Virus record (IMG/VR): IMGVR_UViG_3300032116_000060
Coordinates: 1-39,085 of that record
DNA from: a virus
Length of the DNA stretch: 39,085 nucleotides
Direction: 5' to 3' (one strand)
Shown: positions 1 to 39,085 of the stretch, piece after piece
How the letters are laid out: every line of letters begins with the position of its first letter
Position numbering within the stretch: the first letter of the stretch is position 1
Program-made: the position numbers and the translations under genes
The notes under the pieces: model-generated
Told to the model about the DNA's origin: nothing
Databases searched by the model: none
What the model saw: only the letters and a program-made list of their open reading frames with translations

Positions 1-791
1 TCATTTTTCATCATTTCGGTTAAAATCTCTTTTTGCTTACGCTTTTTATCGGTAATCAACCCATTAAATGCTATTATAAGTGCAACTGCCAACGGATCAA
101 ACACAAAAACTATGATAAAAATGAAAAATTTTACCACATTATTAAGGGAAACATCAAATGCTTCAGCTACAAATCGAAATCCACCAACTTCTCTCTCTAA
201 ATCGATGTTTTTGTTCTTAATGTTGTTGATTGAATCTAATGCAACGTTGTTCTGAATGGTTAATTCATCTATTCTTTTCGATATTTTAGTAATTTCTGAA
301 TCCGCATTACGAACCATTTGGGAAAGACGTGATGTTGAACCATTTCTTTCCACTACTTTAGAAATGTTCGCCTCCTGGGAGTTACGAATGTTTTGCTGAT
401 TGGTTAATTGAGTTGTGTATCTTTCAATCTCTTTATCATTTTTATTGATTTGAGTTTGAAATACTGCAACATCTCTTTCAATTTTTTGTAATTCTAAATT
501 TTGTTGTTGGAAGGCATTGGAAAGGTATCCAAAAATACCAGCAGATGTAATTAACATAAGAATACCTACTGATAAAGTAAGATACCATTTATTAAATCCA
601 TGTATTGAATCCCACATTTGCTTTAAGTAGGTTGCAGCAACCAATTTGGCAAATTCTAATGAACCTGCCATCACCATTACTGATAATGATGCTCCAGCAA
701 ATAATACCCCTAAACCTGTAACTGAAAAATATGCAGCACAACCTGCTACCAAAATTGCTGAAAAACCTACTAAGATTTTTAACCAATTCAT
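1..791 (-). CDS. Coiled-coil membrane protein, 3' end beyond window
   Basis: The frame is open from an ATG at 791 to the left edge (263 codons, no stop), so the C-terminus is missing. The N-terminus carries two hydrophobic segments (about residues 5-25 and 27-47), and a third lies near 68-90 (WYLTLSVGILMLITSAGIFG). A long Gln/Asn/Lys/Glu-rich coiled coil of about 100 residues follows (Q/N-rich with IERDV, IDELTIQNN). A last hydrophobic stretch (KFFIFIIVFVFDPLAVALII) precedes a basic KDKKRKQKE-like tail. The ATG lies one base before the end of the upstream 58-residue gene's stop region (TAA then A then ATG), so the two are probably cotranslated. I do not recognise the family. A cell-envelope or virion membrane role is possible but unproven. 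It could also be a spanin or holin accessory; nothing specific supports that. Confidence 0.75.
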   Translation of the reverse strand, partial: MNWLKILVGFSAILVAGCAAYFSVTGLGVLFAGASLSVMVMAGSLEFAKLVAATYLKQMWDSIHGFNKWYLTLSVGILMLITSAGIFGYLSNAFQQQNLELQKIERDVAVFQTQINKNDKEIERYTTQLTNQQNIRNSQEANISKVVERNGSTSRLSQMVRNADSEITKISKRIDELTIQNNVALDSINNIKNKNIDLEREVGGFRFVAEAFDVSLNNVVKFFIFIIVFVFDPLAVALIIAFNGLITDKKRKQKEILTEMMKN

Positions 792-792
792 T

Positions 793-969
793 TTATCCTA
801 AGTCTAATAAATCGTTGTTACCTTCAACTAAATTTTTAACTTCTTCTAATAATCTAATTGCTTCCGTATTGTTAGCCGGTCTCGCTCCCTTCATCATATC
901 CAAAACAATTCTTAATCTTTGATTGATTGCTTCATTGTTGTCTTGAATTCTTTGTTTAAATTTTGCCAT
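793..969 (-). CDS. Small hypothetical protein, 58 aa
   Basis: A 58-codon frame begins with ATG at 969 (MAKFKQRIQDNNEAINQRL) and stops with TAA at 793-795. It is highly charged and predicted helical (RLRIVLDMM, IRLLEEVKNLVEG), with no Cys and no membrane segment. It ends immediately before the ATG of the coiled-coil membrane protein, so the two form a unit. An ATATTTAT box lies at 987-994, 17 bases upstream of its start, and the terminator of the Hsp20 gene lies just beyond that, so this gene probably starts a new transcript. Function unknown. Confidence 0.65.
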   Translation of the reverse strand: MAKFKQRIQDNNEAINQRLRIVLDMMKGARPANNTEAIRLLEEVKNLVEGNNDLLDLG

Positions 970-986
970 AAAATTGATTTGTTTAT

Positions 987-994
987 ATAAATAT
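987..994 (-). promoter_or_regulatory. ATATTTAT box, candidate late promoter
   Basis: Sense strand reads ATATTTAT, 17 bases upstream of the ATG at 969, with no TTGG at the -33 distance. The same box occurs upstream of 14767, 26945, 28187, 31647 and 35135. It lies between the Hsp20 terminator and the next gene, where a promoter is expected. The promoter assignment is inference. Confidence 0.35.
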
Positions 995-1002
995 ATATTA
1001 AT

Positions 1003-1030
1003 AAAAAAGGGAAGATATAAATCCTCCCTT
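1003..1030 (-). terminator. Rho-independent terminator after hsp20
   Basis: On the minus strand a 10-bp stem (AAGGGAGGAT / ATCTTCCCTT, one G-T pair) with a TTAT loop is followed by a run of six T. It sits 26 bases after the Hsp20 stop codon. Confidence 0.8.
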
Positions 1031-1055
1031 ACTAAATATAGAAATAAAAATCTAA

Positions 1056-1448
1056 TTATCCAACTTTTAGCGAAAGTTTTTTAGGTTTAGATTCTTCTTT
1101 TCTTTCAACAATGAATGTCAAGATACCATTCTTAACTTCTGCTTTAGCACTTCTACCATCTAAATCTTTACCCAAAGTAATTCTTTCATCGATGTTAGCA
1201 ACTAATTCAGTAAATGGTGTTTTATCTTCACCTTTTTTTGCTTTTACTTCTATTTTGTCTTCATAACAATTAATCTCAATGTTTTTCGGGTCATGCCCTA
1301 AAACTGATAATGCAATAAATGCTTTATCATCTTTTACCTCAACCGCAAATTTTGAGGGAACATAGGTATGAGAATAAGTTTCCCATAGCGGGGTTTTGTC
1401 TGCAACCATTAATTTGTCAACGAATCTGTCGAAATCTGAATAGAACAT
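1056..1448 (-). CDS. Hsp20 / alpha-crystallin small heat-shock protein
   Basis: This 130-residue protein is the length of a minimal small heat-shock protein. The alpha-crystallin domain covers roughly residues 33-122. The hallmark C-terminal strand is AEVKNGILTFIVERKEE (the A-x-x-x-NGIL-T signature), followed by KPKKLSLKV as the terminal strand of the Hsp20 fold. The family forms ATP-independent oligomeric chaperones that hold unfolding clients. Phage copies, known from T4-like marine phages, are thought to assist virion assembly or survival of infection. It is monocistronic here: a perfect terminator lies downstream and a 113-base gap upstream contains a weak host-like promoter (TTGT then TATTTTG around 1509-1536). 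The start at 1448 is the only ATG ahead of the domain. Confidence 0.93.
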   Translation of the reverse strand: MFYSDFDRFVDKLMVADKTPLWETYSHTYVPSKFAVEVKDDKAFIALSVLGHDPKNIEINCYEDKIEVKAKKGEDKTPFTELVANIDERITLGKDLDGRSAKAEVKNGILTFIVERKEESKPKKLSLKVG

Positions 1449-1561
1449 AGTTTTAAGTTTTTAAGTTTACTTATAGTATTCAATTCTTATACCACCACCC
1501 CTTTTGTTACAAAATACTGACAAAATTACATTCACAATATAACAAAAAAGAAAAAGTGTCA

Positions 1562-2215
1562 TTAAAATACTCTCAACCCTTGTTGTCTTTCAATAACAGT
1601 ACTCATATGGTCTGCCCAATGTAGAATATACTGAATGGTATAACGAAGGTATTTTGAAGTATCATAAACTTTGTAATACTTTTCATTATCTTCATCATAA
1701 ACTCCGTCTGTTAATTTAATACCAAACCATTCTTTATCAGAATAGGTAATACCATATTGAGAAAGAGTAAAAAATCCTCTATCAGTAATACTCATAAATG
1801 GAATTGCTTCGTTTCTTTTAAAGTATTCACCCTTATTCTTAATATGCCAATCAGAATCGTTGGCTATATAATGTAATTCACCCTTAATACCCAACTTACC
1901 TAAATCGTGATGCAATGCTGCAAAAATTAATTCTTCATCTGTAAAATCAACTGTTCCACCACATTCAGTAAAAAGATTTTTCATTTTTAAAGAATGCTTA
2001 CAAACATTAAATATGTGGTCAATGTAACCACCTTCATACGCATAATGGAAATTCTTATTACCACTCGCTGGTGATAACATTAGGTTAGGTCCCAATTCTT
2101 CCATCGAATACATTTTGAGAAGTTTTTCTTTCCTTTCTCCTGTGATGTATTTATCGATTATTCCTAGGAACTTTCGATAGTTACTTTCTAACTCTTCATT
2201 TGTGTGTCTATTCAT
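1562..2215 (-). CDS. HD-domain phosphohydrolase
   Basis: The 217-residue protein has a metal-dependent HD fold: first His in IDHIFNVCKHSLKM (about 66-77), the HD doublet in AALHHDLGKLG (100-109), and a late WADHMS segment (about 202-207) that can supply the last ligand. HD enzymes hydrolyse phosphate esters of nucleotides, dNTPs or oligonucleotides; the substrate cannot be read from the sequence. In a phage with a deoxynucleotidase nearby, a nucleotide-metabolism role is likely. It has its own promoter at 2274-2304 with a leader of about 55 bases. Start ATG at 2215. Confidence 0.85.
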   Translation of the reverse strand: MNRHTNEELESNYRKFLGIIDKYITGERKEKLLKMYSMEELGPNLMLSPASGNKNFHYAYEGGYIDHIFNVCKHSLKMKNLFTECGGTVDFTDEELIFAALHHDLGKLGIKGELHYIANDSDWHIKNKGEYFKRNEAIPFMSITDRGFFTLSQYGITYSDKEWFGIKLTDGVYDEDNEKYYKVYDTSKYLRYTIQYILHWADHMSTVIERQQGLRVF

Positions 2216-2273
2216 AACCTTTATTTTTATTATTCTTTTTCTGTTGTCTAGTCTATACTAAAATAAGATACCC

Positions 2274-2304
2274 CAAATATACGAAAATTTTTCCAATTTT
2301 CCAA
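2274..2304 (-). promoter_or_regulatory. Host-type promoter for the HD hydrolase gene
   Basis: TTGG at 2304-2301, a spacer of exactly 19 bases, then TATATTTG at 2281-2274. This is a perfect match to the Bacteroidota -33/-7 consensus and drives 1562-2215. Confidence 0.8.
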
Positions 2305-2328
2305 CTAAAACCAAATATTTTTTTTCAA

Positions 2329-2637
2329 CTATTTTAAATTTTCTTTTGTAAGAACAAAATACAGCATATCTAATTCCTCTACAAAGGTACATAAACCCAA
2401 TCCTCCACTATCAAATAGTTCAACGATATACTCACCCTCGTTAAGGCCTATATCCACAGATTCAACATTATATGAGGAAATAAGATACATACAATTCGGG
2501 TCAGTATTACTTTTTGGTAATTTGAGCATAAATGCGTATGAACCCTCATCCTGCTCATCATTGATTCTCTCAAATCCTAAATCGATTAGATGTTCCTCTG
2601 TAATAGGGGTTAATTCAATTTGTATTTTCGGTTTCAT
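2329..2637 (-). CDS. Hypothetical protein, 102 aa
   Basis: A 102-residue acidic protein (MKPKIQIELTPITEEHLIDL) with alternating beta-type segments (YIVELFDSGGLGLCTFVEEL). I see no catalytic motif or membrane segment. Its ATG overlaps the stop codon of the upstream lipoprotein gene (TAATG), so translation is coupled. It ends just before the promoter of the HD gene, so it closes the operon 4231-2329. It resembles short phage proteins of unknown role; no better call is possible. Confidence 0.65.
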   Translation of the reverse strand: MKPKIQIELTPITEEHLIDLGFERINDEQDEGSYAFMLKLPKSNTDPNCMYLISSYNVESVDIGLNEGEYIVELFDSGGLGLCTFVEELDMLYFVLTKENLK

Positions 2638-3188
2638 TAATCTAAAACTATTTTTGTGTAAAGAATCTTATTAGATTCGTAATTAAATGCCTTTACAATC
2701 ATAGTATCACCTCTCATCCTACTAATCGGTGAAATGATGGTGTTTATTTCTCCTTTTGTCCCACTATATGATGCTTTGTTTACAGTAGGAACTAATTCAT
2801 CCTTTGAGGCAATAAGTGGTGGTAAATTAGCAATTGTAAATTGACCGGTATAATAATTAAGGTATGATTTTGTGATGGTTGCAATTGTATCATTTCTTTT
2901 TAGCATCCAATATAAGTTACTTTCCCACTCAATTTTTTGTGGAGGAAAAGGCTCTTTACCATTCACTAAAATTCTACCAGTAACCCTATGAGATTGTTGA
3001 TTAAGAGTTGTATCAATTTTAAGGTGATAAAACCCATTACCATCTTTTAGTAAAGACCTACTACCATCTCTCATTAAAACTGAATCAATTGTAAAGGTAT
3101 ATTCTTTAATTGGTTGAACACTTTCCACATCTTTCTCGCACGCAGAAAAAAGAAAAAACGCCGAAATACCTATTAAGGTTTTTTTCAT
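2637..3188 (-). CDS. Phage-encoded lipoprotein, 183 aa
   Basis: The protein starts with a lipoprotein signal peptide: MKK, a hydrophobic core (TLIGISAFFLF) and lipobox F-S-A-C with Cys17 as the acylated residue, then an acidic EKD stretch. The mature part is beta-rich (YTFTIDSVLM, HLKIDTTLNQ, TKIVLD at the end). I place the start at the ATG at 3188, which overlaps the upstream stop codon (ATGA); a start at 3215 would put extra residues before the signal peptide and overlap the upstream gene. It should be anchored to a membrane of the infected cell. Phage lipoproteins can block receptors against superinfection (for example T5 Llp), but that role is inference here. Confidence 0.75.
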   Translation of the reverse strand: MKKTLIGISAFFLFSACEKDVESVQPIKEYTFTIDSVLMRDGSRSLLKDGNGFYHLKIDTTLNQQSHRVTGRILVNGKEPFPPQKIEWESNLYWMLKRNDTIATITKSYLNYYTGQFTIANLPPLIASKDELVPTVNKASYSGTKGEINTIISPISRMRGDTMIVKAFNYESNKILYTKIVLD

Positions 3189-3640
3189 AGTAAATGTTTT
3201 AATACTGATTCCCAATCCGGAAATTTATTAGTTCCAAAATGAATATGCTCTCCTCCGAAATTTTCTACACCATTTGCTTTTCTATCATCAATAATGTAAT
3301 CACCAATTAACATTCCTTTCAAATGTGTTATGGCCATCTTCTTATAGAATAGTTCACCAAAGTACTCTTCAATCCAAAACCTCTTATCCATAGCGGCCAT
3401 TGGATTACCCCACGGCGCTGCGGTTGCAATATACATTTCATACTTACCACTCTCTTCCAATTTCTTAATCGCCTCAATAGCCCCTTTTATCGGCGGAGGG
3501 TTTCGGAAAATACCAGGTATATGGTCGTAATCACCTTCGTATGATGTTTTTAACAATTCGTTTTTAGAGATGGTTTCCTCAACATGTCCATTGAAATCAA
3601 CTAACACACCATCCATATCAATCCACAATACTTTTTTCAT
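3185..3640 (-). CDS. HAD-family 5'(3')-deoxyribonucleotidase
   Basis: This 151-residue protein has the HAD nucleophile motif near its start (IDMDGVLVDF, Asp8 and Asp10), a mid-region TAAPWGNP (motif II, Thr) and the acidic motif DYIIDDRKANG near residue 113-123. The layout matches the cytosolic 5' nucleotidase, deoxy, type C family, which dephosphorylates deoxyribonucleoside monophosphates and is common in large phages, where it adjusts dNTP pools. It overlaps the next gene by four bases (ATGA). It sits in an operon of small genes starting from the promoter at 4255-4285. Confidence 0.88.
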   Translation of the reverse strand: MKKVLWIDMDGVLVDFNGHVEETISKNELLKTSYEGDYDHIPGIFRNPPPIKGAIEAIKKLEESGKYEMYIATAAPWGNPMAAMDKRFWIEEYFGELFYKKMAITHLKGMLIGDYIIDDRKANGVENFGGEHIHFGTNKFPDWESVLKHLL

Positions 3641-3643
3641 AAT

Positions 3644-3862
3644 CTATTTTAAATGATAACTATATAACCAACCACAATCATCATCATATATATCTTGCTC
3701 AACAACATTTTTACCTATGATTTCTTGCAGTTTATTTAAATTAACTCTACTCCAATAACCGAATCGAAAATAAACTGAATTAGAACCCATTGATTGGTCT
3801 ATATCAAAATCACCAAAAACTTCTTCTACCTTCTTCAATTGTGAAATGTCTATCCTATTCAT
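3644..3862 (-). CDS. Hypothetical protein, 72 aa
   Basis: A small protein (MNRIDISQLKKVEEVFGDFD...) ending YDDDCGWLYSYHLK, with no membrane segment and no recognised motif. The leader is A-rich (AAAACTTAAAAAT before ATG), the usual start context in this genome. It lies 3 bases upstream of the nucleotidase start and downstream of 3884-4231 in the same operon. Function unknown. Confidence 0.65.
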   Translation of the reverse strand: MNRIDISQLKKVEEVFGDFDIDQSMGSNSVYFRFGYWSRVNLNKLQEIIGKNVVEQDIYDDDCGWLYSYHLK

Positions 3863-3883
3863 ATTTTTAAGTTTTATATTTTA

Positions 3884-4231
3884 TTAAAGGTATTCAGGCC
3901 CATAAACTCCATACTTAGCAGTTCCATCGATGATGTTACCCCTAGCATGCTTTGCCGGAGCTTTCCAAGTTGCTGCTTTCAACAAATCACCTTTCTTAAT
4001 TGGTGAACCTTTCAAGTCTCCATCAACTCTACTGATGAATCCCCAACAGGTAGTTCCATCCCATAAACGAATGAATTTATTTCCAATTTCAACGGTCAAT
4101 TCTTTCCATTGATTGGGTATATTCGCTTTCACATAGTAATCTTTTCTTTGAATGTTTACGGTGTTGATAAAATTACCTACAATTGGATTAGAATTTAGAT
4201 AATCTAACGCTTTTTGATTTGTGGTTCTCAT
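3884..4231 (-). CDS. Hypothetical protein, 115 aa
   Basis: Residues 1-40 are polar and helical (LDYLNSNPIVGNFINTVNIQ). The second half is rich in Gly, Lys and Trp (RLWDGTTCWGFISRVDGD, LLKAATWKAPAKHARGNIID), suggesting a compact beta domain that may bind nucleic acid or sugar. It is the first gene after the repeated promoter cassette at 4255-4285, so it is probably expressed early. I do not recognise a family. Confidence 0.65.
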   Translation of the reverse strand: MRTTNQKALDYLNSNPIVGNFINTVNIQRKDYYVKANIPNQWKELTVEIGNKFIRLWDGTTCWGFISRVDGDLKGSPIKKGDLLKAATWKAPAKHARGNIIDGTAKYGVYGPEYL

Positions 4232-4254
4232 ATTTCTTATCTTTTATTACATAG

Positions 4255-4285
4255 TAAAGATATGACAAATAATTGAATTTTCCAA
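4255..4285 (-). promoter_or_regulatory. Host-type promoter with conserved ATG-TAA leader
   Basis: TTGG at 4285-4282, 19 bases, then TATCTTTA at 4262-4255. Directly downstream is CTATGTAAT (ATG followed at once by TAA), then an A-rich stretch and the ATG of 3884-4231. The same box plus leader recurs at 30036, 38563 and 38823. Confidence 0.8.
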
Positions 4286-4304
4286 GCATTATGAGGATTA
4301 TTTT

Positions 4305-4335
4305 AAAAAAATAACCCATTGAAAATCAACGGGTT
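4305..4335 (-). terminator. Rho-independent terminator of the metallophosphoesterase gene
   Basis: The minus strand forms AACCCGTTGA-TTT-TCAATGGGTT (10 bp, one wobble) followed by ATTTTTTT. The hairpin overlaps the stop codon of the upstream gene. A near-identical copy lies at 30085-30116. Confidence 0.85.
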
Positions 4336-5092
4336 ATAAAAAATTAATCGATTTTTCAAAAAAATCATACTCAAAAGTAATCGGTGGGTTAAGGGCTTCA
4401 TACCTTAAATTACAAGTACACCCATTAAAGGCAAATCCTCCCCAAAATGTTTCCTTATATCCATACCCTTCGTGAATATGCCCACTAAAATGTAAAGGAG
4501 TTTTTAATTCATTCAATCGGTGGTATAAATCAGCACATCCTACATTTTCATAGGTATTAGATGTTCTATCACAATAGCCGTATATTGGGCCGTGTGTAAT
4601 TACTATATCAGTATCATCGGGGATTTTATTCCAAATTTGTGCTGAATCGTAACCCCTATCAACATTAAATCCCCAACCATATCCAAAAGTAGCGGAATAA
4701 GGTGAACCCCATATTTTCAGTTGGTCTATTTCTACAAATGAATTTTCCAAATAAAAAACATTAGGATTAAGACCTGTTGCTAATAAATCCTCCAACCAAT
4801 CAGGCTTTCCTTTTACAGGTGGCTCAAAATACTGCCTTCTATCAAAGTGAACGGATTTATCTCTAAACAATTCTTCGGAATCAAATGTTAGGTCGTGATT
4901 ACCTGCTATAAACACTTTGTTAGTGTAATTATCGATTCCATTAAACCATTTGATAAACTCTTCAACTTCGTGCTTCCTACCAATAGATGAAACATCACCA
5001 CTATGAATAAGTAAATCACCACCTGGTAATTTACCATTTAGCTGTTTGTGTTTGTTATGAGTATCACTAATATGTGTGATTATTCTTTTCAT
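4334..5092 (-). CDS. Calcineurin-like metallophosphoesterase
   Basis: The 252-residue protein carries the full metallophosphoesterase motif series in order: HISDTH (residues 6-11), HSGDV (about 30-34), AGNHD (about 63-67), VITHGP (about 165-170) and SGHIHEG (about 203-209). The family uses two metal ions to hydrolyse phosphomonoesters or phosphodiesters; the substrate is unknown. The start is placed at the ATG at 5092. An upstream TTG at 5098 is excluded because it forms part of the promoter's -7 box. The box ends three bases before the ATG, so the mRNA is probably leaderless. A terminator overlaps the stop, making this a single-gene transcript. Confidence 0.9.
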   Translation of the reverse strand: MKRIITHISDTHNKHKQLNGKLPGGDLLIHSGDVSSIGRKHEVEEFIKWFNGIDNYTNKVFIAGNHDLTFDSEELFRDKSVHFDRRQYFEPPVKGKPDWLEDLLATGLNPNVFYLENSFVEIDQLKIWGSPYSATFGYGWGFNVDRGYDSAQIWNKIPDDTDIVITHGPIYGYCDRTSNTYENVGCADLYHRLNELKTPLHFSGHIHEGYGYKETFWGGFAFNGCTCNLRYEALNPPITFEYDFFEKSINFL

Positions 5093-5095
5093 TCC

Positions 5096-5126
5096 CAAAT
5101 ATAAGAAAAATTATTCGTTATTCCAA
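5096..5126 (-). promoter_or_regulatory. Host-type promoter, probable leaderless start
   Basis: TTGG at 5126-5123, 19 bases, TATATTTG at 5103-5096, then GGA and the ATG at 5092. The promoter lies inside the 3' end of the 5111-5821 gene. Confidence 0.8.
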
Positions 5127-5821
5127 ATTATTTTTTCAGCATTCATATAAGTTATATTAAATAAAAGTGCTATTCGGTTTACATCACATTTTAGTAAAGA
5201 AACTGAATGCTCCGGATCACTATCACCTCTAAAATTTAAAAATACCAATTTACCATAATCTGGTGGCAATTCTTTTCCATTTACAACAAAACAACCGCCA
5301 CATCTCTTTTTATAATCTTTATTAAGGTATAGTAAGATGTTTGCTAATTTAGTAAAATCTTTTGGAATAGCAGGTTTACCATCTTTATGAGGTGATAGCC
5401 TCCCGCTCTTTTTATACATAGTTAATAATCCCTCCGATAAAGTAAATTTTTTGATGCTAAATTTTGTATCATCTAATTTACGAACAATTATATCGTTTCC
5501 ATAAATTTCGAAAACTTTTGATACTATGTATTTGTAAATTAGGGGGTAATCTCTCCAATCAATAGTTTTACCATATAATGAAAATTGTCCTATGTTAAAA
5601 TCATTCTCGCTTATCCATTTTTCTATTTCATTATATTCATCGGAAAGGGTTGAAAACGAATCAAACTCTCTTATTGTATTATTAAATCCCTCTCTTTCTG
5701 GCCCTCTTAAAATCACTTTATTATAATTTGATGTATCACTGCAAAAGGAATGTAATGTTTCCAATTCATTTATTAAATCGGATTCTGATGCCAAATCGAA
5801 TTCATAGAAGGGTTTTTCCAT
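5111..5821 (-). CDS. 2OG-Fe(II) dioxygenase-like protein
   Basis: The 236-residue protein has a cupin core with the metal motif HxD in SPHKDGKP, a strand region ILLYLNKDYKKRCGGCFVV, and the distal His/Arg set in PEHSVSLLKCDVNRIALLFNI. This is the order seen in prolyl-4-hydroxylase-like dioxygenases. Such enzymes use Fe(II), O2 and 2-oxoglutarate to hydroxylate a target; the target is unknown. The start is the ATG at 5821 (MEKPFYEF); a longer frame to 5902 would run into the divergent gene at 5870. The 48-base divergent gap is very AT-rich. It is separate from the six dioxygenases at 12.6-20.1 kb and diverged from them. Confidence 0.7.
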   Translation of the reverse strand: MEKPFYEFDLASESDLINELETLHSFCSDTSNYNKVILRGPEREGFNNTIREFDSFSTLSDEYNEIEKWISENDFNIGQFSLYGKTIDWRDYPLIYKYIVSKVFEIYGNDIIVRKLDDTKFSIKKFTLSEGLLTMYKKSGRLSPHKDGKPAIPKDFTKLANILLYLNKDYKKRCGGCFVVNGKELPPDYGKLVFLNFRGDSDPEHSVSLLKCDVNRIALLFNITYMNAEKIIWNNE

Positions 5822-5869
5822 AGAATTATATATATACTTATAGATATAAAAGGTTTTATTAATAGGGTT

Positions 5870-6835
5870 ATGAAAAAAGTATTTAAGATAGATTTCGGAC
5901 AATTTGATAATGATAAAAAATTAGTTTCCGAATACTCCTTATCATTTGAAGTTCAACAGCATCTTATTGCGGAATTGTGGTTTGATAAATTAAAAGATTT
6001 ATTATCCGATTCGACATGGAAATTAGAAACACGATGGGCCGCATTTAAACTACCTAGCCGTAATCCAAAAATTCTTGTTGAAAAATTAAAAAGATGCGTT
6101 GAAGCAATTAATAACTCCGATTGGTTCGATTATCATATTATAGAAAGTGATATGATTACTGAAGATTACCCTATGGAGGTTCATAACATTATACATCATC
6201 ATTTCGAAACCCTAATTGGACAAGTTTGGAAACCATCCGAATACTGGCAAAGAATAATTGAAAAGAAGGATTGGAAATTAGTAGATGCGGTTAGAGGATT
6301 AAATGACCTTTCGCATGAAATTGAAGAGTGGAATATGGGAGGAGATGCAACTATTTGCACTACATTTATGAACGGACTTGCTCCAATACAAAAAGTAGAA
6401 TTACCAAAAGAGGCTGATGAATGGTTTACATTAGATGGTGCATTTGGTAGAGGTTATTTACATTATGCACAATTAGGAAAAACGTGGCAAGAAGTTTGTA
6501 TCGATGATGATGACCATATAGATCCTACTAACATATCCGAACACCGATTATTAAGTGGTGAATTCGATTTACAATTTTCTTTGTATGATAGAACTCACGA
6601 AGGAATGGTTGAATCGTTTGGTATGAGAGAAAAACTTGCTAAATTCGATAGAACACCAGATGATAAAAGCCTTCGATTAGGATACTGCCCTATATTCGAT
6701 ATTAAATCTCAATCTATATTAACGAATGATGATAAACTAAACATTATTGATAATATAAGAAATCATCCTCAAATTATAAGGATGAATTTAGATGGAGTAG
6801 AGAGACCGTTTACTCCCTACTTTGATCCATATTAA
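5870..6835 (+). CDS. Hypothetical protein, only plus-strand gene
   Basis: This 321-residue protein is acidic and Trp/His-rich (VHNIIHHHFETLIGQVWKPSEYW at about 102-124, VCIDDDDHIDP near 212). A GGDATICTTFMNG segment lies mid-protein, and it ends RPFTPYFDPY. The middle His-rich and Asp-rich motifs could bind metal, but I recognise no family. It is the only gene on this strand. It faces the divergent dioxygenase gene with a 48-base gap, and its stop lies 2 bases from the 3' end of the convergent tmRNA. The opposite orientation suggests separate regulation or later insertion; base composition looks like its neighbours. Confidence 0.75.
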   Translation: MKKVFKIDFGQFDNDKKLVSEYSLSFEVQQHLIAELWFDKLKDLLSDSTWKLETRWAAFKLPSRNPKILVEKLKRCVEAINNSDWFDYHIIESDMITEDYPMEVHNIIHHHFETLIGQVWKPSEYWQRIIEKKDWKLVDAVRGLNDLSHEIEEWNMGGDATICTTFMNGLAPIQKVELPKEADEWFTLDGAFGRGYLHYAQLGKTWQEVCIDDDDHIDPTNISEHRLLSGEFDLQFSLYDRTHEGMVESFGMREKLAKFDRTPDDKSLRLGYCPIFDIKSQSILTNDDKLNIIDNIRNHPQIIRMNLDGVERPFTPYFDPY

Positions 6836-6837
6836 AT

Positions 6838-7219
6838 TGGTGGAGGTGGAGGGAGTCGAACCCTCGTCCAAATACGGATTTAATAAACATCGTTCACAAG
6901 CTTAGTTTGTTTTTCTTAACAAACAAAATATTCGGTTGGTTCTTCACCATCGGCAACCGATAAACAATGGGTGATTCGATTTTGGGTTCAATCACTTTTT
7001 CACCTTTATAACTACTTCTGTTACTAAGCGTATGTAGTCCGGCTCTATTGTTTGATTAGGCTGCTACAGCGTAATCAGCACCAACGAATGCCATAGCATC
7101 TTCGAAGGTCATTGTAGATAATTCTACGTCATTTATTGTTCGATAGGTATTTACGGATTTCCATCTAACCCGGCTTGCAATTCACCAACTCATCGTACCT
7201 GTCAAAACCAGGCACCCCC
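6838..7219 (-). ncRNA. ssrA: Transfer-messenger RNA (tmRNA)
   Basis: The 382-base RNA starts GGGGGTGCCTGGTTTTGACA and ends with an encoded CCA (6840-6838). The first seven bases pair with CACCTCC just before the ACCA end (one G-U pair), giving the acceptor stem. The T arm is perfect: GAGGG/CCCTC stem (6849-6853 with 6861-6865) around a TTCGACT loop. The tag reading frame ends ...G-A-D-Y-A-V-A-A then TAA at 7056-7058; it is open back to an ATG at 7110-7112, but the resume codon cannot be fixed from sequence. tmRNA with SmpB rescues stalled ribosomes and tags the nascent chain for proteolysis. It sits 2 bases after the methyltransferase stop and 2 bases from the stop of the facing plus-strand gene. 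An ATATTTAT box lies at 7245-7238, inside the methyltransferase 3' end. Confidence 0.95.
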
Positions 7220-7221
7220 AA

Positions 7222-8781
7222 TTACTTCTTATAAAATATAAATATAGGTTCGTATTTGTAAAACTCACCATTTATCTTCATACTATTTTTTACATTTGAT
7301 AAATCAACACCTGTCATTGGAGACATCGTCATCTTTATCTTACCCTTATATTCCATACCTAATTCAGTAAGTATATCAATACTATCTTGCTCTAATGGAT
7401 AAAAACTTTTACCAATTTTAATGTCCGCAATGTTCCAAAGAATATATCTATCATTTCGTAAGTATTCGTATGCGGTTGTTAAGGTAGGTCGTAAAAATCC
7501 ATCTCTCCAACTTTCATAATTACTAAATTTCTTAAATGATTGGGTTTCATCATCGGAATACCTTTCTCTATCAAAATATGGAGGTGAAGTAAATATAAAA
7601 TCTAATTGCCCTTTCCATTTTTGAAATCCAACCTCATTACTAATAATCTCACTACCCGTTCTATAAATCTCATAGGTATTTTTATGCCCCCAAAATGGAT
7701 TAGCCGCACCAGGTATACGCGAATTAAAAAACTCAGCCAAATACTCATAACGAGTCTTACCTATTTCCTCAATATAATTTTCAGTATTCGGATCATTCCC
7801 AATATAGTGAAGGTTTCTATCATCTACACTCAATGCCCCTAAAATTCTACCACCCCAACCGGATGATGGGTCATAAATGTTAATTTGCTTTTGCTCTTTA
7901 ATATGGTTTGTAAATCTTTGATACAAATACTTCGCAGTAAGTGGAGGAAAGTTTACGGCTGCCTGTGTTCCCATTCCAATTCTAAATGCCGCAGTTGCCT
8001 CCGGAAATATAGTTTGACCTAATGGATACCACTTTAATTGAATAGGTTGTTTTTCTAAATCAACTAATGAATCTATATCTTCGCCCCAATTAGCAGTTTT
8101 AAGAGATGAAATATGTTTATACTGAATTATACCCGCTTTGTATAACTCTTTAACTTCTTCCGCAGTAATCGGTAAGGATTCAATTCGGCTATCGGTTTGA
8201 GCCAAACAAAAATCATGCCCTTCCCATACATCACCACTCATCCATTTTTCAATCCATTCTTTTGCAGTTGGTAAATGTGAATTATGGTGTTCTTTATTTC
8301 CTTTTGCAAGAGTTTTTGAGAAACGATACATTGCATCTTGTCGAGTCAATCTCCTCATTTGTTTTGCAAATTCAGCGAGATATTCATCATTACAAAAAAT
8401 ATCGTAAATAGATGGTTTCGGTTTATCGTAAGTTGAACCACCGATACCCGTTTTATACATCGCAGGAAAGAACTGATTTACTGGTGTAGCAAATTTATTG
8501 AAATTAAAGATTACCTCATCACCGTCATCATCCTTTTCTTCGAACTTATCTACCTTATAGGTTTGTAATTTTGAAAATTGTTCAATAATCTCGGCTTCCG
8601 AAGAACCAATACGAGGAGGTGCACCCGTTTCATTCCAAACTTCAACAACCGTTTTTCTGAACATTGTCACCCAATCTTCAAATTCTTTAAGTGTCATTTT
8701 AAGAACATCTTCATACTTTAAGTTAATATGAGGTTCATTAAAATAATCACACTTTTCGTAAAAATACTTCTTTTCTGACAT
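7222..8781 (-). CDS. DNA methyltransferase, SPPY type, with N-terminal extension
   Basis: The 519-residue protein has a large N-terminal region (about 1-290) and a methyltransferase domain at the C-terminus. AdoMet motif I is DPSSGWGGR (about 304-312), and catalytic motif IV is TSPPYF (about 398-403), the S/N/D-P-P-Y/F form typical of N4-cytosine and N6-adenine amino methyltransferases. It could protect phage DNA or mark it; no restriction partner is adjacent. The start is the ATG at 8781: the TTG at 8802 that would extend it lies in the promoter's -7 box. The N-terminal region may hold target recognition or another activity that I cannot name. Confidence 0.82.
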   Translation of the reverse strand: MSEKKYFYEKCDYFNEPHINLKYEDVLKMTLKEFEDWVTMFRKTVVEVWNETGAPPRIGSSEAEIIEQFSKLQTYKVDKFEEKDDDGDEVIFNFNKFATPVNQFFPAMYKTGIGGSTYDKPKPSIYDIFCNDEYLAEFAKQMRRLTRQDAMYRFSKTLAKGNKEHHNSHLPTAKEWIEKWMSGDVWEGHDFCLAQTDSRIESLPITAEEVKELYKAGIIQYKHISSLKTANWGEDIDSLVDLEKQPIQLKWYPLGQTIFPEATAAFRIGMGTQAAVNFPPLTAKYLYQRFTNHIKEQKQINIYDPSSGWGGRILGALSVDDRNLHYIGNDPNTENYIEEIGKTRYEYLAEFFNSRIPGAANPFWGHKNTYEIYRTGSEIISNEVGFQKWKGQLDFIFTSPPYFDRERYSDDETQSFKKFSNYESWRDGFLRPTLTTAYEYLRNDRYILWNIADIKIGKSFYPLEQDSIDILTELGMEYKGKIKMTMSPMTGVDLSNVKNSMKINGEFYKYEPIFIFYKK

Positions 8782-8799
8782 TATGATTTTATTAGTATT

Positions 8800-8830
8800 C
8801 AAAGATACTAAAAAATTGTGTGATTTCCAA
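8800..8830 (-). promoter_or_regulatory. Host-type promoter for methyltransferase and tmRNA
   Basis: TTGG at 8830-8827, 19 bases, TATCTTTG at 8807-8800. It drives 7222-8781 and, since only two bases separate them, probably the tmRNA as well. Confidence 0.8.
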
Positions 8831-8835
8831 ATAAA

Positions 8836-9861
8836 TTATTCTCTAATTGTATCTAATGTTACACAATGAGGGCCTCCACTAAAAGTTCTAGCGTGTCTCA
8901 TTTTGACAGGTATAGAATCCACTCCCCACTTTTTTAATTCTCTCATAAGTGGAATTTGTCGTTCTTCTACAATCATAGTGTTTTCATCGTAAGAAAGGGT
9001 GTTCATTCCCAACCACGGCGATGCTTCCGCCCAATGTTCTAGGAAAGGAGTGTCAACCATCTCAGGAGAGTAGATTTTATCCCATTTGCGAAAGACTTCT
9101 GGCATATTGGTATCATTTACCCTTTTAGGATTAAGTAAGACCAGTCCCTCTCTAATCAACACGAAAGTGGTATCAATATGGATGAATGCATATACATCTT
9201 GAATAGGATGAACTTTGTACTTTTCTTTCATGTTTTCATCCAACCATTTTTGTAAATATTGTGCACCTGCTAAGTTACCGGTATTGGAAACCAAATAGAT
9301 TATATCGTTATTACACTTTAACAGGTTAGCAGCATCAAATACAGGTTCTTCGTTCCCTAATGTTGGGCCAGGTAACAATCCCCTATCATAAATAGAATCC
9401 AATAATTTAGGTTTAGGAAAATCTACCCAATGGTTTTCATCGAAAAGGTGTTTAAATGCCCTCGCTTCATTTTGTCTTTGACGGAGAGCCATAGGTGTAG
9501 CAATTACTTTATCTTCTATAACTAACATAGAATCTCGTGGGCAATATCCATAATACCCATCTACTTCCCAATTTTCAGTTACATATTTTTCACTCCAATC
9601 AATTAAAGCGGGTCTGAATACTTCTACCCCTAACCCCTCTAATGTTTTACTTAAATCATCCAAATCTTCAATTGTTTCTTCAATCATCCAATTAGGATAT
9701 CTTCCATATGGAATACGAAGAAATTGTTCATCGGTGTAATTAGCATAATCAATTGTGTGTAGGGATTTATCTCTAACGGTTGGTATTTGTGCAAATTCAG
9801 GTCTTCCTACAATTATTTGTTTAAGTTTTCCCCATTCGTTTTTAATGTAAGGTTTTATCAT
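8836..9861 (-). CDS. Amidinotransferase family protein
   Basis: The 341-residue protein matches the glycine/inosamine amidinotransferase fold. The three catalytic residues are visible: Asp176 in EEPVFDAANLLK, His228 in FIHIDTTF and Cys333 in SGGPHCVTLD. These enzymes move an amidino group from arginine to an acceptor amine via a Cys adduct; acceptors include glycine and aminocyclitols. It overlaps the upstream RmlC-like gene by four bases (ATGA) and is the last gene of the long tailoring operon. The acceptor here could be an amino sugar or a side chain. Length is close to StrB-type enzymes. Confidence 0.88.
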   Translation of the reverse strand: MIKPYIKNEWGKLKQIIVGRPEFAQIPTVRDKSLHTIDYANYTDEQFLRIPYGRYPNWMIEETIEDLDDLSKTLEGLGVEVFRPALIDWSEKYVTENWEVDGYYGYCPRDSMLVIEDKVIATPMALRQRQNEARAFKHLFDENHWVDFPKPKLLDSIYDRGLLPGPTLGNEEPVFDAANLLKCNNDIIYLVSNTGNLAGAQYLQKWLDENMKEKYKVHPIQDVYAFIHIDTTFVLIREGLVLLNPKRVNDTNMPEVFRKWDKIYSPEMVDTPFLEHWAEASPWLGMNTLSYDENTMIVEERQIPLMRELKKWGVDSIPVKMRHARTFSGGPHCVTLDTIRE

Positions 9862-10403
9862 CTATCTCTTTTTTGTAATATTGGATTATTTGTAGGCCAT
9901 TCCATTTGAAACTCTGGATCATTCCACTTAACTACATATTGTTCATCTGCATCCACATAACCATCTTTATAAAATAGGTTATAGTGAAACATACAATCGG
10001 TTAGTGCATAATGTCCATTTGCAAATCCCGGCGGAACTAATACCTGATTTCTCAATCTTTCGGTTATAATGTATGATTCCCAATCTCCATAAGTTGGTGA
10101 ACCTTCTCTCATATCTAAAACAACCAAATATATATCACCTACTACCGCTTGAACTAATTTCCAAGTCTTTTTATCCCAATGTAATCCTCTTAATACACCT
10201 TTGTAAGAACGTGAAAATCTTCCATGTATTGAAAGTTCACTTTTATCATAATGTATGTGATTCATTACCGGATGCTGTTCCGAATGATATGTTGTCCATA
10301 TTTCACCTCTATACTCTCTGAATACCGATGGTTGAAATACCGGAACATCAAATCCAAATTTTTTTGATGGAGAAACTTGAAACTCATCCCATTTATTGCT
10401 CAT
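9858..10403 (-). CDS. dTDP-4-dehydrorhamnose 3,5-epimerase-like protein
   Basis: This 181-residue cupin has the RmlC hallmark GVLRGLHWDKK (His75, catalytic base position), the core VGDIYLVVLDMREGSPTYG and the segment VLVPPGFANGHYALTD. RmlC epimerises C3 and C5 of a dTDP-4-keto-6-deoxyhexose on the way to dTDP-rhamnose. No RmlA, RmlB or RmlD is visible in the window, so it would act on host nucleotide sugars or belong to a related sugar epimerase family. It sits between the amidinotransferase and an SGNH-type protein. Confidence 0.88.
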   Translation of the reverse strand: MSNKWDEFQVSPSKKFGFDVPVFQPSVFREYRGEIWTTYHSEQHPVMNHIHYDKSELSIHGRFSRSYKGVLRGLHWDKKTWKLVQAVVGDIYLVVLDMREGSPTYGDWESYIITERLRNQVLVPPGFANGHYALTDCMFHYNLFYKDGYVDADEQYVVKWNDPEFQMEWPTNNPILQKRDR

Positions 10404-10407
10404 AACT

Positions 10408-11259
10408 TTAAATTAACTTACTTTTAGTATAATTATCTTTCATATATTTTTTAATGTTCATTATTGGTTCATTCACATCTTTAAAAGTAGAATACAAATT
10501 ATCATCGTATAACTTTAAAAAATCTTGATATACCGAATGATGGTATTTTGTGGTATGATGTAATAAATCTCTTGCTAAAAGTGATTCATCGTCTCTACCA
10601 TGCCATCCTCTACTACCTTCAATTACATAATAATTTGCTCCAATTTCACTTGCCAACCCTCTTATCGCCGAAGTGTTTTTATGCCAATTTAATTCAACTT
10701 GCTCATTAGTTAAAAGAGACTCTTTCATTAGATTACCAAATTTAGATTCCCAATTTTTATTATAGTTCGCGATAATATACCAGTGAGGTCTTCCATTTTC
10801 AATAAATTCATATCGAGGATACAATGGCGCATAATGGAATATATTTTTTATTTTAAGTTCTTTATAAAAAGCAAATAATAATCTAAAATGGGTATCCGTT
10901 CCTGTACCCCCTATTCCCAAATTCCAAAATTTACGACCTAATATTTTACTTAATTTATAAGACCATACATTTTCTAAATGATGACCTATTCCAAATGTAT
11001 GAGAACACCCTAAATAAACATCACCTTCATCATATGAATTAAAATCATCCGGAGTTCTAAATCCAGCATTATTTAGTTTGTATTCTATTGGATTTAATTC
11101 GTAATATTGAATACTGGGTTTATCCAGTTCTGAAATAATATGCCTATCCCAAAATTCCTTTGAATCAGTTGGTATATATTCATAAGTTTCATTCGGTTTT
11201 AAATTTAAATCATCTAATTCACATCTGTATTTTAGAATTTTATTTGTTAAATATTCCAT
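10408..11259 (-). CDS. SGNH/GDSL-type hydrolase
   Basis: The 283-residue protein has a block I Ser/His motif in LGCSHTFGIG (about 83-92), a block II glycine turn in NLGIGGTGTDTHF, and a DxxH-type motif in ARDLLHHTTKYHH near the C-terminus. The SGNH fold hydrolyses esters, often acetyl groups on glycans. It is preceded by TAA-T-ATG from the glycosyltransferase stop codon, so translation is coupled. It is one of four SGNH-like proteins in this window (20063, 22818, 26969). The exact substrate is unknown; a glycan role fits the surrounding genes. Confidence 0.7.
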   Translation of the reverse strand: MEYLTNKILKYRCELDDLNLKPNETYEYIPTDSKEFWDRHIISELDKPSIQYYELNPIEYKLNNAGFRTPDDFNSYDEGDVYLGCSHTFGIGHHLENVWSYKLSKILGRKFWNLGIGGTGTDTHFRLLFAFYKELKIKNIFHYAPLYPRYEFIENGRPHWYIIANYNKNWESKFGNLMKESLLTNEQVELNWHKNTSAIRGLASEIGANYYVIEGSRGWHGRDDESLLARDLLHHTTKYHHSVYQDFLKLYDDNLYSTFKDVNEPIMNIKKYMKDNYTKSKLI

Positions 11260-11260
11260 A

Positions 11261-11947
11261 TTAAATCAATGATTTTTTGAGTTTTATATTAGCTTTTCCA
11301 AAGTGTTTAATTGATTCAAATAATGTTTTAAGCTCACTATCTACAATTTTTAAATCAATCATAGATTTTTTAACAGCAATCCATATTATAATACCCTCCA
11401 TAGCACCAGGTAAATCGTAAGCCAATTTTTGATAAGGTCTAGTTTGCCTATCAATCTTTTCCCACCATTGAATAAAACTACGTTTTTTATCATTATCTTT
11501 TATATGCAAAACAAATTTACCTTCATGTATCAATTCTAAAGCATCATCGGTTACGGTAGTAAGAATAGATAAATAATCTTTCATATATTCCAACGATCCA
11601 TATACATCTCTCAATTCATCCAATCCAACTATTTTCGATGCATGAAATCCTTCATCTATATGATTCAGTATAAAAAAATCCGCATCACTTTTGATAAATG
11701 TATCTGTATCTAAAAAAAATAGTGTATCAAATTCAGTCAAAGCCTCCCCAATAACAATTCTTTTTAAATTGTAATTAAATGATTCCGATAATTTTATAAC
11801 CCTATAAACACCTTCGATAATTTTTGAAGGAGAATCAGTTCCGACTATTATTTTAAAATCCTTATCTAAATCCAATATAGATTTTGCAACTATATTAAAT
11901 TCATTAATATGTTCATCGCCGTATGCAAGAAAGCAAAAACAAAACAT
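11261..11947 (-). CDS. GT-A type glycosyltransferase
   Basis: The 228-residue protein begins with a Rossmann-like strand (CFCFLAYGDEHINEF) and has the metal/nucleotide-sugar DxD motif in TLFFLDTDTF (Asp80, Asp82). This resembles GT8-like or related nucleotide-diphospho-sugar transferases. The domain ends with LPGAMEGIIIWIAV. It would transfer a sugar to an unknown acceptor. It overlaps the upstream sulfotransferase-like gene (TAATG at 11947) and ends KKSLI, a sequence produced by the shared start signal of the next gene. Confidence 0.78.
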   Translation of the reverse strand: MFCFCFLAYGDEHINEFNIVAKSILDLDKDFKIIVGTDSPSKIIEGVYRVIKLSESFNYNLKRIVIGEALTEFDTLFFLDTDTFIKSDADFFILNHIDEGFHASKIVGLDELRDVYGSLEYMKDYLSILTTVTDDALELIHEGKFVLHIKDNDKKRSFIQWWEKIDRQTRPYQKLAYDLPGAMEGIIIWIAVKKSMIDLKIVDSELKTLFESIKHFGKANIKLKKSLI

Positions 11948-12606
11948 TATATAATCTTATTTAAAGTATTTTGTATTCTAACCTTTTTAGTTTCAGATAA
12001 TATAAATTCATTATAATATGAATCTATTAAGTTTATTTCCAAATAATTAAATATTTTTTCTATCTCACCCTTTTTATAGGATTCGAATATATCTTCATAA
12101 TAAAAAATGGGTTGTTCACATTTGATTGATATACTAGATAGTAATTTAGCGGATGCCGTATATCTATCTACCATATTTTGAATATATAAAGAATCTATTT
12201 CTGCTATATTGTATTTTTTTGGAGTATGCCAATCTATGCCGTATTTTCTAAACATAGTTTCATTAAAAGCAAAACTTTCAGATTGTGCTAATTTATCAAT
12301 TCTATCCAATAAAATTATTTTATCGAAAAATGATATACACCAATCGAAATATGAATTCGAACTATTAAAAGATTTTAAAGGATACTCATTATTTTCAACT
12401 AATAGTAATGTTTTTACTAATAGATTATTACAATTTTGCAATGGTATAATAGTTTGAAAATCGAATCCTTTGTTTTTATACAATTGATAAAAGTTTGGAT
12501 TAAATGGTTCTATAAAAAGGGAATAATCCGGATTTAAATGTGCATTTATTAATTTAGTTAAAGAGGTAGAACCACTTCTAGGAGTAGCCAAAACTAAAAT
12601 TTTCAT
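11947..12606 (-). CDS. Sulfotransferase-like protein
   Basis: The 219-residue protein opens with the P-loop-like PAPS site LATPRSGSTSLTKLI (residues 6-20), the 5'-phosphosulfate-binding motif of sulfotransferases. The remaining part is helical with an expected 3'-phosphate segment near KIILLDRIDKLAQSESFAF (about 94-112). It would move a sulfuryl group from PAPS to a sugar, lipid or tyrosine. It overlaps the dioxygenase gene upstream (ATGA). The APS kinase at 21276 could supply its donor. Confidence 0.8.
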   Translation of the reverse strand: MKILVLATPRSGSTSLTKLINAHLNPDYSLFIEPFNPNFYQLYKNKGFDFQTIIPLQNCNNLLVKTLLLVENNEYPLKSFNSSNSYFDWCISFFDKIILLDRIDKLAQSESFAFNETMFRKYGIDWHTPKKYNIAEIDSLYIQNMVDRYTASAKLLSSISIKCEQPIFYYEDIFESYKKGEIEKIFNYLEINLIDSYYNEFILSETKKVRIQNTLNKII

Positions 12607-13121
12607 AAAATTGATTTTTCTTGCATTCTAAATTTATGCAAAAACATAGCAATCGCCCATCTTTCACCACTTGTTATGGGAGTAACTTGATGAGGTGTCT
12701 GTGATTGATATATGCATACATTACCAATTTTTTTATTTATATAAATAGGATTATCGTTTTCATCAAAAATGAGATAATCCCCTCCCATAAAATTTTCGTT
12801 AAGAACAATACCTACATTCCATTCTTTTAAAGGTGATCCAGTATCTATGTGCTTACCAAATTCATCACCTATGGTATAATGATGTAAATTTAATTTTGTA
12901 GGTCGGGTATGGATTTTTAATTTAGTTTCATTTTCAAAAAAATCACACATTCTATTTATAATCCAATTTATATCATCTATAAATTCTAGTGCATAAAATT
13001 TATATTTGAAATTATCGAATATATCCCATCTACCATTATCACCCAACAGAGGATACTTATATTTTAAGTCAATAATATATTCACATTCCTCTTGTGAAAA
13101 TAAGATTGATTGATATAACAT
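12603..13121 (-). CDS. 2OG-Fe(II) dioxygenase, P4H-like
   Basis: The 172-residue protein is a compact prolyl-4-hydroxylase-type dioxygenase: HxD in FGKHIDTGSP, strand GIVLNENFMGGDYLIF, distal His in TPHQVTPITSGERWAIAMF and the 2-oxoglutarate-binding Arg in GERW. It needs Fe(II), O2 and 2-oxoglutarate. The target is unknown. Its gene follows the 45-residue peptide gene by two bases. Confidence 0.88.
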   Translation of the reverse strand: MLYQSILFSQEECEYIIDLKYKYPLLGDNGRWDIFDNFKYKFYALEFIDDINWIINRMCDFFENETKLKIHTRPTKLNLHHYTIGDEFGKHIDTGSPLKEWNVGIVLNENFMGGDYLIFDENDNPIYINKKIGNVCIYQSQTPHQVTPITSGERWAIAMFLHKFRMQEKSIL

Positions 13122-13123
13122 AT

Positions 13124-13261
13124 TTAACTTAGATGTCTATCTTTAATTTTATTAACTACCGTTTGAATAGCAGCATTTACTTTTACTTTAGTATCATTAG
13201 ATAAAGCTACAATACTTGGCTTAATCGTTTGAATCGGTCTATTAATTCTTATATCTGACAT
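13124..13261 (-). CDS. Small peptide gene, 45 aa
   Basis: ATG at 13261 opens a 45-codon frame (MSDIRINRPIQTIKPSIVAL...) that stops TAA at 13124-13126, 2 bases before the dioxygenase start. It follows the Hint-like protein gene by 12 bases. The peptide is basic, has no Cys and no signal sequence, and contains two Pro in an I-x-RPIQTIKP context. Its place among modification enzymes makes it a possible substrate or leader, but that is only position evidence. Confidence 0.6.
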   Translation of the reverse strand: MSDIRINRPIQTIKPSIVALSNDTKVKVNAAIQTVVNKIKDRHLS

Positions 13262-13273
13262 AATTAAATTATT

Positions 13274-14767
13274 TTAAAGTTTAGGGGGTTGGCCGCCTCC
13301 GCCACAACCCGAACAGGTGTTGTCATAACAATAGTTTCCACAATATGACCACGGACAATAACAACTATTGTGCATTACTGAAAAAACATCATCTCCGATA
13401 TCAACCAAAAAAAGGTCGGATGGCTCGAAATCCAATCCGTAAACCATCATTTGAGCGTGTTCCATTTCTAAATTAGTTATTTCTAATGTCGATAATTGTT
13501 GTGTATTAGAATCGGTTACAACTAATTTATCACCAATATACATTTGGTTTAGTTTTTCAAATCTTGTTGATGTTGAGCCGGATTCTTCAATATAGTATGT
13601 ACACGATGGAGAATCTACCCAACTTTTACCATCAGCTGTCGTTACCCTTATATAAATTGTATCTATTGATGAAGAAATAATTCCTTGTAAAGATGATGAT
13701 GTTTGAAGTAAGGTTTCATTGGATTTTGATAAACTACCACTCCATCCAAATACATTTAATTTACCTTCTTCAAAATTAGCAGCGTGATTATCGTTATAAT
13801 CTACAAAATCTATTGAACGAATATAATCTCCGATCTGTAAATCACTTGCATTAATAATTGAACCCGTATAATTAATAATTTTAGAGTCCATATCGGTGTG
13901 ATAACTTTCAATTTTTTGATTCACACCAACTTCCTTTGTGATGTATTTCTGTCTACTCTTTTGAATTAATTTTCTATCAGCAGTAAATTCATTAGCTATA
14001 AAATCAATTGGTATTACAGTGGATTGCTTATATCCACCCATACTGATTACTTCCAAATTACTACCATATATAACATCAATGCTTCTTATTATAGAATATT
14101 TATTATCCACTAAATTATCAGTTGAATATAAAAATTCTTGTATAAGGTATTCCGAAGTATTCGATGATTTTAATGAATCTAATTGAGATTGTGATTCTAA
14201 TGAATATATTGATGGATATAATGCAGTATCATAGCTAGGAGCCTGTGCTTTTACTATAACATTTGGTGTTCCATTGGTTTGAAAACTAACATTATTTAAT
14301 GTATCCATACTAACTTCAGATGAACTAAAATAAGTTTTTGGTATATATTGGCTACCGCTCATCAGTTCACAGAATCCAAATTTATCAGCACAATACGAGT
14401 CATCAATCAATGCTGTCGTATCATACGATTGTCTTAATATAAATTTAGTAGGAGAATCTTCTATATATGGTACCGTAACAGAATTAAAAGGAACGATGTA
14501 TTCATTAAAAGAAATGTTATTTTCATTACATTTTTGAACTAATTTTTCCTTAAATCGATATCTTTCATTAGATGGTGAATGGGAATCTCTTTCAGTATAT
14601 ATAAAATGAAATTCTGATATGTTATTCTGAACTAACATATCAAATAACCCATCATATTCCAATAGTTCAGCTCCAGGATTATAAATGGTTGTATTTGTAT
14701 TTATCTCTAAAATTTTTACATCATTATTGTATTCCAATAAATCTGAACCCAATATTATTGCTTTCAT
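13274..14767 (-). CDS. ATP-grasp-like protein with Hint-like domain and Cys-rich tail
   Basis: Seen in the 497 residues: an N-terminal half (1-260) with strands like MKAIILGSDLL, DVKILEINTN, KFILRQSYDTTAL (108-120), NVIVKAQAPSYDTALYP (169-185) and EYLIQEF, arranged like ATP-grasp ligases without a clear full set of metal ligands. Two segments of the form xxGDxxxxxD (309-320, 406-419) follow. The C-terminal part from Cys389 to His466-Asn467 resembles a minimal Hint/intein fold (VYGLDFEPSDLFLVDIGDD then VMHN). After the HN comes Ser468 and a 30-residue tail with six Cys (469, 471, 476, 480, 485, 488), Trp473, several Tyr and a GGGG run. The tail could be released or modified. An ATATTTAT box lies at 14793-14800. 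No TxxH block is visible, so splicing activity is doubtful. Confidence 0.7.
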   Translation of the reverse strand: MKAIILGSDLLEYNNDVKILEINTNTTIYNPGAELLEYDGLFDMLVQNNISEFHFIYTERDSHSPSNERYRFKEKLVQKCNENNISFNEYIVPFNSVTVPYIEDSPTKFILRQSYDTTALIDDSYCADKFGFCELMSGSQYIPKTYFSSSEVSMDTLNNVSFQTNGTPNVIVKAQAPSYDTALYPSIYSLESQSQLDSLKSSNTSEYLIQEFLYSTDNLVDNKYSIIRSIDVIYGSNLEVISMGGYKQSTVIPIDFIANEFTADRKLIQKSRQKYITKEVGVNQKIESYHTDMDSKIINYTGSIINASDLQIGDYIRSIDFVDYNDNHAANFEEGKLNVFGWSGSLSKSNETLLQTSSSLQGIISSSIDTIYIRVTTADGKSWVDSPSCTYYIEESGSTSTRFEKLNQMYIGDKLVVTDSNTQQLSTLEITNLEMEHAQMMVYGLDFEPSDLFLVDIGDDVFSVMHNSCYCPWSYCGNYCYDNTCSGCGGGGQPPKL

Positions 14768-14792
14768 TTGTTACAATTATCTTTTTTCAACT

Positions 14793-14800
14793 ATAAATAT
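14793..14800 (-). promoter_or_regulatory. ATATTTAT box, candidate late promoter
   Basis: Sense strand ATATTTAT, 25 bases upstream of the ATG at 14767, in the only sizeable gap inside the tailoring operon. It may give separate late expression of the Hint-like protein. Confidence 0.3.
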
Positions 14801-14808
14801 ATATAAAC

Positions 14809-15114
14809 TTAAATTATTGATTTTTCACGCTTATCCTCTATCTTTTCAATAAACCCATTATCACACTCTTCCCATTTTAGGAGTGGACAGCTATTATAAA
14901 TTTTAGTAAATATTTTTTTATTAAGGGGGCAGCCACACCCTTTACAATATTCAGACCACTTTTGATTTTTTATGACGGATTTTTTTAATTCACATTTTGA
15001 ACAAATAGAATACCTTCTTTCTGCTAATTTTTTCTCATCATCAGATGGGTTTCTGGCAGTTATCCATGCATTAAAAATTTCTTTATAATCGTATTTAATA
15101 CCATTTATTTTCAT
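14809..15114 (-). CDS. Small zinc-ribbon-like protein
   Basis: The 101-residue protein has a zinc-binding pattern: CSKC (Cys38, Cys41), CKGCGC (Cys57, 60, 62) and SCPLLKW (Cys76), with another Cys84. The pattern CxxC...CxxCGCPL...CPLxKW recurs in small phage and bacterial proteins of unknown role. It is the gene just upstream of the Hint-like protein and just downstream of a dioxygenase. It ends EKSII. Function unknown; a scaffold or redox role is possible. Confidence 0.72.
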   Translation of the reverse strand: MKINGIKYDYKEIFNAWITARNPSDDEKKLAERRYSICSKCELKKSVIKNQKWSEYCKGCGCPLNKKIFTKIYNSCPLLKWEECDNGFIEKIEDKREKSII

Positions 15115-15123
15115 AATAATTAA

Positions 15124-15753
15124 CTATAATAAAGAATTTGTTTTTAGGGGTTTTGCAACAAAATTTAAATTAAGTATATATCTACTACCTTTAGTTGGAT
15201 AATTTGCGTGATGTGCATATCTCCCATCAAAAACTAAACATCTTCCCATTTTTGGAGAAATTTTAGTCAATAGTTCAAAAGAATCTAAATTTACATTATC
15301 AAAATTTTCCATATACGTCTCTGCGTTATCTCCAAATTTATTACGATAAATACACGTATCACCATCTATATCATTAATATAATATACTGCAGCAATATGT
15401 TCTGCTATTCTATCATAGTGTAATAAATCAATTGGGTTATACTCATAATTTAACGGAGATGTATGGTTAATTTTCCATCTGTAAGTGGTTACAAATTCTA
15501 ATCCTATTTTTTTGGATATAATACGTTGTATATTCTTAATTAGCTCATCTATTTGTTCGTTCTTACAGTCGATTTGAGGATGAACTTTTGCAGGAAATTT
15601 ATGTGTATTTTTTTTACCACCGTAATTTCCTGTTATATTCTCTGTTTCATTCCATTTAATCTCACTATTGTTCGCATAGTTATATAAGATTTTTTGCTCA
15701 TCTACTGATAGCAAATCGTCAAAAACTTCATATATTTTGTCGGAATAAAGCAT
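15124..15753 (-). CDS. 2OG-Fe(II) dioxygenase
   Basis: The 209-residue protein has HxD in LLHYDRIAEH, the strand HIAAVYYINDIDGDTCIY, and the distal cluster RYAHHANYPTKGSRYILNLNFVA with His and the 2-oxoglutarate Arg. The layout fits the P4H-like superfamily. It is one base from the upstream sulfotransferase-like gene's end and 9 bases from the zinc-ribbon gene. Confidence 0.85.
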   Translation of the reverse strand: MLYSDKIYEVFDDLLSVDEQKILYNYANNSEIKWNETENITGNYGGKKNTHKFPAKVHPQIDCKNEQIDELIKNIQRIISKKIGLEFVTTYRWKINHTSPLNYEYNPIDLLHYDRIAEHIAAVYYINDIDGDTCIYRNKFGDNAETYMENFDNVNLDSFELLTKISPKMGRCLVFDGRYAHHANYPTKGSRYILNLNFVAKPLKTNSLL

Positions 15754-15754
15754 T

Positions 15755-16543
15755 TTATATTAAGGTTTTAGTTGTTTTATGTAAATCATAGTAATCATAA
15801 ATACTATTATATTTGACAACAAAATTGTCATCTAATGGTAGATTTGTTTTTATATTTTTACTAGAATTTACATATTGTATTTTAAATGGTTTTTTAGTTT
15901 TATCAGATACCCATTTATCTAAATCTTGCAGTTTATCAAATTCAAACCATATTATATTTGGGTTATGATTTGTCCAAAAAGAAATCGGAGTTAATAGGAT
16001 ATCAATTAGATTAACCAGATAACCATTCTTTTCTTTCCAATAATTTTCTTCGTTTTTTCTACTTGATAAAGTTACGTTAATATCGACCGGTTGGTTAATT
16101 AATTTTAATTCAATTAGATAATCTGAAATTTTATCCCATCTCGTCTTTTTGCTAATTAAATCATCTTTTGTGAAAAAAAATAATTCATTCAAAGTAAAAT
16201 GGGAAAACGTATCATAAAAATCTAAATAACCCAATCGTTTAAAATCGGATAACATATGTTTGTAGAATGAATAGAAACGCTCATGTCTTTCTCTATTAAC
16301 CGCTATCACAGGAACATCAATACCAAATTTAGATTGTAAATCTGAAATGGTTTCATGTCCATGAAATATATGATTCATTAAATCTTCTTTTTCAATTGAA
16401 TTAAAATCAATATGTTCATTTGATACTTCCCATTCACCATTATTAGTTTTTACGCCAATATTATTTATAATACAAGAATAGTGAAACGAAGTAGATGCAC
16501 ATCTCGGTAAACTTAAATATATAAACTTATTATCTACTAGCAT
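15755..16543 (-). CDS. Sulfotransferase-like protein
   Basis: The 262-residue protein begins FIYLSLPRCASTSFHYSCI, a 5'-PAPS loop (LPRCASTS), and continues with VPVIAVNRERHERFYSFYKHM (about 95-115), which matches the 3'-phosphate-binding R/S segment of sulfotransferases. It is the second such enzyme in this block. The acceptor is unknown. The gene overlaps its upstream dioxygenase gene (TAATG). Confidence 0.82.
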   Translation of the reverse strand: MLVDNKFIYLSLPRCASTSFHYSCIINNIGVKTNNGEWEVSNEHIDFNSIEKEDLMNHIFHGHETISDLQSKFGIDVPVIAVNRERHERFYSFYKHMLSDFKRLGYLDFYDTFSHFTLNELFFFTKDDLISKKTRWDKISDYLIELKLINQPVDINVTLSSRKNEENYWKEKNGYLVNLIDILLTPISFWTNHNPNIIWFEFDKLQDLDKWVSDKTKKPFKIQYVNSSKNIKTNLPLDDNFVVKYNSIYDYYDLHKTTKTLI

Positions 16544-17112
16544 TATAATAGTGATTTGGTAACATTTTTAGATGGCCAAACATTTAAGGAATACCTATTT
16601 CTATTTTCTATCTTTTTGACAGAGTGACTTATATTAGAATCAAATATAAAAACGCTACCTATTTTCTTATTAATCGTATAAATGTTATTATCTATATTAT
16701 ATTGTATTTCACCTCCATCATAATCATCATTTAGTTGAATTATAAATGTAATCGTAGCTCCATTTAGTATTTCATGACTGTCAGAATGCCAATCTAAAAA
16801 ATCTCCTACACCATATTTGTTAAAAGAGTATTTTTTAATATAGCTGTATTCTATTCCTTTAAATGGATTTAAATTATTTGATAAATTAATAATTTTATTT
16901 GTCAGGCTTTTTACAATAGGTAAATCAAGTTGTTCATTGAGAAAATAACACCCTAATCTTTTATTACCTGCATATTCCAGGTTTTCACCAACTAATTCTC
17001 CATTGACAAATTTTGAAGATTTCATTTGGATTAAATCAATTGAATTGCCCAAATTAATTAAAGAAATACATTCATCTTCGTTTAAAAAATTTTCAATATA
17101 GCTTGCAAACAT
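16543..17112 (-). CDS. 2OG-Fe(II) dioxygenase, P4H-like
   Basis: In 189 residues: HxD in LDWHSDSHEI, the strand pair ITFIIQLNDDYDGGEIQYNI, then SVFIFDSNISHSVKKIENRNRYSLNVW with the distal His and Arg. Close in layout to the 18994-19551 protein. The start ATG overlaps the upstream stop codon (TAATG). Confidence 0.88.
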   Translation of the reverse strand: MFASYIENFLNEDECISLINLGNSIDLIQMKSSKFVNGELVGENLEYAGNKRLGCYFLNEQLDLPIVKSLTNKIINLSNNLNPFKGIEYSYIKKYSFNKYGVGDFLDWHSDSHEILNGATITFIIQLNDDYDGGEIQYNIDNNIYTINKKIGSVFIFDSNISHSVKKIENRNRYSLNVWPSKNVTKSLL

Positions 17113-17753
17113 TATATTATTGATTTTTCTTTTTTAATATATTCAAACCCAACATTCCCCGCTAATACTATTCTATCAATAGTTGAATTAGGAGCGTTGT
17201 TTGGAGAATGAGGCATATCTGCTTCCATTATGATTAAATCATCCTCTTCAGGTCTAATCCAATACTCTTGACCATCTTTACCTTTAAAATATAATACACC
17301 ATCTTCTCCATTCATTACATCTGGCATTTGAATATAATAAACATAGGTATAGGATGGTGGAAATGATTTTGTTTTTTTATTGATTTCAGTATGAATATGA
17401 AACTTTTGATTATCATCGTAAAAGTTTGGTTGAATTGGATCTATAGATCTAACTACATTTACCCAAGCATCAATATTAATTTTATTAAAAGGTAAGTTAT
17501 TTGTAGTGTAAAGTTCTTTACATAAATCTATGCCATTTTGAATAACTTCATCTAATTTACTTTTAATCTCAATTTTACCTATAAAATTTAAATTATTATT
17601 CCATTCCTTTTTATATCCAAATCCATCAGTTTTGACACCAGGTTGAGAGTCAATAACTGAATAGGCTTCTTTTAGAAATAATGATTTATCGGTTAATTTA
17701 TTTAGTTTTGTTTTCCAAATAAAAGTGGTATCATTAAAATATAACTTTTCCAT
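17112..17753 (-). CDS. Putative 2OG-Fe(II) oxygenase
   Basis: The 213-residue protein has FHIHTEINKK as the first metal motif (an HxE instead of HxD), YTYVYYIQMPDVMNGEDGVLYF as core strands and MPHSPNNAPNSTIDRIVLAGNV as the distal His-Arg segment. It resembles the phage/bacterial 'putative 2OG-Fe(II) oxygenase' family. The HxE variant may alter iron geometry or specificity. It sits directly after the tryptophan-halogenase gene (TAATG overlap). Confidence 0.78.
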   Translation of the reverse strand: MEKLYFNDTTFIWKTKLNKLTDKSLFLKEAYSVIDSQPGVKTDGFGYKKEWNNNLNFIGKIEIKSKLDEVIQNGIDLCKELYTTNNLPFNKINIDAWVNVVRSIDPIQPNFYDDNQKFHIHTEINKKTKSFPPSYTYVYYIQMPDVMNGEDGVLYFKGKDGQEYWIRPEEDDLIIMEADMPHSPNNAPNSTIDRIVLAGNVGFEYIKKEKSII

Positions 17754-18994
17754 TAAATTAATTCTTTTTTTAATACTTTTTTATTTTTTCTAAAAATAGT
17801 TTGATAATTGTGTGTAAAGAATGTCAACATATTTTGTGGAGTTTCTACTAAATCAAAGGATTTCAATAAATCTCTATCGTTTTTGATAATAATGTTGTTA
17901 TCTTTATCTAGTATTTGTTTCAATTTTTTTGGAATTGGTTTATTATATGCATCAATCCAAAATTTGTTATCCAATCTTTCCGCTAAATAGTGGTATCTAA
18001 CAAACATCATATTTTGCTCATTAATTTCTTCACACCATTTATTGAACCCATCTTTATAATTTTCATCAAAGTTTTTATCAACCAATCTTTTAAGTTGCAT
18101 AATAGTCGACATCAACGATGTTGCTTCTAATGGTTCTATAAACCCATATGATAATCCTATTGATATAGAGTTACCAATCCAACTTCTTTTATATCTACCT
18201 GGATTATAACTAAACACTTTTTGAATTTCTATTTCATGCCCTAAATAGTCTTCAACTTCTTTTTTCGCATCTTCTACTGTTATATAATCTTTATTAAAAG
18301 AATAGCCACATCCCCATCTGTGTTGTAGTTCAATTTGCCACATCCACCCACAACTCATAGCAACCATATTTGTATATGTCTTATCTTTAATTGTAAGTTT
18401 TTTATTTTGAGGTAGGAAAAATGCAATGCTACTATTAATCATTAAATATTTTGAATAATCAACCCATTCCTCATTAAATAGATTTCCAACTAATCTATTA
18501 AATCCACTACAGTCAAAAACAAAATCAGAACTAATTATTCTATCATCTACTAATTTGAAACTTTTAATAAACTCACCTGTATTATTAATTGTTTCTATTT
18601 CCCCATCAATCCAATTAACACCCCTATCTATTGCTATTTGTTTAAAGTAATCTGCAACTTTTCTTGCATCAAAATGATAACCAAATGATTTTGTAAAAAC
18701 AGTTGGCTCTTCACCTGTAAATAAATGTTTTGCTGTGCTACCATCTCCAAGCCAATTTATTAAGTTTAGCCCACGCTTATTTGTAGCACCTGTTTTTTCA
18801 TAAAAATCTTTTTGATTTATACCTAATAATGATAAAATTCTACCGAAGTTTGGTGTGCTTCCTTCGCCCGCTCCTAGTATTCCTATTTTGGAACTTTCTA
18901 CCAATGTTACATTTGTATTTTCCCAAAATTTATTTACTATTAGAGCAGTAAGCCATCCAGCAGTCCCACCTCCGATTATGATTATTTTTTTCAT
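17753..18994 (-). CDS. Flavin-dependent tryptophan halogenase homologue
   Basis: The 413-residue protein begins with the FAD motif IIIIGGGTAGWLTALI (GxGxxGW, residues 4-19). It has GAGEGSTPN (41-49) and a Lys at residue 73 in TNKRGLNLINW, aligned with the catalytic Lys of PrnA-type enzymes. The halogenase WxWxIP motif appears as GWMWQIE (216-222), so the last Pro is Glu. C-terminal FAD-binding and helical parts look complete (SIGLSYGFIEPLEATSL), but the protein is shorter than characterised enzymes (about 510-540). It would chlorinate or brominate an indole with FADH2 from a separate reductase, which is not seen here. Homologues occur in marine phages. Whether it acts on free tryptophan or a peptide is unknown. 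Confidence 0.88.
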   Translation of the reverse strand: MKKIIIIGGGTAGWLTALIVNKFWENTNVTLVESSKIGILGAGEGSTPNFGRILSLLGINQKDFYEKTGATNKRGLNLINWLGDGSTAKHLFTGEEPTVFTKSFGYHFDARKVADYFKQIAIDRGVNWIDGEIETINNTGEFIKSFKLVDDRIISSDFVFDCSGFNRLVGNLFNEEWVDYSKYLMINSSIAFFLPQNKKLTIKDKTYTNMVAMSCGWMWQIELQHRWGCGYSFNKDYITVEDAKKEVEDYLGHEIEIQKVFSYNPGRYKRSWIGNSISIGLSYGFIEPLEATSLMSTIMQLKRLVDKNFDENYKDGFNKWCEEINEQNMMFVRYHYLAERLDNKFWIDAYNKPIPKKLKQILDKDNNIIIKNDRDLLKSFDLVETPQNMLTFFTHNYQTIFRKNKKVLKKELI

Positions 18995-19551
18995 TATAAT
19001 AATGTTTTCTTATAATTTTTTTGTGTTTCTAATTCCAACCAATTAACAATTGAATACCTAACTCCATTTTTAATTTCTTTAATTCTATGTTTAGTTAAAG
19101 ATGAAAATGCAAATAAATTACCTATTCCTTTTTTTAACGAATATACCTTACCATCAATTTCTAACTCTAATTCACCTCCTTCATATTCATCGTTAAGTTG
19201 AATTACAATTGTTAAAATTCGTTGATTATATACATCATCTGAAGAATCGGTGTGCCAATTAAAATAATCTCCATTTTGGTATTTAGTAAATTGATAGTTT
19301 GAAATTTTGAAATTGTATCCTTTTATACCAAAGTATTCTTTTAGCTTTTTAATAATTCTATCATTAAGTTCTTCCAAATCGATTCCCGCAACTTTAGATT
19401 TTCTTTTACTAACATCAATAACATTATTCATTAATTTACTATCATACACTTCCGCTATTTTTAAAACCGATTCATTTACACACTTATTAAGTATCTGATT
19501 ACATTCTTCTTTAGAGAATACATTTTCGAAAACTTTAAATTTACCAATCAT
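18994..19551 (-). CDS. 2OG-Fe(II) dioxygenase, P4H-like
   Basis: Metal motif HxD in YFNWHTDSSDD, strands LTIVIQLNDEYEGGELELEI, distal SLTKHRIKEIKNGVRYSIVNWLE. The start is the ATG at 19551, which overlaps the upstream TGA (ATATGA); the longer frame to 19587 would overlap the previous gene by 40 bases. This gives 185 residues. It lies directly upstream of the halogenase gene with TAATG overlap. Confidence 0.87.
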   Translation of the reverse strand: MIGKFKVFENVFSKEECNQILNKCVNESVLKIAEVYDSKLMNNVIDVSKRKSKVAGIDLEELNDRIIKKLKEYFGIKGYNFKISNYQFTKYQNGDYFNWHTDSSDDVYNQRILTIVIQLNDEYEGGELELEIDGKVYSLKKGIGNLFAFSSLTKHRIKEIKNGVRYSIVNWLELETQKNYKKTLL

Positions 19552-20066
19552 ATTAAAGAAAATTTTGATTGTTTTTTTGAAAACCAAACAATTAATACCT
19601 CTCGATTTCCTTTTGTAATCGGCTTTACTTCATGAAAATCATTACCACCAAAGAAACTTACATATTCACCGTTTGTATTTAATTGTATCTTTTTATCATT
19701 TACATACATATCCCCTCCCTCAAATTCATCTGATAAAATTATACTTACCGTTTTATGTGTTGCATATCTATCTTTATGTTTTTTCGCAAAATCACCTACA
19801 CCATAGATGTGTTTATGTATCATATACAAATACTCAATGGGTTCTTCTAATTTCTCACATAAAAAGTTGTTAAGATTTTTGTTTTTTAATGAATATATTA
19901 TAGAATTTTCGGTAATAAGAGCCACATCATCCCCTTTTTCTCCAATATATGTGGAATAAAGTTGAGAATGTGCAGATTTTACGAACTTAATTTCATCATC
20001 ATTCATCAATGGAGTTATTTCCAATTGAGATTTTAAATACAAAAAATCATCTAACAATAATTTCAT
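19548..20066 (-). CDS. 2OG-Fe(II) dioxygenase
   Basis: The 172-residue protein has HxD in KKHKDRYATHKT, strands SIILSDEFEGGDMYV and the distal GNDFHEVKPITKGNREVLIVWF segment with His and Arg. It most resembles the other P4H-like enzymes of the block. The start ATG overlaps the stop of the SGNH-type gene upstream. Confidence 0.85.
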   Translation of the reverse strand: MKLLLDDFLYLKSQLEITPLMNDDEIKFVKSAHSQLYSTYIGEKGDDVALITENSIIYSLKNKNLNNFLCEKLEEPIEYLYMIHKHIYGVGDFAKKHKDRYATHKTVSIILSDEFEGGDMYVNDKKIQLNTNGEYVSFFGGNDFHEVKPITKGNREVLIVWFSKKQSKFSLI

Positions 20067-20686
20067 ATTATTTTATTTGTTTTAGATTGAAAGGCCACTA
20101 AATCATCTTTTATATCTAAAAAGGTATGCATTTTTTTATAAAATTCATAGCAACCTTTCCAACCAGGATGCCAATCCATAGGATCACCTCCTTCATCTGC
20201 AATCGAAGTAACCTGAATCAACTCAACAAAATCAGAAGTCATCTTATGAAAATCTTCATTCCAGGTCACAAATACCGGAGAAAAATCATTATACAACTCT
20301 TTAAGTTTTTTTAAAAATAGTATTTCATTATTTCTTTCACCATTTAACCAATGTGATGTTTCGGATAATCTAACTTCTAATAATTTTTTTGCAAATTGTT
20401 TATCTTTATACCATTCCCAATTAAAATATTTTATATGATGATGTGTTTCTCTTTCCCCAAAAAATCTTCTTGGAAATCTACCTGGTGCACTAAATACAAT
20501 CACTAATCTATCACCATATTCGTATTTTGGAATTAAACCTGTTTGATAAAGAATAGAATGATTATCCGCGCCAAATTTTCCTAACTTAATAACATTGTAG
20601 TGATTGGATAAATAATTAGTCCAATGAGTTTCAGGCATATCCCAATCTACAAAACTATCACCGCAAATGTAAATGCTAGGTTTCAT
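20063..20686 (-). CDS. SGNH/GDSL-type hydrolase
   Basis: The start is placed at 20686 (MKPSIYICGDSFVDW), following TAA-T-ATG from the DUF2061 gene; a start at 20710 would overlap that gene by 23 bases. Motifs: CGDSFVDW (block I, Ser in GDS), KLGKFGADNHSI (block II), and PMDWHPGWKGCYEF (block V Asp and His). About 207 residues. The fold usually acts as an esterase or deacetylase. Confidence 0.75.
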   Translation of the reverse strand: MKPSIYICGDSFVDWDMPETHWTNYLSNHYNVIKLGKFGADNHSILYQTGLIPKYEYGDRLVIVFSAPGRFPRRFFGERETHHHIKYFNWEWYKDKQFAKKLLEVRLSETSHWLNGERNNEILFLKKLKELYNDFSPVFVTWNEDFHKMTSDFVELIQVTSIADEGGDPMDWHPGWKGCYEFYKKMHTFLDIKDDLVAFQSKTNKII

Positions 20687-20687
20687 A

Positions 20688-20903
20688 TTAATTATCCTTT
20701 TTAAGGCCAAACTTTATCCACTTATACCAAACTCTTTCGTGAAGATAATACTGAATAGGTTTATAGATTAATTCTGCTACACCAAATGCTGCACCAACTT
20801 TAATTGAGCCACTTACCCACCACATAATACCAAACCCTATTAGAGTTGAAACTATTCGATATGATATAGTTTTAGCTATGTGCCTCTTTCTCTCTACTAT
20901 CAT
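20688..20903 (-). CDS. DUF2061 small membrane protein
   Basis: The 71-residue protein has KRHIAKTISYRIVSTLIGFG, a hydrophobic segment IMWWVSG, and AAFGVAELIYKPIQYYLHERVWYK, the DUF2061 signature. It should span the membrane twice. DUF2061 genes are often found near sulfate-activation genes, which fits the adjacent nucleotidyltransferase and APS kinase, though the role is not known. The ATG at 20903 gives a 32-base overlap with the upstream gene; this start is needed to keep the RKRHIAKTISYR motif. Confidence 0.85.
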   Translation of the reverse strand: MIVERKRHIAKTISYRIVSTLIGFGIMWWVSGSIKVGAAFGVAELIYKPIQYYLHERVWYKWIKFGLKKDN

Positions 20904-21279
20904 CGTTATCTATATTATAAACAATTACATCACCGTTAGAATCGATGTATTTTTTTCTAATCGCAGTTCCGCTTATGGCTTCGATTTCTTTCGGAGGAGT
21001 ATGATATATTACCTCATATCCAACTGCTCTACCATAGTTTACCGATTCGATATCTGGTATCACACTTATGTATATTTTCTTTGAGTTTTCTACAAAAAAA
21101 GGTTCTTTACACAAATCCATTAAAACCTGATGAGCAGACTTAGGATTGTTCTCATCTTTCGGAACATCTCTAATTGCTACCCAAACATCTTTCCCTTTAT
21201 CCAATTGTTGGCGGATTAACCATTCGTGTCCGGCGTGCCAAGTCTGCCACCTTCCAATAAACATTGCATATTTTTTCAT
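20872..21279 (-). CDS. HxGH nucleotidyltransferase
   Basis: The 135-residue protein belongs to the nucleotidylyl/adenylyltransferase HxGH superfamily: GRWQTWHAGHEWLI (HAGH at 15-18) and ISGTAIRKKY (102-111). It lies immediately after the APS kinase gene with ATGA overlap. That context raises the possibility that it adenylates sulfate in place of ATP sulfurylase, which has the same superfold, but the short length also fits nicotinamide mononucleotide or other adenylyltransferases. I treat the substrate as unresolved. Confidence 0.82.
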   Translation of the reverse strand: MKKYAMFIGRWQTWHAGHEWLIRQQLDKGKDVWVAIRDVPKDENNPKSAHQVLMDLCKEPFFVENSKKIYISVIPDIESVNYGRAVGYEVIYHTPPKEIEAISGTAIRKKYIDSNGDVIVYNIDNDDSREKEAHS

Positions 21280-21707
21280 ATTAGTGATTTTAATCTTTGA
21301 AATGTTGTAAACTCATCCTCATCTGTCGTATCTACATCTATAAAGTTTTTCAACGGCGGTTCGTAGTTAGAAACGTGAAACGATTCTCTACCCCTTATAT
21401 CGGTAGTATGAACATATAATTCTTTTATATTCTCACCCATTTCGGTTTTAAATGCTTCTCTTTGGTCTCTATAAGGAGAAACTAATGAGACAATTGCCAC
21501 ATTACCTTTGTGGTGAAAAAACTTAGCCATTCGTTGAGCAAGTTCTATGTTCTTTCTCCTTCCTGCTTCGGAGTAATCTTTATTATCAAATATGGCCCTT
21601 ATATCATCTCCATCGATTACCATACCCCTCTCCCTAAAATGAGCTTGAAACCAATTTGCTAATGTAGTTTTCCCCGCACCTGGCTGACCCGTAAACCAAT
21701 ATATCAT
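21276..21707 (-). CDS. cysC: Adenylylsulfate (APS) kinase-like protein
   Basis: The 143-residue protein opens with the Walker A motif FTGQPGAGKTTLAN (P-loop 7-14), has the APS kinase landmarks IDGDDIRAIF (31-40), GRRKNIELAQRMAKFF and VAIVSLVSPYRDQREAF (70-86), and the YEPP motif near 115. APS kinase phosphorylates adenylylsulfate to PAPS, the donor for sulfotransferases. It is shorter than typical CysC (about 175-200), mainly in the lid and C-terminus. Two sulfotransferase-like genes are in the same operon, which supports this role. Confidence 0.85.
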   Translation of the reverse strand: MIYWFTGQPGAGKTTLANWFQAHFRERGMVIDGDDIRAIFDNKDYSEAGRRKNIELAQRMAKFFHHKGNVAIVSLVSPYRDQREAFKTEMGENIKELYVHTTDIRGRESFHVSNYEPPLKNFIDVDTTDEDEFTTFQRLKSLI

Positions 21708-22825
21708 ATAAACATAAATTTTAAAAGCTGTTTATTATTATCTCTTATGAACGCATTCCACTTATCCATATTATTAAAATATTCATCTAAATGATTTTTC
21801 TGCACATTATGATACCAATATAAATCTTTTGATAATATTGAATTTAAATGGGCTATCAAATCATCTTTTTCCATTCCAAAGAAATAAATAGGTGATTCAA
21901 AAGTTAAACCTAATCCTTCCAGTATTGTTTTTAATTTTGGATTACCATAATAAACAAATGGCAATCCTGTTCGAAGTGGTTTATGAAGTTTTTCTGAAAT
22001 ATGAACACCCGGTAATAATAAGTGTGGCTGTGTTTCTGTAATAATTTCAAAAAAGGATTCTAAATAAATTCGATAATTGAAATCGGGTAAGGTAGTAACG
22101 TGATTGATACCCAAAACCTCGTCTCTATTTAAAACATTTTCATTTAATTGTGAAGTAGTTGGAAACGCATCATAATACTTTGGATACTCAATTCCAAAAT
22201 GTGAAACCTCTTTATGAAATTTATCTTTATCTATCTCAATCGAATCAAATTTTATTTCATTAAACGAAATGTTCCCTTCATTATTAAACCCGTTTTTATA
22301 TAAGAATTTAAGTATATCAAATCGTATATCGGAATAATGATTATTTAGAAACATAAATTTCTTTTTTATTGTTCCTAAATCTTTTGTTTTAAGGTATTTC
22401 CAAAATTCAAAAAAATCAGGTCTATCCAAATCACAATGAATCCAAGCAGGATTATTTAGGAATACAATCGAATCTTTTTTTATCTCTTCGATGTTGATAG
22501 TAACAACAATAGAATCCGCATTATTAATCATCCTTTTCAACGAACTTATCACCGTATCAGTTGTAATCGATTCTTGCCTTTCTAACGATAATACAAATTT
22601 ATATTTTATTAAATCATCACCTAATATATCTTTTATCTGTCGGTTAATATCGATTATTATATTATCCGAAAATGTAAAACGGTCTAATGATTTATCTATG
22701 CTAAGAAACCTTACATTTTTATGAAAGTTCGGAGGAATCGCCAAACCCTTTAACTCTACATAATTAATCCCAAAATCAATTAACTCAACTTTAAGATTTT
22801 GATTTATCATCAAACCTTTACGCAT
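21704..22825 (-). CDS. Glycosyltransferase-like protein
   Basis: The 373-residue protein has a variable front and a C-terminal segment SFFEIITETQ, HISEKLHKPLRTGLPFVYYG and KLKTILEGLGL (about 250-305). This ISEK...KP..GxPF pattern is found in GT10-like and related phage glycosyltransferase-type proteins. It lies between an SGNH-type gene and the APS kinase gene. The first ATG at 22825 overlaps the upstream stop; a second at 22810 is also possible. Donor and acceptor unknown. Confidence 0.6.
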   Translation of the reverse strand: MRKGLMINQNLKVELIDFGINYVELKGLAIPPNFHKNVRFLSIDKSLDRFTFSDNIIIDINRQIKDILGDDLIKYKFVLSLERQESITTDTVISSLKRMINNADSIVVTINIEEIKKDSIVFLNNPAWIHCDLDRPDFFEFWKYLKTKDLGTIKKKFMFLNNHYSDIRFDILKFLYKNGFNNEGNISFNEIKFDSIEIDKDKFHKEVSHFGIEYPKYYDAFPTTSQLNENVLNRDEVLGINHVTTLPDFNYRIYLESFFEIITETQPHLLLPGVHISEKLHKPLRTGLPFVYYGNPKLKTILEGLGLTFESPIYFFGMEKDDLIAHLNSILSKDLYWYHNVQKNHLDEYFNNMDKWNAFIRDNNKQLLKFMFI

Positions 22826-23684
22826 TTTTAATTAGGTTTAGGATGTTTTCACCAAAGTATTCATGCCCTTCTAAGCTGTAATGAAGATTTTCTATACCTA
22901 AATCTTTAAGAGTAAATGTATTACTTTCTATTTCTTTTGTTTTTTCAAGTGGTAGAAGGTTGTGGATTATTTTATGGTATTTGAAATCCATAGAGTTTGT
23001 CATTCTATGAAAAATTGAATAGCTTTTAAAATTCATCGCATCCATTAATCCTTTGAAGGCAAGTAATAGATTTACATTTTCATAATGAGCAAGATATTCA
23101 GTATTCATTAAGTTATTATAGAATTGAAAAAATGTATAGAATTTTTCTTCATCTAATGGTATTTGGTATTCATCTATCCAATTTTTAAGAATGGAAAAAT
23201 CTGATAGACCTGGATTAACTATTTGTATTAAACTTCTATATCCTATCTCACCTCTATATGAACTACTCCATTGTGTAATACATAATGGATTCTTATATTT
23301 AAAGAAATCCATTTTATTATATCGTGTAAATCTTTTGTTAATCGGGTCTAAAAAAGTCCAATGTTCTTCACCGGTTTTATATTCAAAGATTTTTTCATCG
23401 TTTTTAGTAGGGCCAACATTAAAAAGATAATACCATCTTCGTAGGATTGATTTATTTGATGAGCCGCTTTTTGAAATGTTTAAAACGGGAACATTAAGAA
23501 GTTCGGCAACCTTCGTTCCCCACGAAAAAGAACGGTCTAAAAATACTTCGGTATCGGAGTATTTTTTTAAATCTAACCAAAAATCATAATTCTTACATTC
23601 ACTTTGTAAGGATTCGAATTGCTTACATAACCCATTACCTTCGGAAAATGAATCTCCATTAATTATAACTAAATCATATTTCAT
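22818..23684 (-). CDS. SGNH/GDSL-type hydrolase
   Basis: The 288-residue protein has IINGDSFSEGNGL (block I, Ser12), LNISKSGSSNKSIL (block II) and a C-terminal HYSLEGHEYFGENIL with the catalytic-His context. It is one of four related proteins in the window. It follows the 78-residue gene with a 4-base overlap. Confidence 0.72.
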   Translation of the reverse strand: MKYDLVIINGDSFSEGNGLCKQFESLQSECKNYDFWLDLKKYSDTEVFLDRSFSWGTKVAELLNVPVLNISKSGSSNKSILRRWYYLFNVGPTKNDEKIFEYKTGEEHWTFLDPINKRFTRYNKMDFFKYKNPLCITQWSSSYRGEIGYRSLIQIVNPGLSDFSILKNWIDEYQIPLDEEKFYTFFQFYNNLMNTEYLAHYENVNLLLAFKGLMDAMNFKSYSIFHRMTNSMDFKYHKIIHNLLPLEKTKEIESNTFTLKDLGIENLHYSLEGHEYFGENILNLIKNA

Positions 23685-23917
23685 TTTACTTTCTTCTTAA
23701 CGTAGATAGTATTACCAAAATCAGGAGATTCGTATATACCACCCATATCGTGCAATACTTCTTTTTCAATTATAGATTCTACTGAATCCACTGTCAAAGT
23801 ATCGTTTTCTTTAAGTTTAATAATGTGATTGATAACTTCTGTTATCGTGCAATTGGTATTAAGGGATAAGGTAACTACCTCATCCCCCATTTCCATTTTT
23901 ATTTTAACTTTTTTCAT
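23681..23917 (-). CDS. Hypothetical protein, 78 aa
   Basis: Lys-rich start (MKKVKIKMEMGDEVVTLSL) followed by a helix and a beta-rich end (GNTIYVKKKVK). No recognised motif. It starts directly at the PhoH stop codon (TAA-ATG) and overlaps the next gene, so it is part of the same unit. Function unknown. Confidence 0.65.
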   Translation of the reverse strand: MKKVKIKMEMGDEVVTLSLNTNCTITEVINHIIKLKENDTLTVDSVESIIEKEVLHDMGGIYESPDFGNTIYVKKKVK

Positions 23918-24769
23918 TTACATAGTTTCCTCTAATGTAAAGAATTCTTTTATATTTTCCAAATCTGGCTGAGAAAAACTTTCACCTAAAACGATTTGTT
24001 CTTCTAATTCATATCTTTCTAGTATTCGTTTCACTATTCCACTTCTTACACAATCCTCTTTTGAGAACTCTACTTGATAAATCCCCTCTACTCCACTCAA
24101 TCTTTTCCATATATCATAGAATCCACTTTTCTGATAAGCAGGTATCCCATTTGCTCTAAATTTATCACATTGGGATAGGTCTCCACATATTACCATCTTA
24201 CTATTATCAGCAATACGCGTTACGAGGGTTTTTAATTGGGCAGGAGAAGCGTTCTGTGCCTCGTCCATAAAAATGTATGTATTCGAAAAGTTCATCCCTC
24301 TAAGGAAGTTTAAAACCTTAAATTCCAACTTACCGATTTCAATCAATCTCGTTGTTTCCTTTTCCCCTACTATTTTATGAAGTATTCCTATTGAAGATTC
24401 GTTATGATATGCTATCTTTTCCATCAAATCACCCGGTAAGTGTCCGAGCTTATCTTCGTTACCAACATCGACCGTTGGGTTTATAATAACCATTTTATAA
24501 AAACCGCTATTTCTTTGATAAAGTAACTCTATTCCTTTTTGTATTCCCACAAATGTTTTTCCAGCTCCCGCTAATGCGTGTGCCATAACTATTTGATTTT
24601 TTTGGGATTCTATTGCCTTATAAAATCTCTTTTGATTTCTTGTCTTAAATTCTATTGGTGTAATTAGTTTCGGTATTCCTCCAATTTTGTTTTCTAGTAT
24701 TTCTTCAATTGTGTTGGTAACTTCTGAATCAACAGTTTTTCGTAATGCTTTGGTTCTTACTTTCGGCAT
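23918..24769 (-). CDS. phoH: PhoH-like P-loop ATPase
   Basis: The 283-residue protein has Walker A in ALAGAGKTFVG (65-75), Walker B in IFMDEAQN (166-173) and the PhoH motif ICGDLSQCDKF (195-204 and after). The domain (about 37-245) matches PhoH, a predicted ATPase or RNA helicase-type protein frequent in marine phages. It is often linked with phosphate starvation in cells, but its role in phages is unsettled. It follows the 123-residue gene 24787 by 17 bases. Confidence 0.93.
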   Translation of the reverse strand: MPKVRTKALRKTVDSEVTNTIEEILENKIGGIPKLITPIEFKTRNQKRFYKAIESQKNQIVMAHALAGAGKTFVGIQKGIELLYQRNSGFYKMVIINPTVDVGNEDKLGHLPGDLMEKIAYHNESSIGILHKIVGEKETTRLIEIGKLEFKVLNFLRGMNFSNTYIFMDEAQNASPAQLKTLVTRIADNSKMVICGDLSQCDKFRANGIPAYQKSGFYDIWKRLSGVEGIYQVEFSKEDCVRSGIVKRILERYELEEQIVLGESFSQPDLENIKEFFTLEETM

Positions 24770-24786
24770 GAGACAATTTTAATTTA

Positions 24787-25158
24787 TTATTCATCCGTAA
24801 CTTGATTCAACCTAATTAGAATCAGTTTATTTGATTCAGTTGTAGGTTTTCTCTTTCTAAATTTTTTTATTTTAATTTTTTCCAAAGTATTTTTTATTTC
24901 TATGCATTGTTCATAGTTTTCTCTAATCTGAAAATACATTAAACATTCTTCTAATAGTTCTTTGTATTCTTCGATGGGAATTAGGATCATAGTTCGAGTG
25001 AATGTATCAGCCGCAATACACAATTCTTCTTTCCTTTTTGATAATGCTGATTTTACTTCTGAAAATAGTAGAGAATAAAGCTCATCTTTGCTTTCATTCT
25101 TTAAGTTCCCACTCTTTAAGTAATCTTTCCAATTTAGTCTGTAATATATTCTCTTCAT
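24787..25158 (-). CDS. Hypothetical protein, 123 aa
   Basis: A basic, helical protein (RLNWKDYLKSGNLKNESKDE, then KIKKFRKRKPTTESNK near the end). No domain recognised. The basic tail hints at nucleic-acid binding. It is first in the PhoH group and lies 57 bases from the end of the virion-protein gene upstream. Confidence 0.65.
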   Translation of the reverse strand: MKRIYYRLNWKDYLKSGNLKNESKDELYSLLFSEVKSALSKRKEELCIAADTFTRTMILIPIEEYKELLEECLMYFQIRENYEQCIEIKNTLEKIKIKKFRKRKPTTESNKLILIRLNQVTDE

Positions 25159-25214
25159 TGAATGTGGGTTATTACTACCTATAATTATAAAGTTTTCATA
25201 GATTACTATAAATT

Positions 25215-26945
25215 TTAACCACCAAATGTTGTAGTATTTCCAAGATCTATTGTTCCACTTTTAACGCTTGGAGTTGGTGTTGGTAGGGTAGCTCTATTGG
25301 CTGCTATCTGTTGTTGTAAAGTTTTTAATGCATCCTGTCTCATATCAGCCAATTGATTATCGATTCTTTGTATGTTTGCTTGTTGTTGTGCCTGTTGAGC
25401 ATTTTTAGCATCGATTGATGGTTGTATAATGTCATTGGCTATACCACCAACACTTTTGGCAACTGAATCACCTAAACTAGAAGCCTGGTTTAAAATGTTC
25501 GCCGGCGCATTCAATAAACTTAATGGGTCTTTTAGATTTATATTACCTATTCCACTCACAATGCCTTTACCTTGTGCTAACAACCCACCTACATTTGGTA
25601 GTTTGCCTAATCCGGGTAATGTGTTTAAATTATTTAAATTTAATTTTTTAGGTAATTGAGGTATTGAAGGCAAGTTAGGTAATTTTGGTAATTCAGGTAA
25701 TTCAAAATTCTTTAAGGTGAATTTTGTTTTTAAATTTTTATCCTTTGCTTCCCTTTTTTGTTTTTTCCTTTGTAATCTCGCATCTCTTCTCGCATCTCTT
25801 TTTGCCAATAAGGTAAATTTGAAATCCATAAAAAGGTTTTTAATATTTTTAGGAGTTGGTAGTTTTGTTTTAATAAGATTTTTAACAGAACTTATCTTAC
25901 CATTAATCGCATCTTTTGATAAAGCGGCTTTTAGGTCTTTAAACTTATCACCTAATTTGGCTGCGGTATCAGATAGATTTTTAATCGAATCCTTCGTATT
26001 ACCATATATACTTTTTATACCTCCTAATGCAGCATTAGCGATAGCAAAAGTAGTTCCAACTTTTGTTACTGAATCTATAATCTTACCCAACTTATCCGCC
26101 CTTTTATTATCAAATGAAACTGATGCTAATGTTTTACCGGGTTGTGGTTCATCAACAGGATTCAAATCAGCAACCGTTTTAACTTTTGGAGGTATAACAA
26201 ATGAATAATCTAATAGGGTAGTAGGAGTTGGCCCATCTAACCATTGAAGTAAAAATACAGGTGAAATGGTAAAACCATATAAAATACCACCATCTTTTTT
26301 CAATTTATCTGCTTCAAAATTATTATACTTATCCACAAATGATTGCCAGTTCAAAGTAATATAGGGGTATTGTGTTAAATCTTTTTCTAATGTATGCAAT
26401 ACCTTACCCAAATTAGTACTCCACTCCACTTGTAACTTCTCATAAACAAATTGTGAAATATATCTTATTCCATTTGATGGTGGGTGATTTTCGAATTGAA
26501 CTATATATGGGAAAAAAGTTTGAGGAACGACAACTACATTATCTAAATCATTATCTACTGGTATAGTAATCTTATTGATTGTACTATAAAATCCATATAG
26601 AGTTACATCAGTTTTTTTAGGAGTTGTAATAGTTCTAACTTCTATTTGCTCATCTTTGGTAATAATCACTTCCGGTTGAACAACCTTTATCACTTCCGGT
26701 GTAATTGATTTACCAACCTCGCCCTCTTCTAATTTGGGTTTTCGGTCTTTACCAAATTTTCTCCTAAGTATAGAATTATTTTCATCGGGCTTTCCTTTTT
26801 TCTTTTTTCCACCCGCTAATACAGCCGGTAGAACTGCCAAAGAAGCGCCTGCGGTAAATGGAGCTGCTAAAACTGCACCAACGCCGGCTACTAATTTACC
26901 AACTTTAGATTTGAAAAAATTACCGATATTTTTAAATAATCCCAT
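25215..26945 (-). CDS. Putative virion structural protein, 576 aa
   Basis: The N-terminus (MGLFKNIGNFFKSKVGKLVA) is an amphipathic helix followed by a Gly/Ala hydrophobic stretch (about 20-45) and a Lys-rich patch. The middle is beta-rich (VTLYGFYSTINKITIPVDND). Near residues 375-410 is a strongly basic region (KRDARRDARLQRKKQKREAK), followed by a Leu-Pro repeat (LPELPKLPNLPSIPQLPKKL) and a Gly-rich, helical, Gln-rich tail. The mixture of repeats and low complexity suggests a long virion or ejection protein. An ATATTTAT box lies 4 bases before the ATG, as at 31647. No enzyme motif is visible. Identity is inference. Confidence 0.55.
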   Translation of the reverse strand: MGLFKNIGNFFKSKVGKLVAGVGAVLAAPFTAGASLAVLPAVLAGGKKKKGKPDENNSILRRKFGKDRKPKLEEGEVGKSITPEVIKVVQPEVIITKDEQIEVRTITTPKKTDVTLYGFYSTINKITIPVDNDLDNVVVVPQTFFPYIVQFENHPPSNGIRYISQFVYEKLQVEWSTNLGKVLHTLEKDLTQYPYITLNWQSFVDKYNNFEADKLKKDGGILYGFTISPVFLLQWLDGPTPTTLLDYSFVIPPKVKTVADLNPVDEPQPGKTLASVSFDNKRADKLGKIIDSVTKVGTTFAIANAALGGIKSIYGNTKDSIKNLSDTAAKLGDKFKDLKAALSKDAINGKISSVKNLIKTKLPTPKNIKNLFMDFKFTLLAKRDARRDARLQRKKQKREAKDKNLKTKFTLKNFELPELPKLPNLPSIPQLPKKLNLNNLNTLPGLGKLPNVGGLLAQGKGIVSGIGNINLKDPLSLLNAPANILNQASSLGDSVAKSVGGIANDIIQPSIDAKNAQQAQQQANIQRIDNQLADMRQDALKTLQQQIAANRATLPTPTPSVKSGTIDLGNTTTFGG

Positions 26946-26949
26946 ACCA

Positions 26950-26957
26950 ATAAATAT
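26950..26957 (-). promoter_or_regulatory. ATATTTAT box, candidate late promoter
   Basis: Sense ATATTTAT then TGGT and the ATG at 26945. The same geometry (box, four bases ending GT, ATG) occurs at 31647 and 35135. No TTGG at the -33 distance. Confidence 0.45.
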
Positions 26958-26968
26958 GTTAATAGGAA

Positions 26969-27811
26969 TTATCTATGTTTTGATTCCAAATATGAAACCA
27001 ACTCTTTTGCATACCCTCTATGCCCCAATACACCAGGATGAACATCTTCAATAGAAACCTCATCCACTATTCTACCTCTATTTTTTTGGGCCCAAATGTA
27101 AGATGAACCAAATGGTAAAATATTATCGGAAAAAATACGTTCTTTTAACCCAACTAAATCGTAATTGAGTTCTTCGGTTATATAAAAAGTTACACCATTT
27201 AATTTTAGGAAAGAAAGAAAGGTAATAAGTTCTCTTGTCAATTTTTGAAATATTTGTTTTGGATTTAAACACTCCTCCACAAATGGTTTTAAAATTGGTC
27301 TTAAATGGTTATTATCATCTGAATAAACCCTTTTAGCATAATCCCTACAACTAAACCATTCATCTATTGTATTATTTTCAGAATGTATTGTATAATTAAA
27401 TAATGTATATTGATTGAATGTATTAGAATAAAATTCCAACCTACTAAAATCAGCCAATTCCAAAATAACTAAAATCTTATCTCTTATCTCCCAATTTTCG
27501 GATATGAAATCATAGGTAGTTCTTATTATTCTCTCTATACCCCCACCACTTTGAGCATCATTAATAGTTTGTATTTTTGATGTATCGGCAAATATCGATG
27601 GGTATGCAACATCTAATCGTGAATTCCAATAGGGAATACCATAAGTTTCGTTGTATATCTTTAAAACATCTCTCCTACCATCCTTTAAATCTTTTTCAAC
27701 ACCATTCTCATCTCTCTCATTCCAATCAACATCGTTAATGGTTTCTAATCCACCTCCTTGCGTAAAAGAACATCCGTTAAAATACGCAAGATTAAACTTT
27801 TGGTTTAACAT
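26969..27811 (-). CDS. SGNH/GDSL-type hydrolase
   Basis: The 280-residue protein has YFNGCSFTQGGGL (block I), INDAQSGGGIERIIR (block II), LVILELADFSR and a C-terminal EDVHPGVLGHRGYAKEL with the catalytic His. It lies between the 124-residue gene (TAA-T-ATG) and the structural gene 25215, outside the main tailoring block. A role on the virion, for example as a glycan deacetylase, is possible. Confidence 0.72.
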   Translation of the reverse strand: MLNQKFNLAYFNGCSFTQGGGLETINDVDWNERDENGVEKDLKDGRRDVLKIYNETYGIPYWNSRLDVAYPSIFADTSKIQTINDAQSGGGIERIIRTTYDFISENWEIRDKILVILELADFSRLEFYSNTFNQYTLFNYTIHSENNTIDEWFSCRDYAKRVYSDDNNHLRPILKPFVEECLNPKQIFQKLTRELITFLSFLKLNGVTFYITEELNYDLVGLKERIFSDNILPFGSSYIWAQKNRGRIVDEVSIEDVHPGVLGHRGYAKELVSYLESKHR

Positions 27812-27812
27812 A

Positions 27813-28187
27813 TTATTTTTTTATTGTAAATGTTTCTAATAGAAATTTTTGTCTCTTATTAAGAAACTCTATTGATTTGCTTGTATCGGATAGGGCATAA
27901 ACTAATTCTCCCTCTTTATTAACTGCCATTCTCAAATAACCCTTATGGTTAAGTTCATATAACGTGGATGATAACCCATCCCTATTTAGATTGTGTATCA
28001 ATAACCCCAATTCTTTAGTATCTAAATCCACCACACCTTCACTCTTATATTTTTTATACATCGAAGCCTGGAGTGTCAATTTTAATTTTACAGGTAGGAT
28101 AAAGGGGTATTCTTCAAAAAATGAACCCTTCTTTAAAAGCCTTACAATATGCTCAGCTTTATCATTAATTTCTTCTTCTATATCCAT
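27813..28187 (-). CDS. Hypothetical protein, 124 aa
   Basis: The sequence has a winged-helix feel: helix DKAEHIVRLLKKG, then LGLLIHNLNRDGLSSTLYEL, followed by a strand pair KGYLRMAVNKEGELVYALS and a C-terminal helix. This suggests DNA binding, but no family is recognised. It is preceded by an ATATTTAT box at 28203-28210 and by the terminator of the upstream gene at 28210-28240, so it starts a new transcript. Confidence 0.6.
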   Translation of the reverse strand: MDIEEEINDKAEHIVRLLKKGSFFEEYPFILPVKLKLTLQASMYKKYKSEGVVDLDTKELGLLIHNLNRDGLSSTLYELNHKGYLRMAVNKEGELVYALSDTSKSIEFLNKRQKFLLETFTIKK

Positions 28188-28202
28188 ATAACATCATTTT
28201 AA

Positions 28203-28210
28203 ATAAATAT
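28203..28210 (-). promoter_or_regulatory. ATATTTAT box, candidate late promoter
   Basis: Sense ATATTTAT, 15 bases upstream of the ATG at 28187 and directly after a terminator. Same box as at 26950 and 31652. Confidence 0.35.
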
Positions 28211-28240
28211 AAAAAAAATGGTGATAGAAACTACCACCAT
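28210..28240 (-). terminator. Rho-independent terminator
   Basis: A 10-bp stem ATGGTGGTAG / CTATCACCAT (one G-T pair) with a TTT loop, followed by eight T on the minus strand. It ends the transcript carrying 28262-28456. Confidence 0.88.
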
Positions 28241-28261
28241 CGATAAACACTATGTAATAAA

Positions 28262-28456
28262 TTATTTTTTTCTCTTTTGAAAAAATTCTTTAATAGTAAG
28301 AAAATACCACATTGGTAGTGTTACTATACAATTCAAAAATAGAAAGAAATTGGATAGGAATCCATTCATTACAATGTTTTGTTTCTTTAACTCATTAGTA
28401 ACCCCAATAATCATAGGGAACATAAGAATCATATATACACATAAAAAAATGTTCAT
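28262..28456 (-). CDS. Small membrane protein, 64 aa
   Basis: Two hydrophobic segments (FLCVYMILMFPMIIGVT and LFLNCIVTLPMWYFLTI) and a basic tail (FFQKRKK). The start is the ATG at 28456, which follows the previous stop as TAA-T-ATG; the longer frame to 28480 would overlap that gene by 23 bases. Function unknown. Confidence 0.65.
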   Translation of the reverse strand: MNIFLCVYMILMFPMIIGVTNELKKQNIVMNGFLSNFFLFLNCIVTLPMWYFLTIKEFFQKRKK

Positions 28457-28457
28457 A

Positions 28458-28937
28458 TTAAAAAATTTGAAATCCCCCACAATTGCGGAGGAATATGATA
28501 AAATCTTTTATTCTACCAACCGATGTAGAGTGAGCCGATTCAACTGCTAATCCTTCTGATGTTACTACCGATGAATACATAATTTCTCCATAGGGGTATT
28601 GTTCGTTTAATGAAACTTCTTTTTCAGTTCCGATGAATCGACCTGTTCCAAATTCACACCATGCTCCTAAACAAAGATATATCCTATCATCATCACCTTT
28701 TAAGTTGAAATCGTTTCCCAAAAGTTTCTCCAATGCATCTGCTAACTTATCACACTGCTTTTGTGTACGAAGGCCTTTACCATCGTTTGAACCCCAATGA
28801 GAAAAATCAATCTTTAATTTTGATTGTTCAGCCGCCAATTGGCAAATGTAATTAATAGGTCTCCATCCCCACCAATTACTCGCAAAATAATCACCCACTT
28901 CTGTTTTTGGGTTTCTACCTGAAATATCTACTCCCAT
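28458..28937 (-). CDS. Hypothetical phage protein, 159 aa
   Basis: Begins MGVDISGRNPKTEVGDYFA followed by NWWGWRPINYICQLA, a Trp-rich segment typical of a family of phage and bacterial proteins of unknown function. It later has LCLGAWCEFGTGRF. Start context TTAAAATATAAAATTATG is shared with the next gene. No catalytic motif recognised. Confidence 0.72.
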   Translation of the reverse strand: MGVDISGRNPKTEVGDYFASNWWGWRPINYICQLAAEQSKLKIDFSHWGSNDGKGLRTQKQCDKLADALEKLLGNDFNLKGDDDRIYLCLGAWCEFGTGRFIGTEKEVSLNEQYPYGEIMYSSVVTSEGLAVESAHSTSVGRIKDFIIFLRNCGGFQIF

Positions 28938-28952
28938 AATTTTATATTTTAA
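28935..28952 (-). repeat. 18-base start-region repeat, copy 1
   Basis: Sense TTAAAATATAAAATTATG, ending in the ATG of 28458-28937. A second identical copy is at 29187-29204. It represents the A-rich, SD-free start context. Confidence 0.6.
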
Positions 28953-28958
28953 ATTTTA

Positions 28959-29189
28959 TTAATAACTCATTTCGATTTCCTCTACGAATTTACCATCTTC
29001 AAACCAATACATTCTACCTAACTCAATAACTTCAACTACACATCTACCTTCGTTATAATCCAAAAGGTTTTCACATTCATCCCAAATCCACGGAATATCT
29101 TTTTTATCTAACATTATGCAAAACTCAGTTGCGGAAAGAGAATGGGCTTCATACTCTAAAAATTCTAATAACTCTTTTACTTTACTCAT
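28959..29189 (-). CDS. Hypothetical protein, 76 aa
   Basis: Acidic (KELLEFLEYEAHSLS, IWDECENLLDY). No motif. Its leader is identical over 18 bases to that of 28458-28937 (see the repeat entry). It follows the SWIM gene by 4 bases. Confidence 0.6.
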   Translation of the reverse strand: MSKVKELLEFLEYEAHSLSATEFCIMLDKKDIPWIWDECENLLDYNEGRCVVEVIELGRMYWFEDGKFVEEIEMSY

Positions 29190-29204
29190 AATTTTATATT
29201 TTAA
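29187..29204 (-). repeat. 18-base start-region repeat, copy 2
   Basis: Same 18 bases as 28935-28952, ending in the ATG of 28959-29189. A related version (AAAATATAAACTATG) precedes the gene at 35326. Confidence 0.6.
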
Positions 29205-29529
29205 CTTTTAATGATTTAATATGCTTACAATCTCTACCTCTACTCCAACCAAATGCGGGACAACTACAACTCCATTTTCCTTCATCATTTAAGACCTTAT
29301 ATATGTTTCCTTTACTACCTTCTACATTATAATTAGCTTTAATACGTTTAGGAGATTCTTTCTTTAGAGTAGTATATGTAATTCTATTCCACATTTTACT
29401 TAACTCATCCCAATCATATCGTCTATCCACTTTAACCCATCCTAATTTAGAATCAGTAGTTGCTATATACCATTGTCCATCTACAACTGATTGAATACAT
29501 ACCGGTGGTAATAATGAATTTATAACCAT
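29194..29529 (-). CDS. SWIM zinc-finger protein
   Basis: The 111-residue protein ends with WSCSCPAFGWSRGRDCKHI, matching the SWIM zinc finger CxC...CxH (Cys88, Cys90, Cys101, His103). SWIM fingers bind DNA or protein. The N-terminal part has short strands around WYIATTDSKLGW. It lies in a run of small genes after the promoter at 30036-30066. Confidence 0.78.
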   Translation of the reverse strand: MVINSLLPPVCIQSVVDGQWYIATTDSKLGWVKVDRRYDWDELSKMWNRITYTTLKKESPKRIKANYNVEGSKGNIYKVLNDEGKWSCSCPAFGWSRGRDCKHIKSLKVKI

Positions 29530-29532
29530 CTT

Positions 29533-29745
29533 TTATCTATATAAGGTTACGAAACTACCAAAATGTTCATCGAACACATTTATTGCGTTCTCATAATCAC
29601 CACTCATCATTTTAGCTTGAATTTCTTTGCCATCTAATCCTAATTGTTTGGCTAAGTTTTTAGCTGTTCCAATTAAGAAAAACACATTACCTTGTGGGCC
29701 CGTTAAATCGATTTCGATACCTTTGTTTTGTTTACTCTTTATCAT
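29533..29745 (-). CDS. Hypothetical phage protein, 70 aa
   Basis: Contains DLTGPQGNVFFLIGTAKNLA and a helical, acidic second half with DYENAINVFDEHFG. The TGPQGN..LIG pattern recurs in small phage proteins of unknown role. It starts within the operon after 29750-30013. Confidence 0.68.
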   Translation of the reverse strand: MIKSKQNKGIEIDLTGPQGNVFFLIGTAKNLAKQLGLDGKEIQAKMMSGDYENAINVFDEHFGSFVTLYR

Positions 29746-29749
29746 AATC

Positions 29750-30013
29750 TTATTTTTTATTCTCTTTGATGAAATTAATTGTGATTGCTATTCTATCAGT
29801 AATGTGAGTCGGTAAACCCAATTGTTTTGCTGATTCTAACATCTCTGTGTAAAGGTATCCATCCCATACACCACACAACATATTGTAAACCTCATTGAAC
29901 CAACTTTGTTCTTTAAGGATATAAAACATCTCCATTTGGTTTAGTGTTTCTCTATGATACGCCATCCATGTGGAGTTGAATAATTCGTGGCGGTTAAATC
30001 GTATAATGTTCAT
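29750..30013 (-). CDS. Hypothetical protein, 87 aa
   Basis: A helical protein with aromatic residues (MNIIRFNRHELFNSTWMAYH, then VWDGYLYTEMLESAKQLG). First gene after the repeated promoter cassette at 30036-30066, with the conserved ATG-TAA in its leader. Function unknown. Confidence 0.66.
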   Translation of the reverse strand: MNIIRFNRHELFNSTWMAYHRETLNQMEMFYILKEQSWFNEVYNMLCGVWDGYLYTEMLESAKQLGLPTHITDRIAITINFIKENKK

Positions 30014-30035
30014 ATCTTATCTTTTTATTACATAG

Positions 30036-30066
30036 TAAAGATAGGAATAAATTTTGGATTTTCCAA
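30036..30066 (-). promoter_or_regulatory. Host-type promoter with conserved ATG-TAA leader
   Basis: TTGG at 30066-30063, 19 bases, TATCTTTA at 30043-30036, then CTATGTAATAAAAAG. Near-identical to the cassette at 4255-4285. Confidence 0.82.
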
Positions 30067-30084
30067 GTAATAAGGGAATTATTT

Positions 30085-30116
30085 TAAAAAAATAACCCAT
30101 TGAAAATCAATGGGTT
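30085..30116 (-). terminator. Rho-independent terminator after 30148-31647
   Basis: Perfect 10-bp stem AACCCATTGA-TTT-TCAATGGGTT with ATTTTTTT. The sequence from here through the next promoter is a diverged duplicate of 4235-4335. Confidence 0.88.
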
Positions 30117-30147
30117 ATGATAAAAAAAATATATAAATTTATATTGG

Positions 30148-31647
30148 TTAATTCTTAATAAAAGTTAATTCACTCGCATCATAGGTTTTTGTTGAACCAT
30201 TTGGGAATTTAAGGTGGAATTTTCTACCATAAGTTTTGATAATAAGGCCGGTTTTGTTTATTGCCTTAACATTAGCCACATCCCCCACTTCTACATCTTG
30301 CCATTTTAGTTCGGTTGCCTCATTTACACTCTCATTAAATCTTCTTCTACTTTCCATAGATTTCCAATTTACACCTTTAATAAGGTCGTCTAATGATTTA
30401 AACGCGGGTGAAGAAATTATTTTACCAACTAATACATAGTTACCACCCATATTTTTTTGAATCTTACCTGTTCCAATTACTTGCCAAAAGTTTCTATCTA
30501 CTCCTTTGGGAACAATAAAATCAATTATATTACCAACACCCTTAATTATTTTTAATTTTTGGTCTTTGGTTATATCTTCTAATGATTTATTTGATGGGAT
30601 ACCCTCTAATCCTTTAAATTGTTTTTCGGAAAGGATCGATTCTACTTCCAATTCAGCATCTGCATTTAATTTTTGGATATACTCTTCTTCCATATCTCTT
30701 AACTGAATCAAATTCTTTTCGTATCCTTTGATTTGATTTGTTAATTTGATAAGGATTTGTTTTAAGGTCTCCTTTTTCTTAGGATCAGTTTCGTTATTAT
30801 AAGGAACTACTGCCCTTTTTCTATCGGCCATTAATTCTTTAATCTTCTTTTCAACTGCCGCAGTTTTTACAAAAATTTTAGGAACATTCGAACTGATTTC
30901 GTTTACCGATTCTCTTACAAATTTACCATCTTTATCTGCTACATAATAAGCAATCATATTATATGAACCACCTCTTTGCTTTTCAAGCTTTTCTACTTCT
31001 TTTTTAGCATCTTTGTATGATGAATAAGAATCTTTGAATACACCTGTTCCTTGCCCTCTACCTTTATTATATCCTACATGGTATAAACCTTCACCCAATT
31101 GATTACTCGTATCGGTTTTAAAGAAAGGGCCTCTTCTAATAGTTTTAAAATCCAAACTCATTTCGTTTCCGAAAATCTCTTTTGGAGCTAGGATTCTTAA
31201 TCGAATAGTTCCATTACTATTATCTACTCCTAATGTTTCAAAATCAATTTGATTATATGATTTACCTTTAAATTTTAAGTTCTTACCGGTAATTAATTTA
31301 TGAACTTTACCACCACTAACCGCTTGATTCTCTTTAAGACTTCTTTTTTGAAGAACTAATTTATTTATATCGGAAAACAAATCTGCTATATCTTTATCTA
31401 ATTTTTTTTCATCTGCCGTCATAGGTGTTTCAATATCTACATCGGAATATAATTTCTTCTTCTTTGCTATCAAAGTATCTACTTTTTTAAGTAAATCGTT
31501 TTTAGCTTTATCCAAATCCTTAATGATGTCATCTTTTGTAGATTCGGTGACAGGAACACAATTAGGAACTTGCTTTCCACCCTTATTTTTCATACCAACC
31601 TGCTTATATCCGGTCCAGCATTCAGTAAGTATCGGTTTTAATTTCAT
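30148..31647 (-). CDS. Putative virion structural protein, 499 aa
   Basis: Begins MKLKPILTECWTGYKQVGMK followed by GGKQVPNCVPV, a motif (W-x-GYKxxGMKxKGGKxVPNCV) repeatedly seen in virion-associated proteins of large marine phages. Coiled-coil regions follow (KDLDKAKNDLLKKVDTLIAKK at about 41-61, and about 270-340). Two segments with ESVNEI / NESVNEAT (about 248 and 435) may mark domain or cleavage junctions. The end is a small beta domain (VEVGDVANVKAINKTGLIIK). An ATATTTAT box lies 4 bases before the ATG. Likely structural or prohead-related, not certain. Confidence 0.58.
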   Translation of the reverse strand: MKLKPILTECWTGYKQVGMKNKGGKQVPNCVPVTESTKDDIIKDLDKAKNDLLKKVDTLIAKKKKLYSDVDIETPMTADEKKLDKDIADLFSDINKLVLQKRSLKENQAVSGGKVHKLITGKNLKFKGKSYNQIDFETLGVDNSNGTIRLRILAPKEIFGNEMSLDFKTIRRGPFFKTDTSNQLGEGLYHVGYNKGRGQGTGVFKDSYSSYKDAKKEVEKLEKQRGGSYNMIAYYVADKDGKFVRESVNEISSNVPKIFVKTAAVEKKIKELMADRKRAVVPYNNETDPKKKETLKQILIKLTNQIKGYEKNLIQLRDMEEEYIQKLNADAELEVESILSEKQFKGLEGIPSNKSLEDITKDQKLKIIKGVGNIIDFIVPKGVDRNFWQVIGTGKIQKNMGGNYVLVGKIISSPAFKSLDDLIKGVNWKSMESRRRFNESVNEATELKWQDVEVGDVANVKAINKTGLIIKTYGRKFHLKFPNGSTKTYDASELTFIKN

Positions 31648-31651
31648 ACAT

Positions 31652-31659
31652 ATAAATAT
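31652..31659 (-). promoter_or_regulatory. ATATTTAT box, candidate late promoter
   Basis: Sense ATATTTAT-ATGT-ATG upstream of the putative structural gene 30148-31647. No TTGG at the -33 position. Confidence 0.45.
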
Positions 31660-31677
31660 AATTTTATTCCAAAAAGA

Positions 31678-32181
31678 TTATATGTTTTTTAATCTCTCCT
31701 CTAATTCCTTCTTTAAATCCCCATTCACCTTAATCCCATCTATTAATTCACTCATCATTTTACCATAATCAATAGTAGTTCCACTATTTTGAACCATATT
31801 AATAATACCACTACTTGCACCCCCACCATTTATTCGATGTGATATAGTAGAAACAAGTTTTTCCTCCATCATTAGGATTTCATCCACTAATCCTTCAAAG
31901 ACCATTCTAAAATCGGAAAGTTTTAGCATCATTGCTCGTGAAACAATTGTTTGTGTGGACATTCGGTTTTCCCCTTCGATGGAAACAAAAAAATCAGTTG
32001 AACCCATTCGGAATTTATGATTATTAGTCAATACTTTTAATTTCCAAATAGGTTTATCAGGTCTATTAAAATTAATTATTTGAGTTGTATATTTAGTTTC
32101 TTCAGCATTGTGAATTGGATTTACAATTGTTAATCCTTTATACGTTATACCACTTAACTTCTCCCAACCTTTTATTTTCAT
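31678..32181 (-). CDS. Hypothetical protein, 167 aa
   Basis: N-terminal beta-rich half (YKGLTIVNPIHNAEETKYTTQ, WKLKVLTNNHKFRMGSTDF), then a helical region (LSDFRMVFEGLVDEILMMEEK) and a helix-rich tail with SHRINGGGASSG. No motif recognised. It follows the methyltransferase gene by 2 bases. Confidence 0.65.
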   Translation of the reverse strand: MKIKGWEKLSGITYKGLTIVNPIHNAEETKYTTQIINFNRPDKPIWKLKVLTNNHKFRMGSTDFFVSIEGENRMSTQTIVSRAMMLKLSDFRMVFEGLVDEILMMEEKLVSTISHRINGGGASSGIINMVQNSGTTIDYGKMMSELIDGIKVNGDLKKELEERLKNI

Positions 32182-32183
32182 AA

Positions 32184-33515
32184 TTAATAAAGATAGATGT
32201 AATCGTTATAAGAATCGGATACCAATTTTTGTCTTATTCTTTCATCGGATACATCAAAATGTTGCGCCGCATCTTTGATAGAATAAAAATCAATTCCTTC
32301 ACATTGAATAGTATGCAACTGTTCCCTTACCACTACACCTTCTAAACTTTTTTCATGCTCTTCATATGAAATGTTAGTAGTAGGTTCTTCTAATTGAATC
32401 CAATGGCGGTAAAGAGGATTGGATGAATAGATGCGGTTTCTAATTTCACCAACACTCATATCAATGTATTGTGAAGCCTGCACCGGTGATTCAAACAAGT
32501 ACCCATCTAAACTTATTTTTAATACGGGTTTAGTTTCTTCCCCAATCACCTGCCAATCTTTGTATTTAATTTTTGGAGAAAGGCATCTTCTTTCTACTTC
32601 GGAGGCAACTAATATATCAGCATCTATTGAAATAGCGGCCTCTCTAAATGATTTATACTTTTTTCCTTCTACTATACATTTGTATTCACCATCCCATTCT
32701 AATTCTTCTGTGGCAAGGTCGGGATTACCTTTTACAAAAGTAAGTACATTTTGGTGAACGGATGGAACTTTTCGGTTTCTTTCAAAGTAAGTATCTCCTA
32801 CTCTTGATGCCGCATGTTGCGAATTGATTAAAATCATATCATTGTAAAATTTGTAACCTGCTTCCTCACATATTTTTATTGTATCCGGAACTAATCCTTT
32901 GTAACTACCGATTTTGTAACTACCTGTCTTTGTAAGTTCTCTAATTTCTGATACCACAATTGTAAAAAAGCGGTTTGGTTTTAATTTGTTAAACGTTTGT
33001 TTTAGTATTGATTTATATTTGTTTAAAAATGTTTGATAATCCATATTAGATAAATCATCAGGTGAATCCGAATAGATTTCTAAATCATGATAAGGAGGGC
33101 AAGTAAATATGTAATCATAGCCCTCATCATCTAATAGGGTAAGTTCTTTATCACTGTCACCGAAAATCCAATTTGGTTTATGGGATTGTAATCGGTTCGC
33201 TTCTATTTGTGTTTCGGATAAATCTATACCATCGTATCTTAATCCCATTTCGGTTGCAATGATTCCTCTCACACTCCCACCTGCAAATGGGTCTAATACC
33301 TTACCACCTTTAAGTGCAAACCATTCATACATCTTTTCACATAAGGTTGCATCAAAGATAGAAACGGTGTTCTCTTCGGTATCCCAAAAGCGAGATTTGG
33401 ATATGGTTGCCTCTCTACCTAATTCTGATTTGATTCCATAGGTATTTATCCACCATCTTTTACGGTCTTGCCATTCTTTGGTTCGAGAATCTAAAATGGA
33501 AAATGGTTTTATCAT
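32184..33515 (-). CDS. DNA methyltransferase fused to NUMOD1-like repeats
   Basis: Residues 1-260 form an amino-methyltransferase: motif I KVLDPFAGGSVRG (72-84), YDGIDLSETQIEANRL (94-109) and motif IV TCPPYHD (138-144). Residues about 280-443 hold three repeats of the type G/dGxxFxSxxxAAxxxxVSxxxIRxxL: KKYKSFREAAISIDADI at 285-301, YLFESPVQASQYIDMSVGEI at 339-358, IDFYSIKDAAQHFDVSDERI at 408-427. These resemble the NUMOD1 DNA-binding helices of homing endonucleases. The fusion suggests an unusual target-recognition module. It overlaps the upstream 40-residue peptide gene (ATGA). Confidence 0.82.
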   Translation of the reverse strand: MIKPFSILDSRTKEWQDRKRWWINTYGIKSELGREATISKSRFWDTEENTVSIFDATLCEKMYEWFALKGGKVLDPFAGGSVRGIIATEMGLRYDGIDLSETQIEANRLQSHKPNWIFGDSDKELTLLDDEGYDYIFTCPPYHDLEIYSDSPDDLSNMDYQTFLNKYKSILKQTFNKLKPNRFFTIVVSEIRELTKTGSYKIGSYKGLVPDTIKICEEAGYKFYNDMILINSQHAASRVGDTYFERNRKVPSVHQNVLTFVKGNPDLATEELEWDGEYKCIVEGKKYKSFREAAISIDADILVASEVERRCLSPKIKYKDWQVIGEETKPVLKISLDGYLFESPVQASQYIDMSVGEIRNRIYSSNPLYRHWIQLEEPTTNISYEEHEKSLEGVVVREQLHTIQCEGIDFYSIKDAAQHFDVSDERIRQKLVSDSYNDYIYLY

Positions 33516-33634
33516 CCGTTAATTAAAAATAGGATAAAAAGAATTACCATTCGGAACGCGTGGAAAAGAATAAAGAATCCCAATCCAACACCGATGATTT
33601 TTAATGCAAGTTCAATCCAGTTTTTGTTTTTCAT
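33512..33634 (-). CDS. Membrane peptide, 40 aa
   Basis: ATG at 33634 overlaps the stop of the upstream gene (ATGA), and the stop at 33512 overlaps the methyltransferase start. Sequence MKNKNWIELALKIIGVGLGF is followed by a long hydrophobic segment to the end. One membrane span. The double overlap supports a real gene. Confidence 0.68.
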   Translation of the reverse strand: MKNKNWIELALKIIGVGLGFFILFHAFRMVILFILFLING

Positions 33635-33993
33635 TTTTTAGTTTTATTAACTCTCATACCATAATCATTGTATTCGAAATCATTTTTAGGTAGATTATTA
33701 TCATAATCAGCCGGTAGGTTAGCAAGGTAATCATTCATCGCCTTTGTTTCTTCCTCATTGAATGAAATAGTTTCTCTATCCTCCTCATTATATTCATCTG
33801 CCTTTTCCAATACCCAATGTTTAAGGGAATCGTTACTATATCCCATACCGATGATTAAAGTTTGGAACGCCTCCATTACTTCATTTAAATCCAAATCAGA
33901 ATGGTCAATCTCAACGGTAGTTTTTGTTCCGTAAGTTTGTGCCGTAAATATGGCAGGTTTGTTGAATCCGGTTGTAAAATTTTCGTAACCCAT
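33631..33993 (-). CDS. Hypothetical protein, 120 aa
   Basis: Acidic, with HSDLDLNEVMEAFQTLIIGM and EEDRETISFNEEETKAMND. No motif. Its stop overlaps the start of the 40-residue membrane peptide. Function unknown. Confidence 0.65.
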   Translation of the reverse strand: MGYENFTTGFNKPAIFTAQTYGTKTTVEIDHSDLDLNEVMEAFQTLIIGMGYSNDSLKHWVLEKADEYNEEDRETISFNEEETKAMNDYLANLPADYDNNLPKNDFEYNDYGMRVNKTKK

Positions 33994-34001
33994 TTGTTTT
34001 T

Positions 34002-34211
34002 TTATTTAAGTGGAAAATATTTGCCAATTGCTTCTAACCTATCATCCGCATCTATTAACATCTTTAATGCATCTTCTGCATTCTTATAGAAATCATCGGT
34101 TGAATGGTCTCCAATACCAACTCCTCTATTTTCTAATAGGTCTAAAGTAAGGAGGGCCTTTGCTCTATCCGCTTCCGCAGTTGCTCTTAACATTTTTACT
34201 AATTTGCTCAT
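34002..34211 (-). CDS. Hypothetical protein, 69 aa
   Basis: Mostly helical (MSKLVKMLRATAEADRAKAL, NAEDALKMLIDADDRLEAI), no Cys and no membrane segment. It may be an oligomerising small protein. Unknown. Confidence 0.62.
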   Translation of the reverse strand: MSKLVKMLRATAEADRAKALLTLDLLENRGVGIGDHSTDDFYKNAEDALKMLIDADDRLEAIGKYFPLK

Positions 34212-34226
34212 ATATTTTTTTTTGTT

Positions 34227-34412
34227 TTAATTTTCAATTTCTACATTCGGTATGTGCCTACAAAAAAGTAGAACCCCATTATGTTTAAGTGTAATATCAC
34301 ATTGCCAAAATTCTTTTACCATTTCGATGTTTTTCACCGAACCTTCTTTTACTTTTCGATAAACCCAATATAGTTCATCTTTATATGTTATTAATTCTTT
34401 TCCTAAACTCAT
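34227..34412 (-). CDS. Hypothetical protein, 61 aa
   Basis: Mixed sequence with ELYWVYRKVKEGSVKN and a short beta part. It begins TAA-T-ATG after the upstream membrane protein, the usual coupled geometry. Unknown. Confidence 0.58.
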   Translation of the reverse strand: MSLGKELITYKDELYWVYRKVKEGSVKNIEMVKEFWQCDITLKHNGVLLFCRHIPNVEIEN

Positions 34413-34413
34413 A

Positions 34414-34758
34414 TTATTTCCAAAATATACTTACTAAAAGGATAAGAAGAGCAAGAATAATCTGAACTAATACTTTGAGCGAAAAATTCTGATTATAATG
34501 AAGTGGGTATAATATAATACCAACAAATACACCGGTGATAAAAAATAAAAAACGATTACTCCACATACTTCCTCCAAAACCCGCTACTCCATATTCACTC
34601 GCCTTTATCCATAACCAAGTGCAAACAATTGCTATTAGGTAAGGATATGGTGACTTAATCCAATTCGGCATTTTAAATTGCCAATACATAATATACCAAT
34701 GACCGAAACCACCCAACATAAAAAGTGTGAATGATTGTAATATTTTAATTATATTCAT
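34414..34758 (-). CDS. Multi-span membrane protein, 114 aa
   Basis: Four likely membrane spans: near LQSFTLFMLGGFGHWYIMYW, YPYLIAIVCTWLWIKASEYG, NRFLFFITGVFVGIILYPL and VLVQIILALLILLVSIFW. No further motif. It may affect the host membrane; nothing specific can be said. Confidence 0.68.
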   Translation of the reverse strand: MNIIKILQSFTLFMLGGFGHWYIMYWQFKMPNWIKSPYPYLIAIVCTWLWIKASEYGVAGFGGSMWSNRFLFFITGVFVGIILYPLHYNQNFSLKVLVQIILALLILLVSIFWK

Positions 34759-34761
34759 AAC

Positions 34762-34887
34762 TTATTTAATTCGTTTACCATTTTTATATACCCACAATTC
34801 ATCCACACCCTCTTTGTTTGTGACAATAAAGGTAAAAATCTCATCCTTCTTAAATAAGGATTTAATCCAATGCATAACCTTTTTCAT
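34762..34887 (-). CDS. Small hypothetical protein, 41 aa
   Basis: ATG at 34887 (MKKVMHWIKSLFKKDEIF...) stops TAA at 34762, 3 bases before the membrane protein start. Amphipathic N-terminus then a beta hairpin-like end (ELWVYKNGKRIK). The gap it fills and the start spacing support it. Confidence 0.55.
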   Translation of the reverse strand: MKKVMHWIKSLFKKDEIFTFIVTNKEGVDELWVYKNGKRIK

Positions 34888-34892
34888 AAAAT

Positions 34893-35135
34893 TTAATTTA
34901 GGCAGATTGGTCCAAACTTTTCTTCGAAAGTAGGAGGGGCTAGAAATTTATCTATTTGTTTTTGAACAACACCCATTGCTTTATTCGTATCTTCCCACTC
35001 ATAATCTTCAATTCTTGCGGTGATGTATGTGTGAACACACCTCATGACTTCCTTCAAAGGTAGCGATAATTCCAAAAGATATGGAATCAATTGTTCGTTT
35101 ACTTCTTCGTTTAATTGTTCGTGAGAAACTTTCAT
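34893..35135 (-). CDS. Hypothetical protein, 80 aa
   Basis: Helical (HEQLNEEVNEQLIPYLLELS) with a C-terminal FEEKFGPICLN. The start is the ATG at 35135, after an ATATTTAT-TAGT leader; a longer frame to 35162 would begin with TTG inside the upstream gene. Unknown function. Confidence 0.62.
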   Translation of the reverse strand: MKVSHEQLNEEVNEQLIPYLLELSLPLKEVMRCVHTYITARIEDYEWEDTNKAMGVVQKQIDKFLAPPTFEEKFGPICLN

Positions 35136-35139
35136 ACTA

Positions 35140-35147
35140 ATAAATAT
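35140..35147 (-). promoter_or_regulatory. ATATTTAT box, candidate late promoter
   Basis: Sense ATATTTAT-TAGT-ATG, same four-base spacing as at 26945 and 31647. Confidence 0.4.
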
Positions 35148-35326
35148 TAAATGGTCGTACAATCTTCAAAAGCGAAATGATATGCATCGGTAGGATGAAT
35201 ACCACCATCGATATAATTTTGAGCCTTCTCTTCTACTTCGGTTCTACAACCCCACGCGGAGGCCTCAACCAATACCAATTCAATGTCTTGCAAATCGCCA
35301 ATTGTTAAATCATACTTTGTGTTCAT
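35147..35326 (-). CDS. Hypothetical protein, 59 aa
   Basis: ATG at 35326, stop TAA at 35147. The acidic sequence (YDLTIGDLQDIELVLVEASA, then GGIHPTDAYHFAFEDC) is predicted helix then loop. It fills a 200-base interval between two coding genes, with the usual leader AAAATATAAACT before ATG. Unknown function. Confidence 0.6.
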   Translation of the reverse strand: MNTKYDLTIGDLQDIELVLVEASAWGCRTEVEEKAQNYIDGGIHPTDAYHFAFEDCTTI

Positions 35327-35336
35327 AGTTTATATT

Positions 35337-35795
35337 TTAAAAAGGTAATTGTTCTAAATTGTTATAAATGAAATAGGAAATTTTATATATGATGGTATCG
35401 ATGGTAACCTCACTCCTTTCTATTGAATATGTTTGGTGAATGTTACCGCTTCTAAAATCCATATTATAATCACCCCCTTCGACATTTTTAGTTCGGCTTA
35501 TCACCGCATTAATCCTTCTACCATTCCAATCAATTAACATTTCATAATCTTTATAATCCTCTTCAATCGAAATCACATCAAAAGAGAAATCGTTTATATT
35601 ATTAAGTTGTGTATCATAATGACCGATGATTTTGCGGAAATTTTGGATAGTAAGGGTAATCTCTTTGGACTTCTCTACAATCTCATACACATCAGCAAGA
35701 AAATCTTTCCAATCCTTTTTATGACCGTATTTGGAATAGAGTTGTTGAACATCCATCCCAATCGTTTTTAATAATACATCATCTATTTCTTTCAT
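35337..35795 (-). CDS. Hypothetical protein, 152 aa
   Basis: Contains KEITLTIQNFRKIIGHYDTQLN (about 43-64) and beta segments YEMLIDWNGRRINAVISRT. The motif IQNxxxIxGxxxD is shared with the 36326-36769 protein (LKIQNIQSIVGMPYDDRLN), so the two may be distant paralogues. Four-base overlap with 35792-35983. Confidence 0.64.
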   Translation of the reverse strand: MKEIDDVLLKTIGMDVQQLYSKYGHKKDWKDFLADVYEIVEKSKEITLTIQNFRKIIGHYDTQLNNINDFSFDVISIEEDYKDYEMLIDWNGRRINAVISRTKNVEGGDYNMDFRSGNIHQTYSIERSEVTIDTIIYKISYFIYNNLEQLPF

Positions 35796-35983
35796 TCTCT
35801 TAAACCATTTTCCGGTCCTAAAATCCGTCCATTCGATTTAGAATAAGCCTTTTGATAGTTTATCCACCATACGGCTTCCCAATCTGCTCTCCTCTCCTGC
35901 CACTCCCTAATCCGCTTATCGTTGTAATCACATAAGGTAGCCACTCCCAACTCCTTACACCATTCGTTGTATTCCATAAACAT
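35792..35983 (-). CDS. Hypothetical protein, 63 aa
   Basis: The start is the ATG at 35983 (MFMEYNEWCKELGVATLC); a second ATG at 35977 is also possible. A TTG upstream is part of the promoter -7 box. The EYNEWCKELGV segment recurs as EFNQWARELGV in 37796-38014. Trp-rich middle (ADWEAVWWINYQ). The promoter box lies 3 bases before the ATG, so it is probably leaderless. Confidence 0.63.
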   Translation of the reverse strand: MFMEYNEWCKELGVATLCDYNDKRIREWQERRADWEAVWWINYQKAYSKSNGRILGPENGLRE

Positions 35984-35986
35984 AAC

Positions 35987-36017
35987 CAAATATACAAAAA
36001 ATAATTGAGTATTCCAA
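35987..36017 (-). promoter_or_regulatory. Host-type promoter, probable leaderless start
   Basis: TTGG at 36017-36014, 19 bases, TATATTTG at 35994-35987, then GTT-ATG. Same spacing to the ATG as at 5096. Confidence 0.8.
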
Positions 36018-36019
36018 AT

Positions 36020-36295
36020 CTAATCTCCACCTATTAAGACGGAAACATAAAAAGAAAATAATTCCCTATCTTCAATCGCCGCCTTCGTAATATCGATATG
36101 ATTAGAACCGTATCGGAGACGGTAACAATCATCCCTTACCAAATGGCGATGAAGGCGGACATCCTTTCGTTGATTACCATCAGTATCGTTTATATAGAAG
36201 TAGTAATCCCATCGGTGTAAAACCACTTTACCAAATACCCAATCATCGGAAATGCGGTGACCGGTAATCCTATCGGTATTCTGAATGATTAACAT
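36020..36295 (-). CDS. Hypothetical protein, 91 aa
   Basis: Basic and aromatic (VLHRWDYYFYINDTDGNQRK, LHRHLVRDDCYRLRYG). No motif. It ends just upstream of the promoter at 35987-36017. Unknown function. Confidence 0.6.
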   Translation of the reverse strand: MLIIQNTDRITGHRISDDWVFGKVVLHRWDYYFYINDTDGNQRKDVRLHRHLVRDDCYRLRYGSNHIDITKAAIEDRELFSFYVSVLIGGD

Positions 36296-36325
36296 ATAGT
36301 AGAGATTTACCGCAAACCATTTTCA

Positions 36326-36769
36326 TTATATAGTATTCATACAAATTATAATCTTTTCAATAGTATCTATCTCATCACTACCCAGCCATAAGGTTTTAGA
36401 ATCATACTCCATAATGTAATGACCCGAATCGGTTTGTCTTCGATGTAAAAGGATTTGATACCCACCGGTTTTAGCCGTATTATCTAAATTAAATTGGTAG
36501 TACTTATCCTCCTCTACCACACCTACGATGTTTAGGCGGTCATCATAGGGCATCCCCACTATGGATTGAATGTTTTGAATCTTTAACTTTACACTCTTCG
36601 ATTCAAATAGGTCTTTATGCCCCTTCATCCATTCATCTATTACCATACGGGCCTTTTGTTCGGCAACATCCCGAATTTGTTGAGCAACATTTGAATTCGG
36701 TTGGGATATATTCACCGATACTCCTTTTGGTGGTGGAGCCGTCATCGGTGGTATTGGTATTCTACTCAT
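36326..36769 (-). CDS. Hypothetical protein, 147 aa
   Basis: Pro-rich N-terminus (IPIPPMTAPPPKGVSVNI) followed by a helical region and a beta domain with LKIQNIQSIVGMPYDDRLNI; it ends IEKIIICMNTI. Similar to 35337-35795 in the IQN..I.G..D segment. Unknown function. Confidence 0.64.
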   Translation of the reverse strand: MSRIPIPPMTAPPPKGVSVNISQPNSNVAQQIRDVAEQKARMVIDEWMKGHKDLFESKSVKLKIQNIQSIVGMPYDDRLNIVGVVEEDKYYQFNLDNTAKTGGYQILLHRRQTDSGHYIMEYDSKTLWLGSDEIDTIEKIIICMNTI

Positions 36770-36771
36770 TC

Positions 36772-37020
36772 TTATTTAATTTTTAGATAACTAATCCCTC
36801 CCCCCTTCCTCTCCTTCTTTTCCCTAATTACCTCTACCGCCCAATCATAGGTATAAGAACCGGTAGGTGATACATCCACCCAATCACCCAATCCCCTTCT
36901 TTGTTGTGGAAAGTGGTAACTACTACCATCCGAATGAGTAACCCTTTTAATTCGATACTCTACGCAAGAAGATAACACTCCCATTATCATTCCTACTACA
37001 ACTATTTTTTTAATCATCAT
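36772..37020 (-). CDS. Small lipoprotein, 82 aa
   Basis: Lipoprotein signal: MMIKKIVVVGMIMGVLSSC with lipobox L-S-S-C. The start is the ATG at 37020, which overlaps the upstream TGA; a start at 37041 would put extra residues before the signal. The mature part is basic with Tyr/Trp (GDWVDVSPTGSYTYDW). It is the second lipoprotein of the window. It may modify the envelope or block superinfection; unproven. Confidence 0.7.
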   Translation of the reverse strand: MMIKKIVVVGMIMGVLSSCVEYRIKRVTHSDGSSYHFPQQRRGLGDWVDVSPTGSYTYDWAVEVIREKKERKGGGISYLKIK

Positions 37021-37346
37021 ATTCCTAAACCATTTAACCATTCTAAAAGTATATACGAAATCTTATACCCTACAAACGCCCCAAAAGCAGATGAATAGGG
37101 AAATACAATCAACTTACCCAAATCGGTAACATACTTTGGACGGTTCACAATCTTACCCATAAAAGTGTAATATGTTATATACCCAATCAATACCGCTAAA
37201 TCCGTCCGAGTGGCAATAAATACGACTAAGGTTGCACCCAAAAATCCAAAAATGAAATTATCCCTAAACCCTTCCCACACTTCGGTAGGGGATGCATCCT
37301 TCCACTCTTTGATTATCTTATATATTTTTGCTTTGCTTCTTCTCAT
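37017..37346 (-). CDS. Membrane protein, 109 aa
   Basis: Basic N-terminus (MRRSKAKIYKIIKEWKDA), then hydrophobic segments IFGFLGATLVVFIATR, LAVLIGYITYYTFMG and SAFGAFVGYKISYILL. Three likely spans. It overlaps the next and previous genes by a few bases. Unknown function. Confidence 0.66.
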   Translation of the reverse strand: MRRSKAKIYKIIKEWKDASPTEVWEGFRDNFIFGFLGATLVVFIATRTDLAVLIGYITYYTFMGKIVNRPKYVTDLGKLIVFPYSSAFGAFVGYKISYILLEWLNGLGI

Positions 37347-37647
37347 CGTTATATTTATCGATTAACTTTCCTATACACCCTAACAATATACCTATATTCT
37401 TTAAATCTGGTATCCTTAAATCGAATTGAATAGGAGAATAGTAAGCAATTCTTAATGAATACTCATTGTTTCCATATTCATCTTCAAACCCTTCTTTATG
37501 TAATACCACTTTTATCTTCTCATTCACATCTGAAAGGATACTTCTTAACTCAAAGATGTAAATATGATCATTCTCATCAACTTCATGAAAATACATATCC
37601 CTAACTATCTCTTCCTTTATCTTATGTATATTTTCTATCTTTAACAT
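37318..37647 (-). CDS. Hypothetical protein, 109 aa
   Basis: Mixed alpha/beta sequence (IFELRSILSDVNEKIKVVLH, IRIAYYSPIQ-like strands). It overlaps the membrane-protein start by 29 bases, so the overlap or start is uncertain. A TAATG at its start overlaps the candidate frame at 37647-37772. Unknown function. Confidence 0.6.
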   Translation of the reverse strand: MLKIENIHKIKEEIVRDMYFHEVDENDHIYIFELRSILSDVNEKIKVVLHKEGFEDEYGNNEYSLRIAYYSPIQFDLRIPDLKNIGILLGCIGKLIDKYNDEKKQSKNI

Positions 37648-37772
37648 TACTTATCAACTTTCCATATAGGTAAAATTTTTTCTCCGAAATTTTTACCTTC
37701 GGAGGTATAATATATATTTTTCCACACGTAGTAAAAGCCAACACAAACATTCGAGGATACCCCAGCCCCCCT
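37647..37772 (-). pseudogene. Possible broken small membrane-protein gene
   Basis: A frame ending VGFYYVWKNIYYTSEGKNFG then KILPIWKVDK has a stop that overlaps the next ATG (TAATG), as real genes here do. But it has no ATG upstream; its open frame begins after a TAG at 37773, next to a G-run (GAGGGGGG) where a frameshift is easy. It could be a decayed gene, a sequencing error, or chance. Confidence 0.3.
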
Positions 37773-37795
37773 CTAACTCATTGACTTTCTTACGG

Positions 37796-38014
37796 TTACA
37801 TAAAACCTAACACATCTACGCCCTTCACGCCCCACTCCCTTATCATCTCCATTGGGCGGTTACCTTCGACTACGGGTGTGTATGAGCTACTCACTCCCAA
37901 CTCTCTCGCCCATTGGTTGAACTCTAACTGCTCTTTTGGGTATATACTCCTTTGTACTACGGCACCGTTTGGTAAGACCCTCCTACCTTCTAATTCGATA
38001 TACTCGTTATTCAT
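37796..38014 (-). CDS. Hypothetical protein, 72 aa
   Basis: Contains QLEFNQWARELGVSSSY and MIREWGVKGVDVLGFM. The EFNQWARELGV segment matches EYNEWCKELGV in 35792-35983, and both are followed by an IREW. The two may be paralogues or share a short domain. Unknown function. Confidence 0.62.
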   Translation of the reverse strand: MNNEYIELEGRRVLPNGAVVQRSIYPKEQLEFNQWARELGVSSSYTPVVEGNRPMEMIREWGVKGVDVLGFM

Positions 38015-38015
38015 A

Positions 38016-38309
38016 TTAACTTAGGTTACTTAGTATTACTCCTCTCCATCCTCCTAATCTCGCTTCTTCTGCTCCCTCCCATTCGAAGAACTCCTCATTC
38101 GGTTTCTCATATAGGTATAGTTGGAAATTATCACAAAATTGCTTTAGATACTTACTCTCTTCTTCCCAACTCATATCCCATCTCTGTCCATTTGGTCTGA
38201 ATGTACTATATATCCAATCCATTACATCACATATATTCAGTATATGGAATTCTTCCTTCTCTAATTGTTCTATTACTCTTACTCTTCCTTCGTTATACAT
38301 AGTGGTCAT
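38016..38309 (-). CDS. Hypothetical protein, 97 aa
   Basis: Acidic with Trp and Tyr (NICDVMDWIYSTFRPNGQRW, EEESKYLKQFCDNFQLYLYE). A start at M4 (MYNEGRVRV) is also possible. No motif. Unknown function. Confidence 0.62.
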   Translation of the reverse strand: MTTMYNEGRVRVIEQLEKEEFHILNICDVMDWIYSTFRPNGQRWDMSWEEESKYLKQFCDNFQLYLYEKPNEEFFEWEGAEEARLGGWRGVILSNLS

Positions 38310-38343
38310 ATTTTACTAAATTATTTTTTGTTTCCGACAACCA

Positions 38344-38541
38344 TTAGGATTCGTACTCCATATCTATCTGGCGTTGAAACAACTCGGCCTTTGCCAGGTC
38401 GTACTTCACCATACTAATCAAATCTCTCTCCCAAAACTCAATATTCAACTCCATAGGGCTAACTCCCAAATGGAGAGCTCTACTCTCTACGAAGTTACAA
38501 TACTCATTAACACTCATACCACGCACATCAATCAGTTCCAT
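38344..38541 (-). CDS. Hypothetical protein, 65 aa
   Basis: The first ATG (38550) lies only 4 bases after the leader's ATG-TAA, while the second (38541, MELIDVRGMSV) has the 13-15 base spacing seen in the other copies of this promoter cassette; I prefer the second. The sequence is helical and acidic with FVESRALHLGVSPMELNIEF. Unknown function. Confidence 0.58.
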   Translation of the reverse strand: MELIDVRGMSVNEYCNFVESRALHLGVSPMELNIEFWERDLISMVKYDLAKAELFQRQIDMEYES

Positions 38542-38562
38542 ATCTCTCATCTTATTACATAG

Positions 38563-38593
38563 TAAATGTAGTAAAAAAGATTGAATTATCCAA
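38563..38593 (-). promoter_or_regulatory. Host-type promoter with conserved ATG-TAA leader
   Basis: TTGG at 38593-38590, 19 bases, TACATTTA at 38570-38563, then CTATGTAATAAG. Confidence 0.75.
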
Positions 38594-38601
38594 GCATTTA
38601 G

Positions 38602-38694
38602 TTAAAAACTTTTGAAAAAACCAAAAATAATTTCCAATAGGGTGGGTTGGACCGGATTGATGGCCTCCACATAGTACTTAATTGCTCTACTCAT
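38602..38694 (-). CDS. Small peptide gene, 30 aa
   Basis: ATG at 38694, stop TAA at 38602. MSRAIKYYVEAINPVQPTLL then a hydrophobic IIFGFF segment. One base separates it from the 34-residue gene's stop codon. Low-complexity checks are not possible by eye; likelihood moderate. Confidence 0.45.
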   Translation of the reverse strand: MSRAIKYYVEAINPVQPTLLEIIFGFFKSF

Positions 38695-38695
38695 C

Positions 38696-38800
38696 TTACT
38701 TAGTTTTAGAATGTTCGATTACTGTCTTTACGAATACATACCCTACAATACACACACCGGTGAAAAGGGTTACTAAAATGGTTTCTCCGATTGTTATCAT
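38696..38800 (-). CDS. Membrane peptide, 34 aa
   Basis: ATG at 38800, stop TAA at 38696. MITIGETILVTLFTGVCIVG followed by YVFVKTVIEHSKTK: one transmembrane span with a basic tail. It is the first frame after the promoter at 38823-38853. Confidence 0.55.
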   Translation of the reverse strand: MITIGETILVTLFTGVCIVGYVFVKTVIEHSKTK

Positions 38801-38822
38801 ATTATCTCTTTTGATTACATAG

Positions 38823-38853
38823 TAAAGATAGGGGATACCGCCATATAATCCAA
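38823..38853 (-). promoter_or_regulatory. Host-type promoter with conserved ATG-TAA leader
   Basis: TTGG at 38853-38850, 19 bases, TATCTTTA at 38830-38823, then CTATGTAATCAAAAG. Confidence 0.8.
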
Positions 38854-38872
38854 ATATGGGAGAGACTTTCTT

Positions 38873-38969
38873 TAAAAAACTTGCTTGATAATCAACGGGT
38901 TATAATCGGTTGAGTATGAGGGGGTTACGACCGGCAGCTATGGGAGGCTGCTCCCGCCCTACCGCCCTA
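38873..38969 (-). ncRNA. Candidate small structured RNA
   Basis: A GC-rich stretch downstream of the promoter at 38970-39000 contains a GGGAG-CAGC-CTCCC hairpin (about 38941-38954), a possible pairing of CAGC with GCTG, and then AACCCGTTGATTATCAAG with a T-run (GTTTTTT) at 38876-38882 that looks like a decayed copy of the terminators at 4305 and 30085. No frame of useful size exists. It may instead be a leader region. Confidence 0.3.
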
Positions 38970-39000
38970 TAAAGGTAAGAAAAAAGTATGAGAATTCCAA
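38970..39000 (-). promoter_or_regulatory. Host-type promoter upstream of a non-coding stretch
   Basis: TTGG at 39000-38997, 19 bases, TACCTTTA at 38977-38970. It follows the partial gene at the right edge and precedes a GC-rich stretch with no evident gene. Confidence 0.65.
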
Positions 39001-39019
39001 GTAAAATCCCAAATATTTT

Positions 39020-39085
39020 TTATCGGTTTACTTTTGATTTAATGGCCTTCCAACAAGGTGAGGTATATAAGGCCTCCGCTTCATA
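39020..39085 (-). CDS. Partial gene, C-terminus only
   Basis: A frame open from the right edge ends ...TSPCWKAIKSKVNR with TAA at 39020-39022. Only 21 residues are in the window, so no function can be given. Host-like promoter 38970-39000 lies just after it. Confidence 0.5.
   Translation of the reverse strand, partial: YEAEALYTSPCWKAIKSKVNR

Follow-up and report, generated by a model that had tools for sequence, protein, structure and literature searches.

Phage proteins with a ParB-CTPase fold are frequently fused to methyltransferases of the N6_N4 type, as surveyed in PMC12704722. Examples are encoded by Listeria phage PSU-VKH-LP041, Enterococcus phage phiFL3A (gp36) and HCTV-2 (gene 11). 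In Paracoccus (pro)phages, 36 ParB/N6_N4 methyltransferase fusions were reported, with genes lying upstream of the terminase genes, and it was suggested that the ParB-like proteins steer modification during packaging (PMC6536676). Homing endonucleases carry targeting modules of another kind, their DNA-binding regions being arranged like beads on a string (PMC2988022). The same paper describes I-TevI as a 28-kDa enzyme that as a whole recognises 38 bp, in which a GIY-YIG nuclease, a zinc-finger linker, elongated segments and a helix precede a single HTH; its DNA-binding domain winds round 20 bp, many base changes in the site are tolerated, and the protein is also an autorepressor.

The window studied here, a stretch of 39,085 nucleotides (positions 1 to 39,085 of IMG/VR virus record IMGVR_UViG_3300032116_000060), contains a minus-strand ORF in which a methyltransferase core is followed by three I-TevI-type HTH repeats (Table 1). 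The ORF runs from ATG to stop with exactly the limits given in the first-pass annotation, which had proposed an amino-methyltransferase domain, three NUMOD1-like repeats, a swapped recognition region and, possibly, methylation at long specific sites. We consider it on balance probable that the product is a phage SAM-dependent DNA amino-methyltransferase guided by its C-terminal array of three HTH modules. Like the ParB fusions, the protein is phage-borne and joins a further module to the core in one polypeptide, and the cores of the three examples named above are 41-48% identical to that of the window and share its CPPY.DLE signature; unlike them, it has no ParB-like domain and carries the HTH modules at the C end. 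With I-TevI (1i3j, PF20987) it shares the last protein element, matched by repeat 3 in both sequence and fold, but the HTH is present in three copies and stands behind a methyltransferase. Both halves belong to known families; no description of their combination was found in the open-access literature searched.

Table 1. Features of the methyltransferase-array ORF, with coordinates in the window and residue numbers in the protein
Feature	Position	Strand	Remarks
Whole ORF, methyltransferase core and three I-TevI-type HTH repeats	32184..33515	-	443 aa
Amino-methyltransferase core, residues 1-272	32700..33515	-	PHROG_12517, N6_N4_Mtase, Trm11/TrmN-like fold
Motif I LDPFAGGS, residues 74-81	33273..33296	-	invariant or nearly so in two alignments
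Motif IV TCPPY, residues 138-142, putatively catalytic	33090..33104	-	CPPY invariant in 14 diverse cores
Repeat 1, residues 277-326	32538..32687	-	E-E-H-H-E, high pLDDT; conservation 0.86; HHalign weak
Repeat 2, residues 329-375, I-TevI-type HTH	32391..32531	-	PF20987, HHalign, AlphaFold, PADLOC
Linker between repeats 2 and 3, residues 376-398	32322..32390	-	variable; short predicted helix; conservation 0.51; pN/pS 0.46
Repeat 3, residues 399-443, nearest I-TevI C-terminal HTH	32187..32321	-	HHalign 97%; 1i3j Z 7.6

At the sequence level, the protein passed the cut-off of the I-TevI_DNA-bd family (PF20987; E 4.8e-9, 36.4 bits against a cut-off of 27) through two stretches, although single repeats taken alone in a six-frame search scored 21.7 and 19.7 bits, below that threshold. 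The NCBIfam model grpIintron_endo matched residues 400-441 (1.4e-6, under its cut-off) and a PADLOC homing-endonuclease model matched residues 325-371 (5.9e-7). The term NUMOD1-like holds in the sense of a homing-endonuclease DNA-binding HTH, the I-TevI family being related to NUMOD1, but strict membership of NUMOD1 (PF07453) was rejected, since the protein reached 15.6 bits where the cut-off is 22.8 and none of 16 records exceeded that value. Profiles built from 47 distinct full-length family members were compared in HHalign with the C-terminus of real I-TevI (record OR062947.1), giving a probability of 97% for repeat 3 and 75% for repeat 2, with 89% between these two repeats. Repeat 1 obtained 20% against repeat 2, 11% against repeat 3 and 0.1% against I-TevI, while control segments from the core remained at or below 3.1%. 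Column shuffles (60 each) equalled the real score in no case for repeats 2 and 3, in none for repeats 1 and 2 and in two for repeats 1 and 3. Judged by sequence, repeats 2 and 3 are secure, and the case where the repeats align with no DNA-binding helix family, which the first-pass annotation had seen as fatal to its proposal, did not arise.

The assignment of repeat 1 as a third module depends mainly on predicted structure. AlphaFold2 returned a pLDDT of 83 for the full protein and 94 for the C-terminus alone, and predicted the order strand-strand-helix-helix-strand (E-E-H-H-E) for all three repeats. When the array alone was searched against the PDB with Foldseek, nothing was retrieved at E<=0.001, and the first-ranked entry was the I-TevI DNA-binding domain (E 0.043). 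The alignment with 1i3j (VIA-align Z 7.6, rmsd 1.4 A, 42 residues, 31% identity) lies entirely in repeat 3, whose order of secondary structure is that of repeats 1 and 2. A viral structure library yielded seven matches to the array at E<=0.001, the five named ones being three homing or intron endonucleases, one HNH endonuclease and one NUMOD1 protein, with the best match at E 1.1e-7 and an I-TevI-like homing endonuclease of Serratia phage Moabite among such proteins. Enzymes of the Moabite type have a DNA-binding region like the array, but the window protein carries no nuclease domain: the six Pfam families matching it at E<=10 include neither GIY-YIG, HNH or LAGLIDADG nor another nuclease, which places it outside the homing endonucleases.

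The relation of the array to the ParB-type module was examined among the best 80 of 592 core relatives. Within these best 80, the 17 array carriers all lack a long N-terminal extension, and the array model matches none of the other 63, where the extension measures at least 120 aa in 34 proteins, fewer than 70 aa in 28 and an intermediate length in one; array and long extension are thus never found together. An extension model was built from 33 of these proteins; that it matches 34 proteins and none of the 17 array carriers serves as a consistency check. ParB_N (Pfam) was detected in three of five named phage ParB-methyltransferases tested, two of the three under the cut-off, and in none of 13 phage records of the window lineage, an absence to be read in light of that detection rate of three in five. 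The window core itself begins at residue 1-5 with no ParB match, which sets the protein apart from the ParB fusions. A quick maximum-likelihood tree with 89 rows sets the 21 array carriers apart from all other rows by a single branch (support 100), and they adjoin ParB-bearing rows, the latter with weak support (82). Most likely, a homing-endonuclease-type array took the place of a ParB-type targeting module. The idea of a swapped recognition region survives in the sense that relatives of the core either bear a ParB-like domain at the opposite terminus or have no added module, with both present in none of the proteins classed, but what was swapped out looks like a ParB-type targeting module instead of a classical target-recognition domain.

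In the mechanism that we propose, a core of the kind that in other phages has a ParB-like domain, attached or neighbouring, as its guide would be directed by three HTH modules docking side by side on DNA in homing-endonuclease fashion. Each module would read its own sub-site, as suggested by the second helices, whose separately conserved sequences differ by repeat (VAtEVeRRC in repeat 1, Es.aRn in repeat 2, SdERIRQK in repeat 3). The array would place the core on a base beside or within a long composite site, and few sites per genome would be methylated, the mark perhaps shielding the DNA of the phage itself against nucleases of the host or of rivals, or tagging DNA for packaging or expression. 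By analogy with I-TevI, the three modules could span roughly 15-30 bp and bring the core into position. A stronger version, which we put forward only tentatively, is a natural ultra-specific methyltransferase acting on one or a few long sites (about 15-30 bp) as an epigenetic tag of a locus and not in bulk anti-restriction; if so, the tagged locus would be a homing site, the site of the gene itself, or a signal for packaging or expression.

An alternative that we hold to be possible though unlikely, much as this stronger version, is that the array tethers the enzyme to DNA in a sequence-tolerant way, the core choosing a short ordinary motif while the repeats only raise affinity or processivity, a role that would liken them to what the ParB domain may do in relatives. 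The tolerance of I-TevI for base changes in its site, described in PMC2988022, is in keeping with such a tether, and the core may have a specificity of its own, given that 28 of the 63 array-less proteins among the best 80 of 592 relatives do without a long extension. Second helices conserved separately and differently in each repeat would, however, be superfluous for mere tethering.

The genomic setting bears on a further explanation. The relatives are T4-like: a T4-type portal protein occurs in 8 of 10 records, a T4-type major head protein in 13 of 19 records searched, and contigs reach 289 kb; a prohead protease was found in 31 of 46 sequences examined, in one example (L017) upstream of the methyltransferase. 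In 9 of 13 cases the array end lies 1.4-3.6 kb upstream of the capsid gene on the same strand, and in the other four the two genes are more than 100 kb apart. No portal or capsid gene was seen in the window's own 103 kb record, so its copy may be of the far-from-capsid kind. A TAnnTTTG box, which we take to be the Bacteroidota promoter consensus, precedes the methyltransferase start by no more than 30 nt in 17 of the 28 first-scan loci (the 28 having 21 distinct upstream sequences) and precedes none of 175 other ORFs of at least 150 aa in the same loci, and it is mostly preceded by a terminator-like hairpin with a T run (L002-L028). The host may accordingly belong to the Bacteroidota. In the window copy the box is missing, and the gene overlaps the preceding ORF. 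Overall, the gene has the look of an insert transcribed on its own. Late expression coupled to packaging had been considered from the position in the capsid cluster, and is weakened by the gene's own promoter-like box (17/28 against 0/175).

Such features are those of a mobile gene, and they raise the rather improbable alternative of a locus guard derived from homing, in which the array stems from a homing endonuclease and the methyltransferase marks the target of that endonuclease, so protecting the allele of its own phage from being cut by rival phages, or else represses a promoter as I-TevI does. The homology of the array to I-TevI, the differing genome places of the gene (near the capsid gene in 9/13, more than 100 kb away in 4/13), the promoter-like sequence of its own in 17/28 and the autorepressor activity of I-TevI (PMC2988022) would all fit, but no donor or partner homing endonuclease was found in the same phages by searches with PF20987, NUMOD1, GIY-YIG, HNH_3 and the array profile. 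Matches to PF20987 or NUMOD1 at E<=0.001 were confined to the methyltransferase ORF in the records searched, GIY-YIG appeared in 1 of 13 records and HNH_3 in 3 of 13, all under cut-off, and the array-profile scan gave only the methyltransferase gene.

Most genes adjoining the window ORF are not kept beside the methyltransferase in relatives, and for this reason no partner gene is proposed. As regards a cognate restriction activity, three neighbouring ORFs had no match in PADLOC, and the ORF at 7222-8802 matched methyltransferase models only. The latter (minus strand, 526 aa) is a second ORF of the N6_N4_Mtase type, with TSPPY near its C-terminus and a Pfam match just under cut-off (2.2e-5). 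A modular family with the recurring peptide CW.GYKQVGMK.K.G..VPNCVP is encoded at 30148-31647 (minus strand) and, in relatives, just upstream of the methyltransferase (e.g., L017:3085-3945), its modules being reshuffled between phages and found on opposite sides of the methyltransferase. The window also encodes, on the minus strand, a tryptophan halogenase (17753-18994, 2.7e-84), an arginine-deiminase-family protein (8836-9861, 9.6e-7) and a 2OG-Fe(II) oxygenase (5111-5902, 8.2e-6), and elsewhere in the record there is a radical-SAM-like protein (L123:5435-6673, minus strand). This set is reminiscent of the cyanophage halogenase/2OG-oxygenase biosynthetic cluster described in PMC7824862. A phage-encoded chaperonin GroEL was also noted (L121:12611-14245, minus strand; PHROG 5725, 2.1e-180).

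Turning to the core, the catalytic domain proposed by the annotation was borne out by N6_N4_Mtase (PF01555; E 2.2e-10, 41.3 bits, above the cut-off of 26.7) and by PHROG_12517, which matches residues 2-273 with an E of 3.4e-78. Residues 134-283 align to the start of the N6_N4_Mtase profile (2-111 of 221) and, in a relative (L187), residues 63-103 align to its end (176-216), which indicates a motif order of I then IV, permuted relative to the Pfam model. LDPFAGGS we take to be motif I, presumably involved in SAM binding. C139-P-P-Y, D144-L-E and Y148 do not vary among 14 diverse cores, and the window core has every residue invariant in these relatives, including CPPY and the following DLE; with its full-length match, this places it in the PHROG_12517 / ParB-methyltransferase clade. 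Amino-methyltransferases usually have [D/N/S]PP[Y/F/W] as motif IV, and the window core departs from this canonical N6-adenine/N4-cytosine form, as do all 14 cores aligned from the clade, which read CPPY. The nearest solved folds are the tRNA m2G methyltransferases Trm11, Trm14 and TrmN (Z 17.6-18.9). Given the cysteine in motif IV and this tRNA m2G-like fold, adenine and cytosine are no more than candidate target bases.

That fold could also be taken to mean that the enzyme methylates RNA (tRNA, mRNA or rRNA), the array binding structured nucleic acid or keeping it near transcription, a reading that seems to us more doubtful still than the locus guard. The best solved matches do lend themselves to it; however, a shared fold says nothing on substrate, the family and PADLOC matches are DNA methyltransferases, the array's homologue was solved bound to DNA (1i3j), and relatives of the core are fused to ParB domains.

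The fusion of core and array is widespread among uncultivated viral sequences. Scans of 2.9 million viral contigs, giving 29, 76 and 68 loci per scan together with the best 80 of 592 relatives, revealed 63 distinct viral-contig loci with core and array in one ORF after merging of overlapping identical loci, one of which (the L001 group) encodes a protein 100% identical to that of the window. The set from the A1 scan comprised 76 proteins (the window and L045-L119, with L044 omitted as its sequence is the same as the window's); a length filter of 425-480 aa dropped 16 of the 76 and kept 60, 47 of them distinct. The proteins dropped were contig-cut or frameshifted copies (L099, L101, L104, L113, L115, L116 and L118), one short match (L119) and distant array-less core relatives (L106-L111, L114 and L117). 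All three repeats are present in each of the 60 full-length proteins, window included, and the fusion is incomplete only in copies truncated at the end of a contig and in a single copy with a frameshift (L101/L189). In all collected loci, the array model found core-less ORFs in two cases only, I-TevI and the second reading frame of L101/L189.

Elsewhere the two halves occur apart. Among 50,697 phage records, 34 match the window protein and none covers 80% of it; in isolated phages the core lacks the array and frequently follows an N-terminal domain resembling ParB. The array alone matches 23 phage records, of T4-like phages (E 0.02-0.09), in which the features annotated at these places are mostly homing endonucleases. 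No cellular homologue of the fusion was confirmed in scans of bacterial and archaeal genomes with the whole protein and the array profile; in plasmids only distant cores were seen (5 of 72,556 records, none covering 80%), and megablast with window positions 25000-39085 matched no close known phage.

The fusion is under purifying selection. Mean column conservation in the 47 sequences is 0.84-0.87 for the core, 0.86 for repeat 1, 0.75 for repeat 2 and 0.78 for repeat 3, against 0.51 for the linker, repeat 1 being the most conserved repeat and level with the core. The pN/pS ratios, calculated from 178 close, non-independent pairs, are 0.14 for the core, 0.16, 0.22 and 0.27 for repeats 1 to 3, and 0.46 for the linker. 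Gene fusions with mobile elements do occur, so that the array might be a decaying homing-endonuclease tail without function, but this very improbable alternative is largely refuted by conservation, with no repeat lost from any of the 60 full-length proteins (47 distinct), pN/pS of 0.16-0.27 across them and repeat 1 as conserved as the core.

Guidance of a DNA amino-methyltransferase by its HTH array is the reading that we retain as the most probable. Methyltransferases acting on single long sites have been engineered, and we know of no natural amino-methyltransferase described with a specificity derived from a homing-endonuclease array. If the array does set the site, this family, with its 60-odd variants open to comparison, would supply natural examples that need no engineering and would allow a direct test of the exchange of catalytic and recognition modules between ParB-guided and HTH-guided phage enzymes.
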